The position numbers were made by a program, and so were the translations under genes. Source: Desulfonatronospira thiodismutans ASO3-1 (lineage in GTDB: Bacteria > Desulfobacterota > Desulfovibrionia > Desulfovibrionales > Desulfonatronovibrionaceae). Taken from it: a stretch of 64,000 nucleotides of DNA. Under the pieces are notes generated by a model, which was given only the letters and a program-made list of their open reading frames with translations, did no database searches and was not told the origin of the DNA. The stretch is from contig NZ_ACJN02000002.1 in the NCBI RefSeq assembly GCF_000174435.1, positions 935,490 through 999,489 on the forward strand, written 5' to 3'. Positions 1 through 64,000 of the stretch are shown one piece after another. Every line of letters starts with the position of its first letter. Position 1 is the first letter of the stretch.

Positions 1-366
1 ATCTATTGCCGGGAGCTACAAAGTCTGGCAGCCGGGGCAGCTCTGGAGGCGAAAATCCCTTTGGAGAAAGGAGTATACATGGGTATAAAGGGTCCTTCCC
101 TGGAGACTCCTGCGGAAACTAAGGCATTCAGGAAGCTTGGTGCTGACTCCATCGGCATGTCCACCACCCTTGAGGCTATAGCCGCCAGGCACCTGGGAAT
201 GCGGGTGCTTGGATATTCATGCCTGACCAACAAGAATCTTCCTGACTGCATGGCCGAGACCTCTCACGAGGAAATCCTGGAACAGGCCCGCAAGATAAAC
301 AATAACCTGGTGACACTGCTAAGGGAAACCCTGCCCCGACTAACCGGGGTGGTCAGGGGTCAGTAG
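1..366 (+). CDS. Purine nucleoside phosphorylase, C-terminal part (5' end outside window)
   Basis: The frame is open from base 1 to the TAG at 364-366 and gives about 121 residues. Phosphorolysis of purine nucleosides to base and ribose-1-phosphate is the known role of this family, in cytosolic purine salvage. The visible signatures are GVYMGIKGPSLETPAE, which matches the substrate-binding GPSxETPAE segment, and GADSIGMSTTLEAIAARHLG, the GMSTxxE ribose/base-binding segment of trimeric PNPs. The last third (LGYSCLTNKNLPD) fits the family C-terminus. The start codon and the N-terminal phosphate loop lie upstream of the window. The stop codon sits in a GGTCAGGGGTCAG direct-repeat stretch that continues into the intergenic region. 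It could also be named methylthioadenosine phosphorylase; the family is certain, the exact substrate is not. Confidence 0.9.
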   Translation: MYCRELQSLAAGAALEAKIPLEKGVYMGIKGPSLETPAETKAFRKLGADSIGMSTTLEAIAARHLGMRVLGYSCLTNKNLPDCMAETSHEEILEQARKINNNLVTLLRETLPRLTGVVRGQ

Positions 367-393
367 TCAGGGGTCAGAGGTCAGGGGGCTTTG

Positions 394-496
394 TCCAGCA
401 CTCAACTTGAGTAAGTGATTTTGCCATCCGGGGCGCAGGCCCCTCTGGGCCGGAGGCCGAGCCTGGCGGGATTGGCAGCTCAAGTTGAGTGCTGGA
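394..496. repeat. 103-bp element with perfect 18-bp inverted ends
   Basis: TCCAGCACTCAACTTGAG at 394-411 is the exact reverse complement of bases 479-496. The GC-rich interior (about 430-470) holds further short self-complementary runs. No reading frame is evident. It lies directly downstream of the nucleoside phosphorylase gene and 10 bases before the first 184-bp repeat. It could be a strong terminator-like hairpin or a small mobile palindromic element; no T-tract follows. Confidence 0.7.
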
Positions 497-506
497 TCGT
501 TAGAGA

Positions 507-690
507 GTTTTCATCCGGAAACGGTTCTTTTTCCTTTTGGCGGCGTCAATCTGTACAATTATTCGTCAACGTATTAAGATACGCCTCCTCATAATTGCTT
601 GATTTCCTTGCCAAAAGAAAAAACTCCTCGTTTCCGGAAAGAAAACCAATAGCTTCAACATCCGGAAAGAAAGACTTTCCGGATGGAAAC
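507..690 (+). mobile_element. MITE-like structured repeat, family A, copy 1 (184 bp)
   Basis: The ends are GTTTTCATCCGGAAA and TTTCCGGATGGAAAC, near-perfect inverted repeats. It is flanked by the 6-bp direct repeat TAGAGA (501-506 and 691-696), as expected for a target duplication. The structure has a long imperfect stem pairing CCGGAAACG (515-523) with CGTTTCCGG (629-637), an inner hairpin CGTAT-TAAG-ATACG, and a right-end hairpin with 11-bp perfect arms (659-669 and 675-685). It has no coding capacity. Three other copies are at 4649, 14125 and 28145, all in the same orientation. Confidence 0.88.
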
Positions 691-791
691 TAGAGAGAAC
701 ACTTGCAGCGTGACAGGCAGAAAATTCAAAAAATGTGCGCTGATGAACCAGGGATAGAGCCTGGTTGTCGCCGGAATGACAAGGAGAGAAA

Positions 792-2423
792 ATGTCTCAT
801 TTCGACCCAAGGCACCTGTTGAGTGAACTGGAAGACAACGTTTCCAAGCAGGACCGGATAAAGGCCGACCTGGTCCTGGAACATATTGAAAGCGCTGATG
901 CCGGCACCCGGAAAAAGCTGATACATATCCTGGAACAGGGCAAGCCTGAGTTTGTCGGACCTCTGCTTGTTTCTCTCATTTCAAAGAGGCCGGCCCTGCA
1001 GGAACAGCTTTTAGACCTCAAGAGCGCACTCATGGCAGTAACCCTGCAGCAACCGGGAATTCTTCTCAAGACCATCGAGGACAAGGTGCCTCCCCGGGAA
1101 GTCTTTATCAGTATGGCCGGGGAGTTAAGGCTGCAGGAGGCGGCTACAGGTCTTATGGAGATCCTGGTGCGGGAGCTGGACGAAAATATTTTGAAGGAAG
1201 CCATTACCGCCTTAGGATCCATGGGAGATCCTGCCGCCACCAATTCCATAAGCGAATTTCTTTATTCCAATCACAAACCTTTGACCATCGCCGCCACCAG
1301 GAGCCTGGGACAGATAGGCACACCAACGGCCATGCAGCGGTTATCGGAGAAAATGGGCAGCGATGCCCAGCTGGACATTCTTATACTGGACATATTTTCC
1401 CAGGTTCAGGATCATGTTTCCCTCAGCAAGCTGAATCAATCCCTGAGTTCGCATTATGCCCACCTGAGAAACTATGCCAAGTCCAAGCTGGTGCGCATCG
1501 GCCCCAAGGCGGTGCCCATGCTCTGCGACAACCTCATGCACGACGACCCGGACCTCGTGATTCATACCCTGAATGTCCTGGGAGATATCGGGGATGCTTC
1601 GGCACTGACCTTTATACGCAAGATGCTGGGAAAGGAACCAAAGGATCCCAACGTGCGGTTTGCAGCCTATGAGGCCCTGGGGCGTATGCCCCTGGAGAAG
1701 GGGGCTTACATACTGGCCAGGGGTCTTACTGATCCAGAGGAGCATGTGTGCGTTGTTGCGGCTTCGGCTATTGATCAGAATCTGAACCAGGTCCTGGCCG
1801 CCGGGGTGAAAAACATGGTCCGGCAGAAGGACCAGGACGCGCTGAAAACAGTCCGGGCCATTGTCAGCGCCCAGGCCAAGAATCTCCTGGTTGCCCTTCT
1901 GGAGGAAGAGACATTCCAGGAAATGGTCACTGATTATCTTGTGCAGAGCGCTGCTCCCGAAGTGCAGGAATATTTCCGGGATCTGCTGGAAAAGTATGGT
2001 TACAGGGAACTGTCTCAGAGGCTCAAGCCTGGTGATCCTGGGGAGGACAAGAGACCGGTGGCCGTGGCCGTGGATGATTCAAAGATGATCCTGAAGATTT
2101 ATAAATCCACTCTGTACGAACTGGGTTATGAGCCGCTGGTGTTCGAGTACCCGACTGAAGCCATGAAATGGCTCAGGGAAAATCGGCCGGAGGTGGTGTT
2201 TACTGATCTGAACATGCCCGAGATAACCGGAATCGACCTTATAGGCATGGTCAGGGAAATCTATCCTGACAACAGTCTGCCCATTATCATGGTCACCACC
2301 CAGAACGAGGTCCAGGACAATGAAAAGGCCAGGAAAGCCGGTGTGAGTGATATCACCTTCAAGCCCTTTACGGCTGAGACCTTGAAGCAGGCCCTGGAGG
2401 GAGCCGGCCGGCCATCCACTTGA
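792..2423 (+). CDS. HEAT-repeat protein with C-terminal response-regulator receiver domain
   Basis: 543 residues. Residues 1 to about 415 are helical repeats of HEAT/PBS-lyase type (recurring units such as AITALGSMGDPAA and TRSLGQIGTPTAM), which usually form a protein-binding solenoid. Residues about 423-540 are a CheY-like receiver: acidic pair D428/D429, phospho-acceptor D472 in FTDLNMPE, the TT pair in MVTTQNE, and the lysine of KPF. There is no output DNA-binding or enzyme domain, so signalling is probably by protein contact. A good ribosome site (AAGGAG) precedes the ATG. The gene converges with the methyltransferase gene and overlaps it by 56 bases at the 3' end. The partner kinase is not evident nearby. 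Confidence 0.87.
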   Translation: MSHFDPRHLLSELEDNVSKQDRIKADLVLEHIESADAGTRKKLIHILEQGKPEFVGPLLVSLISKRPALQEQLLDLKSALMAVTLQQPGILLKTIEDKVPPREVFISMAGELRLQEAATGLMEILVRELDENILKEAITALGSMGDPAATNSISEFLYSNHKPLTIAATRSLGQIGTPTAMQRLSEKMGSDAQLDILILDIFSQVQDHVSLSKLNQSLSSHYAHLRNYAKSKLVRIGPKAVPMLCDNLMHDDPDLVIHTLNVLGDIGDASALTFIRKMLGKEPKDPNVRFAAYEALGRMPLEKGAYILARGLTDPEEHVCVVAASAIDQNLNQVLAAGVKNMVRQKDQDALKTVRAIVSAQAKNLLVALLEEETFQEMVTDYLVQSAAPEVQEYFRDLLEKYGYRELSQRLKPGDPGEDKRPVAVAVDDSKMILKIYKSTLYELGYEPLVFEYPTEAMKWLRENRPEVVFTDLNMPEITGIDLIGMVREIYPDNSLPIIMVTTQNEVQDNEKARKAGVSDITFKPFTAETLKQALEGAGRPST

Positions 2424-3126
2424 TCTGCCTGCATATTCCCATGAGAAGATTGAATTCATGCTGCCGGATGCCTGTTTTGGCCAGAAACCTTTTCAGGGGC
2501 AGCATGAAGTAATCCGGGTTGTCCGGCTGCAGGAAATCTATAAGCAGCAGGGTCTCCTGGATGTTCTGGTGCAAAAGCTGCATCTGCTCCTGGGTAACAG
2601 GAGGCGAGTCCCAGGAGGGGATATGGCGGGTTCTGGCGGCCGGTACATGCTTAAAGCATTCATACAGGACCAGGAGAACCGCCTGGGAGAGATTGAGGGA
2701 CCAGGCCTGGCTTGTGGTGGGGATGGAAATGATGCGCGGGCAGAGTTCTATCTCATGGTTGGCCAGGCCTTTGTCCTCGGGGCCGAAAACCAGGGCGGTG
2801 TCCTGGTCCAGGGTTTCCGGGCGCATGATTTCCTGAGCCGCCTGCCAGGGCAGAAATACGCCCTTGCGCCAGCCACCCACCCGGGCGGAAGTGGCAAAGA
2901 CCCGGTGAAAGCCCTTCAGAGCCTGTTCCAGGTTGGGGTAGTGCTCGGTTGAGCGCAGCAGTTCCGCCCCTCTGGAGGTGGCCAGGGGAGCGGCCCGTTG
3001 CGGGTCGAAGGTCTGTGATCCGGCGATGATCAGCCTGGAACAGCCCATGTTGATGCAGGCCCGGGCCACGGAGCCGACGTTTTCCGAGTACTTGGGGCGG
3101 CAGAGTATGACCGCGATGTTGTTCAT
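2368..3126 (-). CDS. trmJ: SPOUT-family RNA 2'-O-methyltransferase, TrmJ-like
   Basis: 252 residues. The family transfers a methyl group from SAM to a ribose 2'-OH; TrmJ acts on position 32 of tRNAs in the cytosol. Visible SpoU/TrmH motifs are CRPKYSENVGSVARA near the N-terminus (N16 and R22 fit motif 1), ALVFGPEDKGL (motif 2) and WSLNLSQAVLLVLYE (motif 3, part of the trefoil knot). The length matches TrmJ (about 240-260). The ATG at 3126 is preceded by AGGAG at a rather long spacing. The last residues are encoded antisense to the end of the HEAT-receiver gene. The target nucleotide is inferred from the family, so TrmJ is likely but another TrmH-type specificity is possible. Confidence 0.85.
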   Translation of the reverse strand: MNNIAVILCRPKYSENVGSVARACINMGCSRLIIAGSQTFDPQRAAPLATSRGAELLRSTEHYPNLEQALKGFHRVFATSARVGGWRKGVFLPWQAAQEIMRPETLDQDTALVFGPEDKGLANHEIELCPRIISIPTTSQAWSLNLSQAVLLVLYECFKHVPAARTRHIPSWDSPPVTQEQMQLLHQNIQETLLLIDFLQPDNPDYFMLPLKRFLAKTGIRQHEFNLLMGICRQIKWMAGRLPPGPASRSQP

Positions 3127-3396
3127 GTTAGTGACTTACTCCTGAAACCTTGCTTGCCCCGTGTATTTTCTTCCAATACACTGGGGTCATAAAAAACAAG
3201 AAAATTCTCACGCAAAGACGCTAAGACGCTAAGTCAAAGACGCGAAGTAGGTGTATTGTCCAAAACCGGGACATGGTTTTGCACAAGGCTGCCTTCCTTT
3301 GCGATCTTTGCTTGCCCGGTTAAATGCGTAAGCACCTCGAAGAGGATTTAACTGGGCGCCTTTGCGTGAAAAAATGGGTTGCGGGCATGGCCCGCG
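3127..3396. repeat. Intergenic repeat family C, copy 1 (ACGCAAAGACGC type)
   Basis: 270 bases without a gene. It contains GTCATAAAAAACAAGAAAA, then tandem CGCAAAGACGCTAAGACGCTAAG-like units, a hairpin around TTGTCCAAAACCGGGACA, the antisense unit CCTTTGCG, and TTGCGGGCATGGCCCGC just before the next gene end. The same order of blocks recurs at 7326-7596. This type of CGCAAAG repeat is common between genes in many bacteria; no function is assigned. Confidence 0.7.
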
Positions 3397-4398
3397 TTAG
3401 ACATTGAACCTGAAGGTTATGATGTCCCCGTCACGCACGATGTATTCCTTGCCTTCAAGGCGCAGCACACCCTGTTCTCTGGCCTTTTTAAAAGTCTTGC
3501 AGGCCAAAAAGTCCTCCCATCCCAGCACTTCGGCCCGGATAAAGCCTTTCTGTATATCGGAGTGGATTACACCTGCGGCTTCCCAGGCGTTTTTCCCCCG
3601 CTTCAGCGGCCAGGAGCGCACTTCTTTTTCCCCTGCGGTGAGAAAAGTGATCAAGCCCAGAAGGTCATAAGTCCGGCCAATGACCCGGTCCAGCACTGAC
3701 CCCTCAATGCCCAGTTCCTGCATGAATTCCAGAAGCTCCTGCTGGTCCTCCAGCTCGGACAGTTCCCTTTCCAGCCTGGCGGAAAAGGCGACATGTCCCA
3801 TGCCGGTACTTTCCGGCGGAGTTTTAAAGCCGCTCAAGCTGTCCTCAGCCACGTTCCAGGCATAGAGTACTGGTCTGGATGACAGAAAGGCAAAACCCCG
3901 CAGATCCTCATGAGCGGCAAGGTCTGGATATTCCCGCAGAGGACTGTCCTGTTCCAGGACCTGCCTGGCCTTGTTCAGGAGTTCTTCCTGGTTCTGGTCA
4001 TGCAGGTGTTTGGCCTTTTTTTTGTCTTCCTGCATCCTTTCCAGTTTTTTTTCGATCACCGCCAGATCGGCGATAATGAGCTCGGCTTCAATGGCGCTTT
4101 GCTGGGCTGCCGGGTCATGGGTTCCGGTGTAGGCGTCCAGGACCGCCAGCAGACATTCAAAGCCTCTGATATCGCTTAAAACCTTGTTGCCCAGGGAGTT
4201 TGAGCCTCCCCCGGGCAGGTCCTGGAACTCTATTTCCGTATGGGTGATTTTTTTGGGTTTGAAAAGGTCGCAAAGTGGTTCCAGGCGCGGCTCAGGGACC
4301 TTGACCGCGGCCCTGTTGCCCGGGGTGCCTGGACCGGCCAGGGCTTTGAAAAGCTCAGTCTTGCCGCTGCCGCTGAAGCCTATTATGGCGGTTTTCAT
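3397..4398 (-). CDS. YchF-like P-loop GTPase/ATPase with C-terminal TGS domain
   Basis: 333 residues. The P-loop is GFSGSGKT (7-14), and FQDLPG occupies the G3 position, where canonical GTPases have DxxG. A coiled-coil insert lies at about 110-165, YAWNVAED gives the NxxE motif that replaces NKxD in YchF proteins (linked in that family to ATP use), and residues about 245-333 form the TGS/DUF933 domain. It is shorter and more divergent than standard YchF (about 363 residues, with GLPNVGKS), so it is best called a paralogue rather than ychF itself. YchF proteins bind ribosomes and affect stress responses; the role here is unknown. AAGGTG precedes the ATG. It stands alone between repeat blocks. 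Confidence 0.78.
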   Translation of the reverse strand: MKTAIIGFSGSGKTELFKALAGPGTPGNRAAVKVPEPRLEPLCDLFKPKKITHTEIEFQDLPGGGSNSLGNKVLSDIRGFECLLAVLDAYTGTHDPAAQQSAIEAELIIADLAVIEKKLERMQEDKKKAKHLHDQNQEELLNKARQVLEQDSPLREYPDLAAHEDLRGFAFLSSRPVLYAWNVAEDSLSGFKTPPESTGMGHVAFSARLERELSELEDQQELLEFMQELGIEGSVLDRVIGRTYDLLGLITFLTAGEKEVRSWPLKRGKNAWEAAGVIHSDIQKGFIRAEVLGWEDFLACKTFKKAREQGVLRLEGKEYIVRDGDIITFRFNV

Positions 4399-4410
4399 AT
4401 CTTCACCTTT

Positions 4411-4465
4411 ATGGATTATGGGATTAAGGGATTATGGAATTAAGGTATTAAGGGATTGAGGGATT
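4411..4465. repeat. GGGATTA-rich low-complexity tract
   Basis: Irregular tandem units of the type GGGATTAAGGGATTATGG, with no coding potential. Similar tracts lie at 9624-9679 and 51053-51117, so this is a scattered simple-repeat family of this genome placed between genes. Confidence 0.6.
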
Positions 4466-4509
4466 CATTAAAGGATAAAGTTTCAGGTAACCATTCAGGG
4501 GGACAGGAA

Positions 4510-4628
4510 TCACGCCTCTGGCGTGACTGGGGACAGTCCCCGCGTCACTTGTCCTGCACAAATACACAAATTACAGACGCAAAATTTTGTGAAGCTGCAT
4601 AATCATTACTTAGCGGGGGACAGTCCCC
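4510..4628. repeat. REP-like palindromes: TCACGCC-N3-GGCGTGA plus two GGGGAC-A-GTCCCC
   Basis: TCACGCCTCTGGCGTGA (4510-4526) is a 7-bp-arm palindrome. GGGGACAGTCCCC follows at 4529-4541 and recurs at 4616-4628. The same TCACGCC palindrome recurs at 15511, 33824, 38915 and 55784, and in damaged form at 57919. No gene is present between 4399 and 5087; this block plus the family-A element and a CCTTGATTC-rich stretch (4905-4955) fill that gap. Confidence 0.7.
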
Positions 4629-4648
4629 TGGCCTTGTGCCATTAGTCA

Positions 4649-4832
4649 GTTTTCATCCGGAAACGGTTCTTTTTCCCTTTGGCGGCGTCAATCTGCACAA
4701 TTATTCGTCAACGTATTAAGATACGCCTCCTCATAATTGCTTGATTTCCTTGCCAAAAGAAAAAACTCCTCGTTTCCGGAAAGAAAACCATCAGTTTCAG
4801 CATCCGGAAATAAAGAATTTCCGGATGGAAAC
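4649..4832 (+). mobile_element. MITE-like structured repeat, family A, copy 2 (184 bp)
   Basis: Same ends as copy 1, flanked by the 6-bp direct repeat TAGTCA (4643-4648 and 4833-4838). In the right-end hairpin the pair next to the loop has changed on both sides (GGAAAT with ATTTCC instead of GGAAAG with CTTTCC), so pairing is kept. It is located between the YchF-like gene and topA. Confidence 0.88.
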
Positions 4833-5087
4833 TAGTCAGCACCGAGGACCCCCTGAATGGTTACAGTTTCAGGGATTCTGGACTGTCATAAAGCACGTGT
4901 GTCAAGCCTTTCTTGATTCCTTGATCCCTCAACTCATTGATCCTTGATTCTTCAAGAAACAGGTTTGTAGGCGCAGGCCGTCAAAGGCCAAAGGCCTTAT
5001 AGCAAAAAGCTCTTTCTGACAAGGGAAACGCCCCGGGTCAATTTTTCCTTGCCAAAGAAGAATGCTATGCTTATACGCACCAACATT

Positions 5088-7325
5088 ATGAGCAAAGATC
5101 TAATTATCGTCGAGTCGCCGGCCAAGGTAAAGACCATCAGCAAATTCCTGGGCAAGGATTACATGGTGGAGGCCTCAGTGGGCCATATCCGGGACCTGCC
5201 CAAGAAAACCCTGGGAGTGGATGAAGAAAGCGGTTTTCAGCCCGAATACGAGATCATCTACGGCAAGAAAAAGGTGGTCAATAAGCTCAAGCAGAGCGCT
5301 GCCAAGTCAGCCAGAGTTTTTCTGGCACCGGACCCTGACCGGGAAGGTGAAGCCATAGCCTGGCATATTGCCGAGGAAATAAAATCCAAGAATGCCAATA
5401 TCCATCGTATCCAGTTCAACGAGATCACTTCCAGGGCGGTACAGGAGGCCCTGCAGAATCCAAGAGAGCTGAACCAGAGCCTGTTTGATTCCCAGCAGGC
5501 CAGGCGTGTTCTGGACCGGCTGGTGGGCTACAAGATCTCGCCTCTTCTCTGGAAAAAGGTCAAACGCGGCCTTTCCGCCGGCCGGGTGCAGTCCGTGGCC
5601 CTGCGCATGATAGTGGAGCGCGAGCGCGAGCGCCAGGCCTTTGTGCCCGAAGAATACTGGGTATTTAAGGTCAATTTGCAGACCCAGGCCCTGGAGAGTT
5701 TTGAGGCTGGACTGTGGAAGATTGCCGGTAAAAAGGCCCATGTGCCCTCGGAAAAAGATGCCCTGGCCCTGGAGGAAAAAGTCAGGGGGGCTTCGTTTAC
5801 AGTGCAGTCGGTTGAAGAAAAGGAGAGATCCAGGGATCCCAAGCCGCCTTTTATCACCTCAACCCTGCAGCAGGAAGCCAGCAACCGCTTAGGATTCACC
5901 GCCAAGCGGACCATGAGCGTGGCCCAGCGCCTGTATGAAGGCCTGGACCTGGGAGACAAAGGCACCACCGCCCTTATAACCTACATGCGTACCGATTCAG
6001 TGCGGGTGGCCAAGGAGGCCCAGCAGGAGGCCAAATCCTGGATCATAAACAACCTGGGCAAGGATTATTATCCAAAAAAGACCAGGTTCTTCAAATCCAA
6101 GGGCTCAGCCCAGGATGCCCACGAAGCCATCAGGCCGGTGGACCCGTCCATTACTCCGGACGAAATCAAGTCCTACCTGTCCCGGGATGATTACGTGCTC
6201 TACAATCTCATCTGGTCCAGGTTCATGGCCTCCCAGATGGCCGCGGCCAGGTTCTGGGATACTGTGGTGACCGTCAAGGCGGCAGACACTCTGTGGCGGG
6301 CCAAGGGAGAGCGCATTATCTTTCCGGGTTTTCTGCGCATTTATATCCCGGGGGGCACCCAGGAGGACAGTCTTCTGCCCAAGCTGGCCAAGGATGAAGA
6401 GCTGGTCCTGGAAAATCTGTCCAAGGAGCAGAAATTCACTCAGCCCCCGGCCAGGTACAGCGAAGCCTCCCTGGTGCGCAGGCTGGAGGAACTGGGCATC
6501 GGCAGGCCCTCCACTTATGCAGCCATTATTTCCACACTCCTGGACAGGGAATACGTAACCCTGGAGGAAAAAAATTTCCGGCCCACTGAACTGGGCTCAG
6601 AAGTGTGCGATCTGCTTGTCGAGCATTTCCCGTCCCTGCTGGATGCAGGATTTACCGCCCAGCTGGAGCAGGACCTGGATACCATCGCTCTGGGTGAAAA
6701 AAACTGGGTGGAGGTGATGCGCAGTTTTACCGGGGAATTTTACCCCACCCTGGAAAAGGCCCAGAAGGCCATGGCTTCGGTCAAGGGGGGCAAGGAGACG
6801 GACATCAAGTGCGACAAGTGCGGAGAAACCATGCTCATCCGTTTCGGGCGCAACGGGGCTTTTCTGGCCTGTTCCAGTTATCCGGAATGCAAGAATACCA
6901 GCAATTTCACCCGGGATGACAAGGGCAGCGTGCAACTGGTGGAAAATGAGACAGTGGAACGTGAAAAGGTAGGGACCTGCCCGGACTGCGGCGGAGACTT
7001 AGTCATCAAGAAAGCCCGCACCGGAAGCCGTTTTATCGCCTGCGACAACTATCCCAAGTGCAAGCACAGCGCTCCTTTTTCCACGGGCATTGCCTGTCCT
7101 CAGGACGGCTGTACCGGGGAACTCGTGGAAAAGAGCAGCCGCAGGGGCAAGATATTTTACGGCTGCAACAGATATCCCGAATGCGATTATGCTCTGTGGA
7201 ATCCGCCTGTGGCCAAGGAATGCCCGGAGTGCGGGTCAAAGGTTCTGGTGCAGAAGAACACCAAGACACGCGGGCAGCACCTGGACTGTCCGGTTAAGGG
7301 ATGCAAGTACTGGGAGGAAATATGA
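5088..7325 (+). CDS. topA: DNA topoisomerase I (type IA)
   Basis: 745 residues from the ATG at 5088, chosen because MSKDLIIVESPAKVKTI is the standard N-terminus; in-frame TTG 5049 and ATG 5067 are alternatives. It relaxes negatively supercoiled DNA through a 5'-phosphotyrosine intermediate. The TOPRIM domain is at about 1-115 (E in VESPAK, DPDREGE), and catalytic Y299 lies in ALITYMRTDS. Strand-passage domains follow (SAGRVQSVALR, GIGRPSTYA). The C-terminus carries four Cys4 zinc ribbons, each beginning with a CxxC or CPxxxC pair (for example CDKCGE and CPECGS) and closing with YPEC or similar. The length is normal for zinc-bearing bacterial enzymes. Confidence 0.97.
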   Translation: MSKDLIIVESPAKVKTISKFLGKDYMVEASVGHIRDLPKKTLGVDEESGFQPEYEIIYGKKKVVNKLKQSAAKSARVFLAPDPDREGEAIAWHIAEEIKSKNANIHRIQFNEITSRAVQEALQNPRELNQSLFDSQQARRVLDRLVGYKISPLLWKKVKRGLSAGRVQSVALRMIVERERERQAFVPEEYWVFKVNLQTQALESFEAGLWKIAGKKAHVPSEKDALALEEKVRGASFTVQSVEEKERSRDPKPPFITSTLQQEASNRLGFTAKRTMSVAQRLYEGLDLGDKGTTALITYMRTDSVRVAKEAQQEAKSWIINNLGKDYYPKKTRFFKSKGSAQDAHEAIRPVDPSITPDEIKSYLSRDDYVLYNLIWSRFMASQMAAARFWDTVVTVKAADTLWRAKGERIIFPGFLRIYIPGGTQEDSLLPKLAKDEELVLENLSKEQKFTQPPARYSEASLVRRLEELGIGRPSTYAAIISTLLDREYVTLEEKNFRPTELGSEVCDLLVEHFPSLLDAGFTAQLEQDLDTIALGEKNWVEVMRSFTGEFYPTLEKAQKAMASVKGGKETDIKCDKCGETMLIRFGRNGAFLACSSYPECKNTSNFTRDDKGSVQLVENETVEREKVGTCPDCGGDLVIKKARTGSRFIACDNYPKCKHSAPFSTGIACPQDGCTGELVEKSSRRGKIFYGCNRYPECDYALWNPPVAKECPECGSKVLVQKNTKTRGQHLDCPVKGCKYWEEI

Positions 7326-7596
7326 TGAGTTACTGGCTTACTCTTGAAACCCTGTCATAAAAAACAAGAAAAATTTTGAACCGCAAAGCCGCTAAGTACG
7401 CAAAGTTAAAGACGCGAAGCAGGTCTATTGTCCAAAACCGGGACACGGTTTTGGACAAGGCTGCCTTTTCATTTGCCGCAAGCCCGGCAAATGAAAAAAA
7501 CCTTACTGCCTTCCTTTGCGACCTTTGCGTCTTGAGTGAGTCTTCGAACGGGCGGTTAAGGAGTCTTTATTTCTTGGGTTGCGGGCACAGCCCGCC
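7326..7596. repeat. Intergenic repeat family C, copy 2
   Basis: Same block order as 3127-3396: TCATAAAAAACAAGAAAA, CGCAAAG-type tandem units, then a perfect 12-bp inverted repeat TTGTCCAAAACC (7428-7439) / GGTTTTGGACAA (7447-7458), the antisense CCTTTGCGACCTTTGCG unit, and GGGTTGCGGGCACAGCCCGCC at the end. It fills the gap between topA and the DUF2156 gene and could act as a bidirectional terminator. Confidence 0.7.
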
Positions 7597-8463
7597 TTAG
7601 TGGATAACCACGGTGTATTTTTTCAGAAACCCAATGGGGTGGTAGGATTCTTTGGCTTTTTTAAGACCCGGGTCGCCCATATCCTGCTCCCGGTTGACGA
7701 CTTCAAAGTCCGGGGCCGAATTCTGCAGGAACAGACTGTTCATGGCCTGATACACCCCCTTGTATTTGGGGCAGCCCTTTTCGAAGTGAATAAGCAGGGT
7801 GTTGTCCGGCAGGGCCTCGGCCACGGTAAAGGCGGCCATGTCACCGTTGACCATGATCCCGGCCCCGAAAGGCCCCCGGAGTTCTTCCCAGGCGTTGAAG
7901 ACCCGGACCACGACGTGATTTTCAGCTTCCAGGGTCTGGGATTCCTGGCATTCCTTCCAGAGACACCACTCCGTCTGAAGTCCAAGGGCGAATTCAATGT
8001 ACTTGCGGTCCAGTGAGACGTAGGTATAGTCGTTGTTTTTTACAAACTGGTTGTACAGGTTCTTTTTTTTGTGCCACTTGTTGCCCTTCAGGGCCTTTAG
8101 TTCCGGCACGGAGTAAAGATAGTCCCAGTGTTCCCGGGCCTCATGTATTTCTACGCCTGGCAGGCTTTCCTTCCAGATAAGGGCCAGTTTTTCCGGGACC
8201 CGTATAAATCGGGCCGGCCTGGGGAAGCTGTCCAGTATCCTGGGCCAGTCTGCATTCCAGTCGCCCACCGGTGCCCAGAAGCCCTGCTCGGGCTTGTCCT
8301 GTCTGATCCAGGCCAGTTCGTGGTCAAAGGCTATTTCCAGGCCGTATTCCTGGGACCAGCCCCAGACATTGGTAAAGCTGTAGTCTGAAACGGGTTGCTG
8401 AGTTCGGGCAAGCAGACGGTTGTAACTGTCCTGCAGGGATAAATCTATGGGGTAAAATTGCAT
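7597..8463 (-). CDS. DUF2156 (GNAT-fold) domain protein
   Basis: About 288 residues. The whole length fits the DUF2156 family, whose C-terminal half resembles the acyl-tRNA-dependent transferase domain of lysyl-phosphatidylglycerol synthases. Recognisable segments are SDYSFTNVWGWSQEYG near the start and GVYQAMNSLF followed by NREQDMGDPGLKKAKESYHP near the end. No membrane segments. Start choice: GAGG at 8473-8470 is 6 bases from the second of two tandem ATGs (8463); ATG 8466 is the alternative, and an upstream TTG at 8475 has no ribosome site. The substrate is unknown. Confidence 0.8.
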   Translation of the reverse strand: MQFYPIDLSLQDSYNRLLARTQQPVSDYSFTNVWGWSQEYGLEIAFDHELAWIRQDKPEQGFWAPVGDWNADWPRILDSFPRPARFIRVPEKLALIWKESLPGVEIHEAREHWDYLYSVPELKALKGNKWHKKKNLYNQFVKNNDYTYVSLDRKYIEFALGLQTEWCLWKECQESQTLEAENHVVVRVFNAWEELRGPFGAGIMVNGDMAAFTVAEALPDNTLLIHFEKGCPKYKGVYQAMNSLFLQNSAPDFEVVNREQDMGDPGLKKAKESYHPIGFLKKYTVVIH

Positions 8464-8848
8464 CATTGTCCTCAATCTGGTGAAAACAACTTACTTAAAG
8501 CAGGTACAAGGCATGGTCAAGGCGGATTTTTTCTGGTAAAATTCTATAATTAAGCAACAACCATTTTCCCGCTGTGCGCCATGCAGGGTTTAGGGTTTGT
8601 CAAAAAATTAGTGTTACATAATGCTTGCATAATCTGGGGTTTATCGCTCCTACGCTCTGTCCCGCCAGGGCGGGAGAGCGTAGCCCGACCGCTCCTGCGG
8701 TCATTGTGGGCGCTGAGCGTCCAGGGAATGTTCCCACGCAGAGCGTGGGAACAATAAGACAAATAAAACACTTATATCGTGACAGATCCTTACTGTCCTT
8801 TACGGCGTGGAAGTCACGGTGAGTCGATAATTTTCATGGAGGCTTGTC
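8464..8848. other. Intergenic region with strong palindromes
   Basis: No gene seen. TACGCTCTGTCCCGCC / GCGGGAGAGCGTA forms a hairpin at 8651-8682, and GTTCCCACGC-AGA-GCGTGGGAAC is a perfect 10-bp-arm palindrome at 8730-8752. The second is of the GTTCCCACGC type widespread between bacterial genes. The region separates divergent transcription units and must contain both promoters, which I could not place with confidence. Confidence 0.55.
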
Positions 8849-9622
8849 ATGTCCCTGATTGCCCTGCTTACTGATTTCGGCATAGAGGACCCTTATGTGG
8901 GACAGATGAAAGGGGTGGTCTACAGTCGTTGCCCCGGGGCGGATATTGTGGATCTGACCCACGGAGTGCAGGCCTTTAATATCCACCAGGGAGGCTTTCT
9001 GCTGGCATGCTCCCTGGATTTTTTTCCACCGGGCACAGTATTTATAGCCGTGATTGATCCCGGGGTGGGATCTGATCGCGGCATAGTCCTGGCTGAAACC
9101 CGGACCTGCTGGATACTGGCTCCGGACAACGGACTTCTGTCCCAGGCCCTGGATGCCGGGCTTTTAAAGACATGCCGGAGGTTTCTGGGCAATCCTCCCT
9201 CATCCACCACATTTCACGGCCGGGATATATTTGCACCTCTGGGGGCGGATCTGGCTGAAAAGCAAAAGGTACCCGCGGATTTTGAAGCTTTTGATCCCCA
9301 GGAACTGGTCAGGCTTTACCTGCCTGAGCCGGCTGCGTGCAGTACCGGGGTTAAATGCGTGGTCCTGCACCGGGACCACTACGGCAACCTGGTGCTCAAC
9401 CTGGACATAGATCCCTGGGCGGGCAGGCTGCAGGGGGCGAGGATGCGTATCGGCGGTTATGAAATGGTTCTGGTTGCATATTACGCTGCCATCCCCGAAG
9501 GGTGCCTGGGCCTGGTCACCGGAAGCCAGGGCAAACTTGAGATCGCGGCCAGGGAATACAGCGCTGCCCGGCTGCTGGGGCTCGCCCCCGGAGATGAGGC
9601 TTTGTTTTCGTTTATGGATTGA
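8849..9622 (+). CDS. S-adenosyl-L-methionine hydrolase (adenosine-forming), DUF62 family
   Basis: 257 residues. The family relates to SAM-dependent fluorinase/chlorinase, but most bacterial members hydrolyse SAM to adenosine and methionine. Visible markers are LLTDFGIEDPYVGQMKG at the N-terminus, VIDPGVGSDR, APDNGLLS, HGRDIFAP and DHYGNLVLNL, in the normal family order. The C-terminal beta-barrel domain is complete. GGAGG lies 7 bases before the ATG. It stands alone, followed by a GGGATT tract. No halogenase-type insertion was identified, so hydrolase is the better call. Confidence 0.9.
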   Translation: MSLIALLTDFGIEDPYVGQMKGVVYSRCPGADIVDLTHGVQAFNIHQGGFLLACSLDFFPPGTVFIAVIDPGVGSDRGIVLAETRTCWILAPDNGLLSQALDAGLLKTCRRFLGNPPSSTTFHGRDIFAPLGADLAEKQKVPADFEAFDPQELVRLYLPEPAACSTGVKCVVLHRDHYGNLVLNLDIDPWAGRLQGARMRIGGYEMVLVAYYAAIPEGCLGLVTGSQGKLEIAAREYSAARLLGLAPGDEALFSFMD

Positions 9623-9623
9623 G

Positions 9624-9679
9624 AATTGAGGTATTCAGGGATTGGGGGATTAAGGGATTGGGGGATTGGGGATTGGGGG
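9624..9679. repeat. GGGATT-rich low-complexity tract
   Basis: Irregular tandem GGGATTGGGGGATTAAGGGATT units directly after the SAM hydrolase stop codon; the same kind of tract as at 4411-4465 and 51053-51117. Confidence 0.6.
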
Positions 9680-9811
9680 GCGACTGGGCGACTTTAGCGA
9701 TGTAAGCTAACGCAGCGACTTGGCCAGGGGCGCGACAGTGTGCACAGTCTCGATGTCAACTGCTGTGTATTTTACAGTAAGGGAGTACGTAAGACCAAAA
9801 GGAGAAGGCAG

Positions 9812-10759
9812 ATGGCTAAAACATTTATTATGTATGATCAGATATGCAAGACCCACCTGGCCGGCAGCGGGCATCCCGAGAACCCGGCCAGGCTGGATGC
9901 CATTGTTTCCGCCCTGCAGAACGAGGATCAGAATTCTGAGCTGGTATGGCAAAGCCCTGAGCCGGCCCGGGAAGAGGACTTGTTTGGCAACCATGAAGCC
10001 GGTTACGTGGACCTGGTACGTGACAGCGTGGCCGCCGGACGCCACTCCCTGGGATATCCGGATACCGGTATAAGCAACGGTTCCTGGGATGCGGCCCTTA
10101 CCGCCGCAGGAGGCCTCATAAACGCGGTGGACCTGGTCATGGAGGGCAAGGCGGCCAATGCCTTCTGCCCGGTGCGTCCCCCGGGGCATCATGCCCGTCC
10201 CGGCATGGGCATGGGTTTTTGCCTGTTCAACAACGTGGCCCTGGCTGCCAGGCATGCCATGAAGAAATACGGCCTGGACCGGATATTGGTCATAGACTGG
10301 GACGTACACCATGGAAACGGTACCCAGGAGGCCTTTTACCAGGAGCAGGAGGTGTTTTTCTTCAGCACCCACCAGGAAGCCTGGTTTCCTTTTACAGGGG
10401 AAAGACACGAAACCGGCTCCGGCAAAGGCCGGGGAACAAACATGAATTTTCCGTTCAGCGCCGGTGCGGGCCGGGATGAAATCCTGCCCGCCTTTACAGG
10501 GCACCTGGTCCCGACCATGGATGAATACAAGCCTCAGCTTGTTCTTGTTTCCGCCGGCTTTGACGCCATGCAGGGAGATCTCCTGGGCCGCTTCAACCTT
10601 ACAGAGGACGATTTTGCCCGGCTCACCGAAATCGCCATGGAAATAGCCGGCAAGCATGCCTCGGGACGGCTGGTGTCAACCCTGGAAGGGGGGTACAACC
10701 TGGACGGTCTGGCCCGGGCCTGTGCAGCCCACGTAAAAACCCTTATGCAAGGCGGGTAA
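9812..10759 (+). CDS. Histone-deacetylase-fold amidohydrolase (class II HDAC/acetylpolyamine type)
   Basis: 315 residues from the ATG at 9812, which has AAGGAG 7 bases upstream; a longer frame from 9740 lacks a ribosome site. Zn-dependent deacetylase motifs are HPENPARLDAI, RPPGHHARPGMGMGFC (tandem catalytic His), DWDVHHGNGTQ (Asp and His metal ligands), SAGFDA (third ligand Asp) and EGGYNL (transition-state Tyr). Bacterial relatives remove acetyl groups from polyamines or other small amides, or act in acetoin metabolism. No acetoin genes are adjacent, so the substrate is open. Cytosolic, no signal peptide. Tail-to-tail with the moeA-like gene, 4 bases apart. Confidence 0.88.
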   Translation: MAKTFIMYDQICKTHLAGSGHPENPARLDAIVSALQNEDQNSELVWQSPEPAREEDLFGNHEAGYVDLVRDSVAAGRHSLGYPDTGISNGSWDAALTAAGGLINAVDLVMEGKAANAFCPVRPPGHHARPGMGMGFCLFNNVALAARHAMKKYGLDRILVIDWDVHHGNGTQEAFYQEQEVFFFSTHQEAWFPFTGERHETGSGKGRGTNMNFPFSAGAGRDEILPAFTGHLVPTMDEYKPQLVLVSAGFDAMQGDLLGRFNLTEDDFARLTEIAMEIAGKHASGRLVSTLEGGYNLDGLARACAAHVKTLMQGG

Positions 10760-10763
10760 CAGG

Positions 10764-12704
10764 CTAAAGCCCCATGCCGGGTTTCATTTCCCGGCCGGTG
10801 AGGGTGGTTTCGTAGCCGCCCAGGCTTTCAATCCCGGCCTTGAAGTCCCGGGAATGCAGCAGATTCATTACCTGGACCACCTTGTCGTCCTGGATGAAAT
10901 CTTCAGGAATGAGCAGGTCATAGCGCTCCCTGGCCAGGGGCACAAAGTCCAGACCCAGGGCCTGTGCTGCGGCCTTGATGCCCAGCCCGCAATCAGCGGT
11001 CCGGCTCAGGACATTTACTGCAATCCCCATATGCGTGTACTCTTCATTGGAGTAGCCTTTCACCTTTTCAGGTGAAATATCCGCCTGCTGCAGATGATGA
11101 TCCAGAAGGATCCTGGTGCCTGCTCCCTTCTGGCGGTTGACGAATTCCACGTCATCCCGGGGCAGGTCCTGCAGAGAGCGGATGTTTCTGGGGTTGCCCG
11201 GTAAAACCATCAGGCCCTGGTGCCGGACGGCCAGGTTGATGAGCCTGTAGTCCAGGTCAGGGGCATATTTATCCAGAAATGGAAAGTTGTAGTCCCCGGT
11301 TTCAGGGTCGAAAAGATGAATGCCGGCCATGTGCGCCGTGCCCCGCCTGATGGCGGTAATGCCGCCCATGCTGCCCACGTGGGTTGAGGCCAGCCTGACC
11401 GGAGGGTTGAACAGGGCCAGTTCGTTGGCCAGAAAATCCACGGTGTTGTCATGGCTGCCCACGGTTACCAGCACCTGGTTTACTTCCCGGGATCTGCGCA
11501 GAAGCTGTACCTCGATCATCCTGTCCTGCTGCATCCCTTCCAGGTCGGCAGGGATTCTGGTCATGCCCTGGGCTTTGGTCAGGGTGGTCATCATGCCCGC
11601 GCCCCTGGGCAGGGGAGTGGCCACGTACTGTTCTCCCACCCGGCCCACAGAGACCCTTAAAAACTCCTCCATTCCCAGTCTGGAGGGTATTTTCCGGGTC
11701 AGTCTGGCCTCGACAGTCACCGGTTCTTCCGGGGTTTTTCCCGACAGATGATAAACCAGGGGCTTTAATATTTGCTCAAAGCAGATTACAGAACTTACTG
11801 GATATCCCGGAGCTCCTACCAGGATCTTGTTGTTGTGGGAGATGCCAAGCACCGTGGGTTTGCCGGGCATGGCCTTGAGGCCGTGCACCAGTAACCGGCC
11901 CTTTTCCTGGATGATTCTGCGGGTAAAGTCCTTGCTGCCAGCCGACGAACCGGCCCCGATGACCACGATATGGGCCTGGGAGTCCAGGGCTTCCTGCAGG
12001 GCCTTTTCCAGCTTTTGTGGTTCGTCTGGTACCGGGGCAGTGCGCGAGAACCTGCATCCCCAGGACTGGGCCATGGCGGCAAGCACCTGGGAATTGCTCT
12101 CGATGACCTGTCCGGGACTGGGGTCCGGCCGGGATGTAAAATCCAGGACTTCATCCCCGGTGGGTATTACATGGATGCCCACCTGCTGGTATACATCCAC
12201 TTCCCAGATGCCTCCGCTGAGCAATACTCCTATGTCATAGGCGGATATCTCGTGATTCCGGGGCAGCAGAAGCTCTGTGGCCACTATATCTTCGCCTATG
12301 CGGCGCACGTTCTGCCAGGGGTAGGCCGGCTGCTCAATGGATATGCTGTGCTCGTACTCCTGGTTGATCTTTTCCACCATGATAACGCTGTCCATACCAT
12401 CAGGAATGGGATTGCCGGTATTTATCTCCACATAGTCCCGCCCTTTCTCAAGTATCACCGGGTTGTCCTCCCGGGCGGTGAAGGTGCTTTCGGCCCTTAC
12501 TGCCACTCCGTCCATGGCTGCGCTGTGAAAGGTGGGGGATGAATACCTGGCCCGGACCGGCCCTGCTGTCACCCTGCCCAGGGCCTGCTGTGAGGGAACG
12601 GATTCACGGCCCGGCAGGCTGGCGGGAGTAATTTCCTCCAGCACCTTTTCCAGTGCTTCATCAATGCTTATGGTTTTGAGATAGATACTTCTTTGACTGT
12701 CCAT
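10764..12704 (-). CDS. MoeA-like molybdopterin metal-insertion protein fused to a PBP-like domain
   Basis: 646 residues. Residues 1 to about 410 are MoeA: MDGVAVRAEST, DYVEINTGNPIPDGMDSVIMVE, the MPT-binding domain with GIHVIPTGDEVLD, VVIGAGSSAGSKDFT, PGKPTVLG and GYPVSS. Residues about 420-646 are a periplasmic-binding-protein-like domain (THVGSMGGITAIRRGTAHMA, then FVNRQKGAGTRILLDHHL, ADCGLGIKAAA) as found in PF12727. MoeA ligates molybdate or tungstate to the pterin dithiolene; the extra domain may bind the oxyanion or another ligand. AAGGA lies before the ATG. The presence of an aldehyde:ferredoxin oxidoreductase gene in the window makes a role in tungsten cofactor assembly plausible but unproven. 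Confidence 0.9.
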   Translation of the reverse strand: MDSQRSIYLKTISIDEALEKVLEEITPASLPGRESVPSQQALGRVTAGPVRARYSSPTFHSAAMDGVAVRAESTFTAREDNPVILEKGRDYVEINTGNPIPDGMDSVIMVEKINQEYEHSISIEQPAYPWQNVRRIGEDIVATELLLPRNHEISAYDIGVLLSGGIWEVDVYQQVGIHVIPTGDEVLDFTSRPDPSPGQVIESNSQVLAAMAQSWGCRFSRTAPVPDEPQKLEKALQEALDSQAHIVVIGAGSSAGSKDFTRRIIQEKGRLLVHGLKAMPGKPTVLGISHNNKILVGAPGYPVSSVICFEQILKPLVYHLSGKTPEEPVTVEARLTRKIPSRLGMEEFLRVSVGRVGEQYVATPLPRGAGMMTTLTKAQGMTRIPADLEGMQQDRMIEVQLLRRSREVNQVLVTVGSHDNTVDFLANELALFNPPVRLASTHVGSMGGITAIRRGTAHMAGIHLFDPETGDYNFPFLDKYAPDLDYRLINLAVRHQGLMVLPGNPRNIRSLQDLPRDDVEFVNRQKGAGTRILLDHHLQQADISPEKVKGYSNEEYTHMGIAVNVLSRTADCGLGIKAAAQALGLDFVPLARERYDLLIPEDFIQDDKVVQVMNLLHSRDFKAGIESLGGYETTLTGREMKPGMGL

Positions 12705-12902
12705 TTTATAGTCCTTTGATTTCAGTTTGTTGCAGGTTTAAACTTAAGTTCTGCGGAAGAGAAAATTGATATTAATTTTTTTCACTATAAAGGTCCAGAG
12801 GGCTTCAAGTTCCGAGGGCAGTATGGCTTAAGCCTGTTTTCAGGGAAAGGCACATTTTTTGAATCAGCCCAGGCAGAAATCCGGAAAACAAGGTTGTCAT
12901 TC

Positions 12903-13382
12903 ATGAGAAAGAATTTTATATTTTCCCTGCAGAAAGTACTGGACCTGCGCCGGCAGCAGGAGGACAAGGCCAAAGAAGCCCTGGCCCTGGCCAGGAAGAG
13001 ATACCAGGAGCAGAACCAGGTGGTCCAGGAGATCCTGGAGGAAAGGGTGCGGGCCAGGCAGAGCATGGAAGAGAAACAAGATATAACCCAGGCCGATATC
13101 TGGCTCTACAACCTTTACCGGGACCGTCTGAATCTTGACCTGGTCAAGGCCGAAGAGAAACTGGGCAGGTTGTCCAGGGATATCAACCAGAAACGCCAGG
13201 AACTCGTAGAGAAAAGCAAGCAGAAAAAAGTTCTGGAAAGATTGAAACACAATAGAAAGGTAAAATTTGACCATGAGCAGCAACAAGAAGAACAAAAAGA
13301 GTTTGATGAAATGGCCGTTCTGCGCTACCAGCCTGAGGCCCTCCAGGCTGTTGCAGATGATCATGGTATTGGCGGTGATTAA
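12903..13382 (+). CDS. fliJ: Flagellar export protein FliJ
   Basis: 159 residues, almost entirely heptad-like coiled coil rich in K, E, Q and R, beginning FIFSLQKVLDLRRQQEDKA, which is the usual FliJ N-terminus. FliJ is the central stalk-like component of the flagellar type III export ATPase complex in the cytosol. The ATG at 12903 is chosen over a TTG at 12894. The last 110 bases overlap the following motE gene in another frame, giving FliJ a C-terminal tail (FDEMAVLRYQPEALQAVADDHG) slightly longer than usual. No other flagellar genes are in the window except motE. Confidence 0.85.
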   Translation: MRKNFIFSLQKVLDLRRQQEDKAKEALALARKRYQEQNQVVQEILEERVRARQSMEEKQDITQADIWLYNLYRDRLNLDLVKAEEKLGRLSRDINQKRQELVEKSKQKKVLERLKHNRKVKFDHEQQQEEQKEFDEMAVLRYQPEALQAVADDHGIGGD

Positions 13383-13926
13383 GCTGGGGCTTATTTTCGC
13401 CCTGCCGGGTCAGAAAAGCCAGACGGAAGGTGAACCCGTGACCCAGAAAGCTCCTGTCATGGAAACAAGGCTTGCCATGGCCGCTCCCGGGGACAACAAC
13501 AATGACGGAGGCGATGAAGACGTGGAGGAAGTGGATGAAGAGGATATCCCGGGGGAGGTGCAAAGGCTCCGGGAACGTGAGGCTGAGCTGGACCGCAGGG
13601 AGCGCAACCTGCGCGATCTGGAAGAAGAGCTGGATGCCAAGCTGGAAGAACTCAGAGGGTTGCAGGCCGAAGTGGATGAGATGCTCAAAGAGGCTGACGT
13701 GGTCCGCGATGAAAAAATCGCCCACCTGGTGGATGTCTATTCAAATATGGAGCCTCCTCAGGCAGCCCAGGTCCTGGAGACCCTGAACGAAGACATAGCT
13801 GTCAAAGTTTTGGCTGGAATGCGGGGCAGGGAAGCAGGGGACATACTGACCAACGTCAACCCCCAGAAAGCGGCCAGGCTCTCAGAGATGCTCACCGACC
13901 TGCAGCTGCCATTTATTGAGCAGTAA
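13273..13926 (+). CDS. MotE-family flagellar protein (TM segment plus MgtE-N-like domain)
   Basis: 217 residues from the ATG at 13273. One membrane segment (MIMVLAVIKLGLIFAL) lies near residues 30-46, followed by an acidic linker, a coiled coil (about 95-150, REREAELDRRERNLRDLEEEL) and a C-terminal MgtE_N-type helical domain (YSNMEPPQAAQVLETLNEDIAVKVLAGM, QKAARLSEML). This architecture is that of MotE, which stabilises MotB/stator protein in other bacteria. It overlaps fliJ by 110 bases, implying translational coupling. No stator genes are visible in the window. Confidence 0.82.
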   Translation: MSSNKKNKKSLMKWPFCATSLRPSRLLQMIMVLAVIKLGLIFALPGQKSQTEGEPVTQKAPVMETRLAMAAPGDNNNDGGDEDVEEVDEEDIPGEVQRLREREAELDRRERNLRDLEEELDAKLEELRGLQAEVDEMLKEADVVRDEKIAHLVDVYSNMEPPQAAQVLETLNEDIAVKVLAGMRGREAGDILTNVNPQKAARLSEMLTDLQLPFIEQ

Positions 13927-13976
13927 CTGCCTGAGCGTCTTTTGTTTCCGCTCTAACCATGATTAAGAGTTGCCAG

Positions 13977-14060
13977 CCATGAAGGGCATGAAGTTTAAAA
14001 AACAGAAAGGAAAAAGCTGTCTCTTTTCTGGACTTCATACCCTTCATGTCCTTCATGGTT
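13977..14060. repeat. CATGAAGGGCATGAAG inverted repeat
   Basis: CCATGAAGGGCATGAAGTT (from 13979) is answered by CTTCATACCCTTCATG and CCTTCATGG (about 14032-14058) on the other side of an A-rich spacer. It forms a long imperfect stem between motE and the second-next repeat. Such CATGAAGG repeats occur between genes in many bacteria; no gene is present from 13927 to 14335. Confidence 0.6.
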
Positions 14061-14124
14061 AAAGGTTTTTTTCGTGAAAACAGATCGCTGGAGTGCACGT
14101 ATAGTTTTGCTCTATCGTTAAATA

Positions 14125-14308
14125 GTTTTCATCCGGAAACGGTTCTTTTTCCTTTTGGCGGCGTCAATCTGCACAATTATTCGTCACCGTATTAAGATAC
14201 GCCTCCTCATAATTGCTTGACTTCCTTGCCAAAAGAAAAAACTCCTCGTTTCCGTAAAGAAAACCAACAGCTTCAACATCCGGAAAGAAAGACTTTCCGG
14301 ATGGAAAC
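14125..14308 (+). mobile_element. MITE-like structured repeat, family A, copy 3 (184 bp)
   Basis: Ends as in the other copies, flanked by the direct repeat TAAATA (14119-14124 and 14309-14314). The inner hairpin CGTATTAAGATACG is conserved. One stem I position has decayed (CGTTTCCGT instead of CGTTTCCGG), making this the most degraded stem I of the four. Confidence 0.88.
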
Positions 14309-14335
14309 TAAATAACTCTTCACAATCATTCACCA

Positions 14336-15370
14336 TCAGGCCCTGGACATTTTATAACCGGCTATTTTCCTGCCGCATCCGGCGCAGGCTCCCTTGTCAA
14401 GATTGACACTGCGCAACTGAAACCCCAGCCTGGAGACAACAATTTCCCCGCACCCGGGGCAAGTGGTGTTTTCACCGTCATGGCCCGGAATATTTCCGGT
14501 ATAGACATATTCCAGTCCGGCCTCCTTTCCAGTATGCCAGGCCTCTTCGATGGTTTCCACCGGGGTGGACTGCCTGTCGGTGAGGTTGAAGGTGGGGTGA
14601 AATCTGGATATGTGCCACGGCGTATGCGCTCCCAGGTTGTTTTTAATGAATCCGGCCATGTCTTTAAGCTCCCTGGTGGAGTCGTTGAGCCCGGGAATGA
14701 TAAGAGTGGTTACTTCAAGCCACCAGCCCATTTCCCTGATTTTGACCAGGTTGTCCAGAACAGGCTTTAGCCTGGACTTGCACTGGTTCTGGTAAAAATC
14801 CTCGGTGTAGGCTTTGAGATCTATATTGGCTGCGTCAATCAGCCCGTCCATCTCCTTCAGGCAGTCCGGGCTCTGAAAACCGTTGCTGACGATTATATTC
14901 TTGAGTTTATTCTCTCTGGCCAGGCGGGCTGTCTCCAGGACAAGCTCAATGAATACCGTAGGCTCGGAATAGGTGTAGGAAATACTCCCGGCCCGGTATT
15001 CCCGGGCTGTGCTTACAAGCTGCTCAGGGGTGACAGGCTGGCCCTGGCGGAACTGGTGCTCCTTGGGAGGCTGGGACAGGGTGTAATTTTGACAGAAACT
15101 GCAGGAAAAATTACAGCCCATGGTGCCCAGGGAAAGGGTCATGCTGCCGGGCATGAAATGAAACAGAGGCTTTTTTTCCACCGGGTCAACATTCATGGCG
15201 GCCACGTTATCCCCCACCAGGGTGAAAAGCTCTCCCCGGGTGTTCTGTCTTACCCCGCAAAAACCCCTGCCTCCGTCTTCTATGAGGCAGAACTGGCAAC
15301 AGGCCAGGCACTGGACCTTCTGCTCCTTCAAGGGCTTCCAAAGTATAGCCTGTTTAGAAGTATGCATCAT
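14336..15370 (-). CDS. amrS: AmmeMemoRadiSam system radical SAM enzyme
   Basis: 344 residues. The radical SAM cluster motif is CNFSCSFC (CxxxCxxC). N-terminal cysteines in CLACCQFCLIEDGGRGFCGVRQN and a C-terminal pair of CxxC ribbons (CPGCGE, CAGCGRK) are typical of AmrS. Family markers also include SYTYSEPTVFIE, NGFQSP, NIDLKAYTEDFY and PWHISRFHP. The partner proteins of the named system (AMMECR1 and Memo-like) are not in the window. AAGGAGG stands before tandem ATGs at 15370/15367. The reaction product of this system is not known to me; a PflA-type activase function is sometimes suggested by similarity. Confidence 0.9.
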   Translation of the reverse strand: MMHTSKQAILWKPLKEQKVQCLACCQFCLIEDGGRGFCGVRQNTRGELFTLVGDNVAAMNVDPVEKKPLFHFMPGSMTLSLGTMGCNFSCSFCQNYTLSQPPKEHQFRQGQPVTPEQLVSTAREYRAGSISYTYSEPTVFIELVLETARLARENKLKNIIVSNGFQSPDCLKEMDGLIDAANIDLKAYTEDFYQNQCKSRLKPVLDNLVKIREMGWWLEVTTLIIPGLNDSTRELKDMAGFIKNNLGAHTPWHISRFHPTFNLTDRQSTPVETIEEAWHTGKEAGLEYVYTGNIPGHDGENTTCPGCGEIVVSRLGFQLRSVNLDKGACAGCGRKIAGYKMSRA

Positions 15371-15826
15371 ATTGTACCTCCTTAACTATTACGATGATAG
15401 CTGTTTATTTCGCGGTATCTGTCAGCGCTTTTAAGGAAAGCAGGGGACAGGCACTCCGGGACCCACTTGAGCATCATTTTGTGCTTAAAACATCTCATTT
15501 TTTGGGACAATCACGCCTCAGGCGTGACGGAAGAGCCAGTCCCCATGCCACATGCAAAGCGCTGACATGATACATCACGCGTTTTTATATTCATGCTATG
15601 TAAATTAATAGGTTCAAATTTTGTTTTTTCAAGTAGATGACGGAAATTTTTGCGGAGAAATGGTGCGTCCGGCCCGTGATCCAGATGAAGCAGAAGTCAG
15701 GTGGAAAGTTCTTGAGTTTGAAAGAAAAAAGCATTAATGATTATTGTTGCACGGGTTGTTCTCAATGAAAATAATACGCTTAATTGCCTGGGAAGGCAGA
15801 TTTTTTCAATTATTTCAGGAGATTTT
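15371..15826. other. Intergenic region with REP-like palindrome
   Basis: 456 bases without a convincing gene. TCACGCCTCAGGCGTGA at 15511-15527 is a member of the REP-like family, set in remnants of the GGGGACAG...CAGTCCCC context (15444-15554). A short frame ending near 15737 (about 40 codons, no start signal) may be a gene remnant but I cannot name it. The purM promoter must lie in the last 100 bases or so. Confidence 0.5.
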
Positions 15827-16873
15827 ATGACCAGGAGAGGAGAGGCTTACCAGCAGGCCGGAGTGGATACGGAAAAAGCAGGCCGGTTTGTGGAGAGTAT
15901 CAAAAGCATGGTGGCCCAAACCCATGTCAAGGGGGTTATCAACGATATCGGCGGATTCGGCGGACTGTTCAAGCTTGATATGAACGAGCTCCAGGAACCT
16001 GTACTGGTTGCCTCCACCGATGGGGTGGGGACCAAGCTGAAGCTTGCTTTCCTCTTTGACCGTCACGATACCATAGGTATCGACCTGGTGGCCATGTCTG
16101 TCAACGATGTCCTGGTGCAGGGAGCAAAGCCCTTGTTTTTTCTGGATTACCTGGCCACCGGTAAACTCGATACCAGGCAGGGTGAAGAGATCGTAAAGGG
16201 AGTAGCCCAGGGGTGTATTCAGGCCGGCTGTGCTCTTTTGGGGGGTGAGACCGCTGAAATGCCCGATTTTTATCCGCCGGGGGAATATGATCTTTCCGGT
16301 TTCTGCGTGGGAGTGGTTGACGACTCCAGGATAGTGGACGGCGGAGAAATAAGGCGCGACGACGTGATTATCGGCCTTGCTTCCAGCGGTCTGCACTCAA
16401 ATGGTTTTTCCCTGGTGCGCAAGCTTCTTACTCAGTCGGGCTTGAAAGGCGAGGATATTTTTCCCGGGACTTCCAGTGAAGTCCGCGAAGTTCTTCTGCA
16501 GCCCACCAGGATCTATACCGCAGAGGTCAAGGGGCTGATGCGCGATATCCGCATCAAGGGAATGGCGCATATCACCGGCGGAGGTTTTTACGACAATATT
16601 CCCAGGATACTGCACCGCGGGCTGGGGGCCAGGATCAACTTCGGCAGCTGGGATATCCCTCCGGTAATGCACTGGGTCAGAGAGCAGGGCCGGATGAACT
16701 GGGAGGACATGCTGCAGATATTCAACTGCGGCATAGGTTATGTAATGGTTGTCTCCCCCGGGGACAGTGAGGAGGTCTGCTCCAGACTGGCAGGCATGGG
16801 CTGCCCGGCCTGGGAGATAGGGCGTATCACCGGGGCCCTGGCTGACGGCGATACTGTTGTGATGGATTTTTGA
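15827..16873 (+). CDS. purM: Phosphoribosylformylglycinamidine cyclo-ligase (AIR synthase)
   Basis: 348 residues from the ATG at 15827, with CAGGAGA 6 bases upstream; an in-frame extension to 15737 lacks a ribosome site and exceeds the family length. It catalyses ATP-dependent ring closure of FGAM to AIR in purine synthesis. Visible motifs are VASTDGVGTKLKLAF (ATP/metal loop), DLVAMSVNDVLVQGAKPLFFLDY, GGETAEMPDFY, GLASSGLHSNGFSL and HITGGGFYDNIPRIL. It is complete and intact. It stands alone here, not in a purine operon. Confidence 0.96.
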   Translation: MTRRGEAYQQAGVDTEKAGRFVESIKSMVAQTHVKGVINDIGGFGGLFKLDMNELQEPVLVASTDGVGTKLKLAFLFDRHDTIGIDLVAMSVNDVLVQGAKPLFFLDYLATGKLDTRQGEEIVKGVAQGCIQAGCALLGGETAEMPDFYPPGEYDLSGFCVGVVDDSRIVDGGEIRRDDVIIGLASSGLHSNGFSLVRKLLTQSGLKGEDIFPGTSSEVREVLLQPTRIYTAEVKGLMRDIRIKGMAHITGGGFYDNIPRILHRGLGARINFGSWDIPPVMHWVREQGRMNWEDMLQIFNCGIGYVMVVSPGDSEEVCSRLAGMGCPAWEIGRITGALADGDTVVMDF

Positions 16874-17143
16874 CGGTCTGCGGCCTTGCTGTCCGGATGA
16901 AAACAAGTTTTCCCCTTTTATTGCCGGCACCACCTTCCTGCTCTTCACCCTCTTTTTAGTTTCCGCCCGCAATGCCGGTTTTTTCAGGCTGGAACCGCTA
17001 AAATGCACCCTTGATGACGTGACTATGCATTTACAGTTATTGATGTGCTGATTTTTTGATTGTCACACAACCCGATCTGGATTAAACAGCCTTTCTCTTC
17101 AGGTTTTTTCCACCGCTAAACCAAAATCATGCGAGGGCTAACA

Positions 17144-18688
17144 ATGGATACCACCCATTTAGTTGACCAGATTGCCAATCTGCAGATGCTCAACCAGTTC
17201 TTTCTCTCCCTGTTTCTGCTTATTCCCATGGTCCTGGTGGCCAGGACGGCTGTTGCCGGAACACGCTATTCCCCGATACTTATCATTGTCGTTTTCGGCC
17301 TGACCATGGGTTATGTCCTGGTGGCCAGCGGGGTCAGCACCCCTGGGCTGCCGCAGTTTTCCCTCATCGATCTCATAAGCCGTACCACCATAGTGGCTCT
17401 GACGGTGTCGTTCTTCGTGGGCGGACAGGAGCTTCGAAAGATTTTGGGGGGGATCAAGCTCGAACCTGATGAAATGGTGACTCCCTCCAAGGAAGAGACT
17501 ATACTGGGTACCGGCAGAACTCAGCTTATCTTTATTGTCCGGGCCTTTTTCCTCCTGGTGGGCATAGAAGCCCTGTACAGGTTGATAGTGGGAATGGGAG
17601 CTGGAGATCTAAGCCGTTTTTACCCCATTATCGCCTATCTGGGCCTGGTGGGGGCTGTGATACTTATAGATCACAAGGCCCAGGTGACCAATAAAAGGCG
17701 CTACATCAAGATGGGTCTGGTGGAGATAGTCGCCATTCTGGGGATTCTTATCGGTTCCTATACCGTAGCCATGTGGATAGAGCCCCTGATAGCCCTGCCC
17801 CAGATATTCTTTTCCATGGTCATTGCAGCCGGTCTGGGAGCGCTCATGTATCGCTGGCAATTCGGGCCGACCATCAGGGCCCTTCTGTTTGCAGGCATTC
17901 CGGTGGTGCTGGCGGCCAACTTCATGATCGGAGGGTCGCGCATTGAAGAGGCCTTTGCCATTACCGGCATGAACGCGGTGTTGGCTTACGGGTTTTTCGG
18001 GCAGATGTTCTGGATGTTTGGAGGCATAGCCCTGCTCATGCTCTTCGGCAAGACCGACATGGCCAGGAACCTGGCCCCGGGCATGGCCGGCGGACTTTCC
18101 CACTCGGGTCTTACCGGTGCCTGTACCGCTGGAGATTTGGGCAAAACCGCGGCCTACCGCGCCCCCATCATGATCAATGTACCGTTTTTCGGGCATATAT
18201 TCGTCTTTTCCGTGCTGGCCATGAGCGCTCAAAAGGGCAGTCTCATGCTTTTGCCGTCCTTTATCATAGTTCTGGCGGGTGTTGTTCTTACGGTTCTCTC
18301 CATGAGGACCATGAAGAATGCCGGGGGTGAAGATGCAAAAGAGGTCAAGGGACTGATGCAGTTTTCTTTTGGCTGGCAGCTCTGTGCAGTTTTCGGGGGC
18401 TTTACTCTTCTCAGCTTAGCCAGCATGTCCCTGGATTTTACAGCCATGGCGGTTTCTTCGGGCATATCCCATTTCGGGCTGTTCGCAGCCACCCAGGGAG
18501 GCATGTTCGGTGAGGAGGCGTCCCTGATGATACCGTTTATCTTTTCCATGCCCTTCCTGGTGCATCCGCTGGTGTTTTTCATGTTCGGCAAGGCTATGGA
18601 AAAAGACGGGTCAATGCCCAGAAAACCGGTATATATTATAGCCCTGATAGGACTTCTAGGAATAATTTATTCCATGCTTGCGATATAG
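17144..18688 (+). CDS. Multi-pass membrane protein of unknown function
   Basis: 514 residues from the ATG at 17144, which has GAGGG 7 bases upstream (ATG 17129 is an in-frame alternative without a ribosome site). About 12-13 hydrophobic helices alternate with short loops, spread over the entire length, with no signal peptide-like cleavage site. A conserved-looking re-entrant-like segment GMAGGLSHSGLTGACTAGDL lies near residue 320 and is glycine/serine/threonine rich, as in some secondary transporters. I do not recognise the family. It lies 82 bases upstream of the ADH-kinase-regulator genes on the same strand, so it may share their regulation. It could be a transporter for an organic acid or alcohol-related compound; this is inference only. 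Confidence 0.75.
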   Translation: MDTTHLVDQIANLQMLNQFFLSLFLLIPMVLVARTAVAGTRYSPILIIVVFGLTMGYVLVASGVSTPGLPQFSLIDLISRTTIVALTVSFFVGGQELRKILGGIKLEPDEMVTPSKEETILGTGRTQLIFIVRAFFLLVGIEALYRLIVGMGAGDLSRFYPIIAYLGLVGAVILIDHKAQVTNKRRYIKMGLVEIVAILGILIGSYTVAMWIEPLIALPQIFFSMVIAAGLGALMYRWQFGPTIRALLFAGIPVVLAANFMIGGSRIEEAFAITGMNAVLAYGFFGQMFWMFGGIALLMLFGKTDMARNLAPGMAGGLSHSGLTGACTAGDLGKTAAYRAPIMINVPFFGHIFVFSVLAMSAQKGSLMLLPSFIIVLAGVVLTVLSMRTMKNAGGEDAKEVKGLMQFSFGWQLCAVFGGFTLLSLASMSLDFTAMAVSSGISHFGLFAATQGGMFGEEASLMIPFIFSMPFLVHPLVFFMFGKAMEKDGSMPRKPVYIIALIGLLGIIYSMLAI

Positions 18689-18770
18689 GTTCCAATGAAT
18701 TAAAGTCTGTATTCCAGTTAAATTCACAACAGGATTCCTGAAAGGATCCGGCAAAGTAAAACGGATATAG

Positions 18771-19922
18771 ATGTCTGAAAACAGAATCACAAAATTCGCC
18801 ATCCCGGAGATCATTTTCGGGCACGGCAGTCTGCGCTACGTGGCCCAGTGCGCCATGCGCCTGGGCGCTAAAAGGGCACTTCTGGTCACGGATGAGGGGC
18901 TCATACACTCGGGATGGGCCGGACATGTTCAGGAAATACTCAAGGACGACAATCTGGATTATATTCCTTTTGACCAGGTGGACTCCAACCCCAGGGACTA
19001 CCAGGTGCATGAGGGAGCAAAAATTTATGACCGGGAAAAGGCTGATGTCATAATATCCCTTGGCGGGGGCAGTCCCATGGATACGGCCAAGGGTATCGGC
19101 ACCATTGTGGGCAACGGCGGCAGGATAGGGGACTATGAGGGGGCCAACAAGATAATGCGGCCCCTTCCGCCCATGATATTTATACCCTCCAATGCAGGCA
19201 GCGGATCGGATATTTCCCAGTTCTGCATCATCACTGATGTGGAGCGCCAGGTAAAGATGTCCATCATCAGCCGCTCACTGGTGCCCAATGTGTCCATTAT
19301 AGACCCGGACCTGCTCATGACCAAGAGCGACGAGATGGTGGTGGCTTCGGCCGTGGACGCCCTGGCCCATGCCATCGAATCCTATGTCTCCCCTCTGGCC
19401 TCGCCATTCACCGAAAACCAGGCCATGAAGGCCATTGAGCTCATAGCCGCATACCTTCAGCCGGCCCTGGAGTCGCGAAGCTGCGAAGCCATGGAGCAGC
19501 TTTCCATAGCCAGCACTGCGGCGGGCATGTCCTTCAGCAATGCCGGCCTGGGCATAGGGCACGCCCTGGCCCATTCCTTAGGAGGAATCTTTGATACCCT
19601 GCACGGGCTGGTGCACCCCATAGTGCTGCCTTCGGTCATGCGCTACAACCTGCCTGCCTGTCCGGAAAAGATGTGCATTATCGGGCGCATCGTGCAGGGC
19701 TCCTGCACTACCTGTTCCAGCGACCAGGGGCAGGAGGGCATATCCAGGCTGGAAGAGCTCTTTGCAGGACTTGGTATTCCGGTACACCTGCGCGACATTG
19801 TCCCGGATGCATCCAGGCTGGAACAGATCTGCAAAATGGCGGTGCATGATGCCTGTATGCTGACCAATCCGCGCAAGGCCGGATGGGAAGATCTTTTTTC
19901 CATATGCCAGGAGGCCTGGTGA
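18771..19922 (+). CDS. Iron-containing (group III) alcohol dehydrogenase, regulatory-operon copy
   Basis: 383 residues. The NAD-binding loop is ISLGGGSPMDTAKGIG. Metal-ligand segments are DALAHAIESY and HALAHSLGGIFDTLHG, all complete. The family oxidises primary alcohols to aldehydes with NAD(P), or reduces aldehydes. About 380 residues is the normal length. Its stop codon overlaps the start of the histidine kinase gene (TGATG at 19920-19924), so the enzyme and the sensor are translationally coupled. It differs from the second ADH at 22874 in most loops and lacks that gene's strongly biased codon use. It may be a low-level enzyme or have a sensing role. Confidence 0.9.
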   Translation: MSENRITKFAIPEIIFGHGSLRYVAQCAMRLGAKRALLVTDEGLIHSGWAGHVQEILKDDNLDYIPFDQVDSNPRDYQVHEGAKIYDREKADVIISLGGGSPMDTAKGIGTIVGNGGRIGDYEGANKIMRPLPPMIFIPSNAGSGSDISQFCIITDVERQVKMSIISRSLVPNVSIIDPDLLMTKSDEMVVASAVDALAHAIESYVSPLASPFTENQAMKAIELIAAYLQPALESRSCEAMEQLSIASTAAGMSFSNAGLGIGHALAHSLGGIFDTLHGLVHPIVLPSVMRYNLPACPEKMCIIGRIVQGSCTTCSSDQGQEGISRLEELFAGLGIPVHLRDIVPDASRLEQICKMAVHDACMLTNPRKAGWEDLFSICQEAW

Positions 19923-21124
19923 TGCAGAAGACTCCTGATCTAAATGATCTTGTGGGCATCGAACACAGCAAACTGGGTTTTTTTCAGGAGCTGCGCCAGA
20001 AGATTGAAGAGCTCAAAGAAGCCAACAGAAAATCCGAGGAGCGCCGAAGAGAAATCGCAGCTATCCTGGACGGCATTACCGATGTCATGATGGTTCTTTC
20101 GGAAAATCTGCGCATAATTTCAGTCAACCATGTTTTTCATGAATTTTTTGACGAACCCCGGCCCGAAGGCAAATTCTGCTACCAGCTTTTTCGCGGCGAA
20201 GATTATCCCTGCCCGGAATGCCCGGCTTTCCGTTCCATGGCCACTGATTCCGTATGCCGGGATACAGCCATATTCAAGCTGGGAGGCCGCAACCTGCAGT
20301 TTGAAATGGTGGCTTCGCCCCTGAAAAATAAGGAATGGGAAGAAAACCGGGTTCTTATATTCAAGCGCGACGTGACCCTGGAAAAGGAGTACCAGGCCAA
20401 GTACTATCAGGTGGAAAAAATGGCCACCATAGGCATGCTGGCTGCTGGAGTGGCCCATGAAGTCAACAACCCCATGGCTGCCATAAACGGGTTCGCCGAA
20501 GGGCTGCGCCGGCGTATTCCGCGCATTGAAAAAAGCGTCGATCCTGAACTGGCCCAGGATTTCCGGGAATACACAGACATCATCCTCAAGGAATGCAAGC
20601 GCTGCCAGAAGATTATCCAGACTCTGCTGACCTTCAGTCGGCCCAAGCATTTCTCGTTTTCTCCCATCAATCTCAACCGGGTGGTAAACGAGACCCTGCG
20701 CCTGGTGGATCATAGCCTGCGCAAGCGTAAAGGGCTCAAGGTCAAACTGGATCTGCAGGACGGTCTGCCCCTGATCAATGCAGACGAGTCTCAGCTGAAA
20801 CAGGTAATACTGAACCTGCTGGTGAACGCCAAGGATGCCATCCAGGACAAGGGGCTGATCACCATCAAGACCTCGGCCTTTGAGCATGAAAACGAAGTCT
20901 GCCTGTGCGTGGAGGATGACGGCTGCGGCATTGATCCGGACAAGATGGATAAGCTGTTTGAGCCCTTTTTCACCACCAAGCCCGTGGGCAAAGGCATTGG
21001 TATAGGCCTGGCCTCCTGTTATAATATCGTCGAAAGTCACGGGGGAGAGATATCCGTGACCAGTGAGCCGGGCAAAGGTTCCAGGTTTACGGTATGTCTT
21101 CCTTTAAACCCCTCTATAGAGTGA
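19922..21124 (+). CDS. PAS-domain sensor histidine kinase (cytosolic)
   Basis: 400 residues from ATG 19922, with AGGAGG 7 bases upstream inside the preceding gene. A short coiled coil (about 20-45) leads into a PAS domain (about 45-160) that contains a cysteine cluster (CYQLF, then PCPECPAF and VCRD). The dimerisation/phosphotransfer helix carries H179 in GVAHEVNNP. The ATPase has N-box NLLVNAKDAI, G1 DDGCGI, F-box and G2 GKGIGIGLAS. No membrane segment, so it senses a cytosolic cue; the Cys cluster suggests redox or metal sensing but may only be structural. The next gene, two bases downstream, is its evident partner. Confidence 0.92.
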   Translation: MQKTPDLNDLVGIEHSKLGFFQELRQKIEELKEANRKSEERRREIAAILDGITDVMMVLSENLRIISVNHVFHEFFDEPRPEGKFCYQLFRGEDYPCPECPAFRSMATDSVCRDTAIFKLGGRNLQFEMVASPLKNKEWEENRVLIFKRDVTLEKEYQAKYYQVEKMATIGMLAAGVAHEVNNPMAAINGFAEGLRRRIPRIEKSVDPELAQDFREYTDIILKECKRCQKIIQTLLTFSRPKHFSFSPINLNRVVNETLRLVDHSLRKRKGLKVKLDLQDGLPLINADESQLKQVILNLLVNAKDAIQDKGLITIKTSAFEHENEVCLCVEDDGCGIDPDKMDKLFEPFFTTKPVGKGIGIGLASCYNIVESHGGEISVTSEPGKGSRFTVCLPLNPSIE

Positions 21125-21125
21125 T

Positions 21126-22475
21126 ATGACCAAGCAGTACTCAGTGCTGGTAGTGGATGATGAGCAGTCCATTCTGACCCTTTTCAAAAAGGAGTTCGCC
21201 ACACCGGAAAGAAGCATCTCCACTGCCTCCTCCGCCTCCCAGGCCCGTCAGCTAATCCGGAAGAACGTGTTTGATGTTGTCCTTTTAGATATCTGTCTGC
21301 CGGATGGTGACGGTCTGGATCTGTATACCGAGTTCAAGGAGCGTATGCAGGATGTGGAGATTATTCTTATCACCGGCCACGGCAATATCGATAATGCAGT
21401 CAGGGCCATGAAGCTGGGGGCTTATGACTATATCACCAAACCCTTCAATCTGGACAAGCTGGAACTGGTTATAGAAAGGGCCTGGCAGAGGGCCTGCATG
21501 CAGCGTGAAAACCGCAGTTACCGGCTTTACTCCGGCAACAACCGGACGCACAGGATGGTTGGGGCCTCTGAAAGCATAAAACACATCCGCTACCTCGTAG
21601 ACAAGGTCGCCCCCGCCGAGGTGCCGGTACTGCTTACCGGAGAAAGCGGGGTGGGCAAGGATGTGGCGGCCCAGGCCATTCATCACGGCAGTCAGCGTGC
21701 GGACAAGCCCTATATCGTAAAAAACTGCGCCTCCTTAGTGAAAGAGCTGGCCCGCACCGAGCTTTTCGGGCACGTCAAGGGTTCCTTTACCGGGGCCACT
21801 GAATCCAGCGATGGGCTTATGGCCTATGCCCACAAGGGCACTCTCTTCCTGGACGAAATAGGAGAACTGCCCCTGGAAGTCCAGGCGTCCCTGTTGAGGG
21901 TCCTGGAAAACAGGACATATCGCCGGGTGGGAGAAAAAGAAGAGCGCAGCATAGATGTCCGTTTTATTTTCGCCACAAGCCGCAACCTGTATACCGAGGT
22001 GGAGGAGGGCAGGTTTCAGGAAGCCCTTCTGCACCGCATAAACGTTTTTAATATCGAGACTCCTCCACTGCGGGACCGCCTGGAAGACATACCCCTGCTG
22101 GTGGAGCATTTTCTGTCCAGCCTGAATACTTCCATCACAGACTACCGCGTTACGGACAAGGCCATGAACTGCCTGATGAACTACTCCTGGCCCGGCAATG
22201 TGCGCGAGCTTCGAAACGTGCTGGAGCGCAGCATGATCCTGGCTGAACAGGGCAACATCACCGAAAGGTCCCTGCCCAGGGAACTGGTGGAAAAGACCCT
22301 GGACGCTCACGAGCAGGGAAGGCAGGAGGGTATCTTTTCCCTGCGCCTGGCTGAAAAAAACCATATATCCCGAGTTCTCAGCTACTTCCAGGGCAATCGC
22401 CAGCAGGCATCCAAGGCCATGGGGATAGGAAGGAAGACCCTTTATCGCAAGATGAAGGAATACCAGCTGGAGTAG
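21126..22475 (+). CDS. Sigma-54-dependent response regulator (NtrC family)
   Basis: 449 residues. The receiver is at 1-120 with D11/D12 and phospho-acceptor D55 in LLDICLPDGDG. The AAA+ activator domain is at about 145-385: Walker A GESGVGKD, sigma-54 contact loop GSFTGA (usually GAFTGA or ESFTGA), Walker B GTLFLDEIGEL, and the R-finger region. The C-terminal Fis-type helix-turn-helix at about 405-449 is QQASKAMGIGRKTLYRKMKEY. Such proteins bind upstream sites and remodel RNA polymerase-sigma54. A good sigma-54 promoter begins 296 bases after its stop, upstream of the second ADH. It is the obvious activator of that promoter (inference). Confidence 0.94.
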   Translation: MTKQYSVLVVDDEQSILTLFKKEFATPERSISTASSASQARQLIRKNVFDVVLLDICLPDGDGLDLYTEFKERMQDVEIILITGHGNIDNAVRAMKLGAYDYITKPFNLDKLELVIERAWQRACMQRENRSYRLYSGNNRTHRMVGASESIKHIRYLVDKVAPAEVPVLLTGESGVGKDVAAQAIHHGSQRADKPYIVKNCASLVKELARTELFGHVKGSFTGATESSDGLMAYAHKGTLFLDEIGELPLEVQASLLRVLENRTYRRVGEKEERSIDVRFIFATSRNLYTEVEEGRFQEALLHRINVFNIETPPLRDRLEDIPLLVEHFLSSLNTSITDYRVTDKAMNCLMNYSWPGNVRELRNVLERSMILAEQGNITERSLPRELVEKTLDAHEQGRQEGIFSLRLAEKNHISRVLSYFQGNRQQASKAMGIGRKTLYRKMKEYQLE

Positions 22476-22669
22476 CGTATGGGCTGAGCCCCTGATTCAA
22501 GGGCTGGTGCTGCCTCCGGCTTGTATTGGAATCAACGGGCGGTTCTTTCATAATATGTGACCTTGAAACTGTATCTTTTTGACCCAAAAGGCGGTTTTGG
22601 GCGTATCAAAAAATCACTAAAAATGAATGCTTTGAAATAACTGGTTTTTTTCCTGAGCCATTCCCTTTT

Positions 22670-22692
22670 ACAGGCTTTTCAGCGCTGCCTGT
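22670..22692. promoter_or_regulatory. Possible enhancer dyad upstream of the sigma-54 promoter
   Basis: ACAGGC (22670-22675) and GCCTGT (22687-22692) form a 6-bp inverted repeat with an 11-base spacer, about 90 bases upstream of the -24 element, a usual distance for NtrC-type activator sites. A second candidate is the direct repeat TTTGAAATAA at 22631-22640 and 22747-22756. Neither is proven; this is inference from position. Confidence 0.35.
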
Positions 22693-22770
22693 CCTGTCAC
22701 CGTCCTTCAAAAGAACCACTCTTCACAGGTTTATTCAGTTTAACATTTTGAAATAAATTGATTATTTTTG

Positions 22771-22785
22771 TGGCATGCATGTTGC
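22771..22785 (+). promoter_or_regulatory. Sigma-54 (-24/-12) promoter of the second alcohol dehydrogenase
   Basis: TGGCATGCATGTTGC has the invariant GG and GC separated by exactly 10 bases and a good match to the TGGCAC-N5-TTGC consensus. Transcription would start near 22796, giving a leader of about 78 bases before ATG 22874. An NtrC-family activator gene ends 295 bases upstream. Confidence 0.8.
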
Positions 22786-22873
22786 TGACATAAAGATCAA
22801 TAGTTGCTGTTTGAAGCAGGTGCAGCGTTTTTTATTTATTCAATTTATTTAACCCAAAAGGATGGTGATTGTT

Positions 22874-24055
22874 ATGGCAGTACGTGAACAGGTTTATGGT
22901 TTTTTTATCCCCAGTGTTACCCTCATCGGCCTGGGCGCTCACAAGGAAGTACCCGCAAAGATAAAGGCCCTGGGCGGCAACAAGCCCCTGGTAGTAGCAG
23001 ACAAGGGCATCACCGCCGCAGGCATCACCGAGCAGATCACAAGCCTGCTCAAAGCCGAAGGCATGGACTGCGTCGTTTACGACGATACCATTCCCAACCC
23101 CACTGACAACAACGTCCACGACGGTGTTGAAGTCTTCAAGAAAAACAATTGCGACAGCGTCATCACCCTGGGCGGCGGAAGCTCCCATGACTGCGGAAAA
23201 GGCATCGGCCTTGTGGTCTCCAACGGCGGCAAGATCCATGATTTCGAGGGCATTGACAAGTCCGAAAAGCCCTTTCTGCCCTACGTTGCTGTAAATACCA
23301 CAGCAGGGACCGCTTCCGAGATGACCAGGTTCTGCATCATCACCGACACTTCCCGCAAGGTGAAGATGGCCATAGTCGACTGGCGCTGCACCCCCGGCGT
23401 AGCAGTTGACGACCCCCTGCTCATGATGGGCATGCCCCCGGCACTGACCGCAGCCACCGGCATGGACGCCCTGACCCACGCAGTGGAGGCCTACGTATCC
23501 CAGGCAGCAACCCCCATGACCGATGCCTGCGCCGAAAAGGCCATCAGCCTCATATTCCAGTACCTGCGCCCTGCAGTGGCCAACGGCCAGGACGTAGACG
23601 CCCGCGAAGGCATGTGCTACGCTCAATATCTGGCAGGTATGGCTTTCAACAACGCAAGCCTGGGTCACGTACATGCCATGGCTCATCAGCTGGGCGGCTT
23701 CTATGACCTGCCCCACGGCGAGTGCAATGCTATCCTGCTGCCCCATGTCGAACAGTTCAACCTCATTGCCAAGATGGACCGCTTCATCACCATGGCCGAA
23801 CTCATGGGCGAAAACATCGAAGGCCTGGGACGGCGTGAAGCCGCTGAAAAGGCCCTGGAAGGCATCAGAAAGCTGTCCAAGGACGTAGGCATTCCCTCTG
23901 GTCTCATCGAGCTGGGCAAGCGCTACGGCAAAGATGTCAAGAAAGAGGACATCAAGACCATGACCGCCAACGCTCAGAAAGACGCCTGCGGATTCACCAA
24001 TCCCCGCTGCCCCACTGACAAGGATGTGGAAGCGATTTTCGAGGCCGCTCTGTAA
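22874..24055 (+). CDS. adh: Iron-containing alcohol dehydrogenase (main, likely highly expressed)
   Basis: 393 residues from ATG 22874 (MAVREQVYGFFIPSVTLIG); in-frame ATG 22862 lies too close to AAAGGA. NAD loop TLGGGSSHDCGKGIG; metal ligands in DALTHAVEAY and HAMAHQLGGFYDLPHG. Codon use is strikingly biased towards C-ending codons compared with its neighbours, which usually marks very high expression. It stands behind a sigma-54 promoter and is closed by its own terminator, so it is monocistronic. Close relatives next to hdr-flx genes in Desulfovibrio oxidise ethanol to acetaldehyde with NAD. The hdr-flx operon starts about 190 bases downstream. Confidence 0.93.
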   Translation: MAVREQVYGFFIPSVTLIGLGAHKEVPAKIKALGGNKPLVVADKGITAAGITEQITSLLKAEGMDCVVYDDTIPNPTDNNVHDGVEVFKKNNCDSVITLGGGSSHDCGKGIGLVVSNGGKIHDFEGIDKSEKPFLPYVAVNTTAGTASEMTRFCIITDTSRKVKMAIVDWRCTPGVAVDDPLLMMGMPPALTAATGMDALTHAVEAYVSQAATPMTDACAEKAISLIFQYLRPAVANGQDVDAREGMCYAQYLAGMAFNNASLGHVHAMAHQLGGFYDLPHGECNAILLPHVEQFNLIAKMDRFITMAELMGENIEGLGRREAAEKALEGIRKLSKDVGIPSGLIELGKRYGKDVKKEDIKTMTANAQKDACGFTNPRCPTDKDVEAIFEAAL

Positions 24056-24072
24056 TAACCCCTTGACCTGTT

Positions 24073-24113
24073 CCAGGCAGTCCGGTCCCTGCGGCCGGCT
24101 GCCTGGATTTTTT
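24073..24113 (+). terminator. Rho-independent terminator after adh
   Basis: CCAGGCAG (24073-24080) pairs with CTGCCTGG (24099-24106), with a smaller CCGG/CCGG pairing inside, followed by ATTTTTTG. It separates adh from the hdr-flx operon. Confidence 0.85.
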
Positions 24114-24138
24114 GTGAACTTGCGTGGTTTTGTGAAGC

Positions 24139-24167
24139 TTTACACAAGGCAGGGCAGTCTGTATATT
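24139..24167 (+). promoter_or_regulatory. Probable sigma-70 promoter of the hdr-flx operon
   Basis: TTTACA (24139-24144), 17-base spacer, TATATT (24162-24167). It lies just after the adh terminator and 78 bases before the hdrC start. It would give the operon control separate from the sigma-54 promoter of adh. Confidence 0.55.
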
Positions 24168-24244
24168 ACTTGGTCTATCATTTCACACAACCACCTGAGA
24201 GCACAATAAGGAATCAGGTTAATCATCATTTGCCGGGAGAAATC

Positions 24245-24805
24245 ATGGAAGTTGTTGATATTCACGCCTCCAGCGATAACGAATTCATCGCCAAAGTGGA
24301 GGAGGAAAGCGGACAGAATGTGCGCCTGTGTTATCAGTGCGGCAACTGTACCGCCGGGTGCCCGTACACTTTTGTGTACGATATCCCGGTGAGCCAGATC
24401 ATGCGCCTTTTGCAGGCCGGTCAGAAACAGAAGATTCTTTCTTCGAGGTCCATCTGGCTCTGCGCCACCTGCGAATCCTGCACTACCAGGTGTCCCAACG
24501 AGATCGACGTGGCCACCATCATGGACGTGCTGCGCCATATGGCCAGGCGGGAAGGATATGTATCCGAGCAGAAAGTGAAGAAATTCTGGGACAGCTTTCT
24601 GGATTCGGTGGAAAAACACGGCCGGGTCTTTGAGATGGGGCTTTTGACCAGATACATAACCAGGACCGGCCGGGTCTGGACAGACGTGGACCTGGCCCCC
24701 AAGATGCTTCCCAAGGGCAAGCTGTCCATAAGACCCCATAAGATAGAGGGCCGGGACAAGGTTGCCCAGATATTCAAACGCTTCAGGGAGGAGGCGCATA
24801 AATGA
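24245..24805 (+). CDS. hdrC: Heterodisulfide-reductase-like subunit C (two 4Fe-4S clusters)
   Basis: 186 residues from ATG 24245 with GGGAG upstream. Two classic 4Fe-4S motifs are visible: C29, C32, C35, C39 in CYQCGNCTAGCP and C73, C76, C79, C83 in CATCESCTTRCP. HdrC carries electrons between the flavin subunit HdrA and the disulfide-reducing subunit HdrB. No membrane helix is present, so this is the soluble HdrABC type. The stop overlaps the hdrB start by four bases (ATGA), giving tight coupling. Confidence 0.94.
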   Translation: MEVVDIHASSDNEFIAKVEEESGQNVRLCYQCGNCTAGCPYTFVYDIPVSQIMRLLQAGQKQKILSSRSIWLCATCESCTTRCPNEIDVATIMDVLRHMARREGYVSEQKVKKFWDSFLDSVEKHGRVFEMGLLTRYITRTGRVWTDVDLAPKMLPKGKLSIRPHKIEGRDKVAQIFKRFREEAHK

Positions 24806-25740
24806 GAAATTTCGCCTACTACCCGGGGTGCTCCGGTCTGGGCACGTCCATGGAGTACGACAAATCCACCAGGGCCGTATGTAAAGCCCTGGGGATAAAT
24901 CTGATGGATATTAATGACTGGAGCTGTTGTGGCTCCACCCCGGCTCATACAGTGGATCATCTGCTTTCATCGGCTTTGTCCGGGCGCAACCTGGCCCTGG
25001 CAGAGGAGATGGAGGCCGAGGCCATGATCACTCCGTGTCCCAGCTGTCTTTCCAATCTTAAAGGCACTGTGCATCGTTTGAGTGACCGCGGGTTTCGCCA
25101 TAAAGTGAACAACCTTCTGGAAAAGCCTGTACAGCGCACCATGCCCGTAAAATCCGTCCTGCAGATCCTGGACGAGGAAGTGGGCAGCCGGGAGCTGGCG
25201 GAAAGACTGCCGGAAAAACCCCTGCGCGGTCTCAAAGTGGCTACTTATTACGGCTGTATCATGAACCGGCCTCCGGAGGTGATGCAGTTCGACGATCACG
25301 AGCATCCCATGGCCATGGACCGGCTCATGCAGGCCCTGGGGGCTGAAGTCCTGCCTTTCCCCCTCAAGGTGGAATGCTGCGGGGCCTCTTTCGGTATACC
25401 TCGCAAGGACGTAGTGGCCACCCTGTCGGGCAGACTCCTGGATACGGCTCAGGCATTGGGAGCACATGCCATGGTCACTGCCTGCCCCCTGTGTCAGATG
25501 AACCTGGACCTGCGTCAGGGCCAGGCTGCATCCGTAATGGGCAAAGAATTCAACATGCCCGTTTTTTACTACACCCAGCTGATAGGGGTGGCCCTGGGCC
25601 TGCCCCAGAAAGAACTGGGGCTTTCCAAACTTTGCGTCAAGCCAAGTATCGCTTTTGACGCCATGCGCAGCAACAGGGAACAAGAGCCCGTATCCAAGAG
25701 CGCTGGCAAGAAAAAGCCTGAGACCAAGGAGAACTCATGA
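24802..25740 (+). CDS. hdrB: Heterodisulfide-reductase-like subunit B (two CCG domains)
   Basis: 312 residues. Two CCG (cysteine-rich) domains bind the unusual non-cubane clusters of HdrB: the first with YYPGCSG, SCCGSTPAH and CPSCLSNL, the second with TYYGCIM, ECCGASFG and CPLCQMNL. In methanogens this subunit splits CoM-S-S-CoB; in sulfate reducers the disulfide is thought to be another small protein or thiol (DsrC has been proposed). A lysine-rich tail (GKKKPETKENS) extends the C-terminus. It overlaps both neighbours by four bases. Confidence 0.94.
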   Translation: MRNFAYYPGCSGLGTSMEYDKSTRAVCKALGINLMDINDWSCCGSTPAHTVDHLLSSALSGRNLALAEEMEAEAMITPCPSCLSNLKGTVHRLSDRGFRHKVNNLLEKPVQRTMPVKSVLQILDEEVGSRELAERLPEKPLRGLKVATYYGCIMNRPPEVMQFDDHEHPMAMDRLMQALGAEVLPFPLKVECCGASFGIPRKDVVATLSGRLLDTAQALGAHAMVTACPLCQMNLDLRQGQAASVMGKEFNMPVFYYTQLIGVALGLPQKELGLSKLCVKPSIAFDAMRSNREQEPVSKSAGKKKPETKENS

Positions 25741-27695
25741 AAATAGGAGTGTTTGTCTGCCACTGCGGCAGCAATATCGCCGGAACAGTTGACACGGCCA
25801 GAGTCGCCAAAGCCGCCATGGAGTTTCCGGAAGTCACCTTTGCCTCTGATACCATGTATGCCTGTTCCGAACCCGGTCAGGACGCTATCGTTGAGGCCAT
25901 CAGGGAAAAAGGACTGGACGGCGTGGTAGTGGCCTCGTGCACCCCGAGGATGCACGAGCCCACCTTCAGGCGCACAGTGGAGCGGGCAGGACTTAACCGT
26001 TACATGTTTGAAATGGCCAATATCCGCGAGCACGTCTCCTGGATCGGCAAGGACATGGAGGCCAATACCAACAAGGCCATCGAGTTGACCCGCATCGCTG
26101 CGGAAAAGCTCAGGCGCAACCAGCCCCTGTATCCCAAGCAGTTTGAAATCAACAAGCGGGTGCTTGTTGTGGGAGGCGGAGTGGCTGGCATCCAGGCTGC
26201 ACTGGACTGTGCCGACGGGGACCGGGAAGTGGTCCTGGTGGAGAAAAGATCCACCATAGGCGGCAAAATGGCCAAACTGGACAAGACCTTTCCCACTGTG
26301 GACTGCAGCAGCTGCATCCTTGGCCCCAAGATGGTGGACGTGGCTCAACATCCCAAGATCACCCTGTACGCCATGTCCGAGGTGGAAGAAGTAGGCGGCT
26401 ATGTGGGCAATTTTGAAGTCAAGATCAAAAAAAAGCCGGCTTACGTCAACTGGGATCTGTGTACCGGCTGCGGACTGTGCATGGAAAAGTGCCCGGCCAA
26501 GAAGTCCACGGACTATTTCAATGAAAACCTGGGCAAGACCACGGCCATAAACATCCCCTTTCCCCAGGCCATCCCCAAAAAAGCGGTCATCGACCCGGAT
26601 TTCTGCCGCCAGTTCACCAAGGGCAAATGCAGCGTCTGCGCCAAGCTCTGCCCCACCAAGGCCATTGATTTTGAGCAGCAGGAAGAGTTTGTCACGGAGC
26701 AGGTGGGAGCTATCGTAGCAGCCACCGGCTATGATGTATTCGACATCAGCAAGTACGGGGAATACGGCGGCGGAAGGCTGCCGGATGTAATCACCAGCCT
26801 GCAGTATGAGCGTCTCCTGTCGGCCTCCGGCCCCACGGGCGGGCACGTCAAACGTCCATCTGATGGCAGGGAACCCAAGACCGTGGTTTTTGTCCAGTGT
26901 GTCGGCTCCAGGGATAAAAGCGTGGGCCGGCCGTACTGTTCGGGTTTCTGCTGTATGTATACGGCCAAGCAGGCCATTTTGACCAAGGATCATATCCCGG
27001 ATTCCGACTCTTATGTGTTTTATATGGATATCCGTGCCCCGGGCAAGATGTATGACGAGTTCACCAGGCGGGCCATGGAGGAATACGGTACTCAGTACGT
27101 GCGGGGCCGGGTTTCCATGATCTACCCCAAGGGGGACAAATACGTGGTCCGCGGAGCAGATACCCTGCTTGGCACCCAGGTGGAGCTGGAGGCGGATCTG
27201 GTGGTTCTGGCGGCCGGGGCCGAGGCGGCAGTTGGCGCGCCCCAGCTGGCTGAGAAGCTGCGTATTTCTTATGACACCTACGGCTTTTACATGGAAAGTC
27301 ATCCCAAGCTGCGCCCGGTGGAGACCAATACCGCCGGGGTCTACCTGGCCGGAGCCTGCCAGGGACCCAAGGATATTCCGGCCTCTGTAGCCCAGGGCAG
27401 TGCTGCTGCCTCCAAGGTGCTGGCCATGTTCGCCAAGGACAAGTTAGAAAACGACCCGGTGATTTCCATGGTGGATATCAACCGCTGCATAGGCTGCGGC
27501 AAGTGCATACAGGTATGTCCCTTTGGTGCGGTCAAGGAAGTGGATTTCAGGGGCCAGCCCAAGGCCGAGGTTATTGAGACCGTTTGCCAGGGTTGCGGAA
27601 TATGCACAGCCACCTGTCCCCAGGGAGCCATTCAGCTGTCCCATTTTACAGACAACCAGATTCTAGCCGAGGTGAACGCCTTATGTCAGCCTTAA
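25737..27695 (+). CDS. hdrA: Heterodisulfide-reductase-like subunit A (FAD, multiple 4Fe-4S)
   Basis: 652 residues. The N-terminal segment FVCHCGSNIAGTVD is the HdrA cluster-binding region. The FAD site VLVVGGGVAGIQAALD is near residue 142, and CSSC (in DCSSCILGPKM) is conserved. Two ferredoxin-type regions follow: CTGCGLCMEKCP with CSVCAKLCP in an insert at about 240-310, and CIGCGKCIQVCP plus CQGCGICTATCP at the C-terminus. HdrA is the electron-bifurcating flavoprotein of the complex. At about 650 residues it is the usual single-unit form, not fused to other subunits. Confidence 0.94.
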   Translation: MKIGVFVCHCGSNIAGTVDTARVAKAAMEFPEVTFASDTMYACSEPGQDAIVEAIREKGLDGVVVASCTPRMHEPTFRRTVERAGLNRYMFEMANIREHVSWIGKDMEANTNKAIELTRIAAEKLRRNQPLYPKQFEINKRVLVVGGGVAGIQAALDCADGDREVVLVEKRSTIGGKMAKLDKTFPTVDCSSCILGPKMVDVAQHPKITLYAMSEVEEVGGYVGNFEVKIKKKPAYVNWDLCTGCGLCMEKCPAKKSTDYFNENLGKTTAINIPFPQAIPKKAVIDPDFCRQFTKGKCSVCAKLCPTKAIDFEQQEEFVTEQVGAIVAATGYDVFDISKYGEYGGGRLPDVITSLQYERLLSASGPTGGHVKRPSDGREPKTVVFVQCVGSRDKSVGRPYCSGFCCMYTAKQAILTKDHIPDSDSYVFYMDIRAPGKMYDEFTRRAMEEYGTQYVRGRVSMIYPKGDKYVVRGADTLLGTQVELEADLVVLAAGAEAAVGAPQLAEKLRISYDTYGFYMESHPKLRPVETNTAGVYLAGACQGPKDIPASVAQGSAAASKVLAMFAKDKLENDPVISMVDINRCIGCGKCIQVCPFGAVKEVDFRGQPKAEVIETVCQGCGICTATCPQGAIQLSHFTDNQILAEVNALCQP

Positions 27696-28141
27696 ACCAG
27701 AATGAATTACGCATCATAGGCTTTCTGTGCAACTGGTGCTCTTACGGCGGGGCTGATACCGCCGGGGTGGGGCGCTTCAGCCAGCCCACGGATCTGCGCA
27801 TTATCCGGGTGCCCTGCTCAGGGCGTATCAATCCGCTGTTTATAGCCAGAGCCCTTTTAAACGGGGCCGACGGGGTGCTGGTATCGGGATGTCATCCCCG
27901 GGACTGCCATTATGCCGAGGGCAATTTCTACGCCCGGCGCAGGCTGGAAATGTTTCAGCGTCTGCTGTCCACCATGGGCATCGAGCCCAGGCGTTTTGAA
28001 TATACCTGGGTGTCGGCATCCGAGGGCCAGCGCTGGCAGACAGTGGTGACCAAGTTTACAGAGCAGATACACGAACTGGGACCCGCCCCGCGCTTCGGGG
28101 CTTTCCAGGACGAGAACCCGGCCACCGCGCCACAGTCTTAA
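27683..28141 (+). CDS. flxD: FlxD / MvhD-like [2Fe-2S] electron-transfer subunit
   Basis: 152 residues from ATG 27683, which has GAGGTGA 8 bases upstream and overlaps the end of hdrA by 13 bases; a longer frame from 27584 is not needed. MvhD family markers are GFLCNWCSYGGADTAG, RVPCSGRINP and VSGCHPRDCHYAEGN, with the expected cysteines. The subunit links HdrA to the partner dehydrogenase. The stop codon TAA is also the first part of a TAAGGA target site, because a family-A element has inserted directly behind it. Confidence 0.93.
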   Translation: MSALNQNELRIIGFLCNWCSYGGADTAGVGRFSQPTDLRIIRVPCSGRINPLFIARALLNGADGVLVSGCHPRDCHYAEGNFYARRRLEMFQRLLSTMGIEPRRFEYTWVSASEGQRWQTVVTKFTEQIHELGPAPRFGAFQDENPATAPQS

Positions 28142-28144
28142 GGA

Positions 28145-28330
28145 GTTTTCATCCTTAAACGGTTATTTTTCCCTTTGGCGGCGTCAATCTGCACAATTAT
28201 TCGTCAACGTATTAAGATACGCCTCCTCATAATTTGTTTGATTTCCTTGCCAAAAGAAAAAATTCCTCGTTTAAGGAAAGAAAACCAATAGATTTCAATA
28301 TCCGGAAAGAAAGACTTTCCGGATAGAAAC
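28145..28330 (+). mobile_element. MITE-like structured repeat, family A, copy 4, inside the hdr-flx operon (186 bp)
   Basis: It is flanked by the 6-bp direct repeat TAAGGA (28139-28144 and 28331-28336). The target was the junction of the flxD stop codon and the flxC ribosome site (TAAGGAG), so the duplication leaves a stop for flxD and AAGGAG for flxC. Stem I has a double compensatory change (CCTTAAACG with CGTTTAAGG), and the right hairpin shows another (TATCCGG with CCGGATA). The element therefore lies in the operon transcript and keeps its fold. Confidence 0.9.
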
Positions 28331-28343
28331 TAAGGAGCACAAA

Positions 28344-29300
28344 GTGACTGTTATCACGGAGCTCAAAGAGCAGATAAAAACAGCCCTGCCGGACTTAGAC
28401 ATGGTCATCGGCTGGGAAAGAGGGTTTGACCCCCTGCACGCCACTCCGCTTTTCATGCGCAAGGCCCAGGACGTGGAGCGACTGGAACTGGGCCCTCTGG
28501 CAGTGCACAATACCGCCACCTACCTGACCGGATTTAAAGGCAAAAAAGTCGGGCTGGTGGTCAAGGGCTGCGACAGCCGGGCGGTCATCCAGCTATTGCA
28601 GGAAGGTCTAATAGACAGGGAAAACGTGGTCATATTCGGCTTTCCCTGCCAGGGAGTGGTGGACATGGTCAAGGTGCAGAAGCACCTGGGCAACACCGGC
28701 CTGGTAAGGGAAGTGCAGATCCAGGACTCGTCCCTGAAAGTAAAGGTCAACGGTGAAGAAAGAGACCTGGCCTTAAAGGATGTTCTGGCGGACAAGTGCG
28801 CCAGGTGCCGCTACCCCAACGCCATGCTCTATGACCATTTTGCAGGGCAGCCCATTGAACCTCATGCCTCGGAAGATAAATACCAGGATGTTGAGGAACT
28901 GGAGTCCCTGTCCCTGGAGGAGCGTTTCCAACACTGGGAGCGGGAGATGCATCGCTGCATCCGCTGTTATGCCTGCCGCAATGCCTGTCCCATGTGCGTA
29001 TGCCGGGATCATTGCGTGGCCCAGAGCAGACAGCCCCAGTGGCTGACCCAGGAAGATTCCGTGCGGGAGAAGTGGATGTTTCAGGTGATCCATGCCATGC
29101 ACCTGGCCGGACGCTGCGTTGAGTGCGGCGAATGCCAGCGGGCCTGTCCCATGGATATCCCCATTATGGCCCTGAAGCGCAAGCTCAACAGGGAGGCCAG
29201 GGAGCTTTTCAACTACGAAGCCGGTGTTGATCCCAACGAGACTGCGCCGCTTCTCTCTTTCAAAGTTGAGGAAGAGAATATCAACGAGAGAGGTTGGTAA
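28344..29300 (+). CDS. flxC: FlxC-like iron-sulfur subunit
   Basis: 318 residues, starting with GTG 28344 behind AAGGAG (28332-28337) restored by the repeat's target duplication. The N-terminal half resembles FrhB/coenzyme F420 hydrogenase beta-type proteins (KVGLVVKGCDSRAVIQLLQE, FGFPCQGVVD). The C-terminal half has two 4Fe-4S motifs, CIRCYACRNACP followed by further Cys (MCVCRDHC), and CVECGECQRACP. In FlxABCD complexes this subunit carries electrons between FlxA and HdrA. Its stop overlaps the flxB start (TAATG). Confidence 0.88.
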   Translation: MTVITELKEQIKTALPDLDMVIGWERGFDPLHATPLFMRKAQDVERLELGPLAVHNTATYLTGFKGKKVGLVVKGCDSRAVIQLLQEGLIDRENVVIFGFPCQGVVDMVKVQKHLGNTGLVREVQIQDSSLKVKVNGEERDLALKDVLADKCARCRYPNAMLYDHFAGQPIEPHASEDKYQDVEELESLSLEERFQHWEREMHRCIRCYACRNACPMCVCRDHCVAQSRQPQWLTQEDSVREKWMFQVIHAMHLAGRCVECGECQRACPMDIPIMALKRKLNREARELFNYEAGVDPNETAPLLSFKVEEENINERGW

Positions 29301-30370
29301 TGGCAGAGGCCAAATACATATCCCAGGACAAGCTTGGCAAGTGGCTGGACGAGTTGTCCCAGCAGATGCAGGTACTTGCCCCGGTACAGGAAGGTGAGGC
29401 TGTGGTTTTCAGACCCTATCAGACCGGAACTGAAATCAGGCTGGAGGGCCAGCCCACACTGCCTCCCAAGGAAGCGGTTTTTCCAGCCAGCGAGGAGCTT
29501 TTTGCCTATACATACCGCAAAAATCCAGAGGACCCGGCCCAGACCGACGTGGAAATAGGTCCCCGGGCACAACCTCAAAAGACCCTGGTTTTCGGGGCCA
29601 GGCCCTGCGGGTCCAGAGGGTTTGTCATCTTTGATCCGGTGTATACCCAGGGCTACTACATGGATCCCTATTACCGGGTCAGGCGTGAATCCACCATATT
29701 TGCTTCGGTGGCCTGTGTAAGTCACGAGAATTCCTGCTTCTGCCACAGTGTGGGTTCCGGACCCGGAGACACTGCAGGTTCAGACATCCTGCTCACCCCG
29801 GTGGACAATGGATACGTAGCTGAGGCGGTTACGGACAAAGGCGGGGAAATGCTCGGCAGTTCCCTTCTGGAGGCGGCAGGAGACAAAGCGGGCAAGGCCC
29901 GGGAGCTCCGGGACAAGGCCCTCAAGGACATGGGCGAGCCCCGGGATTTTACTCCGGCCCGGGAAAAACTGCTGGCCATATTTGATGACCTGGACTTCTG
30001 GGAAGACGTCTCGGCCAAGTGCATCAGCTGCGGGGCCTGTACCTACCTCTGCCCCACCTGCTACTGCTTCAACATCACTGATGAAAGTGCCGGAATGCAG
30101 GGCAGCCGCATAAGGTCCTGGGACAACTGCATGTCTTTTCAGTTCACCCTGGAGGCCAGCGGCCACAATCCCCGGCCCACCAAGGCGCATCGACTGCGCA
30201 ACAGGGTGGGGCACAAGTTCAGCTATTATCCCGAACTGCATCAGGGTATGATCGCCTGCTGCGGGTGCGGGCGCTGCATCAAGCACTGCCCCGTGAGCGT
30301 GGACATCCGTGAAATTGTCATCAGGGCCATGGAGCATCAGACCGAGACTGGCGAGGAGGCCGGAAAATGA
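29300..30370 (+). CDS. flxB: FlxB-like iron-sulfur subunit
   Basis: 356 residues from ATG 29300, with GAGAGG upstream inside flxC. The front half resembles 4Fe-4S dicluster proteins of the hydrogenase/sulfite-reductase beta type (GARPCGSRGFVIFD, VACVSHENSCFC). Two ferredoxin motifs follow: CISCGACTYLCPTCYC and CCGCGRCIKHCP, the latter near the C-terminus. It is the probable conduit to the NADH-linked FlxA. The stop overlaps flxA by four bases (ATGA). Confidence 0.88.
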   Translation: MAEAKYISQDKLGKWLDELSQQMQVLAPVQEGEAVVFRPYQTGTEIRLEGQPTLPPKEAVFPASEELFAYTYRKNPEDPAQTDVEIGPRAQPQKTLVFGARPCGSRGFVIFDPVYTQGYYMDPYYRVRRESTIFASVACVSHENSCFCHSVGSGPGDTAGSDILLTPVDNGYVAEAVTDKGGEMLGSSLLEAAGDKAGKARELRDKALKDMGEPRDFTPAREKLLAIFDDLDFWEDVSAKCISCGACTYLCPTCYCFNITDESAGMQGSRIRSWDNCMSFQFTLEASGHNPRPTKAHRLRNRVGHKFSYYPELHQGMIACCGCGRCIKHCPVSVDIREIVIRAMEHQTETGEEAGK

Positions 30371-31221
30371 TGGACATTCAGCAGTATCTGACAGAAAATA
30401 ACCCCTACCTGCCGGAACTGGGCACCATTGTGGAGACCATCCAGGAGACGCACAATATAATGACTTTCCGGGTGGTCCTGGACGGAGACAGCCGCATGCA
30501 GGATTTCAGCTTTGAACCCGGCCAGGTGGGACAGCTATCAGTTTTCGGCACTGGAGAGGCCACCTTTGTCATCAACTCACCGCCCACGCGCAAGGAGTAT
30601 CTGCAGTTCAGCGTCATGCGCGCCGGAGAAGTGACCACCAAACTGCACAGCCTGACCAAAGGAGACCGCATAGGGGTGCGTGCCCCCCTGGGCAACTACT
30701 TTCCCTATGAGTCCATGAAGGGCAAGGATATCTTGATAGTGGGCGGAGGTATAGGCATGGCCCCTTTGCGCACCCTGCTTCTGTTCATGCTGGACAACCG
30801 CGACGACTACGGCCGGATTCAGCTGCTTTACGGGGCGCGCAGTCCTCAGGACATGGCTTTTAGTTACGAGCTTCCGGACTGGCTGGAGAGAAAGGACCTG
30901 GAAACGGTGCTGACCATCGACAACGAGGCCGAGGGCTGGGAACACCGGGTGGGACTTATTCCCAACGTACTTCTGGAAATGGCTCCCACGCCACAAAATG
31001 CCATAGCTGTGACCTGCGGTCCGCCCATAATGATCAAGTTTACCCTGCAGGCCCTGAAAAAGCTGGGCTTCGAGGACAACCAGATAATCACCACCCTGGA
31101 AAAGCGCATGAAATGCGGCATAGGACTTTGCGGCAGATGCAATATCGGCACCAGTTATGTATGCGTGGACGGACCCGTGTTCAGCTACGAACAGCTTCGG
31201 GCCCTGCCCAATGAACTTTAG
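30367..31221 (+). CDS. flxA: FlxA-like NAD(P)H:acceptor flavoprotein (FNR family with 2Fe-2S)
   Basis: 284 residues. An FAD-binding barrel lies at about 15-105, and the NAD(P) domain has LIVGGGIGMAPLRTLL and TCGPPIM. A C-terminal cysteine cluster (MKCGIGLCGRCNIG...YVC) binds a 2Fe-2S centre as in dihydroorotate dehydrogenase electron-transfer subunits and hydrogenase gamma subunits. In D. vulgaris the homologous FlxABCD-HdrABC complex is described as an NADH dehydrogenase linked to ethanol metabolism. It is the last gene of the tightly overlapping hdrCBA-flxDCBA set. Confidence 0.92.
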   Translation: MMDIQQYLTENNPYLPELGTIVETIQETHNIMTFRVVLDGDSRMQDFSFEPGQVGQLSVFGTGEATFVINSPPTRKEYLQFSVMRAGEVTTKLHSLTKGDRIGVRAPLGNYFPYESMKGKDILIVGGGIGMAPLRTLLLFMLDNRDDYGRIQLLYGARSPQDMAFSYELPDWLERKDLETVLTIDNEAEGWEHRVGLIPNVLLEMAPTPQNAIAVTCGPPIMIKFTLQALKKLGFEDNQIITTLEKRMKCGIGLCGRCNIGTSYVCVDGPVFSYEQLRALPNEL

Positions 31222-31252
31222 GCGAACCAGTAATTGAATCAAGGAGAATAAG

Positions 31253-31723
31253 ATGGCCGGTTTTTTCAAGGCGGCGGAGATCGTCGAAGCAGCCGTAAAT
31301 ATTGAACAACAGGGGCAGGCCTTTTATACCAGAGCCGCAGAAGCGGCCAAAAACCCGGATGCCAAGGATTTTTTTCTGTATTTTGCCAAGGAGGAATCCA
31401 GGCACGAGGAGATTTTTGCAAAGTTCAAGGAGCGCCTGGGCAAGACAGAACTGCCGGCCTGGAGCACCAGCGATGAATACAGCCAGTACCTGTCTGCACT
31501 CATTGATTCTCACTCAATATTTTCCCCGGATCTTCAGAAAAGGCTGACTGAAGCCGGTGATGAGAACGAGGCCATAAGACTGGCCATGGGGTTTGAAAAG
31601 GATACTATCCTTTTCTTCATGGAGATGCGCGAGCTTGTACCGGAATCGGAGAAAAAGTTCGTTCAGCAGTGCATAGATGAGGAGCGTTCCCATCTGCGTC
31701 AGCTGTCCAGCATGTTGACGTAG
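31253..31723 (+). CDS. Ferritin-like / rubrerythrin-family protein without rubredoxin domain
   Basis: 156 residues in a four-helix arrangement with the di-iron ligand pattern: E in EQQGQAFY, ExxH in EESRHEEI, E in GFEKDTILFF and ExxH in DEERSHLRQL. No CxxC rubredoxin-like tail is present, unlike true rubrerythrin. Such proteins reduce peroxide or handle iron in anaerobes; the electron donor is unknown. AAGGAG precedes the ATG, and the gene sits 31 bases after flxA, so co-transcription with the redox operon is likely. It may protect the oxygen-sensitive enzymes encoded around it. Confidence 0.85.
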   Translation: MAGFFKAAEIVEAAVNIEQQGQAFYTRAAEAAKNPDAKDFFLYFAKEESRHEEIFAKFKERLGKTELPAWSTSDEYSQYLSALIDSHSIFSPDLQKRLTEAGDENEAIRLAMGFEKDTILFFMEMRELVPESEKKFVQQCIDEERSHLRQLSSMLT

Positions 31724-31870
31724 AATATTTTCAGGCGTTTACCCGGACTGCAAAGGCATGAGCATGACCATGCCTGCACTGCTTTGCCCTGCAGCCGGAA
31801 TACTCAAGGTATGATACAGGCATAAACAGGCAACTGCATAAAGACTCAACCCTTTGAAGGAGGTATTTTC

Positions 31871-33610
31871 ATGGACAAGATCTTGAGAATCGATGTTGGG
31901 GCCCCGGGCGGTCCCAAGGCTACAGAAGAGCCCATAGGCGACTATGCCGGAATGGGCGGACGCGGCATGACCACTTCAGTGGTCTACAAAGAGGTTCCCC
32001 CGGATTGCCACCCCCTGGGACCGGAGAACAAACTGGTTATTGCTCCGGGACTCATGAGCGGATCGGCTGCTTCTTCATCCGGACGCATGTCCGTTGGCTG
32101 CAAAAGCCCCCTTACCGGTACCATCAAGGAGTCCAACGCCGGCGGAACAGGGTCCCAGGCCCTGGCCAGACTGGGCTATGCCGCGGTTATCCTGGAAGGT
32201 GAGCGCCAGGGAGAGGACATGTACAAAGTGGTCATCAACGACCAGGGCGTCAGCCTGGAAAAGGCCAACGATCTGAAAATGCTGGCCAACTACGACCTCA
32301 TCGACAAGCTAAAACCGGTGCACGGGGAAAAGGTTTCGGTCATCTCTATCGGTACTGCCGGGGAGATGCGCATGTCCAACTCTTCCATAGCCGTCACCGA
32401 CCCGGAATTCAGGCCCACCAGGCATTGCGGCCGCGGCGGTGTAGGAGCTGTCATGGGTTCCAAGGGTATCAAGTGCATTGTTGTGGATGCTTCTGGTGCC
32501 AAGACCCGCAAGCCTGTCCGCCCGGACGAGTTCAAGGAGTCCAACAAGAAGTTTGTTGAAGGCCTCAAGGCCCACGCAGTCACCGGCCAGGGACTGCCCA
32601 CCTACGGCACCAACGTGCTCACCAATATCTTAAACGAGGCCGGAGGCTACCCCACGTACAACTTCAGGGAAGGCCGTTATAAACACGCCCAGAACCTGTC
32701 CGGGGAGCTGCAGGCCGAAAACATGAAAAACCGCGAAGGCGGTCAGCCCACACACGGCTGCCACCGGGGCTGCATCATCCAGTGCTCCGGTATATACACA
32801 GACAAGGACGGCAATTACATGTCCAAGCAGCCGGAATACGAGACTGTCTGGTCCCACGGCGGCAACTGCGGCATCGACGACCTGGACGCCATTGCCAGGC
32901 TGGACTACCTGGATGATCATTACGGACTGGATACCATAGAGATGGGCGTGACCATAGGCGTGGCCATGGAGGCAGGCGTAATCGAATTCGGTGATGCTGA
33001 AGGGGCTATAAACCTGGTGCACGAAGTGGGCAAAGGCACACCCCTGGGGCGTATCCTGGGCGCCGGGGCCGCCACAACCGCCCGCTGCTACGGCATGGAG
33101 CATGCACCTGTGGTCAAGGGCCAGGCTCTTCCTGCCTATGACCCCCGTTCGGTCAAGGGTATCGGGGTGACCTACGCCACCACCACCCAGGGAGCTGACC
33201 ACACGGCCGGGTATGCAGTCACCGCCAACATCCTCAAGGTGGGCGGAGACGTGGATCCCCTGCAGACCGGAGGCCAGGCCGAGCTGTCCCGCAACCTGCA
33301 GATAGCCACTGCAGCCCTGGATTCCACCGGCTTCTGCCTGTTCGTGGCCTTTGCCATCCTGGATCAGGGCGAGACATTTGAGGCCATGGTTCAGACCATC
33401 AATCATATGTACGGACTGGATATGACCGGTGATGACGTAGTGGCCCTGGGCCAGAAGATCCTCAAGATGGAGAAGGAATTCAACGAGAAGGCCGGTTTCG
33501 GTCCTGCACACGACCGTCTGCCCAGGTACTTCTCCCGCGAACCCCTAGCTCCGCACAACGTTGTTTTTGACGTACCGGACAAAGAACTGGACAGTGTATA
33601 TAACTTCTAA
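31871..33610 (+). CDS. aor: Aldehyde:ferredoxin oxidoreductase (tungsten-pterin family)
   Basis: 579 residues. The N-terminal pterin-binding domain has IGDYAGMGGRGMTT, APGLMSGSAASSSGRMSVG and SNAGGTGSQALARLGYAAV. The 4Fe-4S ligands are CHRGCIIQC in the middle plus a C-terminal Cys in LDSTGFCLF. The second pterin motif includes KGIGVTYATTTQGADHT. Family enzymes oxidise aldehydes to acids and reduce ferredoxin, using a tungsten bis-pyranopterin. AAGGAGG lies before the ATG. It follows the ferritin-like gene and is closed by a terminator. Placement after the alcohol dehydrogenase and hdr-flx genes fits acetaldehyde oxidation. Confidence 0.95.
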   Translation: MDKILRIDVGAPGGPKATEEPIGDYAGMGGRGMTTSVVYKEVPPDCHPLGPENKLVIAPGLMSGSAASSSGRMSVGCKSPLTGTIKESNAGGTGSQALARLGYAAVILEGERQGEDMYKVVINDQGVSLEKANDLKMLANYDLIDKLKPVHGEKVSVISIGTAGEMRMSNSSIAVTDPEFRPTRHCGRGGVGAVMGSKGIKCIVVDASGAKTRKPVRPDEFKESNKKFVEGLKAHAVTGQGLPTYGTNVLTNILNEAGGYPTYNFREGRYKHAQNLSGELQAENMKNREGGQPTHGCHRGCIIQCSGIYTDKDGNYMSKQPEYETVWSHGGNCGIDDLDAIARLDYLDDHYGLDTIEMGVTIGVAMEAGVIEFGDAEGAINLVHEVGKGTPLGRILGAGAATTARCYGMEHAPVVKGQALPAYDPRSVKGIGVTYATTTQGADHTAGYAVTANILKVGGDVDPLQTGGQAELSRNLQIATAALDSTGFCLFVAFAILDQGETFEAMVQTINHMYGLDMTGDDVVALGQKILKMEKEFNEKAGFGPAHDRLPRYFSREPLAPHNVVFDVPDKELDSVYNF

Positions 33611-33633
33611 TCAGTATTGAAAAATACATATTA

Positions 33634-33667
33634 AAAAGAAGGAAGGCTCCAGGGCCTTCCTTCTTTT
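33634..33667 (+). terminator. Rho-independent terminator after aor
   Basis: AAAAGAAGGAAGGC (33634-33647) pairs perfectly with bases 33654-33667 around the loop TCCAGG; the run of T is part of and follows the right arm. It lies 24 bases after the aor stop. Confidence 0.9.
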
Positions 33668-33681
33668 TTCAAAACCTTTCA

Positions 33682-33893
33682 CCAGTGTCCGAGGACTTCG
33701 CAAACAGGACGTAAAAACTCACTCCTATGAAGCGTAGATCAAAACCTTTACACGAGTTTTTAAACCAGAACAACTTATATAACCTGCTCTAAATCATGTT
33801 CGGTGTTTTACGGTTTTGATTAATCACGCCACAGGCGTGACTACGCGTCGTTCAGACAGTTTACGCCCAGTTTGCAAAGCCCCCGGACCCTGG
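33682..33893 (+). mobile_element. MITE-like repeat, family B, copy 1
   Basis: About 212 bases sharing block order and sequence with 38772-39042: an end motif of the type CCAGTGTCCGAGG..GCAAACAGGACGTAAAAACTC, then ATCAAAACCT, GGTGTTTTACGGTTTTGATTAATCACGCC, and an opposite end GTTTGCAAAGCCCCCGGACCCTGG. The ends are inverted repeats, more decayed here than in copy 2. It contains the REP palindrome at 33824-33840. It lies just upstream of the unknown gene at 33965. Confidence 0.7.
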
Positions 33894-33964
33894 ATATCAG
33901 CGTTGTGCATAGGTTGCCCATTTTTATCAGATTGTGAATAGTTACATTTTTTCTGGAAACAGCC

Positions 33965-34624
33965 ATGACTTATACAGCCAAGTACCCCGAACCATATTGC
34001 AAAGACATGTTTGGTCTGCCTGTGTTGATGCTTGAACATGAGGCCCCGGAGCAGTTCAGTCTGCTGTTGCAGCAGGGATTTTTCATGCCGGTGCCAAAGG
34101 TATGCTCCCTGCGGGAGTTCCTCTGCGAACTGGTAGGAGTATGCGGAGTTTATACCGAAAAGAGCCTGCAGACCATCTTTCTGGATGGATCAGCAGTGGA
34201 CGATATTGATCAGGCTACCATCAGGCCCGGATGCAGGCTGGCACTTTCTGCAGCCATGCCGGGGCTTGTGGGAGCCACCATGCGCCGGGACGGCTATTTC
34301 AAGCGCATGCGCGAGGGCATCTCCCTGTCCAGCCGCCAGGAAGAGGAAACTGACTCAGAGCAGGATATTTCCTTTCGCATCCAGGTGCGCCTTTACAATG
34401 CAGTGGGACGGGACCTGGCCGGACTGTTTCTGCATCAGGGAATAATTCTGTCTTCCAGTGACCTGATGCAGTTTTTCAAATCCAGGCCGGACAAGTTTTT
34501 TTCGGAGCTGAAAAGCGTAAAATTTCAGAGTTCAGAACTGACTGTGGAACAGGGCAACCTTGAATCTTTGAATATACCCGAAGGTGAAGTCTTTTTGCGG
34601 GTGGTTTCCGGGGAAAAAGAGTAA
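33965..34624 (+). CDS. Unknown protein beside aor and mobB
   Basis: 219 residues, not assigned to a family. The first 110 residues include LCELVGVCGVYTEKSLQTIFLDG and IRPGCRLALSAAMPGLVGATMRR, a beta-strand-rich block with conserved-looking Gly/Pro turns. The second part (about 135-215) is a separate domain of mixed helices and strands with VRLYNAVGRDLAGLFLHQG. No signal peptide or membrane segment is seen. It lies between aor and a convergent mobB. The context suggests a link to tungsten/molybdenum cofactor or enzyme maturation, but the sequence itself gives no catalytic motif. Confidence 0.7.
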   Translation: MTYTAKYPEPYCKDMFGLPVLMLEHEAPEQFSLLLQQGFFMPVPKVCSLREFLCELVGVCGVYTEKSLQTIFLDGSAVDDIDQATIRPGCRLALSAAMPGLVGATMRRDGYFKRMREGISLSSRQEEETDSEQDISFRIQVRLYNAVGRDLAGLFLHQGIILSSSDLMQFFKSRPDKFFSELKSVKFQSSELTVEQGNLESLNIPEGEVFLRVVSGEKE

Positions 34625-34650
34625 TACCGCCTGCCACACGCTGCGTCTGA

Positions 34651-35352
34651 TCATTCAATGGATATGTTTATTTTTCCCGGGGAGTAGCCTTTCAGCTCCG
34701 AGAGCATGCCCTGGATGGACTTAGTTATGATCCTTTCCACAAAGGGGTTCATGGCCAGTTCCTGGTTGTTTACGGTGACCTTCATCCTGGAGTGCATGGC
34801 CTGGCAGTCCTGAATGCCGGCTTTTCCCGCGACCATCTCCCGGGCCAGGTCCAGGCATGTTTCCCGGCCGCAGGTGCCGCAGTCCAGGCCGGGCAGGGCG
34901 AATCCCCTGGACTGCACAATGTCCGCCAGGTCCTGGATGCTGCCGGCATGAGGCAGGTAATGGGTCTTTATCTTTCCCCACGTGGCTACGGCCAGTCCCC
35001 TGTCCAGGGCTTCCGCATCAGCCGGCTTTTTTAAAACCAGCACCCGCGGCAGCCATCCCAGATGTTTTCCTCCCTCCACCAGGAGCATTTTTGCTTGCAG
35101 AAGGGGTATGAGGTCCGGCAGGTATTTTTTTTCCTGCCAGTGGAAAAATGACTGTTCCCTGCTCAAGCCGATAACTTCCCTGACCACGGAAGACATCTGG
35201 GCCGTGTCCGTGTTGTCCTGGTCAAAGCCGTGTTCGGAAAACTTGGCTGCAGCCACCTTTATGTCTCTTTTCTGAAGTTCTTTGGCCAGCTTGAGCATAA
35301 GACCGGTTTTGCCGCTCTTTTTGTATCCCACGATGGATAGAGCCTGGATCAT
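34651..35352 (-). CDS. mobB: MobB-type GTPase with C-terminal Fe-S domain
   Basis: 233 residues from ATG 35352 (GAGGAG 6-7 bases upstream), although the frame extends to 35451 without another good start. The N-terminal P-loop YKKSGKTGLMLKLAKEL is that of MobB, the adaptor of molybdopterin-guanine dinucleotide synthesis. Residues about 155-190 contain CGTCGRETCLDLAREMVAGK followed by another Cys, the pattern of the four-Cys FeS domain PF04060. The combination is more elaborate than standard MobB (about 170 residues). It converges with the unknown gene at 33965. The probable role is nucleotide attachment to the pterin cofactor or its delivery to enzymes. Confidence 0.82.
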   Translation of the reverse strand: MIQALSIVGYKKSGKTGLMLKLAKELQKRDIKVAAAKFSEHGFDQDNTDTAQMSSVVREVIGLSREQSFFHWQEKKYLPDLIPLLQAKMLLVEGGKHLGWLPRVLVLKKPADAEALDRGLAVATWGKIKTHYLPHAGSIQDLADIVQSRGFALPGLDCGTCGRETCLDLAREMVAGKAGIQDCQAMHSRMKVTVNNQELAMNPFVERIITKSIQGMLSELKGYSPGKINISIE

Positions 35353-35597
35353 CTGTGCTCCTCTGAAGTTTTGACATTTAACAATACTTGCTCTAACATT
35401 AAAAAGTTTACGTGAGCGTAAAACAAGTAAGTTATCTGTATTTAAGCACAATAAATATTTCGAAATTCCAACTAGATGCGGGACAGCCCCGGAGGTTTAC
35501 TGATAATCTTCGCTGGAGGTGTCAGCCGGATTTATTTAATTCAGCTTTTTTACTATCCCCAGTCCCGGCTGTCCAGTCGGAGAAAAAAAGAACAAGC

Positions 35598-36857
35598 ATG
35601 AGCAGAGTGAACAAAATCAAAGGCTTTTTTGATCTTTTTCCTCCCGAAAGCACTTCTTATACTTTCATGGAAGACAAGGCCAGGGAGATATTTGCCAGGT
35701 ACGCCTACCAGGAACTGCGCACCCCGATTCTGGAGCAGACAGAGCTTTTCGCCCGGTCCATAGGCCAGGATACGGATGTGGTCCAGAAAGAAATGTACAT
35801 ATTCCCTGACCGCAGAGGCAGAAGCCTGACCATGCGCCCCGAGGCCACCGCCGGGGTTATCCGGGCCTATATCGACAGTCCTGCAGCCAGTTCCGGGAAT
35901 GTCAGCAGGTTTTTCACCCTGGGTCCCATGTTCAGGTACGAACGGCCCCAAAAAGGAAGGACCCGCCAGTTTCACCAGGTAAACGCGGAAATGCTGGGAG
36001 AGGATTCACCGTATGCCGATGCCGAGATTCTGTCCATGCTCTGGGGATATCTTCAGTCCCTGGGCCTCAAAGAGCTTGTTCTGGAGATCAATTCCCTGGG
36101 ATGTCCGGCCTGCCGTCCAGGCTTTGATGCAAAACTCAAGAGCTTTCTGGAGGGTATAAACAGAGACGTTTTTTGCGAGGACTGCCAGCGCCGGGCCGGA
36201 TCCAATCCCCTGAGGGTTCTGGACTGCAAGGCCGCGGGCTGCCGGGAGGTGGCTTCAGAGGCTCCAAGAATTGTGGACAACCTGTGTCCGGAATGCAAAG
36301 AACATTTTGACCGGGTGCTGGGTATTCTCAAGAGTTTTGACATTTACTATGAGCTGAACCCGTTCCTGGTGCGGGGTCTGGATTATTATCAAAGGACTAC
36401 TTTTGAGGTCATTTCCAACGATATCGGCTCTCAGTCAGCCGTGGCCGGAGGGGGCAGGTATGATGGCCTGGTTAAGGTCCTGGGTGGTCCGGAGGTGCCG
36501 GGCATCGGCTTTGCCTGCGGCATGGAGCGCCTGGCGCTTCTGCTGCAGGGTATCCAGGAAAGACCCATGGATTTTTATATGGCGGTTCTGCACGAAGATG
36601 CCCTGGATAAGGCCATGCTTATGGTAAGAAGGCTGCGCAGCAAAGGGTACCGCGGCGAGATGAGCTTTCAGGTAAGAAGCGTAAAGAGCCATCTGCGCCA
36701 GGCCAACAAGAAAAACGTCAAGACATGTCTATTGCTGGGCCTGGATGAAATGCATAAAAACCAGGTTCAGGTCAAGGATATGTCCACGGGTGTGCAGCGG
36801 GCCGTGAGTCAGGACGATGCAGAACAGGCTCTGGGCCTTGTATTTCAGCCCAGGTAA
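35598..36857 (+). CDS. hisS: Histidyl-tRNA synthetase
   Basis: 419 residues from ATG 35598 (MSRVNKIKGFFDLFPPE); the frame is open further upstream to 35412 but the family N-terminus starts here. Class II motifs are present: motif 2 GPMFRYERPQKGRTRQFHQ, the histidine-binding LVRGLDYYQRTTFEV, and motif 3 GIGFACGMERL. The C-terminal anticodon-binding domain is complete. An insert with CxxC pairs (SLGCPACRP, CEDCQRR, LCPECKEHF) is seen in many bacterial enzymes. aspS follows 41 bases downstream, a common pairing. Confidence 0.97.
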   Translation: MSRVNKIKGFFDLFPPESTSYTFMEDKAREIFARYAYQELRTPILEQTELFARSIGQDTDVVQKEMYIFPDRRGRSLTMRPEATAGVIRAYIDSPAASSGNVSRFFTLGPMFRYERPQKGRTRQFHQVNAEMLGEDSPYADAEILSMLWGYLQSLGLKELVLEINSLGCPACRPGFDAKLKSFLEGINRDVFCEDCQRRAGSNPLRVLDCKAAGCREVASEAPRIVDNLCPECKEHFDRVLGILKSFDIYYELNPFLVRGLDYYQRTTFEVISNDIGSQSAVAGGGRYDGLVKVLGGPEVPGIGFACGMERLALLLQGIQERPMDFYMAVLHEDALDKAMLMVRRLRSKGYRGEMSFQVRSVKSHLRQANKKNVKTCLLLGLDEMHKNQVQVKDMSTGVQRAVSQDDAEQALGLVFQPR

Positions 36858-36898
36858 TTTTCAGTACAAACCTCAACTCCATACAGGAACAAAACACA

Positions 36899-38710
36899 AT
36901 GGATGAAGCCAGAAGCAAGCTCGAGACCCAGCCCCTGGGGTGGTGGGTGAGATCTCATGGATGCAATGATCTGACCCTGGAACATGACGACAGGGAAGTG
37001 TGCCTCATGGGCTGGGTGCAGTACCGCCGGGATCATGGCGGACTTATTTTTATCGACTTAAGGGACAGGGACGGTCTGACCCAGGTGGTTTTCACCCCGG
37101 ATGTAAGTGCGCAGGCTCTGGAAGACGCTCACGCCCTGCGCAGCGAGTATGTCCTGGCTGTAAAGGGGGTGGTGCGCAGAAGGCCGGAGGATATGATCAA
37201 TCCCAACCTGTACACCGGCGATATTGAAGTCGCGGTCAGGGAATTCAAGCTGTTGAACCGCTCCAGAACTCCTCCTTTCCTCATAGAAGACAGGGCTGAG
37301 GCGGCAGAGAACCTGCGGCTCAAGCATCGTTATCTGGATCTGAGGCGGCCGGCGGTGGCCGGAAATCTGCGACTTCGCAGCCAGGTGGTGCATGAGATTA
37401 GAAATTTTCTGCACAGTTCAGGCTTCACGGAAGTGGAAACCCCGGTTCTGACCAGGAGCACCCCGGAGGGAGCCAGGGACTTCCTTGTTCCCAGCCGCTT
37501 GAGTCAGGGGCATTTCTATGCTCTGCCCCAGTCTCCGCAGCTATTTAAGCAGCTGCTCATGTGCGCGGGCATGGACCGCTACTACCAGGTGGTCAAGTGT
37601 TTCCGGGACGAGGATCTGCGGGCGGATCGCCAGCCGGAGTTCACCCAGGTGGACATGGAGATGTCCTTTGTGGAAGAAGAAGGGGTCATGTCTGAATCGG
37701 AAAACATGATTGCCCGGCTGTTCAAGGAAGTCCTGGACGTGGAGCTTGAGACCCCCTTTCAGAGGCTTGACTATTCCCGGGCCATTGCTGACTATGGTCT
37801 GGACCGTCCGGACGTGCGCTTTGATTTGACTCTCAAGGATGTTACTGACGTGGTGCGCGGCTCAGGTTTCAACCTGTTTGCCAGGGCTGAGCTGGTCAAG
37901 GCCCTGCGCGTGCCCGGAGGAGCAGAGCTAAGCCGCAGGGAAATCGACGAGTATACTGATTTTGTAGGTATTTACGGGGCCAAGGGGCTGGCCTGGATCA
38001 AGATAAAGGAGGACGAATGGCAGTCCCCCATTGCCAAGTTTTTGAGCCGGGAGGAGTGCAGCGGGCTGACAGAGGCCCTGGGACTGGAGGCCGGGGATAT
38101 TGTTTTCTTTCAGGCTGCGTCCCCGGAGGTGGTGAACAACTCCCTGGGCTATCTGCGTTTGAAGCTGGGTGAAAGATTCGGGCTCATTCCCAGAGATACC
38201 TTTGCACCCATCTGGATCATGGATTTTCCCCTCCTGGAATGGGACGGGGAGGAAAAGAGATGGATGGCCAGGCATCACCCTTTCACCTCGCCCAAGGACG
38301 GACACATGGATCTTCTGGAAAAAGAGCCGGGACAGGCCCTGGCCCGGGCTTACGACATGGTCATAAACGGCCAGGAGGTGGGGGGAGGATCCATCCGCCT
38401 GCATACCCGGGAGGACCAGGAGAGAATGTTCAAGGCCCTGGGCATGGACCTGGAGGAGTCCAGGAACAAGTTCGGGTTTCTTTTGCAGGCCCTGGATTAC
38501 GGGGCTCCGCCGCATGGGGGGATCGCTTTCGGTCTGGACCGCTTAGTGATGCTCATGGCCGGGTGCTCTTCCATTCGGGACGTAATCGCCTTTCCCAAGA
38601 CCCAGAAGGCTTCCTGTCTTATGACCGAGGCCCCGGCAGCAGTATCCAACCGTCAGCTCAGAGAGCTGGGCATCCGCCTGAGGGAGGCGGAAAAAAAGCC
38701 GGAGGAATAG
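36899..38710 (+). CDS. aspS: Aspartyl-tRNA synthetase (bacterial type)
   Basis: 603 residues. The N-terminal OB-fold anticodon-binding domain has GWVQYRRDHGGLIFIDLRDR. Class II motif 2 is CFRDEDLRADRQPEFTQ, the bacterial GAD insertion domain spans about 285-425, and motif 3 is GIAFGLDRLVMLM. The length is typical (about 590-610). It charges tRNA-Asp, and possibly tRNA-Asn if no AsnRS exists; this cannot be decided from the window. Part of a hisS-aspS unit. Confidence 0.97.
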   Translation: MDEARSKLETQPLGWWVRSHGCNDLTLEHDDREVCLMGWVQYRRDHGGLIFIDLRDRDGLTQVVFTPDVSAQALEDAHALRSEYVLAVKGVVRRRPEDMINPNLYTGDIEVAVREFKLLNRSRTPPFLIEDRAEAAENLRLKHRYLDLRRPAVAGNLRLRSQVVHEIRNFLHSSGFTEVETPVLTRSTPEGARDFLVPSRLSQGHFYALPQSPQLFKQLLMCAGMDRYYQVVKCFRDEDLRADRQPEFTQVDMEMSFVEEEGVMSESENMIARLFKEVLDVELETPFQRLDYSRAIADYGLDRPDVRFDLTLKDVTDVVRGSGFNLFARAELVKALRVPGGAELSRREIDEYTDFVGIYGAKGLAWIKIKEDEWQSPIAKFLSREECSGLTEALGLEAGDIVFFQAASPEVVNNSLGYLRLKLGERFGLIPRDTFAPIWIMDFPLLEWDGEEKRWMARHHPFTSPKDGHMDLLEKEPGQALARAYDMVINGQEVGGGSIRLHTREDQERMFKALGMDLEESRNKFGFLLQALDYGAPPHGGIAFGLDRLVMLMAGCSSIRDVIAFPKTQKASCLMTEAPAAVSNRQLRELGIRLREAEKKPEE

Positions 38711-38771
38711 GCGCTTAGCACAAATTTCAAACAACCATGTTGGGTAGCTGTTCACTTTAATGATATGAGTT

Positions 38772-39042
38772 CCAGTGGTCCGGAAATTCGGCAAACAGGA
38801 CGTAAAAACTCGCTCCAAGGAAGCGTGAATCAAAACCTACACACGGGTTTGATAACCAGGATATTTCCTATAACATGCTTTGAATCAGGTTCGGTGTTTT
38901 ACGGTTTTGATTAATCACGCCACAGGCGTGATTACGCGTCGCTCAAATCCCGCACTTACTTTCTGGCAAATCTTGTTTTGAAAGTTGGGCAGACATAAGA
39001 AAGTAAGTGCGGGACCCTGTTTGCCGAACCTCCGGACCCTGG
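38772..39042 (+). mobile_element. MITE-like repeat, family B, copy 2, with nested 65-bp hairpin
   Basis: The outer ends are inverted repeats: GGTCCGGAAATTCGGCAAAC near 38777 against the reverse complement of the segment around 39018-39040, with only a few mismatches. The interior matches copy 1 (33682-33893) until about 38945, after which a 65-bp unit (38949-39013) is present that copy 1 lacks. It contains the REP palindrome at 38915-38931. It fills most of the gap between aspS and def. Confidence 0.75.
38949..39013. repeat. 65-bp unit with perfect 16-bp inverted ends, nested in family B copy 2
   Basis: CCCGCACTTACTTTCT (38949-38964) is exactly complementary to AGAAAGTAAGTGCGGG (38998-39013). 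The 33-base interior is not palindromic. It is absent from the corresponding place in copy 1, so it is either an independent small insertion or was lost from copy 1. Confidence 0.75.
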
Positions 39043-39127
39043 CTTTTCGCCCGCAGGGGTTGAATAGTTGCCATGTTGGTAACTTTTTCGCTTGGGTTGC
39101 GGACATGGCCCGCATTAGAGACTGATT

Positions 39128-39637
39128 ATGTCCAGAAAGATACATACATACCCGGATAAGATTCTGACCCAGAAGGCCAGGCCTGTGGAAAAGATCGACG
39201 ATTATATAATTGATCTTTCCCGGGACATGGCCAGGCTCATGTATGAACACAGAGGTATCGGGCTGGCCGCCCCCCAGGTGGGAGAGTCCCTGAGAGTGGT
39301 GACAGTGGACTTAAGCGGGCCTGACAACCAGGAAGACCTTTTTACCTACATAAATCCGGAGATTATCGCTTCCGAGGATGAGACCACCACCGAGGAGGGC
39401 TGCCTGAGTGTTGCGGGTTACCAGACCAGGGTCTGCCGGGCCAGGAAAGTTAAGGTAAGAGCCCTGAACCTGCAGGGAGAGGAAGTGATCCACGAAGGAG
39501 AGGATCTCTGGGCTGTATGTCTGCAGCACGAGATAGATCATCTCAACGGCATACTGTTTATTGACCATATCAGCCGGCTTAAAAGGGCCATGTATGATAA
39601 AAAAGTAAAAAAATGGCTGGAAAACAAAAAAGAATAG
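39128..39637 (+). CDS. def: Peptide deformylase
   Basis: 169 residues with the three metal/catalytic motifs of class I enzymes: GIGLAAPQVG, EEGCLSV (Cys ligand) and QHEIDHLNG (HExxH). It removes the formyl group from nascent N-terminal Met. The normal length is about 165-175. It overlaps fmt by 25 bases, and the two functions are consecutive steps of the same formylation cycle. It starts at ATG 39128 behind a weak ribosome site, just after TTGCGGACATGGCCCGC repeat sequence. Confidence 0.96.
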   Translation: MSRKIHTYPDKILTQKARPVEKIDDYIIDLSRDMARLMYEHRGIGLAAPQVGESLRVVTVDLSGPDNQEDLFTYINPEIIASEDETTTEEGCLSVAGYQTRVCRARKVKVRALNLQGEEVIHEGEDLWAVCLQHEIDHLNGILFIDHISRLKRAMYDKKVKKWLENKKE

Positions 39638-40569
39638 TCTTCATGGGCACTCCGGAGTTTGCCCGGATTGTGCTGGAAAAGTTGCTGCAGTGGCCCGGGG
39701 GTGCAGTAGTGGGGGTTTACTGCCAGCCGGACCGTCCCAGTGGACGCGGGCGCAGGCTTTCCTTCTCCCCGGTGAAGGAACTGGCTCTGGATCGTTGTCT
39801 GCCGGTGCTTCAACCTCCCAATTTCAAATCTCTGGAAGAAGTGGAAAAACTGGCTGATTTCCGACCGGACTATCTGGTGGTGGCGGCCTACGGTCTGATC
39901 CTTCCCTCTGCTGTTCTAGACACCGCCTCCGAGATGCCCATCAATGTGCATGCCTCCCTTCTGCCCCTGTACAGGGGGGCAGCCCCCATCCAGAGAGCCA
40001 TCATAGAAGGCCGCAGCAGGACCGGCATCAGCATAATGCGCCTTACTCCCGGCATGGACGAGGGGCCGGTGCTCATGGAGGAGTCCCTGGCCATAGAAGA
40101 ACAGGATACCGCTCAGAGCCTGCATGACAAGCTGGCCCTCCTGGGCGGGGATCTTGTGGTCAAAACACTGGAAGCATTGAAGCATGGAAAGATTGATCCT
40201 GTCCCGCAGGATCATGATCAGGCCACCTATGCGGCCAAGCTTACCAAGGAAGAGGGCCGCATAATCTGGGACAGGCCGGCAAAGGAAATTCACGACCAGA
40301 TCCGGGGCATGTATCCCTGGCCAGGGGCTTATTTTGACTGGACCAGTCCATCTGGAAAGACCATTCGCCTGAAGGTCTACCCGGGCAGGGTCGGCGGGGA
40401 CAGGCCCCCGGAAATAAACCCGGGCACTGTGGCGGGTCTGGAAGATGAGCATCTGGCCATTGCCTGCAGGGATAAAATGTATCTTACAGACAGGGTAAAG
40501 CCTGAAAACAGCAGAGAAATGTCCGCCCGCAGCTTTTACTGCGGCTTCATGCAGCAATGCCGGGACTGA
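39613..40569 (+). CDS. fmt: Methionyl-tRNA formyltransferase
   Basis: 318 residues. Formyl-THF transferase domain: IVFMGTPEFARIVLEKL, VVAAYGLILPSAVLD, NVHASLLPLYRGAAPIQRAI (catalytic N-H-S triad region) and GITIMRLTPGMDEG-like GISIMRLTPGMDEG. The C-terminal tRNA-binding OB domain covers about 205-310. It overlaps def and is followed 39 bases later by the DUF116 gene. Complete and intact. Confidence 0.96.
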   Translation: MAGKQKRIVFMGTPEFARIVLEKLLQWPGGAVVGVYCQPDRPSGRGRRLSFSPVKELALDRCLPVLQPPNFKSLEEVEKLADFRPDYLVVAAYGLILPSAVLDTASEMPINVHASLLPLYRGAAPIQRAIIEGRSRTGISIMRLTPGMDEGPVLMEESLAIEEQDTAQSLHDKLALLGGDLVVKTLEALKHGKIDPVPQDHDQATYAAKLTKEEGRIIWDRPAKEIHDQIRGMYPWPGAYFDWTSPSGKTIRLKVYPGRVGGDRPPEINPGTVAGLEDEHLAIACRDKMYLTDRVKPENSREMSARSFYCGFMQQCRD

Positions 40570-40608
40570 ATGTCTAGTGCTTACAACCCATAGCTTTTAA
40601 AATATAAG

Positions 40609-41514
40609 ATGAGCACAGAAAGCCAGAATTTTCTGGAGAAGGAAATCCAGGATTCCTTTGAGGCCAGAAAGAGGCTGTTCATAGGACTTATTACCGGGAC
40701 ATCCGTCCTTGTATGCCTGATCCTGCTTCTTTTGTGGTATATCCCTTACGTAGGACTGGACAGTATTCATCCCTGGGCACCGTGGGTTATGGGCACGGTG
40801 GTGGCTCTGGCCATAGGTTTTATCTTCTGGGTATCCCTGGGTCTGGTCCTGAACATTCTGCTCAAGCGCCCGGTTCTTTACTCCAGGAACCTGCGGGGCA
40901 TCAGCATAAAATTTTTCCTGCCGCTCATGACCATCTTCGGCAGGCTCCTGCGCATCCCCAAACAGAAGATCCGGGCCTCCTTCATCAAGGTGAACAATGA
41001 ACTTGTATTGTCCGAAAGCCGCAAATATCCCCCGGACAAGGTGCTCATGCTCATGCCCCACTGCCTGCAGAACAGCATCTGCAGCCGCAGGCTCACCTAC
41101 AATGTAAACAACTGCAAAAGGTGCGGTGAATGCAGTATCTCCGGACTTCTTGATTTAAGCAGCGAGTACGGAGTGCATATGGCTATTGCCACCGGCGGCA
41201 CCATAGCCCGAAGGATTGTGGTCAATATCCGGCCCAGGCTCATTGTGGCCGTGGCCTGCGAGCGCGACCTCTCCAGCGGCATTCAGGATGCCTACCCCAT
41301 ACCTGTCTACGGAGTCCTGAACGAACGTCCCAAAGGTCCCTGCCTGGATACCAGGGTGACCCTGGAGCATGTAAGACTGGCTCTGGATAAGTTTGTTGAT
41401 GTCCCGATGCAGGACAGTAAGAGCAGCAGGCGCGGTGCAGATGGGTCAGAGCAGGTTACCGAAAGCAGAGTACAACTCTCAGAGATCAGTCTGAAAAATG
41501 CCCCAGGCAAGTGA
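40609..41514 (+). CDS. DUF116 membrane-anchored cysteine protein
   Basis: 301 residues. Two membrane helices near the N-terminus (about 23-45 and 58-82) are followed by a cytosolic DUF116 domain with conserved cysteines: MPHCLQNSICS, then NNCKRCGECSISGL, plus VACERDLSSGI. The Cys arrangement suggests an Fe-S or metal site. The family is of unknown function and recurrently lies with fmt and rsmB-type genes, as here. It overlaps the next gene by 17 bases. The C-terminal 30 residues are Ser/Arg rich and probably disordered. Confidence 0.88.
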   Translation: MSTESQNFLEKEIQDSFEARKRLFIGLITGTSVLVCLILLLLWYIPYVGLDSIHPWAPWVMGTVVALAIGFIFWVSLGLVLNILLKRPVLYSRNLRGISIKFFLPLMTIFGRLLRIPKQKIRASFIKVNNELVLSESRKYPPDKVLMLMPHCLQNSICSRRLTYNVNNCKRCGECSISGLLDLSSEYGVHMAIATGGTIARRIVVNIRPRLIVAVACERDLSSGIQDAYPIPVYGVLNERPKGPCLDTRVTLEHVRLALDKFVDVPMQDSKSSRRGADGSEQVTESRVQLSEISLKNAPGK

Positions 41515-42751
41515 TCCCCGCGCTGTCGCCCTGAACGTGGTTCTTGATGCCCTGCGGCCCGGCCGGGACCTGCAGATGGTCCTGGACAGAAACCTGGACC
41601 CGGAAATGGACCTAAGGGACAGGTCCCTGGCCACTGAGCTGGCTTATGGCTATCTGCGCTACAAGGGCCGCCTGGATTTTGTGCTGAACTGCTTTTTAAA
41701 GTCTCCGGCCGGGCTGTCCGGGAAAATCAGGGTCCTGATGGGCCTGGCTGCATATGAGATCTTCTTTCTGGAGCGCATCCCTGATTATGCTGCTGTTTCC
41801 AGGGCCGTTGCCCTGACCCGCAAGAGATTCGGTTCCCGCATGTCCTCCCTGGTAAATGCAGTCCTGCGCAAATGCTGCAGAGTAGATGCCTTTGATCCGG
41901 ATTTTTTCAGGCAGGATCATCCCGGAGAAATGCTTTTTTTGTCCAGGTTTTATTCCTGCCCGGAGTGGGTAGTAAAGCTCTGGCAAAAGGACTACGGGAC
42001 TGATATGGCCCGTGAATACCTGAAGCAGAGCCTGCAGAAACCGGCTGCAGGCGTAAGGCTCGCCCCGGGAGAAGATGCAGGCCGCCTGGATGAGCATTAT
42101 GTGCTCCAGCGCATTGGCCCTTCTATACTTTTAAGGGATAATTATCCCGGCCTGGAAGACCTTGAAAAAAACAAAAAGGTCGTCAGACAGAGCTTTGCCG
42201 GGCAAAAGACCCTCTGGGAACTGGGAATGGGGGACTGGAAGTCTCCTGTGTGGGATATGTGCGCCGGCCGGGGCGGCAAGACCATGCTCATGAGCAGCCA
42301 GGGCCTGCAGGTCTGGGCCAGTGATAATTATTTGCCCAGACTGGCCGGGCTGAAAAAGGAACTCCTGGAGCAGGTGCAAGTGCAGGTGTTTGCAGCCCAG
42401 GGGCAAAGCCCGCCTTTGAAGAAAAGTTCCGGCACAGTACTTGTGGATGCTCCATGTACCGGCCTGGGGGTGCTCTCCAGAAGACCGGACACCAAGTGGA
42501 AGCGAAGCCCCCGGGATGTGCTGGACTTTTGCCGCGTCCAGAAGGAACTGCTTGCTGCCGCCGCCAATGTCCTGCCCAGTAAAGGCCAGCTCATCTATGT
42601 CACCTGTACCCTGAGCAGACAGGAAAACCAGGAGCAGGTGACAGATTTTCTAAAGAAACACAAAGACTTTGAGTGCCTGCAGACTTACGGCACTGGAGCT
42701 GACGAAGACCTGGGGGAGTTCTTCTTCGGGGCAAGGCTGCAGCGAAGGTAG
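41498..42751 (+). CDS. rsmB: RsmB-like rRNA cytosine-C5 methyltransferase
   Basis: 417 residues. A NusB-like RNA-binding domain (about 1-130, ALNVVLDALRPGRDLQ, ELAYGYLRYKGRLDFVL) is followed by a Rossmann methyltransferase: VWDMCAGRGGKTMLM (SAM loop), LVDAPCTGLGVLSRRPDTKWKR (motif IV PC Cys) and YVTCTLSRQENQEQV (motif VI catalytic Cys in TC). The family modifies C967 of 16S rRNA; the domain order fits RsmB, although the C-terminal part is shorter than in E. coli. Operon def-fmt-DUF116-rsmB. Confidence 0.9.
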   Translation: MPQASDPRAVALNVVLDALRPGRDLQMVLDRNLDPEMDLRDRSLATELAYGYLRYKGRLDFVLNCFLKSPAGLSGKIRVLMGLAAYEIFFLERIPDYAAVSRAVALTRKRFGSRMSSLVNAVLRKCCRVDAFDPDFFRQDHPGEMLFLSRFYSCPEWVVKLWQKDYGTDMAREYLKQSLQKPAAGVRLAPGEDAGRLDEHYVLQRIGPSILLRDNYPGLEDLEKNKKVVRQSFAGQKTLWELGMGDWKSPVWDMCAGRGGKTMLMSSQGLQVWASDNYLPRLAGLKKELLEQVQVQVFAAQGQSPPLKKSSGTVLVDAPCTGLGVLSRRPDTKWKRSPRDVLDFCRVQKELLAAAANVLPSKGQLIYVTCTLSRQENQEQVTDFLKKHKDFECLQTYGTGADEDLGEFFFGARLQRR

Positions 42752-42858
42752 GACATTATAATAGTGAAAGCATACTTACGTGTTTCAGGTTTTCTTGTGG
42801 ACTTGTCAGTTTACAGGGTATATTCTGCTGCTGATTTCATTTATGATTGGAGGAAAAC

Positions 42859-43074
42859 ATGGAAAATGTATGCATTGAAATCCCCAGGGAAGTACTGCAT
42901 TCAGCCCGCACCACTCCAGAGGAACTGAAAAGAGAGCTTGCCATTCTTCTATATCAGCAAAACAAAATTTCTTTTGGCAAGGCCAGGGAACTCACGGGGT
43001 TAAACGTCTGGTCATTTCAGCAGCTTCTGGGCCATCGCGGAATTAACATCCACTATGATGTTGAAAGATTTTGA
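42859..43074 (+). CDS. UPF0175-family antitoxin
   Basis: 71 residues from ATG 42859 with GGAGG 6 bases upstream. MENVCIEIPREVLHSARTTPEELKRELAILLYQ followed by KISFGKARELTGLNVWSFQQLLGHRGI is characteristic of UPF0175, a helix-turn-helix-like antitoxin family usually paired with a DUF3368 PIN-type toxin. The toxin that follows is only a fragment. Confidence 0.85.
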   Translation: MENVCIEIPREVLHSARTTPEELKRELAILLYQQNKISFGKARELTGLNVWSFQQLLGHRGINIHYDVERF

Positions 43075-43110
43075 TGAAGATATGCAAAATCTTAAAAAGC
43101 TGGGTCGCTT

Positions 43111-43242
43111 ATGAAGGTGGTCAGCAATTCTTCGCCACTGGTCAATCTCTCCAGAATTGGACGTCTGTCTATCCTGAAACATCTATACGGCACAATTTTT
43201 ATCCCCGGTGCTGTTTTTTATGAAGTGGCAAGCAAGCAGTTT
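43111..43242 (+). pseudogene. Truncated DUF3368 (PIN-type) toxin
   Basis: The frame begins MKVVSNSSPLVNLSRIGRL and continues to IPGAVFYEVA, the N-terminal PIN strand and helix of DUF3368 toxins, including the SNSSPL start where the first catalytic Asp is often replaced. After about 40 codons, family resemblance stops and the frame runs antisense through tsaB. A full toxin needs about 150 residues, so at least two thirds, including the later acidic residues, is lost. The intact antitoxin partner is 36 bases upstream. Confidence 0.75.
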
Positions 43243-43253
43243 TATTTTCCAGT

Positions 43254-43973
43254 TTATTCCCGCTGCAGGTATTCTCTGGCCTGGTCCAGGTCCAGGCCGC
43301 GGCCTGCGGCGATGCGGGCCAGGTTTTCCTCGGCCTCGGAAGCCCGCAGGTATTCCGGAGCGGGCAGGGCCGTATCCCATGAAGCCTCCAGGGACATGCG
43401 CAAAAGGTTGTGGGGTGCGGGCACGTCCCAGTGCCGGGGCAGGACAGCGGACCTGTAGTGTTGAAAAAAGTCCATATTCCGGCGTACTCCGCTGCCTGTC
43501 AGATAGACTGGATCGGGGTATGCGGATAAAAGGTCTTTTAGTTCCGAGAGGTGCAGGTTCTTTGCAGGAGAGGAGACAGCAAGGCCGGGGCAGGAAAAAG
43601 CCTGGGCGTATACCTGTTCACGCCGGGAGTGTACCAGGACCAGAAGGGTGCCCTGAATAAGAGGTCCGGGCCCCATAGCCAGGGCCTGCATGAAGCTCAG
43701 CCCTGCCAGAGGGATGTTGTGGGCGCAGGCCAGTCCAAGGGCGTGAGCCAGGCTCATGCGCACCCCGGTAAAAGACCCGGGTCCGGATACGCAGGCAATG
43801 CCCTGTAATTCATGGGTTTGCATTTCCAGGGACCCAAGGGCCCATTCTATGCCCGGGGCCATGTACTTCATGGCCCGTCCGGGTACGTACAGGCTGCTGG
43901 AGAACCAGAGCCTTTCACTGTTTCCCAGGATAATCTGCAGATCGCCTTCAGCGCAATTGATTATCAGGTACAT
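43254..43973 (-). CDS. tsaB: tRNA threonylcarbamoyladenosine biosynthesis protein TsaB
   Basis: 239 residues. ASKHA-fold protein beginning MYLIINCAEGDLQIIL with the characteristic GIACVSGPGSFTGVRMSLAHALGLA. It scaffolds TsaD/TsaE in making t6A37 of tRNAs. The N-terminal phosphate-loop motif is degenerate, as usual for TsaB. It is the last gene of the minus-strand rpsB operon, 29 bases after rseP. Its 3' end abuts the truncated DUF3368 fragment, suggesting that DNA was lost at this boundary. Confidence 0.9.
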   Translation of the reverse strand: MYLIINCAEGDLQIILGNSERLWFSSSLYVPGRAMKYMAPGIEWALGSLEMQTHELQGIACVSGPGSFTGVRMSLAHALGLACAHNIPLAGLSFMQALAMGPGPLIQGTLLVLVHSRREQVYAQAFSCPGLAVSSPAKNLHLSELKDLLSAYPDPVYLTGSGVRRNMDFFQHYRSAVLPRHWDVPAPHNLLRMSLEASWDTALPAPEYLRASEAEENLARIAAGRGLDLDQAREYLQRE

Positions 43974-44002
43974 GTGTAAACCGGATCAGTTGCCTTAGTG
44001 TA

Positions 44003-45070
44003 TCAACCCACCAGCCGCAGGATATCGTTTATTATGGCAAAGGCCATGAGGGAAAGTATGAAAAGTATTCCGATCCTGGTGGCTACCTGGCGCATGCGCT
44101 CGTTCAGCGGTCTGCGGGTGATCATTTCTATGGTGTAGAAAAGGATGTGCCCGCCGTCCAGCACCGGTACAGGCAGGAGGTTTATCAGCCCAAGGTTGAT
44201 ACTGATGAGGGCGGTAAGGGCCAGCAGATTGACCATGCCCTCCTGTTTCTGTTCGCTTACCAGCTGACCTATAAGGATGGGGCCGCCGATGGTGTCCAGG
44301 GGGATAATACGCTCAATGAGCTTTTTGATACCCTCCACCGTGAGCTTGATGAGCATCCAGGTCTGGGACAGGCCTTCCTTGCCTGCACTTATAAAACCAA
44401 GGGATATGGTTTCCGTCTCGCCCGAGGCCACGATGCCGATCTGCGGGGTCTTTATCTCCTCGCCGAATATGTTTTCCTGGACCGCCATTCTGGGGACCAG
44501 GGTGAATTCCTTTATGCTGGAATTGCGCTGGACTTCCAGGTCCAGGGGTTCACCCTCGTTTCGCTGGATGTGCTGGACCAGGTCCTCCCAGTACTGCACT
44601 TCATGGCTGTTGATGCTCAGTACCAGGTCTCCAGACTGCAGTCCCGCCTCCATGGCCGGGCCGTCGTCGGCCAGATCGCCTATCTGGGGCAACATCTGCA
44701 TCTGTCCATGGGCAAAAAAGAGCCCCCAGTAGATGAACCAGGCCAGGACAAAGTTGAAAACAGGTCCGGCAGCAACTACCAGGATCCTTTGCCAGGGAGG
44801 TCTTTTGGCGAAACTTTCCTGGGAAGTAAAACCCCCGGGCAGTTCCGAGTCTTCACTTTCCCCCACAAGATGTACATACCCGCCCAGCGGCACGGCGGAA
44901 AGACGGTATTCGGTCTTGCCCATGACAAAGCCGAAGAGCTTGGGGCCGAACCCCAGGGAGAAGGTGGATACTCCCACCCCCAGAAGCCTGGCCACCAGGA
45001 AATGACCCAGTTCATGAAAAAAGATGAGCAGTCCCAGGACCAGGATTATGGCTATAGCACTTGTAAACAT
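44003..45070 (-). CDS. rseP: Site-2 intramembrane zinc metalloprotease RseP
   Basis: 355 residues. Active site HELGH (H19, E20, H23) in the first membrane helix; later ligand region INLLPVPVLDGG in a C-terminal membrane helix; four membrane segments. One PDZ domain lies at about 110-190 (LADDGPAMEAGLQSGDLVLSIN), where E. coli RseP has two, consistent with a 355-residue length. It cleaves membrane-bound regulators (anti-sigma factors) after a first cut. The operon position between dxr and tsaB follows the classic dxr-rseP order. Confidence 0.94.
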   Translation of the reverse strand: MFTSAIAIILVLGLLIFFHELGHFLVARLLGVGVSTFSLGFGPKLFGFVMGKTEYRLSAVPLGGYVHLVGESEDSELPGGFTSQESFAKRPPWQRILVVAAGPVFNFVLAWFIYWGLFFAHGQMQMLPQIGDLADDGPAMEAGLQSGDLVLSINSHEVQYWEDLVQHIQRNEGEPLDLEVQRNSSIKEFTLVPRMAVQENIFGEEIKTPQIGIVASGETETISLGFISAGKEGLSQTWMLIKLTVEGIKKLIERIIPLDTIGGPILIGQLVSEQKQEGMVNLLALTALISINLGLINLLPVPVLDGGHILFYTIEMITRRPLNERMRQVATRIGILFILSLMAFAIINDILRLVG

Positions 45071-45109
45071 GATTGTTCTGTTTTGAGTATGTCTTGGTTA
45101 AATTGGTTT

Positions 45110-46318
45110 TCAGCCAGCAGGCTGCAGGACAAGTTCACTTACCCTTTGTCTGGTTTGATGATCCAGATTAAGAATTTCCCGGGGACTGTCAACTGCTGTC
45201 GGGCAATGTTCCTCCAGGGCCCTGGAATTTATCCTGGGTATGTCCATGAAACCTATCCTGCCGGTCAGAAAACTTTCCACGCAGATCTCGTTGGCGGCGT
45301 TGAGAACCACCGGGTAGCTTGGTCCGCTTTTCATGGCTTCCACTGCCAGTTCCAGGCAGGGAAAGGCCCCGGGGTCCGGCCTGTAAAAGCCAAGCTCGGT
45401 GCATGCGGCCAGGTCCAGGGGCTCGAGCCCGGGGTCCAGCCGCCGGGGATAGCCCAGGCAGTGGGCGATGGGCATCTGCATGTCCGGTACTCCCATGTGG
45501 GCCAGGATTGATCCGTCGCAGAACTGAACCAGGGCGTGGACAATGCTTTGGGGATGCACCAGCACCCGGACTTTGTCCATGGGCATGCCGAAAAGGTGGT
45601 GGGCCTCTATGAGCTCCAAGCCCTTGTTCATCATAGTGGCTGAATCAATGCTTATCTTGGCCCCCATGGACCAGTTGGGGTGAGCCAGGGCCTGCTCCGG
45701 CTTCATATCCTCCAGGCTGGAGGCCTTGCGCCCCCAGAATGGTCCGCCGGAGGCAGTGATGATCACCGAGTCCAGCTCGCCTGCTCCGTGCCCCTGCAGG
45801 GCCTGGAAAAGGGCATTGTGCTCCGAGTCCACCGGCAGGATGACCGCCCTGGTCCTTTCGCACCCGGCGCGGATGAGATGCCCGGCCAGGACCAGGGATT
45901 CCTTGTTGGCCAGAAGAACAGTCTTGCCCTTGTCCACGGCCTCTAAGGTGGGCATAAGACCGGCAGCCCCAACCATGGCTGAAAGAACCATTTGCACATT
46001 CTGCAAAGAGGCCAGGCGGGTGTAGCCTTCAGTGCCTGCAAGTATCTCCGGGCTGTAGCCGGAAGCAAGCTTTTTTTTGAGCCCCGAGGCCAGGTCCTTT
46101 TCAAGTACGCCCAGGTACTGCGGCCTGAACTCGTTGGCCTGCTCTGCCAGAAGTTCTATGTTTCTGGCCCCGGCCAGGGCGATTATGCGAAATTTTTCCG
46201 GGTGCTGCCGGATAACCTTGAGTGCACTGGTGCCTATGGAGCCGGTGGAGCCCATAATGGCCAGGTGTCGCGGTTGATCCGGCCGTGACTGCAGGTCAAG
46301 GTCTGATATGTATTGCAA
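45110..46318 (-). CDS. dxr: 1-deoxy-D-xylulose 5-phosphate reductoisomerase
   Basis: 402 residues. NADPH site IMGSTGSIGTSALKVI; catalytic/metal motifs LPVDSEHNALFQ, ASGGPFWG and MGAKISIDSATMMNKGLE, all intact. It catalyses the second step of the MEP isoprenoid pathway. The start is TTG at 46318, because no in-frame ATG occurs upstream of the NADPH motif; there is no strong ribosome site. The gene follows cdsA in the operon, and with uppS it supplies undecaprenyl lipid. Confidence 0.93.
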   Translation of the reverse strand: MQYISDLDLQSRPDQPRHLAIMGSTGSIGTSALKVIRQHPEKFRIIALAGARNIELLAEQANEFRPQYLGVLEKDLASGLKKKLASGYSPEILAGTEGYTRLASLQNVQMVLSAMVGAAGLMPTLEAVDKGKTVLLANKESLVLAGHLIRAGCERTRAVILPVDSEHNALFQALQGHGAGELDSVIITASGGPFWGRKASSLEDMKPEQALAHPNWSMGAKISIDSATMMNKGLELIEAHHLFGMPMDKVRVLVHPQSIVHALVQFCDGSILAHMGVPDMQMPIAHCLGYPRRLDPGLEPLDLAACTELGFYRPDPGAFPCLELAVEAMKSGPSYPVVLNAANEICVESFLTGRIGFMDIPRINSRALEEHCPTAVDSPREILNLDHQTRQRVSELVLQPAG

Positions 46319-46350
46319 GGTTTATCCCGGATGTCTGAACTGTTGTGGTG

Positions 46351-47154
46351 TTAAAACATGCCCACGAATACTGAGTATACCACATAAACGGGTAGAAGCA
46401 ACAGGAGGCTGTCTATGCGGTCCAGGACACCTCCGTGTCCGGGCAGGATGTGACCCGTGTCCTTTACATCGCACCATCTCTTGAGTGAAGACTGAAAAAA
46501 GTCGCCCAGCTGGGCGCTTATATTTAAAAGTATACCCAGGATGATAAAGTGCCACCACAGTGCGCTTCCCAGAAAGACCCCCAGGCCCAGAGTCACGGCC
46601 GTACACAGTATCAGCCCGCCCAGGCTTCCCATCCAGGTCTTCTTGGGGCTCACCTCCGGCCAGATCTTTTTGTTGCCCCACAGGTATCCTGAGTAGAACG
46701 CTCCGGCATCCGAGGCTGCAGTAGCCGCCAGGACCAGGATTATTTCCGGGGCCTTGAGGGTGAAAAACAGGCTCAGGACCAGGGGTACGTAAGCTATGCC
46801 GGAAATGAGCAGCATATAGTCGTTTAGCCTGGCCTGGTCTTTCTGCCTGCTGTATTCCACCAGGAAACCCAGCCAGGCCACCCAGAAGATGAGAACCAGA
46901 AAAAGCAGCGGATGCCCGGTTATTTCCAGGGAATAGTCCAGGAGAAAAAGGCCTCCTGCCAGACATCCCAGGGTCTTGAGCACGATTCTCTCTCTGCCGG
47001 ACCAGAACAGGGAGTAGAATTCCCAAAGTCCAAGCAGGGATACAAGGACCACCAGGATGGCTATCCCGGCATGTCCCATGTAGACTGCCCCGCCCAGGAC
47101 CAGAATGAGCAGGATGGCTGTTGCAACTCTTTTCAGGTGAGGGCTTAAATTCAT
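46351..47154 (-). CDS. cdsA: Phosphatidate cytidylyltransferase
   Basis: 267 residues with about eight membrane helices. The C-terminal signature SAQLGDFFQSSLKRWCDVKD...PGHGGVLDRIDSLL is the CDP-diglyceride synthase pattern with all acidic residues. It makes CDP-diacylglycerol for phospholipid synthesis at the inner membrane. ATG 47154 overlaps the uppS stop by four bases, so translation is coupled. Confidence 0.94.
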   Translation of the reverse strand: MNLSPHLKRVATAILLILVLGGAVYMGHAGIAILVVLVSLLGLWEFYSLFWSGRERIVLKTLGCLAGGLFLLDYSLEITGHPLLFLVLIFWVAWLGFLVEYSRQKDQARLNDYMLLISGIAYVPLVLSLFFTLKAPEIILVLAATAASDAGAFYSGYLWGNKKIWPEVSPKKTWMGSLGGLILCTAVTLGLGVFLGSALWWHFIILGILLNISAQLGDFFQSSLKRWCDVKDTGHILPGHGGVLDRIDSLLLLLPVYVVYSVFVGMF

Positions 47155-47852
47155 ACCGGCTCCACGCCGCCAAAGCGGCGGTTTCTCCGGCGGTAGTCTT
47201 CCAGGGCCTTGTGCAGTTCCCCGGAGTCAAAATCCGGCCAGAGGGTTTCAGTGAAGTAGAATTCTGAATAGGCTGACTGGTACAGTAGAAAATTACTTAT
47301 CCTGTATTCACCGCTGGTGCGGATAACCAGATCAGGATCCGGCTGACCTGCGGTGTATAGATACTGCCCGAATTCCCGAGGGTCCATCTGGCACGCATCC
47401 AGCCCCTTTTCCTGCATCAGCCGGCAGGCCCTTTGTATCTCCAGGCGTCCGGAGTAGTTCAGGGCCAGGTTCAGCTGCATGCTCTGGTTGGACCGGGTGC
47501 GGTTGCAGGCCATCTGCAGTATTTTTCTGGTGGCCAGAGGGAGTTCGCCTGTTTCTCCAAGGATGTTCAGACGGATATCCTGGCGCATGAGGGTGGGAAG
47601 TTCGCCGTTTAAGAATTCCCCCAGAAGGTTGAAAAGAAAATCCACTTCATCCCGGGGACGGGACCAGTTCTCTCTGGAAAAGGCGTACAGGGTCAGATGC
47701 TGGATGCCCAGACGCCGGGACTCTTCCACAATGGCTCTGGCGCTACGTGTACCCTGTTTGTGTCCCTCCACCCTGGGCAGTCCATGTCTGCCGGCCCATC
47801 TGCCGTTGCCGTCCATTATAATGGCTATGTGCCGGGGGAGCGTTTCCTGCAG
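47151..47852 (-). CDS. uppS: Undecaprenyl diphosphate synthase, probable CTG start
   Basis: 233 residues if started at CTG 47852. The conserved block LPRHIAIIMDGNGRWA (catalytic Asp in MDGNG) begins upstream of the first ATG (47816), so starting at that ATG would remove the first beta-strand of the fold. In the needed frame no ATG, GTG or TTG is available; CTG 47852 lies 7 bases after GGAG (47863-47860) and one base after the frr stop. Other motifs are complete: YAFSRENWSRP, RTSGEYRISNFLLYQSAYSE and FTETLWPDF. It makes the C55 carrier for cell-wall synthesis. Near-cognate initiation is an inference. Confidence 0.9.
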   Translation of the reverse strand: MQETLPRHIAIIMDGNGRWAGRHGLPRVEGHKQGTRSARAIVEESRRLGIQHLTLYAFSRENWSRPRDEVDFLFNLLGEFLNGELPTLMRQDIRLNILGETGELPLATRKILQMACNRTRSNQSMQLNLALNYSGRLEIQRACRLMQEKGLDACQMDPREFGQYLYTAGQPDPDLVIRTSGEYRISNFLLYQSAYSEFYFTETLWPDFDSGELHKALEDYRRRNRRFGGVEPV

Positions 47853-47853
47853 T

Positions 47854-48408
47854 TTAAAACTCCATGATCTCTTTTTCTTTGTCGGCCAGAATCCGGTCCA
47901 CCTTGCTCACGTAGCTGTCGGTGATTTTCTGGACCTCTTCATGGCCCTTGTGCATCTCGTCCTCGGTAAGATCCTTGTCGTTTTTCATCTTTTTCAGGGT
48001 GTCGTTGGCTTCCCTGCGGACGTTTCTCAAGGCCACCTTGGCGTCTTCGGAGTATTTCTTGGCCATCTTGACCAGGTCTTTGCGCCTTTCCTCGGTGAGA
48101 GGGGGGATGTTGATGCGGATGATCTTGCCGTCGCTGACAGGATTTAACCCCAGATCAGACTTCATGATGGCTTTTTCAATGCCTGAGAAAACGTTTCTGT
48201 CCCAGGGCTGTATGGCGATTGTGCGGCTGTCCGGTATGGATATGGAGGCAAGCTGGTTCAAGGGGGTCATGGTCCCGTAATATTCCACGGTGATCCCGTC
48301 CACAAGTCCAACCGAGGCCCTGCCGGTCCTGAGCTTGGCCAGGTCCTTATCCAGGCTGGCGATGGCCTTGTCCATTTTTTCTCTGCAATCATCAAGTACT
48401 TGATCCAT
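47854..48408 (-). CDS. frr: Ribosome recycling factor
   Basis: 184 residues. Complete three-helix-bundle protein: [59 protein letters not shown]. It releases ribosomes after termination together with EF-G. AAGGAGG lies 6-8 bases before the ATG. Three bases separate it from pyrH; the order rpsB-tsf-pyrH-frr is conserved across bacteria. Confidence 0.97.
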
Positions 48409-48411
48409 AAG

Positions 48412-49131
48412 TCATCCTCCTTGCACTATTGTGCCGATCTGCTCTCCCTGGAGCACCCGGATTATGTTGTCCCGATGGAAAAGGTTGAAAACCGCCACAG
48501 GCATACAATTGTCCATGCACAATGAGACAGCGGCCGCATCCATTACCTGGAGACGTCGGCTCAAAACATCAATATAGGTCAAAGAATCATACTTTACAGC
48601 ATCGGGATTGGTAACCGGGTCCCTGTCAAACACTCCGTCCACCTTGGTGGCCTTCAAGATAATGTCAGACTTGAGTTCCATGGCCCTGAGAGCGGCTGCG
48701 GTGTCTGTGGTAAAGAACGGATTGCCGGTGCCTGCCGCGCAGATAACTATTCGTTTTTTTTCAAGATGCCTGAGGGCCCTGCGCCGTATATAGGGTTCGG
48801 CCACTTCGTGCATGGAGATGGCGCTCATGACTCTGGTATCCGCATTCATCTTTTCCAGGACATCCTGTACCGCCAGGGCATTCATGACCGTGGCCAGCAT
48901 GCCCATATAGTCCGCGGAGGCCCGGTCCATCCCTTTGGATGAGGCGGACACTCCGCGGAATATATTTCCGCCGCCAATGACCAGGGCGATCTCGGCCCCA
49001 AGTTCTCTGGCGGAGATGATCTCCCTGCAGATTGAAGAAACAGTGCCGGGATCAATACCGTACTGTTCATTCCCGGCCAGGGCTTCTCCGCTCAACTTTA
49101 AAAGTACGCGGCGGTATTTGAGCTTGGGCAT
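48412..49131 (-). CDS. pyrH: UMP kinase
   Basis: 239 residues, amino-acid-kinase fold. Visible motifs are [48 protein letters not shown] (UMP binding) and [13 protein letters not shown]. It phosphorylates UMP with ATP and is usually controlled by GTP and UTP. The ribosome site is weak (GGAA); 60 bases follow tsf. Confidence 0.97.
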
Positions 49132-49191
49132 TTTATTTTTCCGGGTTTAGGGTGCAGCATCTGCTGAGAAGACCCAGTTATGAACTGTTTT

Positions 49192-49794
49192 CTAATCCTG
49201 GACGTCTTCGCCAAGACCCAGGCGGGTGAAGCGTCCGATCTGGATGCTTTCGCCCAGAACAACAACGGTATCGTTGATGAGGTCTTCAATTGTCTTGGAG
49301 TCGTCCTTGATGTAAGCCTGCTTGAGCAGACACACTTCCTTGTAATACTTGTCCAGCCGTCCCTGAACGATCTTTTCGGCAATATGTTCGGGCTTGCCTT
49401 CTTTCTCCGCCTGACTCTTGTAGAAGTCCCGCTCCTTGTCAACAAGCTCCTGAGGCAGATCCTCAGGGTTTACGCATACAGGGCTGGTGGCGGCGATCTG
49501 CATGGCCAGGTCCCTAGCCAGTTGCTGAAACTGGTCGCTTTTGGCTACAAAGTCGGTTTCGCATTTGAGCTCCACGAGTACGCCTATCTTGCCGTTGCTG
49601 TGAATATAAGAGCCTATCCAGCCCTCGGAAGTGGCCCGTCCGGCTCTTTTCTGAGCCTTGGACAGACCTTTTTCCCGAAGCCAGGTTATGGCTTTTTCTT
49701 CGTCTCCCCCACTGTCCTGCAAAGCTTTTTTGCAGTCCATCATTCCTGCCCCGGTTTTTTCCCGCAGGGCCTTTACTTTCTGGGCGTCAACCAT
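49192..49794 (-). CDS. tsf: Elongation factor Ts (short type)
   Basis: 200 residues from ATG 49794, which has AGGAGGAG upstream that overlaps the end of rpsB; the longer frame to 49956 is antisense-like read-through of rpsB. VKALREKTGAGMMDCKKAL is the N-terminal UBA-like domain, and CETDFVAKSDQF contains the TDFVA motif that contacts EF-Tu. At 200 residues it is the short form with a single core subdomain, as in thermophiles and several other lineages. Confidence 0.96.
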   Translation of the reverse strand: MVDAQKVKALREKTGAGMMDCKKALQDSGGDEEKAITWLREKGLSKAQKRAGRATSEGWIGSYIHSNGKIGVLVELKCETDFVAKSDQFQQLARDLAMQIAATSPVCVNPEDLPQELVDKERDFYKSQAEKEGKPEHIAEKIVQGRLDKYYKEVCLLKQAYIKDDSKTIEDLINDTVVVLGESIQIGRFTRLGLGEDVQD

Positions 49795-49798
49795 TTTT

Positions 49799-50593
49799 TT
49801 ACTCCTCCTGTTGCTCTTCCTGCATGGCAGGTTCTGGTTCGGTTTGCATCTCTTTGGCCTCCGCCTCCTGGGCTTCAGCGGCTTTATCTTCCTGCTGCTC
49901 CCTGTCGCCCCTCTTGGCCATTCCTTCCAGGCAGGCATCGGCCATGCTGCCGGCAAAGAGCTTGATGGCGCGGATGGCGTCGTCGTTTCCGGGAATGACG
50001 AAGTCGATTAGATCGGGATCGCAGTTGGTATCCACCACCGCCGCAATGGGTATGTTCAGCTTGCGGCATTCCTTTATGGCGATCTCTTCCTTTTTGGGGT
50101 CGATGATAAATGCCGCACCCGGCAGGGAATCCATATCTTTGATTCCGCCCAGGTCGGCATTGAGCTTGTTTACTTCCCTTTGCATCATGGCCACTTCTTT
50201 TTTGACAAAACGGTGTACGCTGCCGTCCTCAAACATCCTTTCCAGGGTTTTGAGACGTTCGATGCTCTTGCGAATGGTCTGGAAGTTGGTCAGTGTGCCG
50301 CCCAGCCAGCGGTTGGTGACATAAAACATATCCGCGCGCTGGGCCTCGGTGTTGATGACTTCCCTGGCCTGTCTTTTGGTCCCCACAAAGAGCACCTTCT
50401 TGCCGCCGGCCACAGTGTCGGAAATAAAGTCGTGGGCATACTGGTAAAGCTTCACTGTCTGCTGCAGGTCAATGATGTGAATGCCTTTTCTGGAACCGAA
50501 GATATAAGGCTTCATTTTGGGGTTCCAGCGCTTGGTCTGGTGACCGAAATGCACTCCGGTCTCCAGCATCTGCTTCATGGTAACATAACTCAT
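49799..50593 (-). CDS. rpsB: 30S ribosomal protein S2
   Basis: 264 residues from ATG 50593 (GGGAGG upstream). [27 protein letters not shown] is the family start; [27 protein letters not shown] and [12 protein letters not shown] are also complete. The last 30 residues are an acidic, Glu/Gln-rich tail (EEQQEE at the end) not needed for the fold. It is the first gene of the nine-gene minus-strand operon. The roughly 100-base leader may carry the autoregulatory site that S2 mRNAs often have; I could not delimit it. Confidence 0.97.
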
Positions 50594-50697
50594 TAAGATT
50601 CCTCCCTTAGGGTTTTTCCTCCGCCCGGGAACCGTCTCTTCAACAGCGAAGAGCACCCAGAGGGTTTCGCCCCGGCGTGTGTTTTACTAAACTGTTC

Positions 50698-50726
50698 CTT
50701 ATAGGATAATTTTTTTTTCCTGGCAA
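50698..50726 (-). promoter_or_regulatory. Sigma-70 promoter of the rpsB operon
   Basis: On the minus strand, TTGCCA (50726-50721), a 17-base spacer rich in A, then TATAAG (50703-50698). It is a near-consensus strong promoter about 105 bases upstream of rpsB. Confidence 0.75.
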
Positions 50727-50770
50727 GCACTAACTTGCCCCGGCTCCGGGAAAAATGCCGGAAAATAACC

Positions 50771-50799
50771 TTGCCAATAATAAGCAGATGTTCTATATA
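50771..50799 (+). promoter_or_regulatory. Sigma-70 promoter of rpmE
   Basis: TTGCCA (50771-50776), 17-base spacer, TATATA (50794-50799), 32 bases before the rpmE start. It shares the same -35 hexamer as the divergent rpsB promoter 45 bases away. Confidence 0.72.
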
Positions 50800-50831
50800 T
50801 TCTGGTCTTTCAAATTTTTCGGAGGTTAGCC

Positions 50832-51041
50832 ATGAAAAAAGATTTGCATCCCACTTTGCACGAAACCAAGATTCAATGCGCCTGTGGCAACGAATTCCAG
50901 TCTAAGTCCACTGCCGGGCAGGAGATAACAGTTGAGGTGTGTTCACAGTGCCACCCGTTCTTCACCGGGCAGCAGAGATTTGTCGACTCTGCCGGACGCA
51001 TCGACCGCTTCAAGAGAAAGTATGGTCAGACGGCTAAATAG
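50832..51041 (+). CDS. rpmE: 50S ribosomal protein L31 (zinc-binding type)
   Basis: 69 residues. [21 protein letters not shown] and [31 protein letters not shown] hold the CxC and CxxC zinc ligands of the C+ form. GGAGG precedes the ATG. It is divergent from rpsB. Confidence 0.96.
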
Positions 51042-51052
51042 GGTTTGATTGG

Positions 51053-51117
51053 GGAATTGAGGGATTGAGGAATTGGGGAATTGGGGAATTCAGGAATTGA
51101 GGGATTTTTGGGAAGAT
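51053..51117. repeat. GGGAATT-rich low-complexity tract
   Basis: Irregular tandem GGGGAATTGAGGGATTGAGGAATT units, followed to about 51155 by ATGGGGCATAGAGCATGGGG. Same kind of tract as at 4411 and 9624. It fills the rpmE-prfA gap together with a CGCG-rich hairpin near 51180-51215. Confidence 0.55.
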
Positions 51118-51268
51118 GGGGGAATGGCATGGGGCATAGAGCATGGGGTATGGAGAAGAAGGGTGTTTCATGACTGATGTCGCGCGTCCTGACACGCGCT
51201 TCGCGTGGTTCGCGTACAGTATGGGGTTATTTCAACGGGTATATTAATCTGCCCGTACGGATTTGAAT

Positions 51269-52339
51269 ATGTTTGCCAAGCTGGATGAGCTGGAACAGCA
51301 ATACATGCAGATAGAAACGGATCTTAGCGATCCGGAGGTATTTTCCAACCAGGAAAAATACAGGAAGCTGTCCAAGTCGCACTCGGAGCTGGGGCCCATT
51401 GTGAGCACCTACCGCGAGTACAGGCGGATTGTGTCCGAAATGGAGGAGAACAGGGAGCTTGCCCGGGACAGGGACCCGGAAATCCGTGAACTGGCTCAGG
51501 CCGAGCTTGAAACCCTCCAGGAGGAGAAGGACAGGCTTGAGGAAGATCTGAAAATACAGCTTGTGCCCAGCGACCCCCTTGACGACAAGAATATTATCCT
51601 GGAGATCCGGGCCGGTACAGGCGGAGAGGAAGCCGCTCTTTTCGCAGCCGATCTTTTCCGCATGTATTTCAGGTATGCCGAGGAGCGCAGCTGGAAGGTG
51701 GAAGTACTCAATATGCAGGAGACAGGCACCGGTGGAATAAAGGAAGTCATCGCCTCCATTTCCGGCAAAAAGGTCTACAGCAGGCTAAAGTATGAATCCG
51801 GCGTGCACAGGGTGCAGCGGGTTCCCGAGACGGAGTCCCAGGGCCGGGTGCATACTTCGGCAGTGACAGTGGCCATTCTGCCCGAGGCCGAGGAGGTGGA
51901 CGTAAACATCGAACCCAACGACCTGCGTGTGGATGTCTTCCGGGCTTCAGGGCCGGGAGGGCAGAGTGTGAACACCACTGATTCAGCTGTGCGAATTACC
52001 CATATCCCTACAGGACTGGTGGTTTCCTGCCAGGATGAAAAGTCCCAGCACAAGAACAGGGCCAAGGCCCTGAAGGTGCTCAGGTCCAGGCTTCTGCAGA
52101 TCATGGAGGAAGAGCAGAAAAGGGAATACGATGACAACCGCAGGGCCCAGGTGGGCTCAGGGGACCGCTCCGAGAGAATACGCACCTACAATTTTCCCCA
52201 GAGCAGGGTGACGGATCACCGTATCAACCTTACCCTCTACAACCTAGAATCAGTCATGCAGGGGCACCTGGACGGCATTATCGATCCACTTGTCCAGAAT
52301 TTCCAGGCCCAGGCCCTGCAGGAAGCCCAGGCGGCGTAA
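51269..52339 (+). CDS. prfA: Peptide chain release factor 1
   Basis: 356 residues from ATG 51269 (TTG 51263 is in frame just before it). The GGQ motif that triggers peptide release is in [16 protein letters not shown]. The stop-codon-reading tripeptide PxT is in [11 protein letters not shown], which marks RF1 (UAA/UAG) rather than RF2. It precedes prmC, its modifying enzyme, in the standard arrangement. Confidence 0.96.
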
Positions 52340-52367
52340 AACACCTCCTGAACGGATACTGTCTTTT

Positions 52368-53207
52368 GTGAACACCATCGCCTCAATGCTGGCCCGGGGC
52401 ACGGATGAACTGCGCCGGGCGGGCGTGGATTCCCCCGGCCTGTCGGCCAGAGTACTGCTGGCCCACGCCCTGGATCTTTCCACTGAAAAGCTGGTCCTGG
52501 TTTTTCAGGATCAGACATCTGATGAAATCCGCAGACATTATGAAGAACTGATCGCCCGCAGAAGCAGGGGCGAGCCTGTGGCTTATATCCTGGGGCGCAA
52601 GGAGTTTTACAGTCTTGACTTTCAGGTGAGCCCGCAGGTGTTGATTCCAAGGCCGGAAACTGAACTGTTGGTGGAGCTTGTGGGCAATAGTTACTCACGG
52701 CAGCAGAAGAAAATTTTCGCAGATCTGGGGACCGGAAGCGGGATTCTGGGCATATGCATCGCCCTTGATTTTTCCTTGTTCCTGTGTCTGGCCTGTGATA
52801 TCAGCAAGCAAGCTTTAGCAGTTGCCCGAAGTAATGCCCGCAGGCACCGGGTATCAGACAGGATCCTTTTTTTCCGGGGGGATATGGGTGCGGGTATCAA
52901 GCCCCAAAGCCTTGACTTTATAGTCTGCAATCCGCCGTACATAAGCGTCCGGGAGTTTGCCGGGCTGGAGGCGGAAGTGCGCAATTTTGAGCCCGGGCAG
53001 GCTCTTCTGTCAGGGGAAAGAGGCCTTGGACATATCAAAAGGCTGGAACAGGAGGCCGCCAGGCTTTTGCGGGGGTCCGGGCGGGTCTTTCTGGAAATGG
53101 GCAGCACCCAGGCAGATCATGTAAGGCGGATATTTTCCCGCTGGAGCAGTTGTCATATCTATCAGGACCTTGCCGGGCTGGACCGGGCGGCTGTTGTCTG
53201 CAAGTAG
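52368..53207 (+). CDS. prmC: Release-factor glutamine N5-methyltransferase
   Basis: 279 residues from GTG 52368; the frame is open back to 52290, inside prfA, but the family N-terminus fits the later start. Helical domain 1-75, then PRPETELLVEL, SAM loop FADLGTGSGILGICIAL, and the catalytic NPPY in IVCNPPYISVREF. It methylates the Gln of the GGQ motif of RF1/RF2. Located 28 bases after prfA. Confidence 0.93.
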   Translation: MNTIASMLARGTDELRRAGVDSPGLSARVLLAHALDLSTEKLVLVFQDQTSDEIRRHYEELIARRSRGEPVAYILGRKEFYSLDFQVSPQVLIPRPETELLVELVGNSYSRQQKKIFADLGTGSGILGICIALDFSLFLCLACDISKQALAVARSNARRHRVSDRILFFRGDMGAGIKPQSLDFIVCNPPYISVREFAGLEAEVRNFEPGQALLSGERGLGHIKRLEQEAARLLRGSGRVFLEMGSTQADHVRRIFSRWSSCHIYQDLAGLDRAAVVCK

Positions 53208-53259
53208 CCCTACAGCGAAATTGAGATACGATATATATTTTATAAGTTTCGCTGTAGGG
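53208..53259. repeat. Hairpin element directly after prmC (13-bp perfect arms)
   Basis: CCCTACAGCGAAA (53208-53220) and TTTCGCTGTAGGG (53247-53259) are exact complements enclosing a 26-base, very A+T-rich loop. It starts on the base after the prmC stop codon. It is not followed by a T-run, so it is not a standard terminator; it may be an operator-like dyad or a small mobile palindrome. Confidence 0.65.
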
Positions 53260-53268
53260 GTAGAGCTG

Positions 53269-53409
53269 ATGCTTAAAAGGAACAGGATTTTGCAAAAAAA
53301 ACACAACAGTAAAACAAGCATGAAATTTAAAGGCTGTTATTTCAGTGCGTTGCAGGTGGCGGGTATAGGCATTTTTTTTGCAAAGCTGCCTTTTCAGGAG
53401 GAAGTTTGA
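53269..53409 (+). CDS. Possible 46-residue small basic protein upstream of lpxC
   Basis: The ATG-initiated frame begins MLKRNRILQKKHNSK and ends PFQEEV immediately before the lpxC start (TGA directly followed by ATG 53410). It is rich in Lys/Arg, with a hydrophobic middle (ALQVAGIGIFFAKL). No clear ribosome site precedes it. It may be a leader peptide, or only the lpxC 5' untranslated region; the lpxC ribosome site (AGGAGG) lies within its last codons. Confidence 0.25.
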   Translation: MLKRNRILQKKHNSKTSMKFKGCYFSALQVAGIGIFFAKLPFQEEV

Positions 53410-54333
53410 ATGAGGCAGCAAACAATCAAAAAAGATGTCAAATGCTCAGGAGTCGGACTGCACAGCGGAGAGAGGGTCAGCCTGCACATGCGTCCGGCCG
53501 AGGAAGATACAGGTCTTGTTTTTCTGCATAAAGGTCCGGATGGCTCCAAGAGGCTGGTTCCCAGTCCGCACTCGGTCAAATCAACTGAGCTGGCCACCAC
53601 CATAGGCAACGGGGATGTCTCCATATCCACGGTGGAGCATCTGCTGGCCGCGGTTTCCGGTCTGGGCATCGACAACCTGTACATCGAGGTGGAAGGCGAT
53701 GAACTGCCCATAATGGACGGCAGCGCAGCTTCCTTTGTATTTCTCCTTCGTACAGCTGGCATTCGCAGGCAGCGTCTGCCCAGGCGCGTGCTGGGACTTA
53801 GCCGCTCCATAGTTTACAAAAACGGCCAGCGCTGGATCAAGGCCATGCCCTACAACGGGCTCAAAATAAAATACACCATTGATTTTTCTCATCCCATGGT
53901 GGGCAGTCAGTCCTACCAGTTTGAGCAGAACCCGCAGCATTTTGTAAGATCTCTGGCCAAGGCCCGAACTTTCGGGTTTTTAAAGGACGTGGAAAAGCTC
54001 CAGAGCCAGGGACTGGCTTTAGGCGGCACCCTGAACAATGCCGTGGTCCTTGACGAGTACGGCATCGTCAATCCAGACGGCCTTCGCTACAGCGATGAGC
54101 TTGTGCGGCACAAGATTCTGGACTTCATGGGAGACATGAGCCTGATGGGTATTTCCCTGTGGGGATCATTCGAGGTCCACTGTTCCGGGCATTCCTTCAA
54201 CAATTCTTTTCTAAGATTTCTGGATGAAAACAGGGACGACTATCTGCACCAGGTGGATTTCGGCGGCCAGGAAATAGCAGTCCCCGAGTACGAACCTAAG
54301 GCAGCGCATCAGCCTCAGCCTGCCTGGGCCTGA
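53410..54333 (+). CDS. lpxC: UDP-3-O-acyl-N-acetylglucosamine deacetylase
   Basis: 307 residues. Zn-dependent committed step of lipid A synthesis. Start KKDVKCSGVGLHSGERV; metal-binding VEHLLAAVSGLGIDN and HKILDFMGDMSLMG; C-terminal HSFNNSFLRFL in the position of the HKAGH-type motif. AGGAGG precedes the ATG. Its presence indicates a Gram-negative outer membrane with lipid A. Confidence 0.95.
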   Translation: MRQQTIKKDVKCSGVGLHSGERVSLHMRPAEEDTGLVFLHKGPDGSKRLVPSPHSVKSTELATTIGNGDVSISTVEHLLAAVSGLGIDNLYIEVEGDELPIMDGSAASFVFLLRTAGIRRQRLPRRVLGLSRSIVYKNGQRWIKAMPYNGLKIKYTIDFSHPMVGSQSYQFEQNPQHFVRSLAKARTFGFLKDVEKLQSQGLALGGTLNNAVVLDEYGIVNPDGLRYSDELVRHKILDFMGDMSLMGISLWGSFEVHCSGHSFNNSFLRFLDENRDDYLHQVDFGGQEIAVPEYEPKAAHQPQPAWA

Positions 54334-54364
54334 TGGGGTGAAAGCCCCGCGCCCCTTGGCAGGC

Positions 54365-55009
54365 TCAGACGGCCCCGCCATAAGATTCCAGCCAGTGCAC
54401 CAACTGTTTGTAATTCGGATTGCGTGCCGGTCTGAAATTCCTGTTTTTAAGCGCCTTTACCAGGTCTTCCCGGCTGCGGACGGGCTCTGTAAATAATGTC
54501 CCTACTCTGCCCAGTTCTTCCAGGCAGTGGGCGTCACTACCCCCGGTAAGGCTGATCCCGTGCTTTTCCTGCCAGTTTTGAGCCAGGGAGTTTTCCAGTT
54601 CGGAGTTTCTGCCGTTTAATCCTTCAGCATAGCTGATTATCCCCCTGGAAACGAGTTTTTCATCCACCTTCTGCATTGCCCTGTAGGGGTGCGAGGCTAT
54701 TATCACCCCGCCGGCCCGGTTTACCCGCCGGGTTATCTCCGGGGCAGGCAGGTAGGGTTCAAATTCTTCGTGAGGGCCGAAAATCAAAAAATGGCCATCT
54801 AAGCTGGAGTACTCCTGTCCTACAATCACGCAAAGCCCGTCATCCTGAACCCCCTCCCGGATCTGGTGCCTGGCTTGGGTAGTGTTGTGATCGGTAATGC
54901 ACACTCCGTCCAGATTGAGTAAACGGGCCTCGGCCAGGATATCCTCCAGGGGAAGCATGCTGCAGGGGGAGATCAGGGAATGGACATGCAGGTCGAATAA
55001 AAAGGGCAT
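54365..55009 (-). CDS. PHP-domain phosphoesterase-like protein
   Basis: 214 residues from ATG 55009 (GAGG 8 bases upstream; ATG 55015 is too close to it). Metal-binding motifs of PHP domains are DLHVHSLISPCS, GVCITDHNTT, the E and H of VIVGQEYSS and ASHPYRA, and GGSDAHCLEELG. The whole protein is one PHP domain. Substrates of such stand-alone PHP proteins range from nucleotides to small phosphates. It overlaps neither neighbour; a 75-residue gene lies just upstream on the same strand. Confidence 0.88.
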   Translation of the reverse strand: MPFLFDLHVHSLISPCSMLPLEDILAEARLLNLDGVCITDHNTTQARHQIREGVQDDGLCVIVGQEYSSLDGHFLIFGPHEEFEPYLPAPEITRRVNRAGGVIIASHPYRAMQKVDEKLVSRGIISYAEGLNGRNSELENSLAQNWQEKHGISLTGGSDAHCLEELGRVGTLFTEPVRSREDLVKALKNRNFRPARNPNYKQLVHWLESYGGAV

Positions 55010-55034
55010 TTTCATCACCTCATCAGTAAGGTCT

Positions 55035-55262
55035 TTACCCTTTTTCATCGTTTTTTCCGGAATCAAACATCTGTCCGAGCCCCGTATTCTTGAAGATGAT
55101 TCTGGTTGCTGTTTCATCGGCAGCCTCGGCCAGGTCCATGAGCCTTTCCAGGTAATCAAGTATCTCCATGCGACGTTCTTCTGAGGACCATTCGAAATCC
55201 TCTTCCAGTTCCCCGGATTTGATATATTTTTCCAGGTCGCTTAAAAACTTTTCGTTGAGCAT
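55035..55262 (-). CDS. Small acidic hypothetical protein
   Basis: 75 residues, MLNEKFLSDLEKYIKSGEL at the start, rich in Glu and predicted helical throughout, with no Cys or His site. CGGAG lies 5 bases before the ATG. It is 25 bases upstream of the PHP gene in the same direction, so probably co-transcribed. I do not recognise the family. Confidence 0.65.
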   Translation of the reverse strand: MLNEKFLSDLEKYIKSGELEEDFEWSSEERRMEILDYLERLMDLAEAADETATRIIFKNTGLGQMFDSGKNDEKG

Positions 55263-55488
55263 TTAAACTCCGGTTGAGTGGTTTGACTTGCTGCTACACA
55301 GGCCAGGGCTCATGAGCCATTGAGCGAAGGACCGTCATGAGCTGATGTAATTATGGAGCCTGTGCATAAAAAATGCAAGATTTTGCTGCTGTTATAAGAT
55401 ATAGTCCAGGTCATGGGGTTTGTCGAGACCTGCAGGCTTTAAAAATCGCTTGACTGAGCAGAACCTCATGGATTAGTTTTTAATATAA

Positions 55489-55574
55489 GCCGGGGTGGTG
55501 AAACTGGTAGACGCACGGGACTCAAAATCCCGCGGGCTTTGCCCATGAGGGTTCGAATCCCTCCCCCGGCACCA
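55489..55574 (+). tRNA. tRNA-Leu (anticodon CAA), CCA encoded
   Basis: 86 bases with acceptor stem GCCGGGG/CCCCGGC, discriminator A and encoded CCA. The anticodon stem CGGGA/TCCCG closes the loop CTCAAAA, so the anticodon is CAA (reads UUG). A long variable arm (CGGGC.TTTGCCCATGA region) and GGTTCGAATCC T-arm are those of a class II tRNA. Confidence 0.96.
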
Positions 55575-55585
55575 CAATAAAATCA

Positions 55586-55632
55586 AAGGGTTAGGGCTTG
55601 CTGGTCAGTATAGGCTCTAACCCTTATTTTTT
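55586..55632 (+). terminator. Terminator after tRNA-Leu
   Basis: AAGGGTTAG (55586-55594) pairs with CTAACCCTT (55617-55625) and is followed by ATTTTTTG. The loop is long (22 bases). Confidence 0.7.
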
Positions 55633-55783
55633 GCAAGTAAGCATATAGTAATAGGTTTCAATAAAATCTTAACATAAAATTTGTTTTTGGCTACCATTTC
55701 TGCAAACACAATTACCATGTCAATATCCATGCCTTAAGGGGAACCACTCTGGGGGCAAGTACCGGCCCGGGGACAGTCTCCAG

Positions 55784-55800
55784 TCACGCCAGAGGCGTGA
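55784..55800. repeat. REP-like palindrome TCACGCC-AGA-GGCGTGA
   Basis: A further member of the family seen at 4510, 15511, 33824 and 38915. It directly precedes the remnant 3' end of the first PIN toxin. Confidence 0.65.
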
Positions 55801-55810
55801 GTGCCGGCAA

Positions 55811-56235
55811 TCAACATCGAGGATTACCTGAATGGTTACCAGAAATCACTGGCCAGCACATGAGGCCGCTAATTTTTTTGAAATGGTTATCGTAACTTAT
55901 CAGTGTGGCTTCGGTCTCTATGGCATGTGCCGCGATCCAGACGTCATTGATGGGTAATGGGTGCCTGCATGTTTTAGCTCGGACTTAATCCGGCCGAAAA
56001 TCATGGCTGTTGGAAAAGTTGCGTTGAGTACCCGAACCGAAGGCTTGGCCAGAAAACGCCGAAGTAAATCCCTGTTGATTTCCTCTTTGCTGCCCCCTTT
56101 GAATCCCGCTTCGAGCTCTCCCAGGACAATAATTGATACAAAAACTATTTCAGCCTGTCCCAGGGCATCGAGTACCTGATAACTGCCCCTTAAAAAGGCG
56201 GTGTAAGCGTTGGTATCCAGCAAAATCTTGTTCAC
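55811..56235 (-). pseudogene. VapC-type PIN toxin broken by a one-base frameshift
   Basis: The frame from ATG 56235 reads MNKILLDTNAYTAFLRGSYQ and continues normally to SELKHAGT, then shifts at CATTACCC (about 55960) and stops at 55918. In the other frame the expected end follows at once: INDVWIAAHAIETEATLI, then SYDNHFKKISGL. One added T (CATTTACCC) would restore a single protein. All four PIN acidic residues are present across the two frames (LDTN, GELE, NDVW, SYDNH). Its start overlaps the antitoxin stop (ATGA). Confidence 0.82.
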
Positions 56236-56489
56236 TGCCAGTCTTCCTGGTGAACTTGATCCAGCTCCCGGGTTCGCAGGCGGAATTCATTCTCATCGTT
56301 TTCAGACCAGACGCCGAAAAGCTCAAGAAAATCCTTTCTGCGCTCTTGCTCCCCCTGAGAGGGCACTTGCAGGGCCTGGGCCAAGAGATTCTTAACTGTC
56401 TTGTTCAGACTGGTCCCATCGCTTTTGGCCTTTTGCCGGATCAAAGTATCCAGAGGGTCTTCAAGATTGTGAATGGTAATGGATTTCAT
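56232..56489 (-). CDS. Ribbon-helix-helix antitoxin of the broken VapC
   Basis: 85 residues, MKSITIHNLEDPLDTLIRQ then SLNKTVKNLLAQAL, the short RHH DNA-binding segment of FitA/VapB-type antitoxins, and a Glu-rich C-terminal toxin-binding tail (RTRELDQVHQEDW). AAGGAGG precedes the ATG. It overlaps the toxin start by four bases. It is intact. Confidence 0.85.
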   Translation of the reverse strand: MKSITIHNLEDPLDTLIRQKAKSDGTSLNKTVKNLLAQALQVPSQGEQERRKDFLELFGVWSENDENEFRLRTRELDQVHQEDWQ

Positions 56490-56840
56490 TACTAGCCTCC
56501 TTGGTGAACCAGGATGGTAATTTATGGTGTATGATATATCTTGCCCGGTGTTGAGTCAATGGCCATGTTAGGCATCATTTCCCGTTCAGTGTGTCGCTTC
56601 ATACGACCTTGAAAGACAATATGTTGCAGGAAGCACACCATGTTGCTCGGGTCTTTTCATTGAGGCTCCAAGTCGTAAACGTTCAGATCTTCCTGTATGC
56701 AATCAAAGAGCATGTACTCAAAGTCAGGTAGATTGGCCTTGAAAGGCTCACCAGGAACTATACTCAACTCAAACTTTTTATATTGCATATTTATACCTGG
56801 GGGACTTAACATTTTCTTTAGAAAAATGGAGGACATGACT

Positions 56841-57047
56841 ATGACTACAGTAGAGAAAATTCAGGATGAAATACTCTCTTTACCTGACTCTGAAAAAAGC
56901 CGTCTTTTCAGGTGGTTTGCTGATTATGAAGCAAAAGTCTGGGATCATGAGATTGAAAGAAATTTTACGCAGGGTGGCAGAGGCCAGGAATTTTTGGACA
57001 GGGTGAAATCTGACTATAAAGCTGGAAAGTGGTCAAGATGGGATTAA
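56841..57047 (+). CDS. Antitoxin-like small protein
   Basis: 68 residues from ATG 56841 (GGAGG 8 bases upstream; ATG 56835 is an alternative). MTTVEKIQDEILSLPDSEKSRLFRWFADYEAKVWDHEIERNF resembles small antitoxin-type proteins that precede RelE/ParE-like toxins. The next frame overlaps its end and begins like such a toxin, but is broken. It is named by context and N-terminal pattern only. Confidence 0.6.
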   Translation: MTTVEKIQDEILSLPDSEKSRLFRWFADYEAKVWDHEIERNFTQGGRGQEFLDRVKSDYKAGKWSRWD

Positions 57048-57160
57048 GGTCTTTTACATATCCTAAAAACTCAACTCATGCGCGGTCCATCAGACGGTTC
57101 CGCCTCTGGTGGTCAATTTTTGGTTGTCACAACCACGCAACCATCCTTGACATCTGGGCA
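57038..57160 (+). pseudogene. Remnant of a RelE/ParE-like toxin start
   Basis: ATG 57038 overlaps the antitoxin stop and reads MGLRSFTYPKNS, similar to the first residues of RelE/ParE-type toxins (RSFTTPRFW-like). After about 12 codons the resemblance is lost and no toxin-sized frame follows. 57048-57225 contains no other gene. Confidence 0.4.
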
Positions 57161-57225
57161 TGCAATAGGGCATAAAAAGGCATAACCTTATTAAGGGCAG
57201 AAAATTTATTGCCGGGGAGGATGAC

Positions 57226-57462
57226 GTGAGCAATATTACTTTCAAGGCAGATGACGAAGTTATCAAAAAAGCCCGCAAGGTGGCCATTGATAAAAATACC
57301 ACCTTGACCCGGATGTTGAGAGAGTATCTGGTTTCATTGGCCAGACTGGAAGATGAAAAGAAAGCAGTGGCGCTGTCCAGGCTGGAAAAGACCTTTGAGC
57401 GCCACAGCCGGGACATGGGCAGGAGAGAATGGAGCAGGGAGGATCTGTATGAGCACTCCTGA
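57226..57462 (+). CDS. CopG/DUF6364-like antitoxin of the second PIN toxin
   Basis: 78 residues from GTG 57226 with GGAGG 6 bases upstream. MSNITFKADDEVIKKARKVAIDKNTTLTRMLREYL is an RHH-type DNA-binding segment; the C-terminus is charged (REWSREDLYEHS). It overlaps the toxin start by 14 bases. Intact. Confidence 0.82.
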   Translation: MSNITFKADDEVIKKARKVAIDKNTTLTRMLREYLVSLARLEDEKKAVALSRLEKTFERHSRDMGRREWSREDLYEHS

Positions 57463-57875
57463 CCAATGCTTCATCGACACCAATGTGGTAGTTTATGCCT
57501 ATGACCGGCATGAGCCCCATAAAAGGGAGACTGCCCGGCAGATCCTGAGGCGAGGTATAAAGGATGAAAATATCGTTTTATCCCCCCCAGGTGCTGAGTG
57601 AGTTTTTTGTTGTGGTCACGAAAAAGATAAAGGAGCCCCTTGCTCCTGCGCAAGCCCTGGAAATCATCCAGACTTTGAGTGTAGTTCCAGCCGTGGACAT
57701 GGATTGCCTGCTGGTGGAGAGGGGAATAGCTATCCATATGCAGCACAGTATCTCTTATTGGGACGCACTGATTTTGGCTGCTGCGGAAAGAGCACGGTGC
57801 AACATTTTGCTCACCGAGGATCTGAAAGCGGGAGAGGTTTACAATAAAGTGACCGTGCATAATCCGTTTCGGTGA
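57449..57875 (+). pseudogene. VapC-type PIN toxin frameshifted in a seven-C run
   Basis: ATG 57449 (GGGAGG upstream) reads MSTPDQCFIDTNVVVYAYDR up to ENIVLS, then a run of seven C (57582-57588) shifts the frame to a stop at 57601. With six C the protein would continue SPQVLSEFFVVVTKKIKEPL to the end at 57875 (about 142 residues). PIN acidic residues are all kept: FIDTN, LSEFF, YWDALI and LTEDL. It may be a reversible slippage site, a recent mutation, or a sequencing error. Confidence 0.85.
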
Positions 57876-58193
57876 CCAGGAGTATCTGTCTTTTGTAACC
57901 ATTCAGGGTGTGCCGGAATCACGCCTCTGGCGGGACTGTCCCCAGATTTTGTGCCAGGAACTACAACTGAGTGCCCCCTGAGAGTGTACAATTACTTATG
58001 CTTCAAGCAAAGCGCTGAATTGATACAGTCAGTCAAGCACTGGCAGCCGAGTATTATTTATCCAGTTACTTAAGGTCTCTTTTCAAAATTTGCTGCTTCG
58101 CCACAATGGACAGGCAATGCGGGGCATTTTATAGAGAACCACCCGCCTGAAACTTGTTCAGGCAGGTGGCTGGGTATCGCGTGGGAAAGAAGC
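57876..58193. other. Intergenic region with decayed REP palindrome
   Basis: 318 bases without a gene. AACCATTCAGGG and TCACGCCTCTGGCGGGA (57919-57935) match the context at 4490-4530, with one arm altered. The rest (57990-58190) shows nothing recognisable except a short CACCCGCCTGAA..TTCAGGCAGGTGG hairpin near 58140-58170 that may be the terminator of the DJ-1/PfpI gene. Confidence 0.5.
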
Positions 58194-58718
58194 TTATATC
58201 CTGCTCATGCCTTCTAAGGCGGCGCGCATGAAGGCAGGCAGATCATCTGGTGTGCGGCTGGTGATGAGATTTTTGTCCACCACTACTTCTTCATCCACCC
58301 AGTTGGCTCCGGCATGGATGAGGTCGTCCTTGATGGCGAAAAACGAGGTCACCTTTTTATCTTGTAAAATCCTGGCCGAGGCCAGCATCCAGCCGCCGTG
58401 GCAGATGGCGGCCACTACCTTGCCCTGATTGAACATCTCCCGGACCAGGTTTACCATTGCCTCGTGCCGGCGCATGAAGTCCGGGGCGAATCCTCCGGGG
58501 ATGACTATCCCGGCGTAATCGCCGGGGACGGCGTCTTTGGCGGCCAGGGAGGAAGTTGCCGTGGTTCCGCCCTTGCCCGGGTAGGTCTTTTTGGCCTCGG
58601 GAGCTACCACATCCACATGGGCCCCGGCTTCCAGAAGGCGGTAATAGGGATATACAAATTCATAGTCGTTGTACATCTGTTCCACCATGACCATGGTTTT
58701 TCTGCCTTTGAGTTCCAT
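58194..58718 (-). CDS. DJ-1/PfpI family protein
   Basis: 174 residues from ATG 58718 (AAGGAG upstream). The nucleophile-elbow Cys is in VVAAICHGGWML; Glu of EQMYNDYEF and GIVIPGGFAPDFMRR complete the family pattern. YhbO/PfpI-like members have been described as proteases or deglycases/glyoxalases; the activity here is not fixed by sequence. Intact, with a terminator upstream separating it from the antiporter-like operon. Confidence 0.9.
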   Translation of the reverse strand: MELKGRKTMVMVEQMYNDYEFVYPYYRLLEAGAHVDVVAPEAKKTYPGKGGTTATSSLAAKDAVPGDYAGIVIPGGFAPDFMRRHEAMVNLVREMFNQGKVVAAICHGGWMLASARILQDKKVTSFFAIKDDLIHAGANWVDEEVVVDKNLITSRTPDDLPAFMRAALEGMSRI

Positions 58719-58763
58719 TGCGATCTCCTTTTTCTGCATCTGGTTTGGACAATTTGAAAAAGC

Positions 58764-58794
58764 AAAAGGCACCCTGTTGTTCAGGGTGCCTTTT
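58764..58794. terminator. Bidirectional terminator between the antiporter-like operon and the DJ-1 gene
   Basis: AAAAGGCACCCTG (58764-58776) pairs with CAGGGTGCCTTTT (58782-58794) around TTGTT. It has T-runs on both strands and follows the end of the minus-strand membrane operon. Confidence 0.88.
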
Positions 58795-58844
58795 TTGTAG
58801 TTAATTAAGGAGAGGATGACCAGGAGCTTATCACTCCTCACGCA

Positions 58845-60353
58845 TTATCTGTTGGCCAGTACCTGAGTTATGACCGGGTCGAAAAGATCCAGGATAAATG
58901 AAGGATAAAGTCCAAGGAATGCTGCCAGCAAGACAACTCCTATGAGAGGTATTGTCATAAGCCAGGGCGGATCCTTAATATGGTCATCATTTTTCAAGTT
59001 TTCCGGCAGTTTGCCGAAGAAGATTCTCATTGTAAAGTAGAATGCATATCCTACAGTTAAAAGAATTGCCATTAATCCAAGAATACCTGTAGTAATTCCG
59101 ACAGCATCCGCTCGTTCGAAAATACCAGTAAACATTATGACTTCTGCCGGCAGACTGCTAAAGGGAGGTATTCCAGCCAGCATCATGCCGCCGCACATAA
59201 ATAGTACTGCAGTAATGGGCATTTTATATGCCAATCCGCTTAAGTGATTTATGTTGCGGATGTGAGTCATGTAAACCACCAGCCCGCAGGTGGAAAAGAA
59301 GACAGTCTTGCCCATAATGTGACTCAAAAAGAAGAAGAGTCCCCCTTCAATTCCTGCAGCAGTCAACGCACCTATGCCCAGCATTGAGTATGCGCTCTGG
59401 CTGATGGTGGAGCAGGCTGGAATCCGCTTCATATCCGTCTGGGCCAGAGTCAGAAGCGAGCCATAGATCATGGTTGCAACAGCCAGGATCATAATAGGCG
59501 GCCCGAACACCTGCATATCATCATATAGAGGCAGAACAAGGGTTCTGACTATAACGTAGGCTGCGATATTGGCATATACTGCCAGCAGTCCGGCTATGCA
59601 TGTAGGATGTTCAGCATGCACCCAGGGCATCCATACATGCAGCGGGATTATTGCCAGCTTGGCAAACATGCCGATGAGAATGATCAGTATGGCCCAGAAT
59701 GCCAGAGGATTGCCCGACATCTGATGAAGCTGGTCAATCTGAAAGGTGCCTATCTGGGAGTAGATAATAAGGACGCCGGCCAAAAACAGAACAGCCGAGA
59801 AGATTCCCCAGATCAGACACATGGTGGCCACCCTGACCCGCTCATAGTATCCAAAATAGGCCATGAGAAAATACAGAATAATAGTGAGTACTTCAAGGAA
59901 GAAATACAGGACAACGAGGTCGGCTGCGAAGCTTACACCCATAAAGCCCAGCGGAAAGAAAAGAAAGAGGTAGAAAAAGCAGGAGTAATAGCTGACCTCT
60001 TCTTTATAGGTTGCGCCTTCGTAGATCAGCTCAATGCGGTGATCTACATATTTAATTGAATATATGCATAGCACTAGACATAAAATGTTACATATCAAAG
60101 CAACGGCTATGCTCAAGCCATCTGCCAAGAGGGAAAATCTTATGTCAGGGTTTATCAATATCTGATAATCGACCTTAATGGGATCTCCCTGGGACACACT
60201 TGTCAATGCCACCAGCAATAGACCAGTGGTATAAGCCAGGCCGATTACAGCCAGCCATCCAGCATTTTTGCCTAATTGGTACCTGAACAGAAATATGAGC
60301 AGGGCTACCAGAGCAGGTATAAAGATGATCTGGACAAGAATAGAAGGGATCAT
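58845..60353 (-). CDS. Proton-translocating membrane subunit (NuoM/MrpD-like), third copy
   Basis: 502 residues with about 14 membrane helices. Antiporter-family markers are the TM5 glutamate in LYFFLEVLTI, TM7 lysine in FAKLAIIPLHVWMP, and TM12 lysine in SHIMGKTVFF. The TM8 lysine position is Asn (AVYANIAAYVIVR). It is the last gene of the minus-strand operon, overlapping the previous gene by four bases (ATGA). The family couples redox or other ion gradients to H+ or Na+ movement in complex I-like and Mrp assemblies. Confidence 0.9.
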   Translation of the reverse strand: MIPSILVQIIFIPALVALLIFLFRYQLGKNAGWLAVIGLAYTTGLLLVALTSVSQGDPIKVDYQILINPDIRFSLLADGLSIAVALICNILCLVLCIYSIKYVDHRIELIYEGATYKEEVSYYSCFFYLFLFFPLGFMGVSFAADLVVLYFFLEVLTIILYFLMAYFGYYERVRVATMCLIWGIFSAVLFLAGVLIIYSQIGTFQIDQLHQMSGNPLAFWAILIILIGMFAKLAIIPLHVWMPWVHAEHPTCIAGLLAVYANIAAYVIVRTLVLPLYDDMQVFGPPIMILAVATMIYGSLLTLAQTDMKRIPACSTISQSAYSMLGIGALTAAGIEGGLFFFLSHIMGKTVFFSTCGLVVYMTHIRNINHLSGLAYKMPITAVLFMCGGMMLAGIPPFSSLPAEVIMFTGIFERADAVGITTGILGLMAILLTVGYAFYFTMRIFFGKLPENLKNDDHIKDPPWLMTIPLIGVVLLAAFLGLYPSFILDLFDPVITQVLANR

Positions 60354-62212
60354 GACAACATCCTTATTAAGGCTAAACTAATTAAGATTATGGTTAATGC
60401 GATTATATACACCAGATTGCTGGATAAATCCTTGGAATCAGCACGGATCAGGTTCAGCAGACTGTTGCCGGTGCGGACAATAAATCTGGGCATAATACTG
60501 TGACAAGCAGAATCAGCTCCACGTTCCATTCTATCTGCAACGACAATGAATGAGAAATGCTTGATTCCATCAGGTATTTTTCTATTAATGGCTATATCGT
60601 ATTTATCCTCACCTGGAGCGATTATTGCTCTGGAAAATCTGACCATCCGGCGTGAAGTTCTGGCATATAATTCACTCAGCCAGTTATCCACTGTTGCTAC
60701 AGGTACATAAGCAATCTTCAGGCATGCCTTACCGGCAAGTCTGTAAAAGTACTCAAAATCCACCGCAACGTATGGTTCTCCAGCCAGTTTTTTGCGAAAT
60801 ACCCAGAAGGCAATGTAAGTAAAAATCAGCAGCTGGGTCATCTCAATGAAATGATAAACCTGGAAAGGATTGTATACTACTTCGGGAAAAGGCAGGTTGG
60901 CATAAAGCAACCAGGGATAAATGCCAAAGAAGGTGCACAGAAAGGCTGTAATTCCCATGGCCCAGATCATGTTCCTGGGGGTCCTGGAGGGTGTTAAGCC
61001 GCTGTCTTGGCCGAACCAGGTCCAGTAGGGAAGTTTAAGGCCCGTGTGCAGAAATGTACCGATGGATGCCAGAATGAGCAGCAGTGCAGCTACATCCATG
61101 CTTTCATAGCCTGCTGAGGCAACTATAATAGACTTGCTTATGAATCCGTTGAATAAAGGAAAACCGGATATGGAAAAGGCACCGATCATGTAGAGCCAGA
61201 AGACCAGCTTCTGCTTATTATAGAGACCGCCGAGTTCAGTAAGTTTGCTTTTGCCTGTGGTATAAAGTACTACCCCGGCGCCCATAAACAGCAGGGCCTT
61301 GTACAGGATATGGCTGAAGGCATGAGCAGTGGTACCATTGATGGCCATTTCCGTGCCGATGCCTACACCGGCGACCATGTAACCCACCTGGCTGATGATA
61401 TGATAGGCAAGTATGCCCCGGATATCATTAGCCAGCACAGCATATACGACACCATAAAGGGCCATGAGTACGCCCATGAAGATCAGGATCTGCCAGCCTG
61501 CAAAGAGTGACGCCAAAACATAAACAGCAGACTTGGTGGTCAGGGCGCTCATGAAAATCGCACCGGTAACTGTAGCCATGGGATAACTTTCAGAAAGCCA
61601 GGCATGCAGGGGAGGAATGGCTACGTTGACGGCCACTCCAATCAGTATAAGCCAGGCTGCCAGAGACTGGCCGTCTGCAAAAGAAGTCAATTCCAGTGAA
61701 CCTGTATCAGCTACATGCAGGAGAATGCCACCCAGCAGCACTACTCCGCCCAAAATATGAAATAGAAAGTAGCGGATACCTGTTGCTATGGACTCAGGTG
61801 TTCCCCGTGCCCAGATGAGAAAAGTCGAGGCTACAGCCATCAACTCCCAGCCAAGATACAGGGTCAAAAAGTCGCCAGCGAAAGTCACGCACAAGGCGCC
61901 GGTGGCATAGAAGGCCGCTGCTGCCTGTTGTCTTAGATCATCCATATGCAGGGCATACACCCCTGCAATAATTGAAATGAGGGAAAATATTATACCGAAT
62001 ATCCAGTTGAGCTGTGTGACCTCCAAAAAGATCAGCTCAAACTGGAGAAAATCTATGGCGACCTTGGTCCCTACCTCAAGATTGAAAATTGTCCACAATG
62101 CCAGCAGCGGCGGGACCAGGAAAAACCACGTCCTGATTCGGCCCGGGAGTAATGGGAGCAGCAGGCCGCCTAACAGCAGTATTAAAAAAGGAGGTATGTT
62201 AAAAGTCATCAT
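60350..62212 (-). CDS. Proton-translocating membrane subunit (NuoL/MrpD-like), second copy with C-terminal extension
   Basis: 620 residues: about 14 membrane helices to residue 470, then an amphipathic/cytosolic stretch and a final membrane helix (LVYIIALTIILISLALI). TM5 glutamate in YLGWELMAVAS, TM8 lysine in ALTTKSAVYVL, TM12 lysine in HILYKALLF. The TM7 lysine position is Asn (GVAVNVAIPPLHAWL). The long C-terminal part recalls the lateral-helix extension of NuoL/HyfB types. It overlaps the small gene upstream by 14 bases. Confidence 0.9.
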   Translation of the reverse strand: MMTFNIPPFLILLLGGLLLPLLPGRIRTWFFLVPPLLALWTIFNLEVGTKVAIDFLQFELIFLEVTQLNWIFGIIFSLISIIAGVYALHMDDLRQQAAAAFYATGALCVTFAGDFLTLYLGWELMAVASTFLIWARGTPESIATGIRYFLFHILGGVVLLGGILLHVADTGSLELTSFADGQSLAAWLILIGVAVNVAIPPLHAWLSESYPMATVTGAIFMSALTTKSAVYVLASLFAGWQILIFMGVLMALYGVVYAVLANDIRGILAYHIISQVGYMVAGVGIGTEMAINGTTAHAFSHILYKALLFMGAGVVLYTTGKSKLTELGGLYNKQKLVFWLYMIGAFSISGFPLFNGFISKSIIVASAGYESMDVAALLLILASIGTFLHTGLKLPYWTWFGQDSGLTPSRTPRNMIWAMGITAFLCTFFGIYPWLLYANLPFPEVVYNPFQVYHFIEMTQLLIFTYIAFWVFRKKLAGEPYVAVDFEYFYRLAGKACLKIAYVPVATVDNWLSELYARTSRRMVRFSRAIIAPGEDKYDIAINRKIPDGIKHFSFIVVADRMERGADSACHSIMPRFIVRTGNSLLNLIRADSKDLSSNLVYIIALTIILISLALIRMLS

Positions 62213-62414
62213 AAAACTTCTCGTCTTTTTGTATCATCAGCTTGCCCAGCCACTTGGAAAAAAAGATGATCAGTGTGCATCCAACAAACCCATAGATGAC
62301 GTAAAATACTGGTATTCTGTCCCACCAGCTTGGCTGGTCGTATGGAACAAATAACTGAATGATGACTGAGATCAGGGTTAGAATAATTAGTGTTGCCCAG
62401 TGCCAGGTCTTCAT
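62199..62414 (-). CDS. Small two-helix membrane protein of the ion-translocating operon
   Basis: 71 residues with membrane helices at about 6-24 and 37-57 and a charged C-terminus (IQKDEKFYDDF). It starts at ATG 62414 and lies between two large antiporter-like subunits, overlapping the second. It is probably an accessory subunit; no family recognised. Confidence 0.75.
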   Translation of the reverse strand: MKTWHWATLIILTLISVIIQLFVPYDQPSWWDRIPVFYVIYGFVGCTLIIFFSKWLGKLMIQKDEKFYDDF

Positions 62415-62436
62415 GAGTTTGCTCCTGTTAAAGCCT

Positions 62437-63918
62437 TTAACGACTTAATATCTGACTGAACTGGTAAAAAGTTTCAGGGAAAATGCCCAGAAGCACTGAA
62501 ATAACGGCTGCAGCTACTATGGGCACGACCATGAACAGCGGTGCTTCACTATATTTATTCAGATCAACGCCTGGAGCGGGTGCGCCAAAAAAGGCCCTGT
62601 AGATAATTTCCCCGAAATAGTAGGCGTTTAGCAGAGTACTGGCCAGCAGAGCTCCCAGAAGCACCAGGTGTCCAGTTTCCAGGCTTCCCAGGAGCAGATA
62701 CCATTTGGATATAAATCCGGAAACCGGTGGTACTCCGATCATGCTTAAAGCGGCCAGAGAAAAAGCCCCAAATGTCCATGGCATTCTTCGACCGATTCCA
62801 CCCAGGTTGCTGATTTTTTTCTGTTTGGTGGCAACATATATTGCACCTGCTGCAAAAAAGAGGGTGATTTTACTGAAGGCATGATGAGCAATATGCATGG
62901 TACCGCCAGCTATGCTCAGTGTATTGATCATGGCAATACCGATTATTACATAGGACAGCTGGCTTACTGTTGAGTAGGCCAGCCTGGCCTTGAGATCGTC
63001 CTTGGTCATGGCAATGACAGAAGCAGTTACTATAGTAAAAGCAGCCAGGTAAGCTGTGGGAATTCCCAGGTACAAGGCATCCATGGTATCCAGTCCGAAA
63101 ATGGAAAGTATTACTCTGCTGATGCAGAAAACTCCTGCCTTTACCACTGCCACAGCATGCAGCAGCCCGCTTACAGGGGTAGGAGCAACCATGGCTGAAG
63201 GCAGCCAGTTATGAAAAGGGATAAGAGCTGCCTTGGCTATTCCGGCGATAAACAGAATATAAATAATGGTCACAACGGTGGTATTTGCATCTTCTGGAAA
63301 AATGCCCGTTGAGATATCTGTCATGTTGAAATCAAGATGGCCGACCATGAAATATGTCAGGATCAAAGCCGGGAACAGGAAAAGTTTGGAAGCTCCCAGG
63401 AGATAGATGACATATTTGCGCATGCCCAGATATGCCTCGTCATCCTCATGATGAGCAACCAGGGGGCAGGTGCAGAATGTAATTACTTCATAAAAAAGAT
63501 ACAGAGTAAAAAGATTTCCGCTGAAGGCAACGCCTACTGCTCCAAAAATTGCTACGGCAAAGCATATATAGTAGCGTGTCTGCGCATGCTCCTTCAAAGA
63601 GCGCATATAGCCGATATTATAGCTTGTGGCAAATATCCAGAGAAAAGAAGCTACCAGTGCGAAAATCAAGGACAGTCCGTCCACTGAAATCCTGATCTTT
63701 ATGCCTTCCATGAGGACCAGGAGAGTATAATCATATACCTCGCCCTCTAAAACTCCCGGCACCAGAGCAAGTACACTGGCAAAAGTGAGAATGCCCCCCA
63801 GGAAGGATACGCCCTCACGTACATTGATGTTATGTCGGGCCAGGTAAATTCCGATAGGGGTGAGGAAGGTGATAATCAGCGGAATAAGCACACCCCAGTG
63901 CTGTAGGGTATCCACCAT
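62437..63918 (-). CDS. Proton-translocating membrane subunit (NuoM/N/MrpD-like), first copy
   Basis: 493 residues with about 14 helices. It keeps all key charged residues: TM5 Glu in LFYEVITF, TM7 Lys in GIAKAALIPFHNWLP, TM8 Lys in AVVKAGVF, TM12 Lys in HAFSKITLFF. AAGGAGAGGG precedes the ATG. The operon continues upstream beyond the window; the 82 bases from 63919 to 64000 are too short to identify the previous gene. Mrp-type Na+/H+ antiporter or complex-I-like membrane arm are both possible. Confidence 0.92.
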   Translation of the reverse strand: MVDTLQHWGVLIPLIITFLTPIGIYLARHNINVREGVSFLGGILTFASVLALVPGVLEGEVYDYTLLVLMEGIKIRISVDGLSLIFALVASFLWIFATSYNIGYMRSLKEHAQTRYYICFAVAIFGAVGVAFSGNLFTLYLFYEVITFCTCPLVAHHEDDEAYLGMRKYVIYLLGASKLFLFPALILTYFMVGHLDFNMTDISTGIFPEDANTTVVTIIYILFIAGIAKAALIPFHNWLPSAMVAPTPVSGLLHAVAVVKAGVFCISRVILSIFGLDTMDALYLGIPTAYLAAFTIVTASVIAMTKDDLKARLAYSTVSQLSYVIIGIAMINTLSIAGGTMHIAHHAFSKITLFFAAGAIYVATKQKKISNLGGIGRRMPWTFGAFSLAALSMIGVPPVSGFISKWYLLLGSLETGHLVLLGALLASTLLNAYYFGEIIYRAFFGAPAPGVDLNKYSEAPLFMVVPIVAAAVISVLLGIFPETFYQFSQILSR

Positions 63919-64000
63919 GCCTACCCTCTCCTTGCGCAGTGTTTAAAGCAGTAAGTGAAGCCGCATGAATTGGAGATTGCGACACTTTGAGCCAATATGA

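Follow-up and report, generated by a model that had tools for sequence, protein, structure and literature searches.

A common N-terminal segment in signalling proteins encoded behind ErcA-like alcohol dehydrogenases, and its possible role in docking

Why should a gene for an iron-type alcohol dehydrogenase (ADH1) run directly into a gene for a histidine kinase (HK), and what might the enzyme be doing for the sensor? We addressed this question in a 64,000-nucleotide stretch of the Desulfonatronospira thiodismutans ASO3-1 genome (the window), in which ADH1 and HK are followed by a response regulator (RR), a second alcohol dehydrogenase (ADH2), three Hdr-like genes, and flx-like genes (Table 1). 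The flx names, and in part the hdr names, were assigned from gene order, and the rubrerythrin-like and aldehyde:ferredoxin oxidoreductase-like genes are so called by eye. A preliminary description of this DNA had stated that the ADH1 stop and HK start share bases and that the ribosome site of HK lies inside ADH1; both statements hold, the junction being TGATG (bases 19920-19924, with the stop TGA at 19920-19922 and the ATG at 19922-19924) with AGGAGG upstream. HK had also been called cytosolic, in agreement with the lack of any membrane-like stretch in the protein (maximum Kyte-Doolittle-19 value of 1.3, vs 2.7 in the membrane protein just upstream). Of the named genomes among the matches listed, a Desulfonatronospira came closest, with 90% identity over ADH1.

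Table 1 Features of the ADH1-HK-RR locus and its proposed target, in window coordinates
Feature	Position	Strand	Basis
ADH1, proposed sensory Fe-type alcohol dehydrogenase, ErcA-like	18771..19922	+	PF00465/PF25137; NCBIfam; Fe ligands
AGGAGG, ribosome site of HK, within ADH1	19909..19914	+	7 nt before HK ATG
HK, cytosolic PAS histidine kinase	19922..21124	+	PAS_4, HisKA, HATPase_c (Pfam scan)
HK N-terminal segment, proposed ADH-docking, common to ADH partners	19940..20029	+	profile A2 match, E 1.1e-17
PAS Cys cluster C86-x10-C97-x2-C100	20177..20221	+	invariant in 86/86 kinases
RR, NtrC-type sigma-54 response regulator, GSFTGA loop	21126..22475	+	receiver-sigma54-HTH_8 (Pfam scan)
Possible regulator boxes GTATC...TGAC / GTATCAA, weak lead	22570..22618	+	upstream alignment
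Sigma-54 promoter TGGCATGCATGTTGCT before ADH2	22771..22786	+	11/12 consensus positions
ADH2, catabolic Fe-ADH, proposed target	22862..24055	+	Pfam; NCBIfam YiaY/L-threonine dehydrogenase, 498 bits
hdrCBA-flxDCBA-like genes, same direction as ADH2	24170..31221	+	ORFs; Pfam for three Hdr-like proteins only
Rubrerythrin-like protein and aldehyde:ferredoxin oxidoreductase-like gene	31253..33610	+	ORFs

We evaluated the conservation of this arrangement by searching for ADH1 across 199 genomes of the order, all counts being among the matches listed. ADH1 orthologs (49-100% identity) were separated from paralogs (≤42%) and occupied 90 places in 84 of the 199 genomes; in 90/90 of these places, the N-terminal segment of HK described below was encoded 15-56 nt downstream, and the genomes with ADH1 and those with the HK segment formed identical sets. 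Among the 87 ortholog loci that were fetched, ADH1 adjoined HK in every case, RR followed HK in 86 (the remaining locus stops at a contig end), and an in-frame HK start overlapped the ADH1 stop or lay ≤4 nt from it in all 87, so that this tight junction is not attributable to chance. One of these loci (L104) has an HK frame with an internal stop. ADH2 or hdr/flx genes were found inside the fetched stretch for 66 of the 87 loci, with none seen there in the others, and in one genome (G077) ADH2 lies 54 kb from the triplet, with ADH1 still beside HK. Outside the order, 11 of 13 loci (L189-L201) carried ADH1-HK-RR followed by a second ADH, the exceptions being L193, which has a divergent second ADH and showed no regulator, and L201, whose contig stretch showed no second ADH. 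Nine genomes of a single genus encode a second HK-RR pair (HK2) beside the hdr-flx cluster without ADH1; these HK2 copies keep the N-terminal segment, and the same nine genomes hold the full triplet elsewhere. The earlier proposal that enzyme, sensor, and regulator belong together is thus borne out by relatives, the opposite outcome (a triplet not conserved there) having failed to appear, and ADH1-HK-RR is a real unit.

The affiliation of ADH1 sets it apart from catabolic enzymes of the same fold. Its best NCBIfam model was ErcA (NF041833, 409.1 bits, next model 290 bits), 141 bits below the curated ErcA cut-off of 550 bits, whereas ADH2 scored best with YiaY/L-threonine dehydrogenase (498 bits, over 417 for ErcA). 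Ten further ADHs were scanned: ErcA was the best model for the six located directly before a kinase and for a Rhodococcus ADH beside a lone regulator, and YiaY for the three without a segment-bearing partner behind them. A maximum-likelihood tree, which represents the neighbourhood of ADH1 and not all Fe-ADHs because sampling was guided by similarity to ADH1, separated 60 partner ADHs and two without a partner from 28 without, with a branch support of 100/100. Partner labels changed three times on this tree vs 25 in shuffles, and none of 500 shuffles was as low. These labels include eight missed partner rows and two wrong pattern assignments set by hand; L306, at a contig end, was unlabelled, and 8 near-duplicates and then 5 long-branch rows were left out. 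The two exceptions without a partner were L304, where none was seen, and Rhodococcus L219, in which the Fe ligands are changed. ADH1 and the ErcA members fell on the same side, apart from catabolic Fe-ADHs and in separate subgroups, so that ADH1 forms a branch of its own; the two types share a common ancestry.

The active-site residues of ADH1 are conserved. The Fe ligands D196, H200, H264, and H278 (Asp and three His, as in solved Fe-ADHs) and the NAD-binding GGGS are intact, and across the first tree Asp196, His200, His264, His278, and GGGS occur in 62/62 partner ADHs, His268 in 61. Gln150 is likewise present in 62/62 partner ADHs, a position occupied by Arg in 28 of the 33 others. The simplest reading of this intact site is that an ADH1-type sensor still binds its ligand and may turn it over, in agreement with the reported impairment of induction by a His281 mutation in Pseudomonas YiaY (PMC12997753).

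On the output side, RR has the features of an NtrC-type regulator, i.e., a receiver, an AAA+ domain with a GxFTGA loop (GSFTGA), and an HTH of the Fis type, and its proposed target is preceded by a -24/-12 promoter. The sigma-54 pattern matched once in the 64-kb window, with 0.12 matches expected. Promoters with ≥10/12 matching positions were found in 48 of 71 ADH2 upstream regions, vs 1.7% of shuffles that keep letter content only, and in 5/88 regions before ADH1 and 0/26 before hdrA (control). Six of the 71 ADH2 places came from triplet-less genomes, and none of these (0/6) reached 10/12: the sigma-54 promoter goes with the regulator. Possible regulator boxes are similar in the window and four relatives (upstream alignment of seven sequences, of which L090 and L096, taken from the wrong strand, are disregarded), although the box pattern was not above chance in the window. 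The target of RR is probably ADH2. The earlier suggestion that a different ADH is the likely target therefore stands, given the sigma-54 promoter before ADH2 in most triplet genomes and the mapping of the D. vulgaris regulator to the corresponding place (see below).

How ADH1 might address the kinase is suggested by the first residues of HK. A segment at residues 7-36 (LNDLVGIEHSKLGFFQELRQKIEELKEANR) lies outside all families of the Pfam scan. A first look at the window's genome had returned 94 kinase-like candidates. With profile A2, which includes the window row, the HK segment was the sole match in that genome at E ≤ 0.001, and across the 199 genomes the segment profile matched 99 places, of which 90 lie behind ADH1 at 15-56 nt and the other nine are the HK2 copies of one genus, with ADH1 elsewhere in the genome. 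No other protein in the 199 genomes carried the triplet-type segment at E ≤ 0.001, the weakest match being 1.1e-10. A sister segment (GLGExSxRKSYYPEL) is present in the partners of ErcA proper. Its profile gave 22 matches in 395 genomes of the phylum, its 15 rows among them: 21 lie directly behind the 21 ErcA places that exceed the cut-off and the remaining one follows an ErcA with an internal deletion, with none in non-partner proteins at E ≤ 0.001 (395 genomes). Profiles A2 and A3 recover their own rows by construction, and because each profile contains some of the proteins found, the telling part is the absence of other matches. The triplet type (DLVGIEHSKLGFFQEL) and the ErcA type aligned with a probability of 89% in hhalign (E 2.3e-6), and neither matched the other significantly when single profiles were searched (best E values of 0.27 and 4).

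The same association was seen beyond these sets. Named genomes with ≥49% identity had a segment-bearing partner at 56/56 loci among the matches listed, at least 15 of these loci being contigs already in earlier sets, and so did 21 of the 24 loci at greater distance, which had not been among the stretches fetched earlier (again among the matches listed). The three distant loci without one were L306 (contig end), L303 (followed by another ADH-like frame), and L304 (none). The distant loci include members of Bacteroidota, Synergistota, Spirochaetota, and Pseudomonadota, and one lies on a contig assigned to a methanogen, for which contamination is possible because the contig comes from a metagenome bin. 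Two actinobacterial kinases encoded behind Fe-ADHs begin, by eye, with a similar stretch. The outputs of segment-bearing partners vary and comprise histidine kinases, SpoIIE (L174), GGDEF-EAL (L180, L187, and L313), and HD_5 (L302, L312, and L317). In a motif-free alignment of 39 ErcA-type partners, which is the identity comparison relied on here since it uses no pattern, the two blocks of the segment had mean pairwise identities of 60% and 53%, vs 9-28% for the remaining blocks of 15 columns within the first ~200 residues. A pattern-located comparison of 30 of 41 ErcA-type partners gave 60% for the segment vs 20% after it, the pattern itself favouring identity, and a pattern-based comparison of 86 triplet kinases gave 66% for the segment, 51% for PAS, and 56% for HATPase.

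This common N-terminal segment of ~30 residues, found in several phyla and across histidine kinase, SpoIIE, GGDEF-EAL, and HD_5 proteins, is new here; searching the open-licence literature by title and abstract start, we found no description of the segment or of the wider family of ADH partners. We read it as a candidate ADH-docking segment because it follows the ADH and not the output, as would be expected of a contact with the ADH. ADH1 would be made together with the kinase and, with its Fe/NAD active site intact, would bind and possibly turn over an alcohol or aldehyde. It would contact the N-terminal helix of the kinase at about residues 7-36, so that the state of the ADH1 active site sets kinase activity; the kinase would phosphorylate the NtrC-type regulator, which would in turn act at the sigma-54 promoter to switch on ADH2 and the downstream hdr-flx genes. 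ADH1 is most likely the alcohol sensor of its kinase, switching on the ethanol-using machinery. We consider this explanation as a whole, i.e., a sensory ADH contacting the kinase with RR then activating ADH2-hdr-flx, to be probable, within which physical docking, the nature of the signal, and its direction are what we infer.

The preliminary description had offered two ways in which ADH1 could act, either by setting a metabolite level or redox state sensed by the kinase or by physical contact, and had pointed to a Cys cluster in the PAS domain. The cluster itself is confirmed, with C86, C97, and C100 conserved without exception in 86/86 kinases >380 aa (window included) and a fourth Cys, C112, present in 59 of the 86. 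It would suit a scheme in which ADH1 is a normal enzyme and the PAS domain or its Cys cluster detects the product of ADH1, an aldehyde or NADH, with no need for contact, a scheme that also accommodates the 62/62 intact active sites of partner ADHs and the coupled expression of ADH1 and HK. However, a pattern search did not detect the cluster in kinases that neighbour ErcA proper or in those of L204 and L208, all of which keep the N-terminal segment, and a profile of the HK Cys segment also matched at four further sites of the window's genome (E ≤ 0.0011), so that the cluster marks a PAS subtype and not the ADH1-HK system. We accordingly discarded it as the coupling element. The segment is moreover well conserved and the region that follows poorly so, and at E ≤ 0.001 it was confined to partners or HK2 copies (199 + 395 genomes). 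Taken together, product sensing seems rather unlikely, and since the segment marks ADH-adjacent proteins whatever their output domain, we favour physical contact over signalling by a diffusible metabolite or by redox state.

Alternatively, the segment could be a helix for dimerisation or signalling that was passed on together with the two genes and does not bind the ADH. AlphaFold2 predicted it to be part of a long N-terminal helix (residues 7-51), whole operons can be inherited, and a read-through of ADH1 into the kinase N-terminus (L285/L294) yielded no docking in AlphaFold2, where confidence over the segment was low (block means of 42-72) and did not improve on that for the kinase alone (49-77). 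A search of the PDB with the kinase N-terminus returned four matches only, at E 0.54 or worse. This alternative would nevertheless have to account for a segment that persists while output domains are exchanged, and that is the sole match in a genome with 94 kinase-like candidates, and we judge it unlikely. Contact between ADH1 and the kinase thus remains the preferred reading, although, as the read-through model gave the segment no confident place, it is one that we infer.

A presumed counterpart of the locus has been studied in part in Desulfovibrio (Nitratidesulfovibrio) vulgaris. We presume, from locus numbers, families, and order, that DVU2396-DVU2395-DVU2394 is the same triplet, with DVU2395 taken to be the kinase, and DVU2405 is by gene order the presumed counterpart of ADH2. 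Two other Nitratidesulfovibrio species (L247 and L248) encode ADH1 with a segment-bearing kinase. DVU2394, an enhancer-binding protein with the same GSFTGA loop as RR (PMC4641369), has the DVU2405-2397 operon as one of several mapped targets (PMC3333781, PMC4641369). Rajeev et al. described its site as a direct repeat, with the motif found among related species only in D. vulgaris Miyazaki besides Hildenborough, and reported that PhoB also targets an alcohol dehydrogenase in D. vulgaris (PMC3333781). In evolved lines, two groups each acquired mutations in both DVU2394 and DVU2396 (PMC7439460). DVU2395 was hit in one strain and once more in a different group, a result taken by the authors to reflect general laboratory or stress adaptation (PMC7439460). 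DVU2394 and DVU2395 were also among the high-scoring genes of syntrophic lines (PMC8319347), and at the protein level DVU2396 was represented by 2 spectra vs 111 for DVU2405 (PMC10920352). The evolved-line and protein data agree with DVU2394-2396 acting as one functional unit, in which a sensor role for DVU2396 is our proposal; the D. vulgaris literature cited here deals with the regulator and its target and does not assign such a role to DVU2396. That ADH1 is an ordinary catabolic ADH merely sharing a promoter with the kinase is highly improbable and was rejected, in spite of its intact catalytic residues, on the linkage to the kinase in 90/90 places among the matches listed, even with ADH2 54 kb away in G077, and is further at odds with the very low DVU2396 protein level (PMC10920352) and the mutation of DVU2394 and DVU2396 in the same evolved groups (PMC7439460).

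Several observations still weigh against the sensory explanation as a whole, i.e., the AlphaFold2 run without docking, the HK2-RR pairs without ADH1 alongside, the weak cross-match between segment subtypes, and the missed ErcA cut-off, along with the other mapped targets of DVU2394, the targeting of an ADH by PhoB (PMC3333781), and the adaptation reading of the DVU2395 group (PMC7439460).

The closest known systems are ErcA-ErcS of P. aeruginosa and YiaY-PP_2683 (YiaZ) of P. putida, known here by description (PMC12997753, PMC7427536); in the plasmid collection, no Pseudomonas ErcA was among the best 60 of 2057 records. As in ADH1-HK, an Fe-ADH is co-cistronic with a histidine kinase, and as in the triplet, the system controls alcohol-oxidation genes encoded elsewhere. 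In contrast, the kinase described for ErcA-ErcS is a hybrid one and the regulator (AgmR/ErbR), of the LuxR type, acts on PQQ dehydrogenases, whereas the triplet has a single-PAS, soluble, non-hybrid kinase, a sigma-54 regulator, and ADH2-hdr-flx as its likely target. The triplet thus belongs to the ErcA-ErcS kind as a divergent variant coupled to sigma-54, for which we propose a similar mode of action. In Pseudomonas, inactivation of YiaY/ErcA or of its kinase is reported to repress alcohol genes, and AlphaFold3 to predict a contact of the N-terminal domains; the same 2026 review regards the way in which ErcA/YiaY acts on the kinase as unresolved (PMC12997753). A further parallel is the alcohol-related two-component system MnoSR of Mycobacterium smegmatis, likened here by description, which has a putative 1,3-propanediol dehydrogenase gene (MSMEG_6239) alongside (PMC11303327). 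The Tsukamurella and Mycolicibacterium kinases directly behind an Fe-ADH carry the similar N-terminal stretch, although the Tsukamurella kinase differs from HK in its GAF and HisKA_3 domains and MSMEG_6239 is described as a regulated target (PMC11303327).

Overall, we lean towards the view that regulatory ADHs are a widespread class of receptors in bacteria, and perhaps in some archaea, with one ADH clade, its active site retained, docking via the segment into exchangeable signalling proteins (histidine kinases, SpoIIE phosphatases, c-di-GMP enzymes, and HD_5 proteins). If this is true, cells would read alcohols through an enzyme serving as a sensor subunit, and the segment would allow such sensors to be predicted from sequence. 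The segment would narrow the residues worth mutating to a few and would mark ADH-fed signalling proteins in many phyla. With its non-hybrid kinase, one regulator, mapped operon, and genetic model strain, the triplet of sulfate reducers would be a simpler place to solve the ErcA/YiaY mechanism, and it would suggest what DVU2396 may do and how the ADH-Hdr-Flx system of these organisms receives an input.

Upstream of the triplet formed by ADH1 (the ErcA-like Fe-ADH proposed as sensor), the PAS histidine kinase HK and the NtrC-type regulator RR lies a gene for a membrane protein, for which a Pfam scan returned nothing at E ≤ 0.001, and which is found in this position only in the loci of the nearest relatives. 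A profile of the CYxxF...PCxxCP cluster of the PAS domain matched four further places in the D. thiodismutans genome, on contigs C1 and C3.

Features with coordinates in the window and in loci of other genomes
Locus	Positions	Feature
Window	17129-18688	Membrane protein, 519 residues
L135	7327-7972	ADH1 remnant (residues 6-127) adjoining regulator remnant (355-447)
L233	1011-2634	ErcA-type ADH lacking its central part, directly 5' of partner kinase
L219 (Rhodococcus plasmid)	2974-5319	ErcA-like ADH with altered Fe ligands, adjoining a lone response regulator
L217 (Tsukamurella)	2971-6133	Fe-ADH immediately 5' of histidine kinase
L221 (Mycolicibacterium)	3911-6552	Fe-ADH immediately 5' of histidine kinase

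Nine genomes of one genus (L123-L131) carry, in addition to a full triplet elsewhere, a second HK-RR pair without ADH1 behind the cluster of ADH2 (the probable RR target) and hdr-flx genes, with ADH2 itself visible in seven of the nine stretches and the remaining two being cut. This second HK keeps the N-terminal segment, proposed to dock the ADH, despite having no ADH1 beside it.

The central part of the triplet has been lost between the two remnants of L135, both of which lie ahead of ADH2. The partner kinase of L233 is intact and bears the segment. The kinase frame of the L104 triplet is broken after ~160 residues by a stop, either genuine or a sequencing error.

Among actinobacterial loci, no kinase was seen between the ADH and the response regulator of L219. 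The L217 and L221 kinases both start with a LTGLRSGKSSYYPQYR-like stretch, and an NDMA-dependent methanol dehydrogenase (mdo) gene is found close to the L217 pair.

A second kind of triplet, with an ADH1 identity of 49-54%, occurs in L049, L050, and L056-L062. That of L049 adjoins genes for an aldehyde:ferredoxin oxidoreductase and a ferredoxin-like protein, which are perhaps its target.

Follow-up and report, generated by a model that had tools for sequence, protein, structure and literature searches.

The region upstream of adh in the sulfate reducer Desulfonatronospira thiodismutans ASO3-1 raises the question of what activates this gene, and whether the adjacent hdr-flx genes share its control. 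We addressed it in a window of 64,000 nucleotides (the whole stretch of DNA analysed; coordinates are positions in it, on the plus strand unless stated otherwise). The proposed target gene, adh (22874..24055; Pfam), encodes an iron-containing alcohol dehydrogenase; its start is placed at the ATG at 22874, since locus L003 has a stop within the longer reading frame. It is 96% identical to that of Desulfonatronospira sp. CSSed11_143, and is followed by hdrCBA-flx and then by an aldehyde:ferredoxin oxidoreductase-like gene. The strong codon bias ascribed to it in a preliminary description of this DNA is borne out, Nc being 35.1 vs 39-49, the strongest bias of 13 neighbouring genes. With high probability, the best explanation of the data presented here is a sigma-54-dependent control region, in which a pair of upstream sites (UAS1 and UAS2) would serve an NtrC-type regulator, and the control of adh is probably alcohol-responsive. 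Alcohol oxidation supplies both sulfate reduction and syntrophy.

The preliminary description had also placed a strong sigma-54 promoter with exact GG-N10-GC spacing in front of adh, and both points hold. The predicted -24/-12 element, near-perfect for sigma-54, is TGGCATGCATGTTGCT (22771..22786, with +1 expected near 22797); the 15-mer TGGCATGCATGTTGC at 22771-22785 has the GG-N10-GC core, conforms to the consensus TGGCAYR-N4-TTGC, and occurs only once in the whole 4.1-Mb genome. The pattern TGGCATGN4TTGCT has one exact match in the 64-kb window and, with two mismatches, 9 matches vs 8.95 by chance; the pattern alone thus says little once mismatches are allowed, and the comparison between genomes decides. 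The element is present in all four Desulfonatronospira copies, with 81% conservation within the genus, and is kept in 28 of 31 order-level adh loci, a count that includes the four genus members. It lies about 90-110 bp upstream of adh in approximately 100 of 110 loci of Desulfovibrionales and Desulfobulbales, the distance to the adh start codon being nearly constant across loci. The genome also encodes rpoN (TIGR02395, 457.6 bits). Judged by this conservation, TGGCATGCATGTTGCT is very probably a genuine sigma-54 promoter. Loci L048 and L053 carry a tandem adh pair with one sigma-54 promoter per copy. In a further group of loci, including L063, L068, L102 and others of Desulfobulbales, the adh 5' leader contains the palindrome TTTGGATCCAAA just past the predicted start (about 20 loci vs at most 4 in shuffles); it is absent in the window.

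Comparison between genomes likewise brings out the other predicted elements of the region, namely the site pairs with their spacing, the placement of an IHF-like motif and the link to a regulator. To find candidate enhancers, spaced word pairs were counted in 84 non-redundant adh upstream regions, Desulfonatronospira being left out. The top pair, GTCA-N3-TGAC, was found in 39 of the 84 regions vs 0-1 in shuffles, and the refined matrix is a 17-bp palindrome, TGGGTCA-WWW-TGACCCA, the sites of which lie some 195 and 163 bp upstream of the -24 box, joined in some loci by a third near -62. The spacing within a pair is 31-32 bp, or three helical turns, in 80 of 94 pairs across loci. Paired palindromes so spaced, 140-230 bp upstream and with the regulator co-present, have the character of enhancer-type UAS. 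As an in-sample, descriptive figure that is not independent, 98.8% of the training loci score above the shuffled 99th percentile.

Applied to the window, the matrix built without the genus picks out UAS1, TGTATCTTTTTGACCCA (22570..22586), as the best site in all 64 kb, with a score of 16.1 vs 13.8-14.3 in shuffled windows; its centre is about 193 bp upstream of the -24 box. The second candidate, the degenerate UAS2, CGTATCAAAAAATCACT (22602..22618), is 32 bp from UAS1 and fits the general motif poorly, scoring just 4.3 in the window and 8.1 in locus L004. UAS1 and UAS2 are each 94% conserved within the genus vs 45-60% for their surroundings. We regard the palindrome pair at 22570-22618 as the conserved enhancer and the predicted docking sites of the regulator, an assignment that shares the high probability of the explanation as a whole. 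A search of the genome for a broader UAS/sigma-54 regulon gave ten strand matches at eight places, of which only the one at adh is followed by a sigma-54 promoter. A strict form of the UAS pattern proved too strict to be diagnostic: it matched 16 times in 297 genomes of the order, three of these matches being before adh, vs 9 times when reversed as a control.

Both sites lie upstream of, and outside, the interval 22631-22873 to which the preliminary description had confined the control region. It had instead proposed as an activator site the dyad ACAGGC-N11-GCCTGT at 22670..22692, to which no strand is assigned. The dyad does exist there: its 6-bp arms are perfect, its distance to the promoter is plausible, the exact sequence occurs once in the window, and it is intact in three of the four genus members. 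The fourth, L003, lacks the dyad yet retains the promoter, and conservation of the dyad within the genus (46%) is that of the neighbouring sequence (45%). At two mismatches it is found 7 times vs 3.4 expected, a near-chance count reached by 6 of 100 shuffles; it is absent outside the genus, and in other adh loci its enrichment is no better than in shuffles. The UAS pair accounts for all loci, and a role of the dyad as the activator site is very improbable; as an enhancer it was rejected, given its background-level conservation and its absence outside the genus.

The regulator that would bind the enhancer pair is encoded immediately upstream. The NtrC-type gene ends at 22475, as had been stated, and its open reading frame (21126..22475; Pfam) encodes a response regulator with a phospho-Asp receiver, a GSFTGA loop and a Fis-type HTH. 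An alignment of 47 sequences (the window and orthologs) shows the receiver aspartate retained, a loop of the form G(A/S/T)FTGA and an HTH core that reads RKTLYRK or nearly so, the HTH being conserved across orders; the contig of locus L107 has unresolved bases across the HTH. An initial match ended at residue 388, which raised the suspicion that the D. vulgaris lineage had exchanged its DNA-binding domain; this was ruled out, the HTH being intact and only the linker altered. The Nitratidesulfovibrio-type regulators L134 and L135 have a Gly/Ala-rich linker insertion ahead of the DNA-binding domain.

Across 63 genomes the occurrence of the regulator was compared with that of the adh promoter plus UAS. 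The regulator is present in 53 of the 55 genomes whose adh has both elements and absent in seven of the eight whose adh has neither (53/2/1/7; Fisher p 5e-7, uncorrected for kinship). In the eighth, a contig end cuts off the upstream region of a second adh; in the MAGs G312 and G322 the promoter is present and the regulator was not detected. This co-occurrence supports the earlier suggestion that the 21126-22475 protein is a likely activator, and the sigma-54 promoter of adh is most likely activated by it. It also bears on the improbable alternative that the palindrome is bound by another protein while the NtrC-type regulator binds elsewhere, since UAS presence tracks regulator presence across genomes. 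The HTH sequence RKTLYRK, which is common among NtrC-family proteins, is for that reason not diagnostic and leaves room for such an alternative.

The published work on D. vulgaris bears on the same point. There DVU2394, a two-component regulator with the loop GSFTGA (PMC4641369), targets DVU2405-2397 (adh-hdr-flx) by DAP-chip (PMC3333781). The regulator described here has the receiver phospho-Asp, AAA+ loop and Fis HTH of the DVU2394 type, and orthology is traced via Nitratidesulfovibrio L134 and L135, aligned throughout; the regulator-adh system of the window belongs to the known DVU2394-adh system, with an orthologous GSFTGA regulator, the same adh target and sigma-54 control in D. vulgaris Hildenborough. 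In the DAP-chip report the site of DVU2394 is termed a direct repeat, given only for two D. vulgaris strains (PMC3333781), in contrast to the palindrome pair found here, a difference that would favour separate sites for the palindrome and the regulator. The Nitratidesulfovibrio upstream regions, however, contain two degenerate copies of the UAS motif 32 bp apart (TGTGGCATTTCGACCCA and GTGGCCCATTCTGTCCC), which can be read as a direct repeat, and the published repeat could be these copies. The systems differ further in that a terminator lies between adh and hdr here, unlike in D. vulgaris, and in that the regulator genes of the Nitratidesulfovibrio-type loci L112, L134 and L135 follow flx or stand apart from adh, whereas here they are upstream of adh. 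With respect to the literature examined, the enhancer pair appears new, as do the rule on its spacing and its distribution over two orders.

Between the enhancer pair and the promoter, the preliminary description had noted a direct repeat, TTTGAAATAA, at 22631 and 22747. The repeat is real and conserved, its copies being 116 bp apart, but it does not hold as an activator site, as it belongs to an IHF-like motif. After masking of the enhancer, YAACNNNYTGWAATW is the next enriched motif in the 84 non-redundant loci, with its centre 23 bp upstream of the -24 box in 62 of them; in many, another copy lies further upstream at a distance of 107-109 or 116-118 bp. In the window the motif is TTTAACATTTTGAAATAAA (22739..22757, score 16.9), which contains the second TTTGAAATAA; the weaker, degenerate first copy, ATGAATGCTTTGAAATAAC (22623..22641), is 116 bp from it. 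The register of YAACNNNYTGWAATW agrees with the IHF consensus YAANNNNTTGATW, from which the window copy departs by one mismatch; the exact consensus is found in 11 of 84 loci vs 1.3 expected, a moderate fit. These agreements point to a candidate IHF site and are not proof of one.

Alternatively, the motif might be where the alpha subunit of the polymerase, or some other activator, makes contact, a possibility that we doubt but take seriously. Its placement is very tight (the 62 of 84 loci fall in one 10-bp bin), its specificity (TAAC...) exceeds that of the IHF consensus, and of the four HU/IHF-type proteins encoded in the genome one resembles IHF beta most and another IHF alpha, all four scoring below curated cut-offs. 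Its agreement in register with the consensus and the upstream second copy, at gaps differing by about one helical turn, speak for an IHF site, as does the example of the orp promoters of D. vulgaris, where palindromic activator sites, IHF sites and a sigma-54 promoter follow one another in the sequence proposed for the window (enhancer protein DVU2106, IHF; PMC3897727). IHF works at these promoters, with sites near -43 and -79, and the candidate site described here is likewise placed about 43 bp ahead of the start, although the similarly placed orp1 IHF1 was dispensable, and the orp system differs in its unrelated one-component regulator, other palindrome and divergent operons (PMC3897727).

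Upstream of the regulator gene lie two candidates for its sensory partners. A cytoplasmic PAS histidine kinase with PAS, HisKA and HATPase domains (19922..21124) is the probable cognate kinase; the frame is open from 19883, its likely start codon, an ATG, overlaps the stop codon of the preceding gene, and no transmembrane segment was found in the protein. The preceding gene (18771..19922) encodes a paralogous iron-containing alcohol dehydrogenase that retains its iron ligands and is a probable partner in the sensor module. Its best NCBIfam match is ErcA (NF041833) at 409 bits, under the curated cut-off of 550, and we therefore call it ErcA-like only; its counterpart in D. vulgaris is DVU2396. 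The order ercA-HK-RR is conserved and adjoins adh in many loci, and an ErcA-like gene and a kinase also adjoin the regulator in L112, L134 and L135. Likewise, in Pseudomonas aeruginosa an iron-containing alcohol dehydrogenase adjoins a histidine kinase in ErcA/ErcS (PA1991/PA1992), which has a regulatory role in ethanol use (PMC12997753); unlike there, the window has a plain soluble PAS kinase with an NtrC-type regulator, and a sub-cut-off ErcA score. A 519-aa membrane protein with many hydrophobic segments, without a Pfam or NCBIfam match, is encoded at 17129-18688; only L043 and L044, the closest relatives, also have its gene next to the module.

In the mechanism that we propose, for which binding itself, the signal and the roles of IHF and Rex are inferred, the ErcA-like dehydrogenase and the soluble PAS kinase would probably inform the NtrC-type regulator about alcohol, aldehyde or redox state. 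The phosphorylated regulator would bind both palindromes (22570-22618), which lie on one face of the helix at a spacing of 32 bp, and then oligomerise, while an IHF/HU-type protein would bend the DNA at TAACNNNNTGAAATA just upstream of the promoter. The bend would let the regulator touch the sigma-54 polymerase at 22771-22786 and open it, with transcription starting near 22797. More tentatively, and with a somewhat less than even prospect of being right, the iron-ligand-intact paralog, PAS kinase and NtrC-type regulator may form an undescribed alcohol-sensing module that acts via paired GGGTCA-N3-TGACCC in two orders, the direct repeat of D. vulgaris being a degenerate form.

Many sulfate reducers share the promoter-UAS layout and retain the matching regulator gene with it, and mutations in the genes of this regulator are recurrent in D. 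vulgaris evolution experiments (PMC8319347, PMC7439460). An enhancer pair with strict spacing is a directly testable sequence, and it allows target prediction in uncultured sulfate reducers, where the published D. vulgaris motif is reportedly not found.

Finally, the preliminary description had suggested that adh and hdr-flx are regulated separately, which is plausible within the genus and does not hold in general. An intrinsic terminator with a strong hairpin and T run (24072..24113; -29.1 kcal/mol, z -3.9) follows adh, and its stem is maintained by compensatory changes in L003, L004 and L044. Beyond it, a promoter scan found a sigma-70 promoter of hdrC, TTTACA-N17-TATATT, at 24139-24167, overlapped over its -35 by a Rex-like operator, TTGTGAAGCTTTACACAA (24130-24147; 24130..24167 for the two together). 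The operator matches 13 of the 14 positions of the Rex consensus TTGTGAAN4TTCACAA, with 12 in L003 and 11 in L004; it is conserved only within Desulfonatronospira, a search in other genera having found none, and the genome encodes a Rex-type protein (PF06971 match). Because the terminator is conserved, and within the genus is joined by the sigma-70 promoter and the Rex-like operator, separate control of hdr-flx is plausible in Desulfonatronospira and one neighbour: most adh RNA would end at the terminator, and hdr-flx would in this genus be transcribed from a separate sigma-70 promoter, which Rex probably represses at low NADH. In D. vulgaris the adh-hdr genes are described as one operon (PMC3333781), and 20 of the 29 adh-hdr gaps examined are without such a terminator, so that elsewhere transcripts from the sigma-54 promoter likely read through as a rule.
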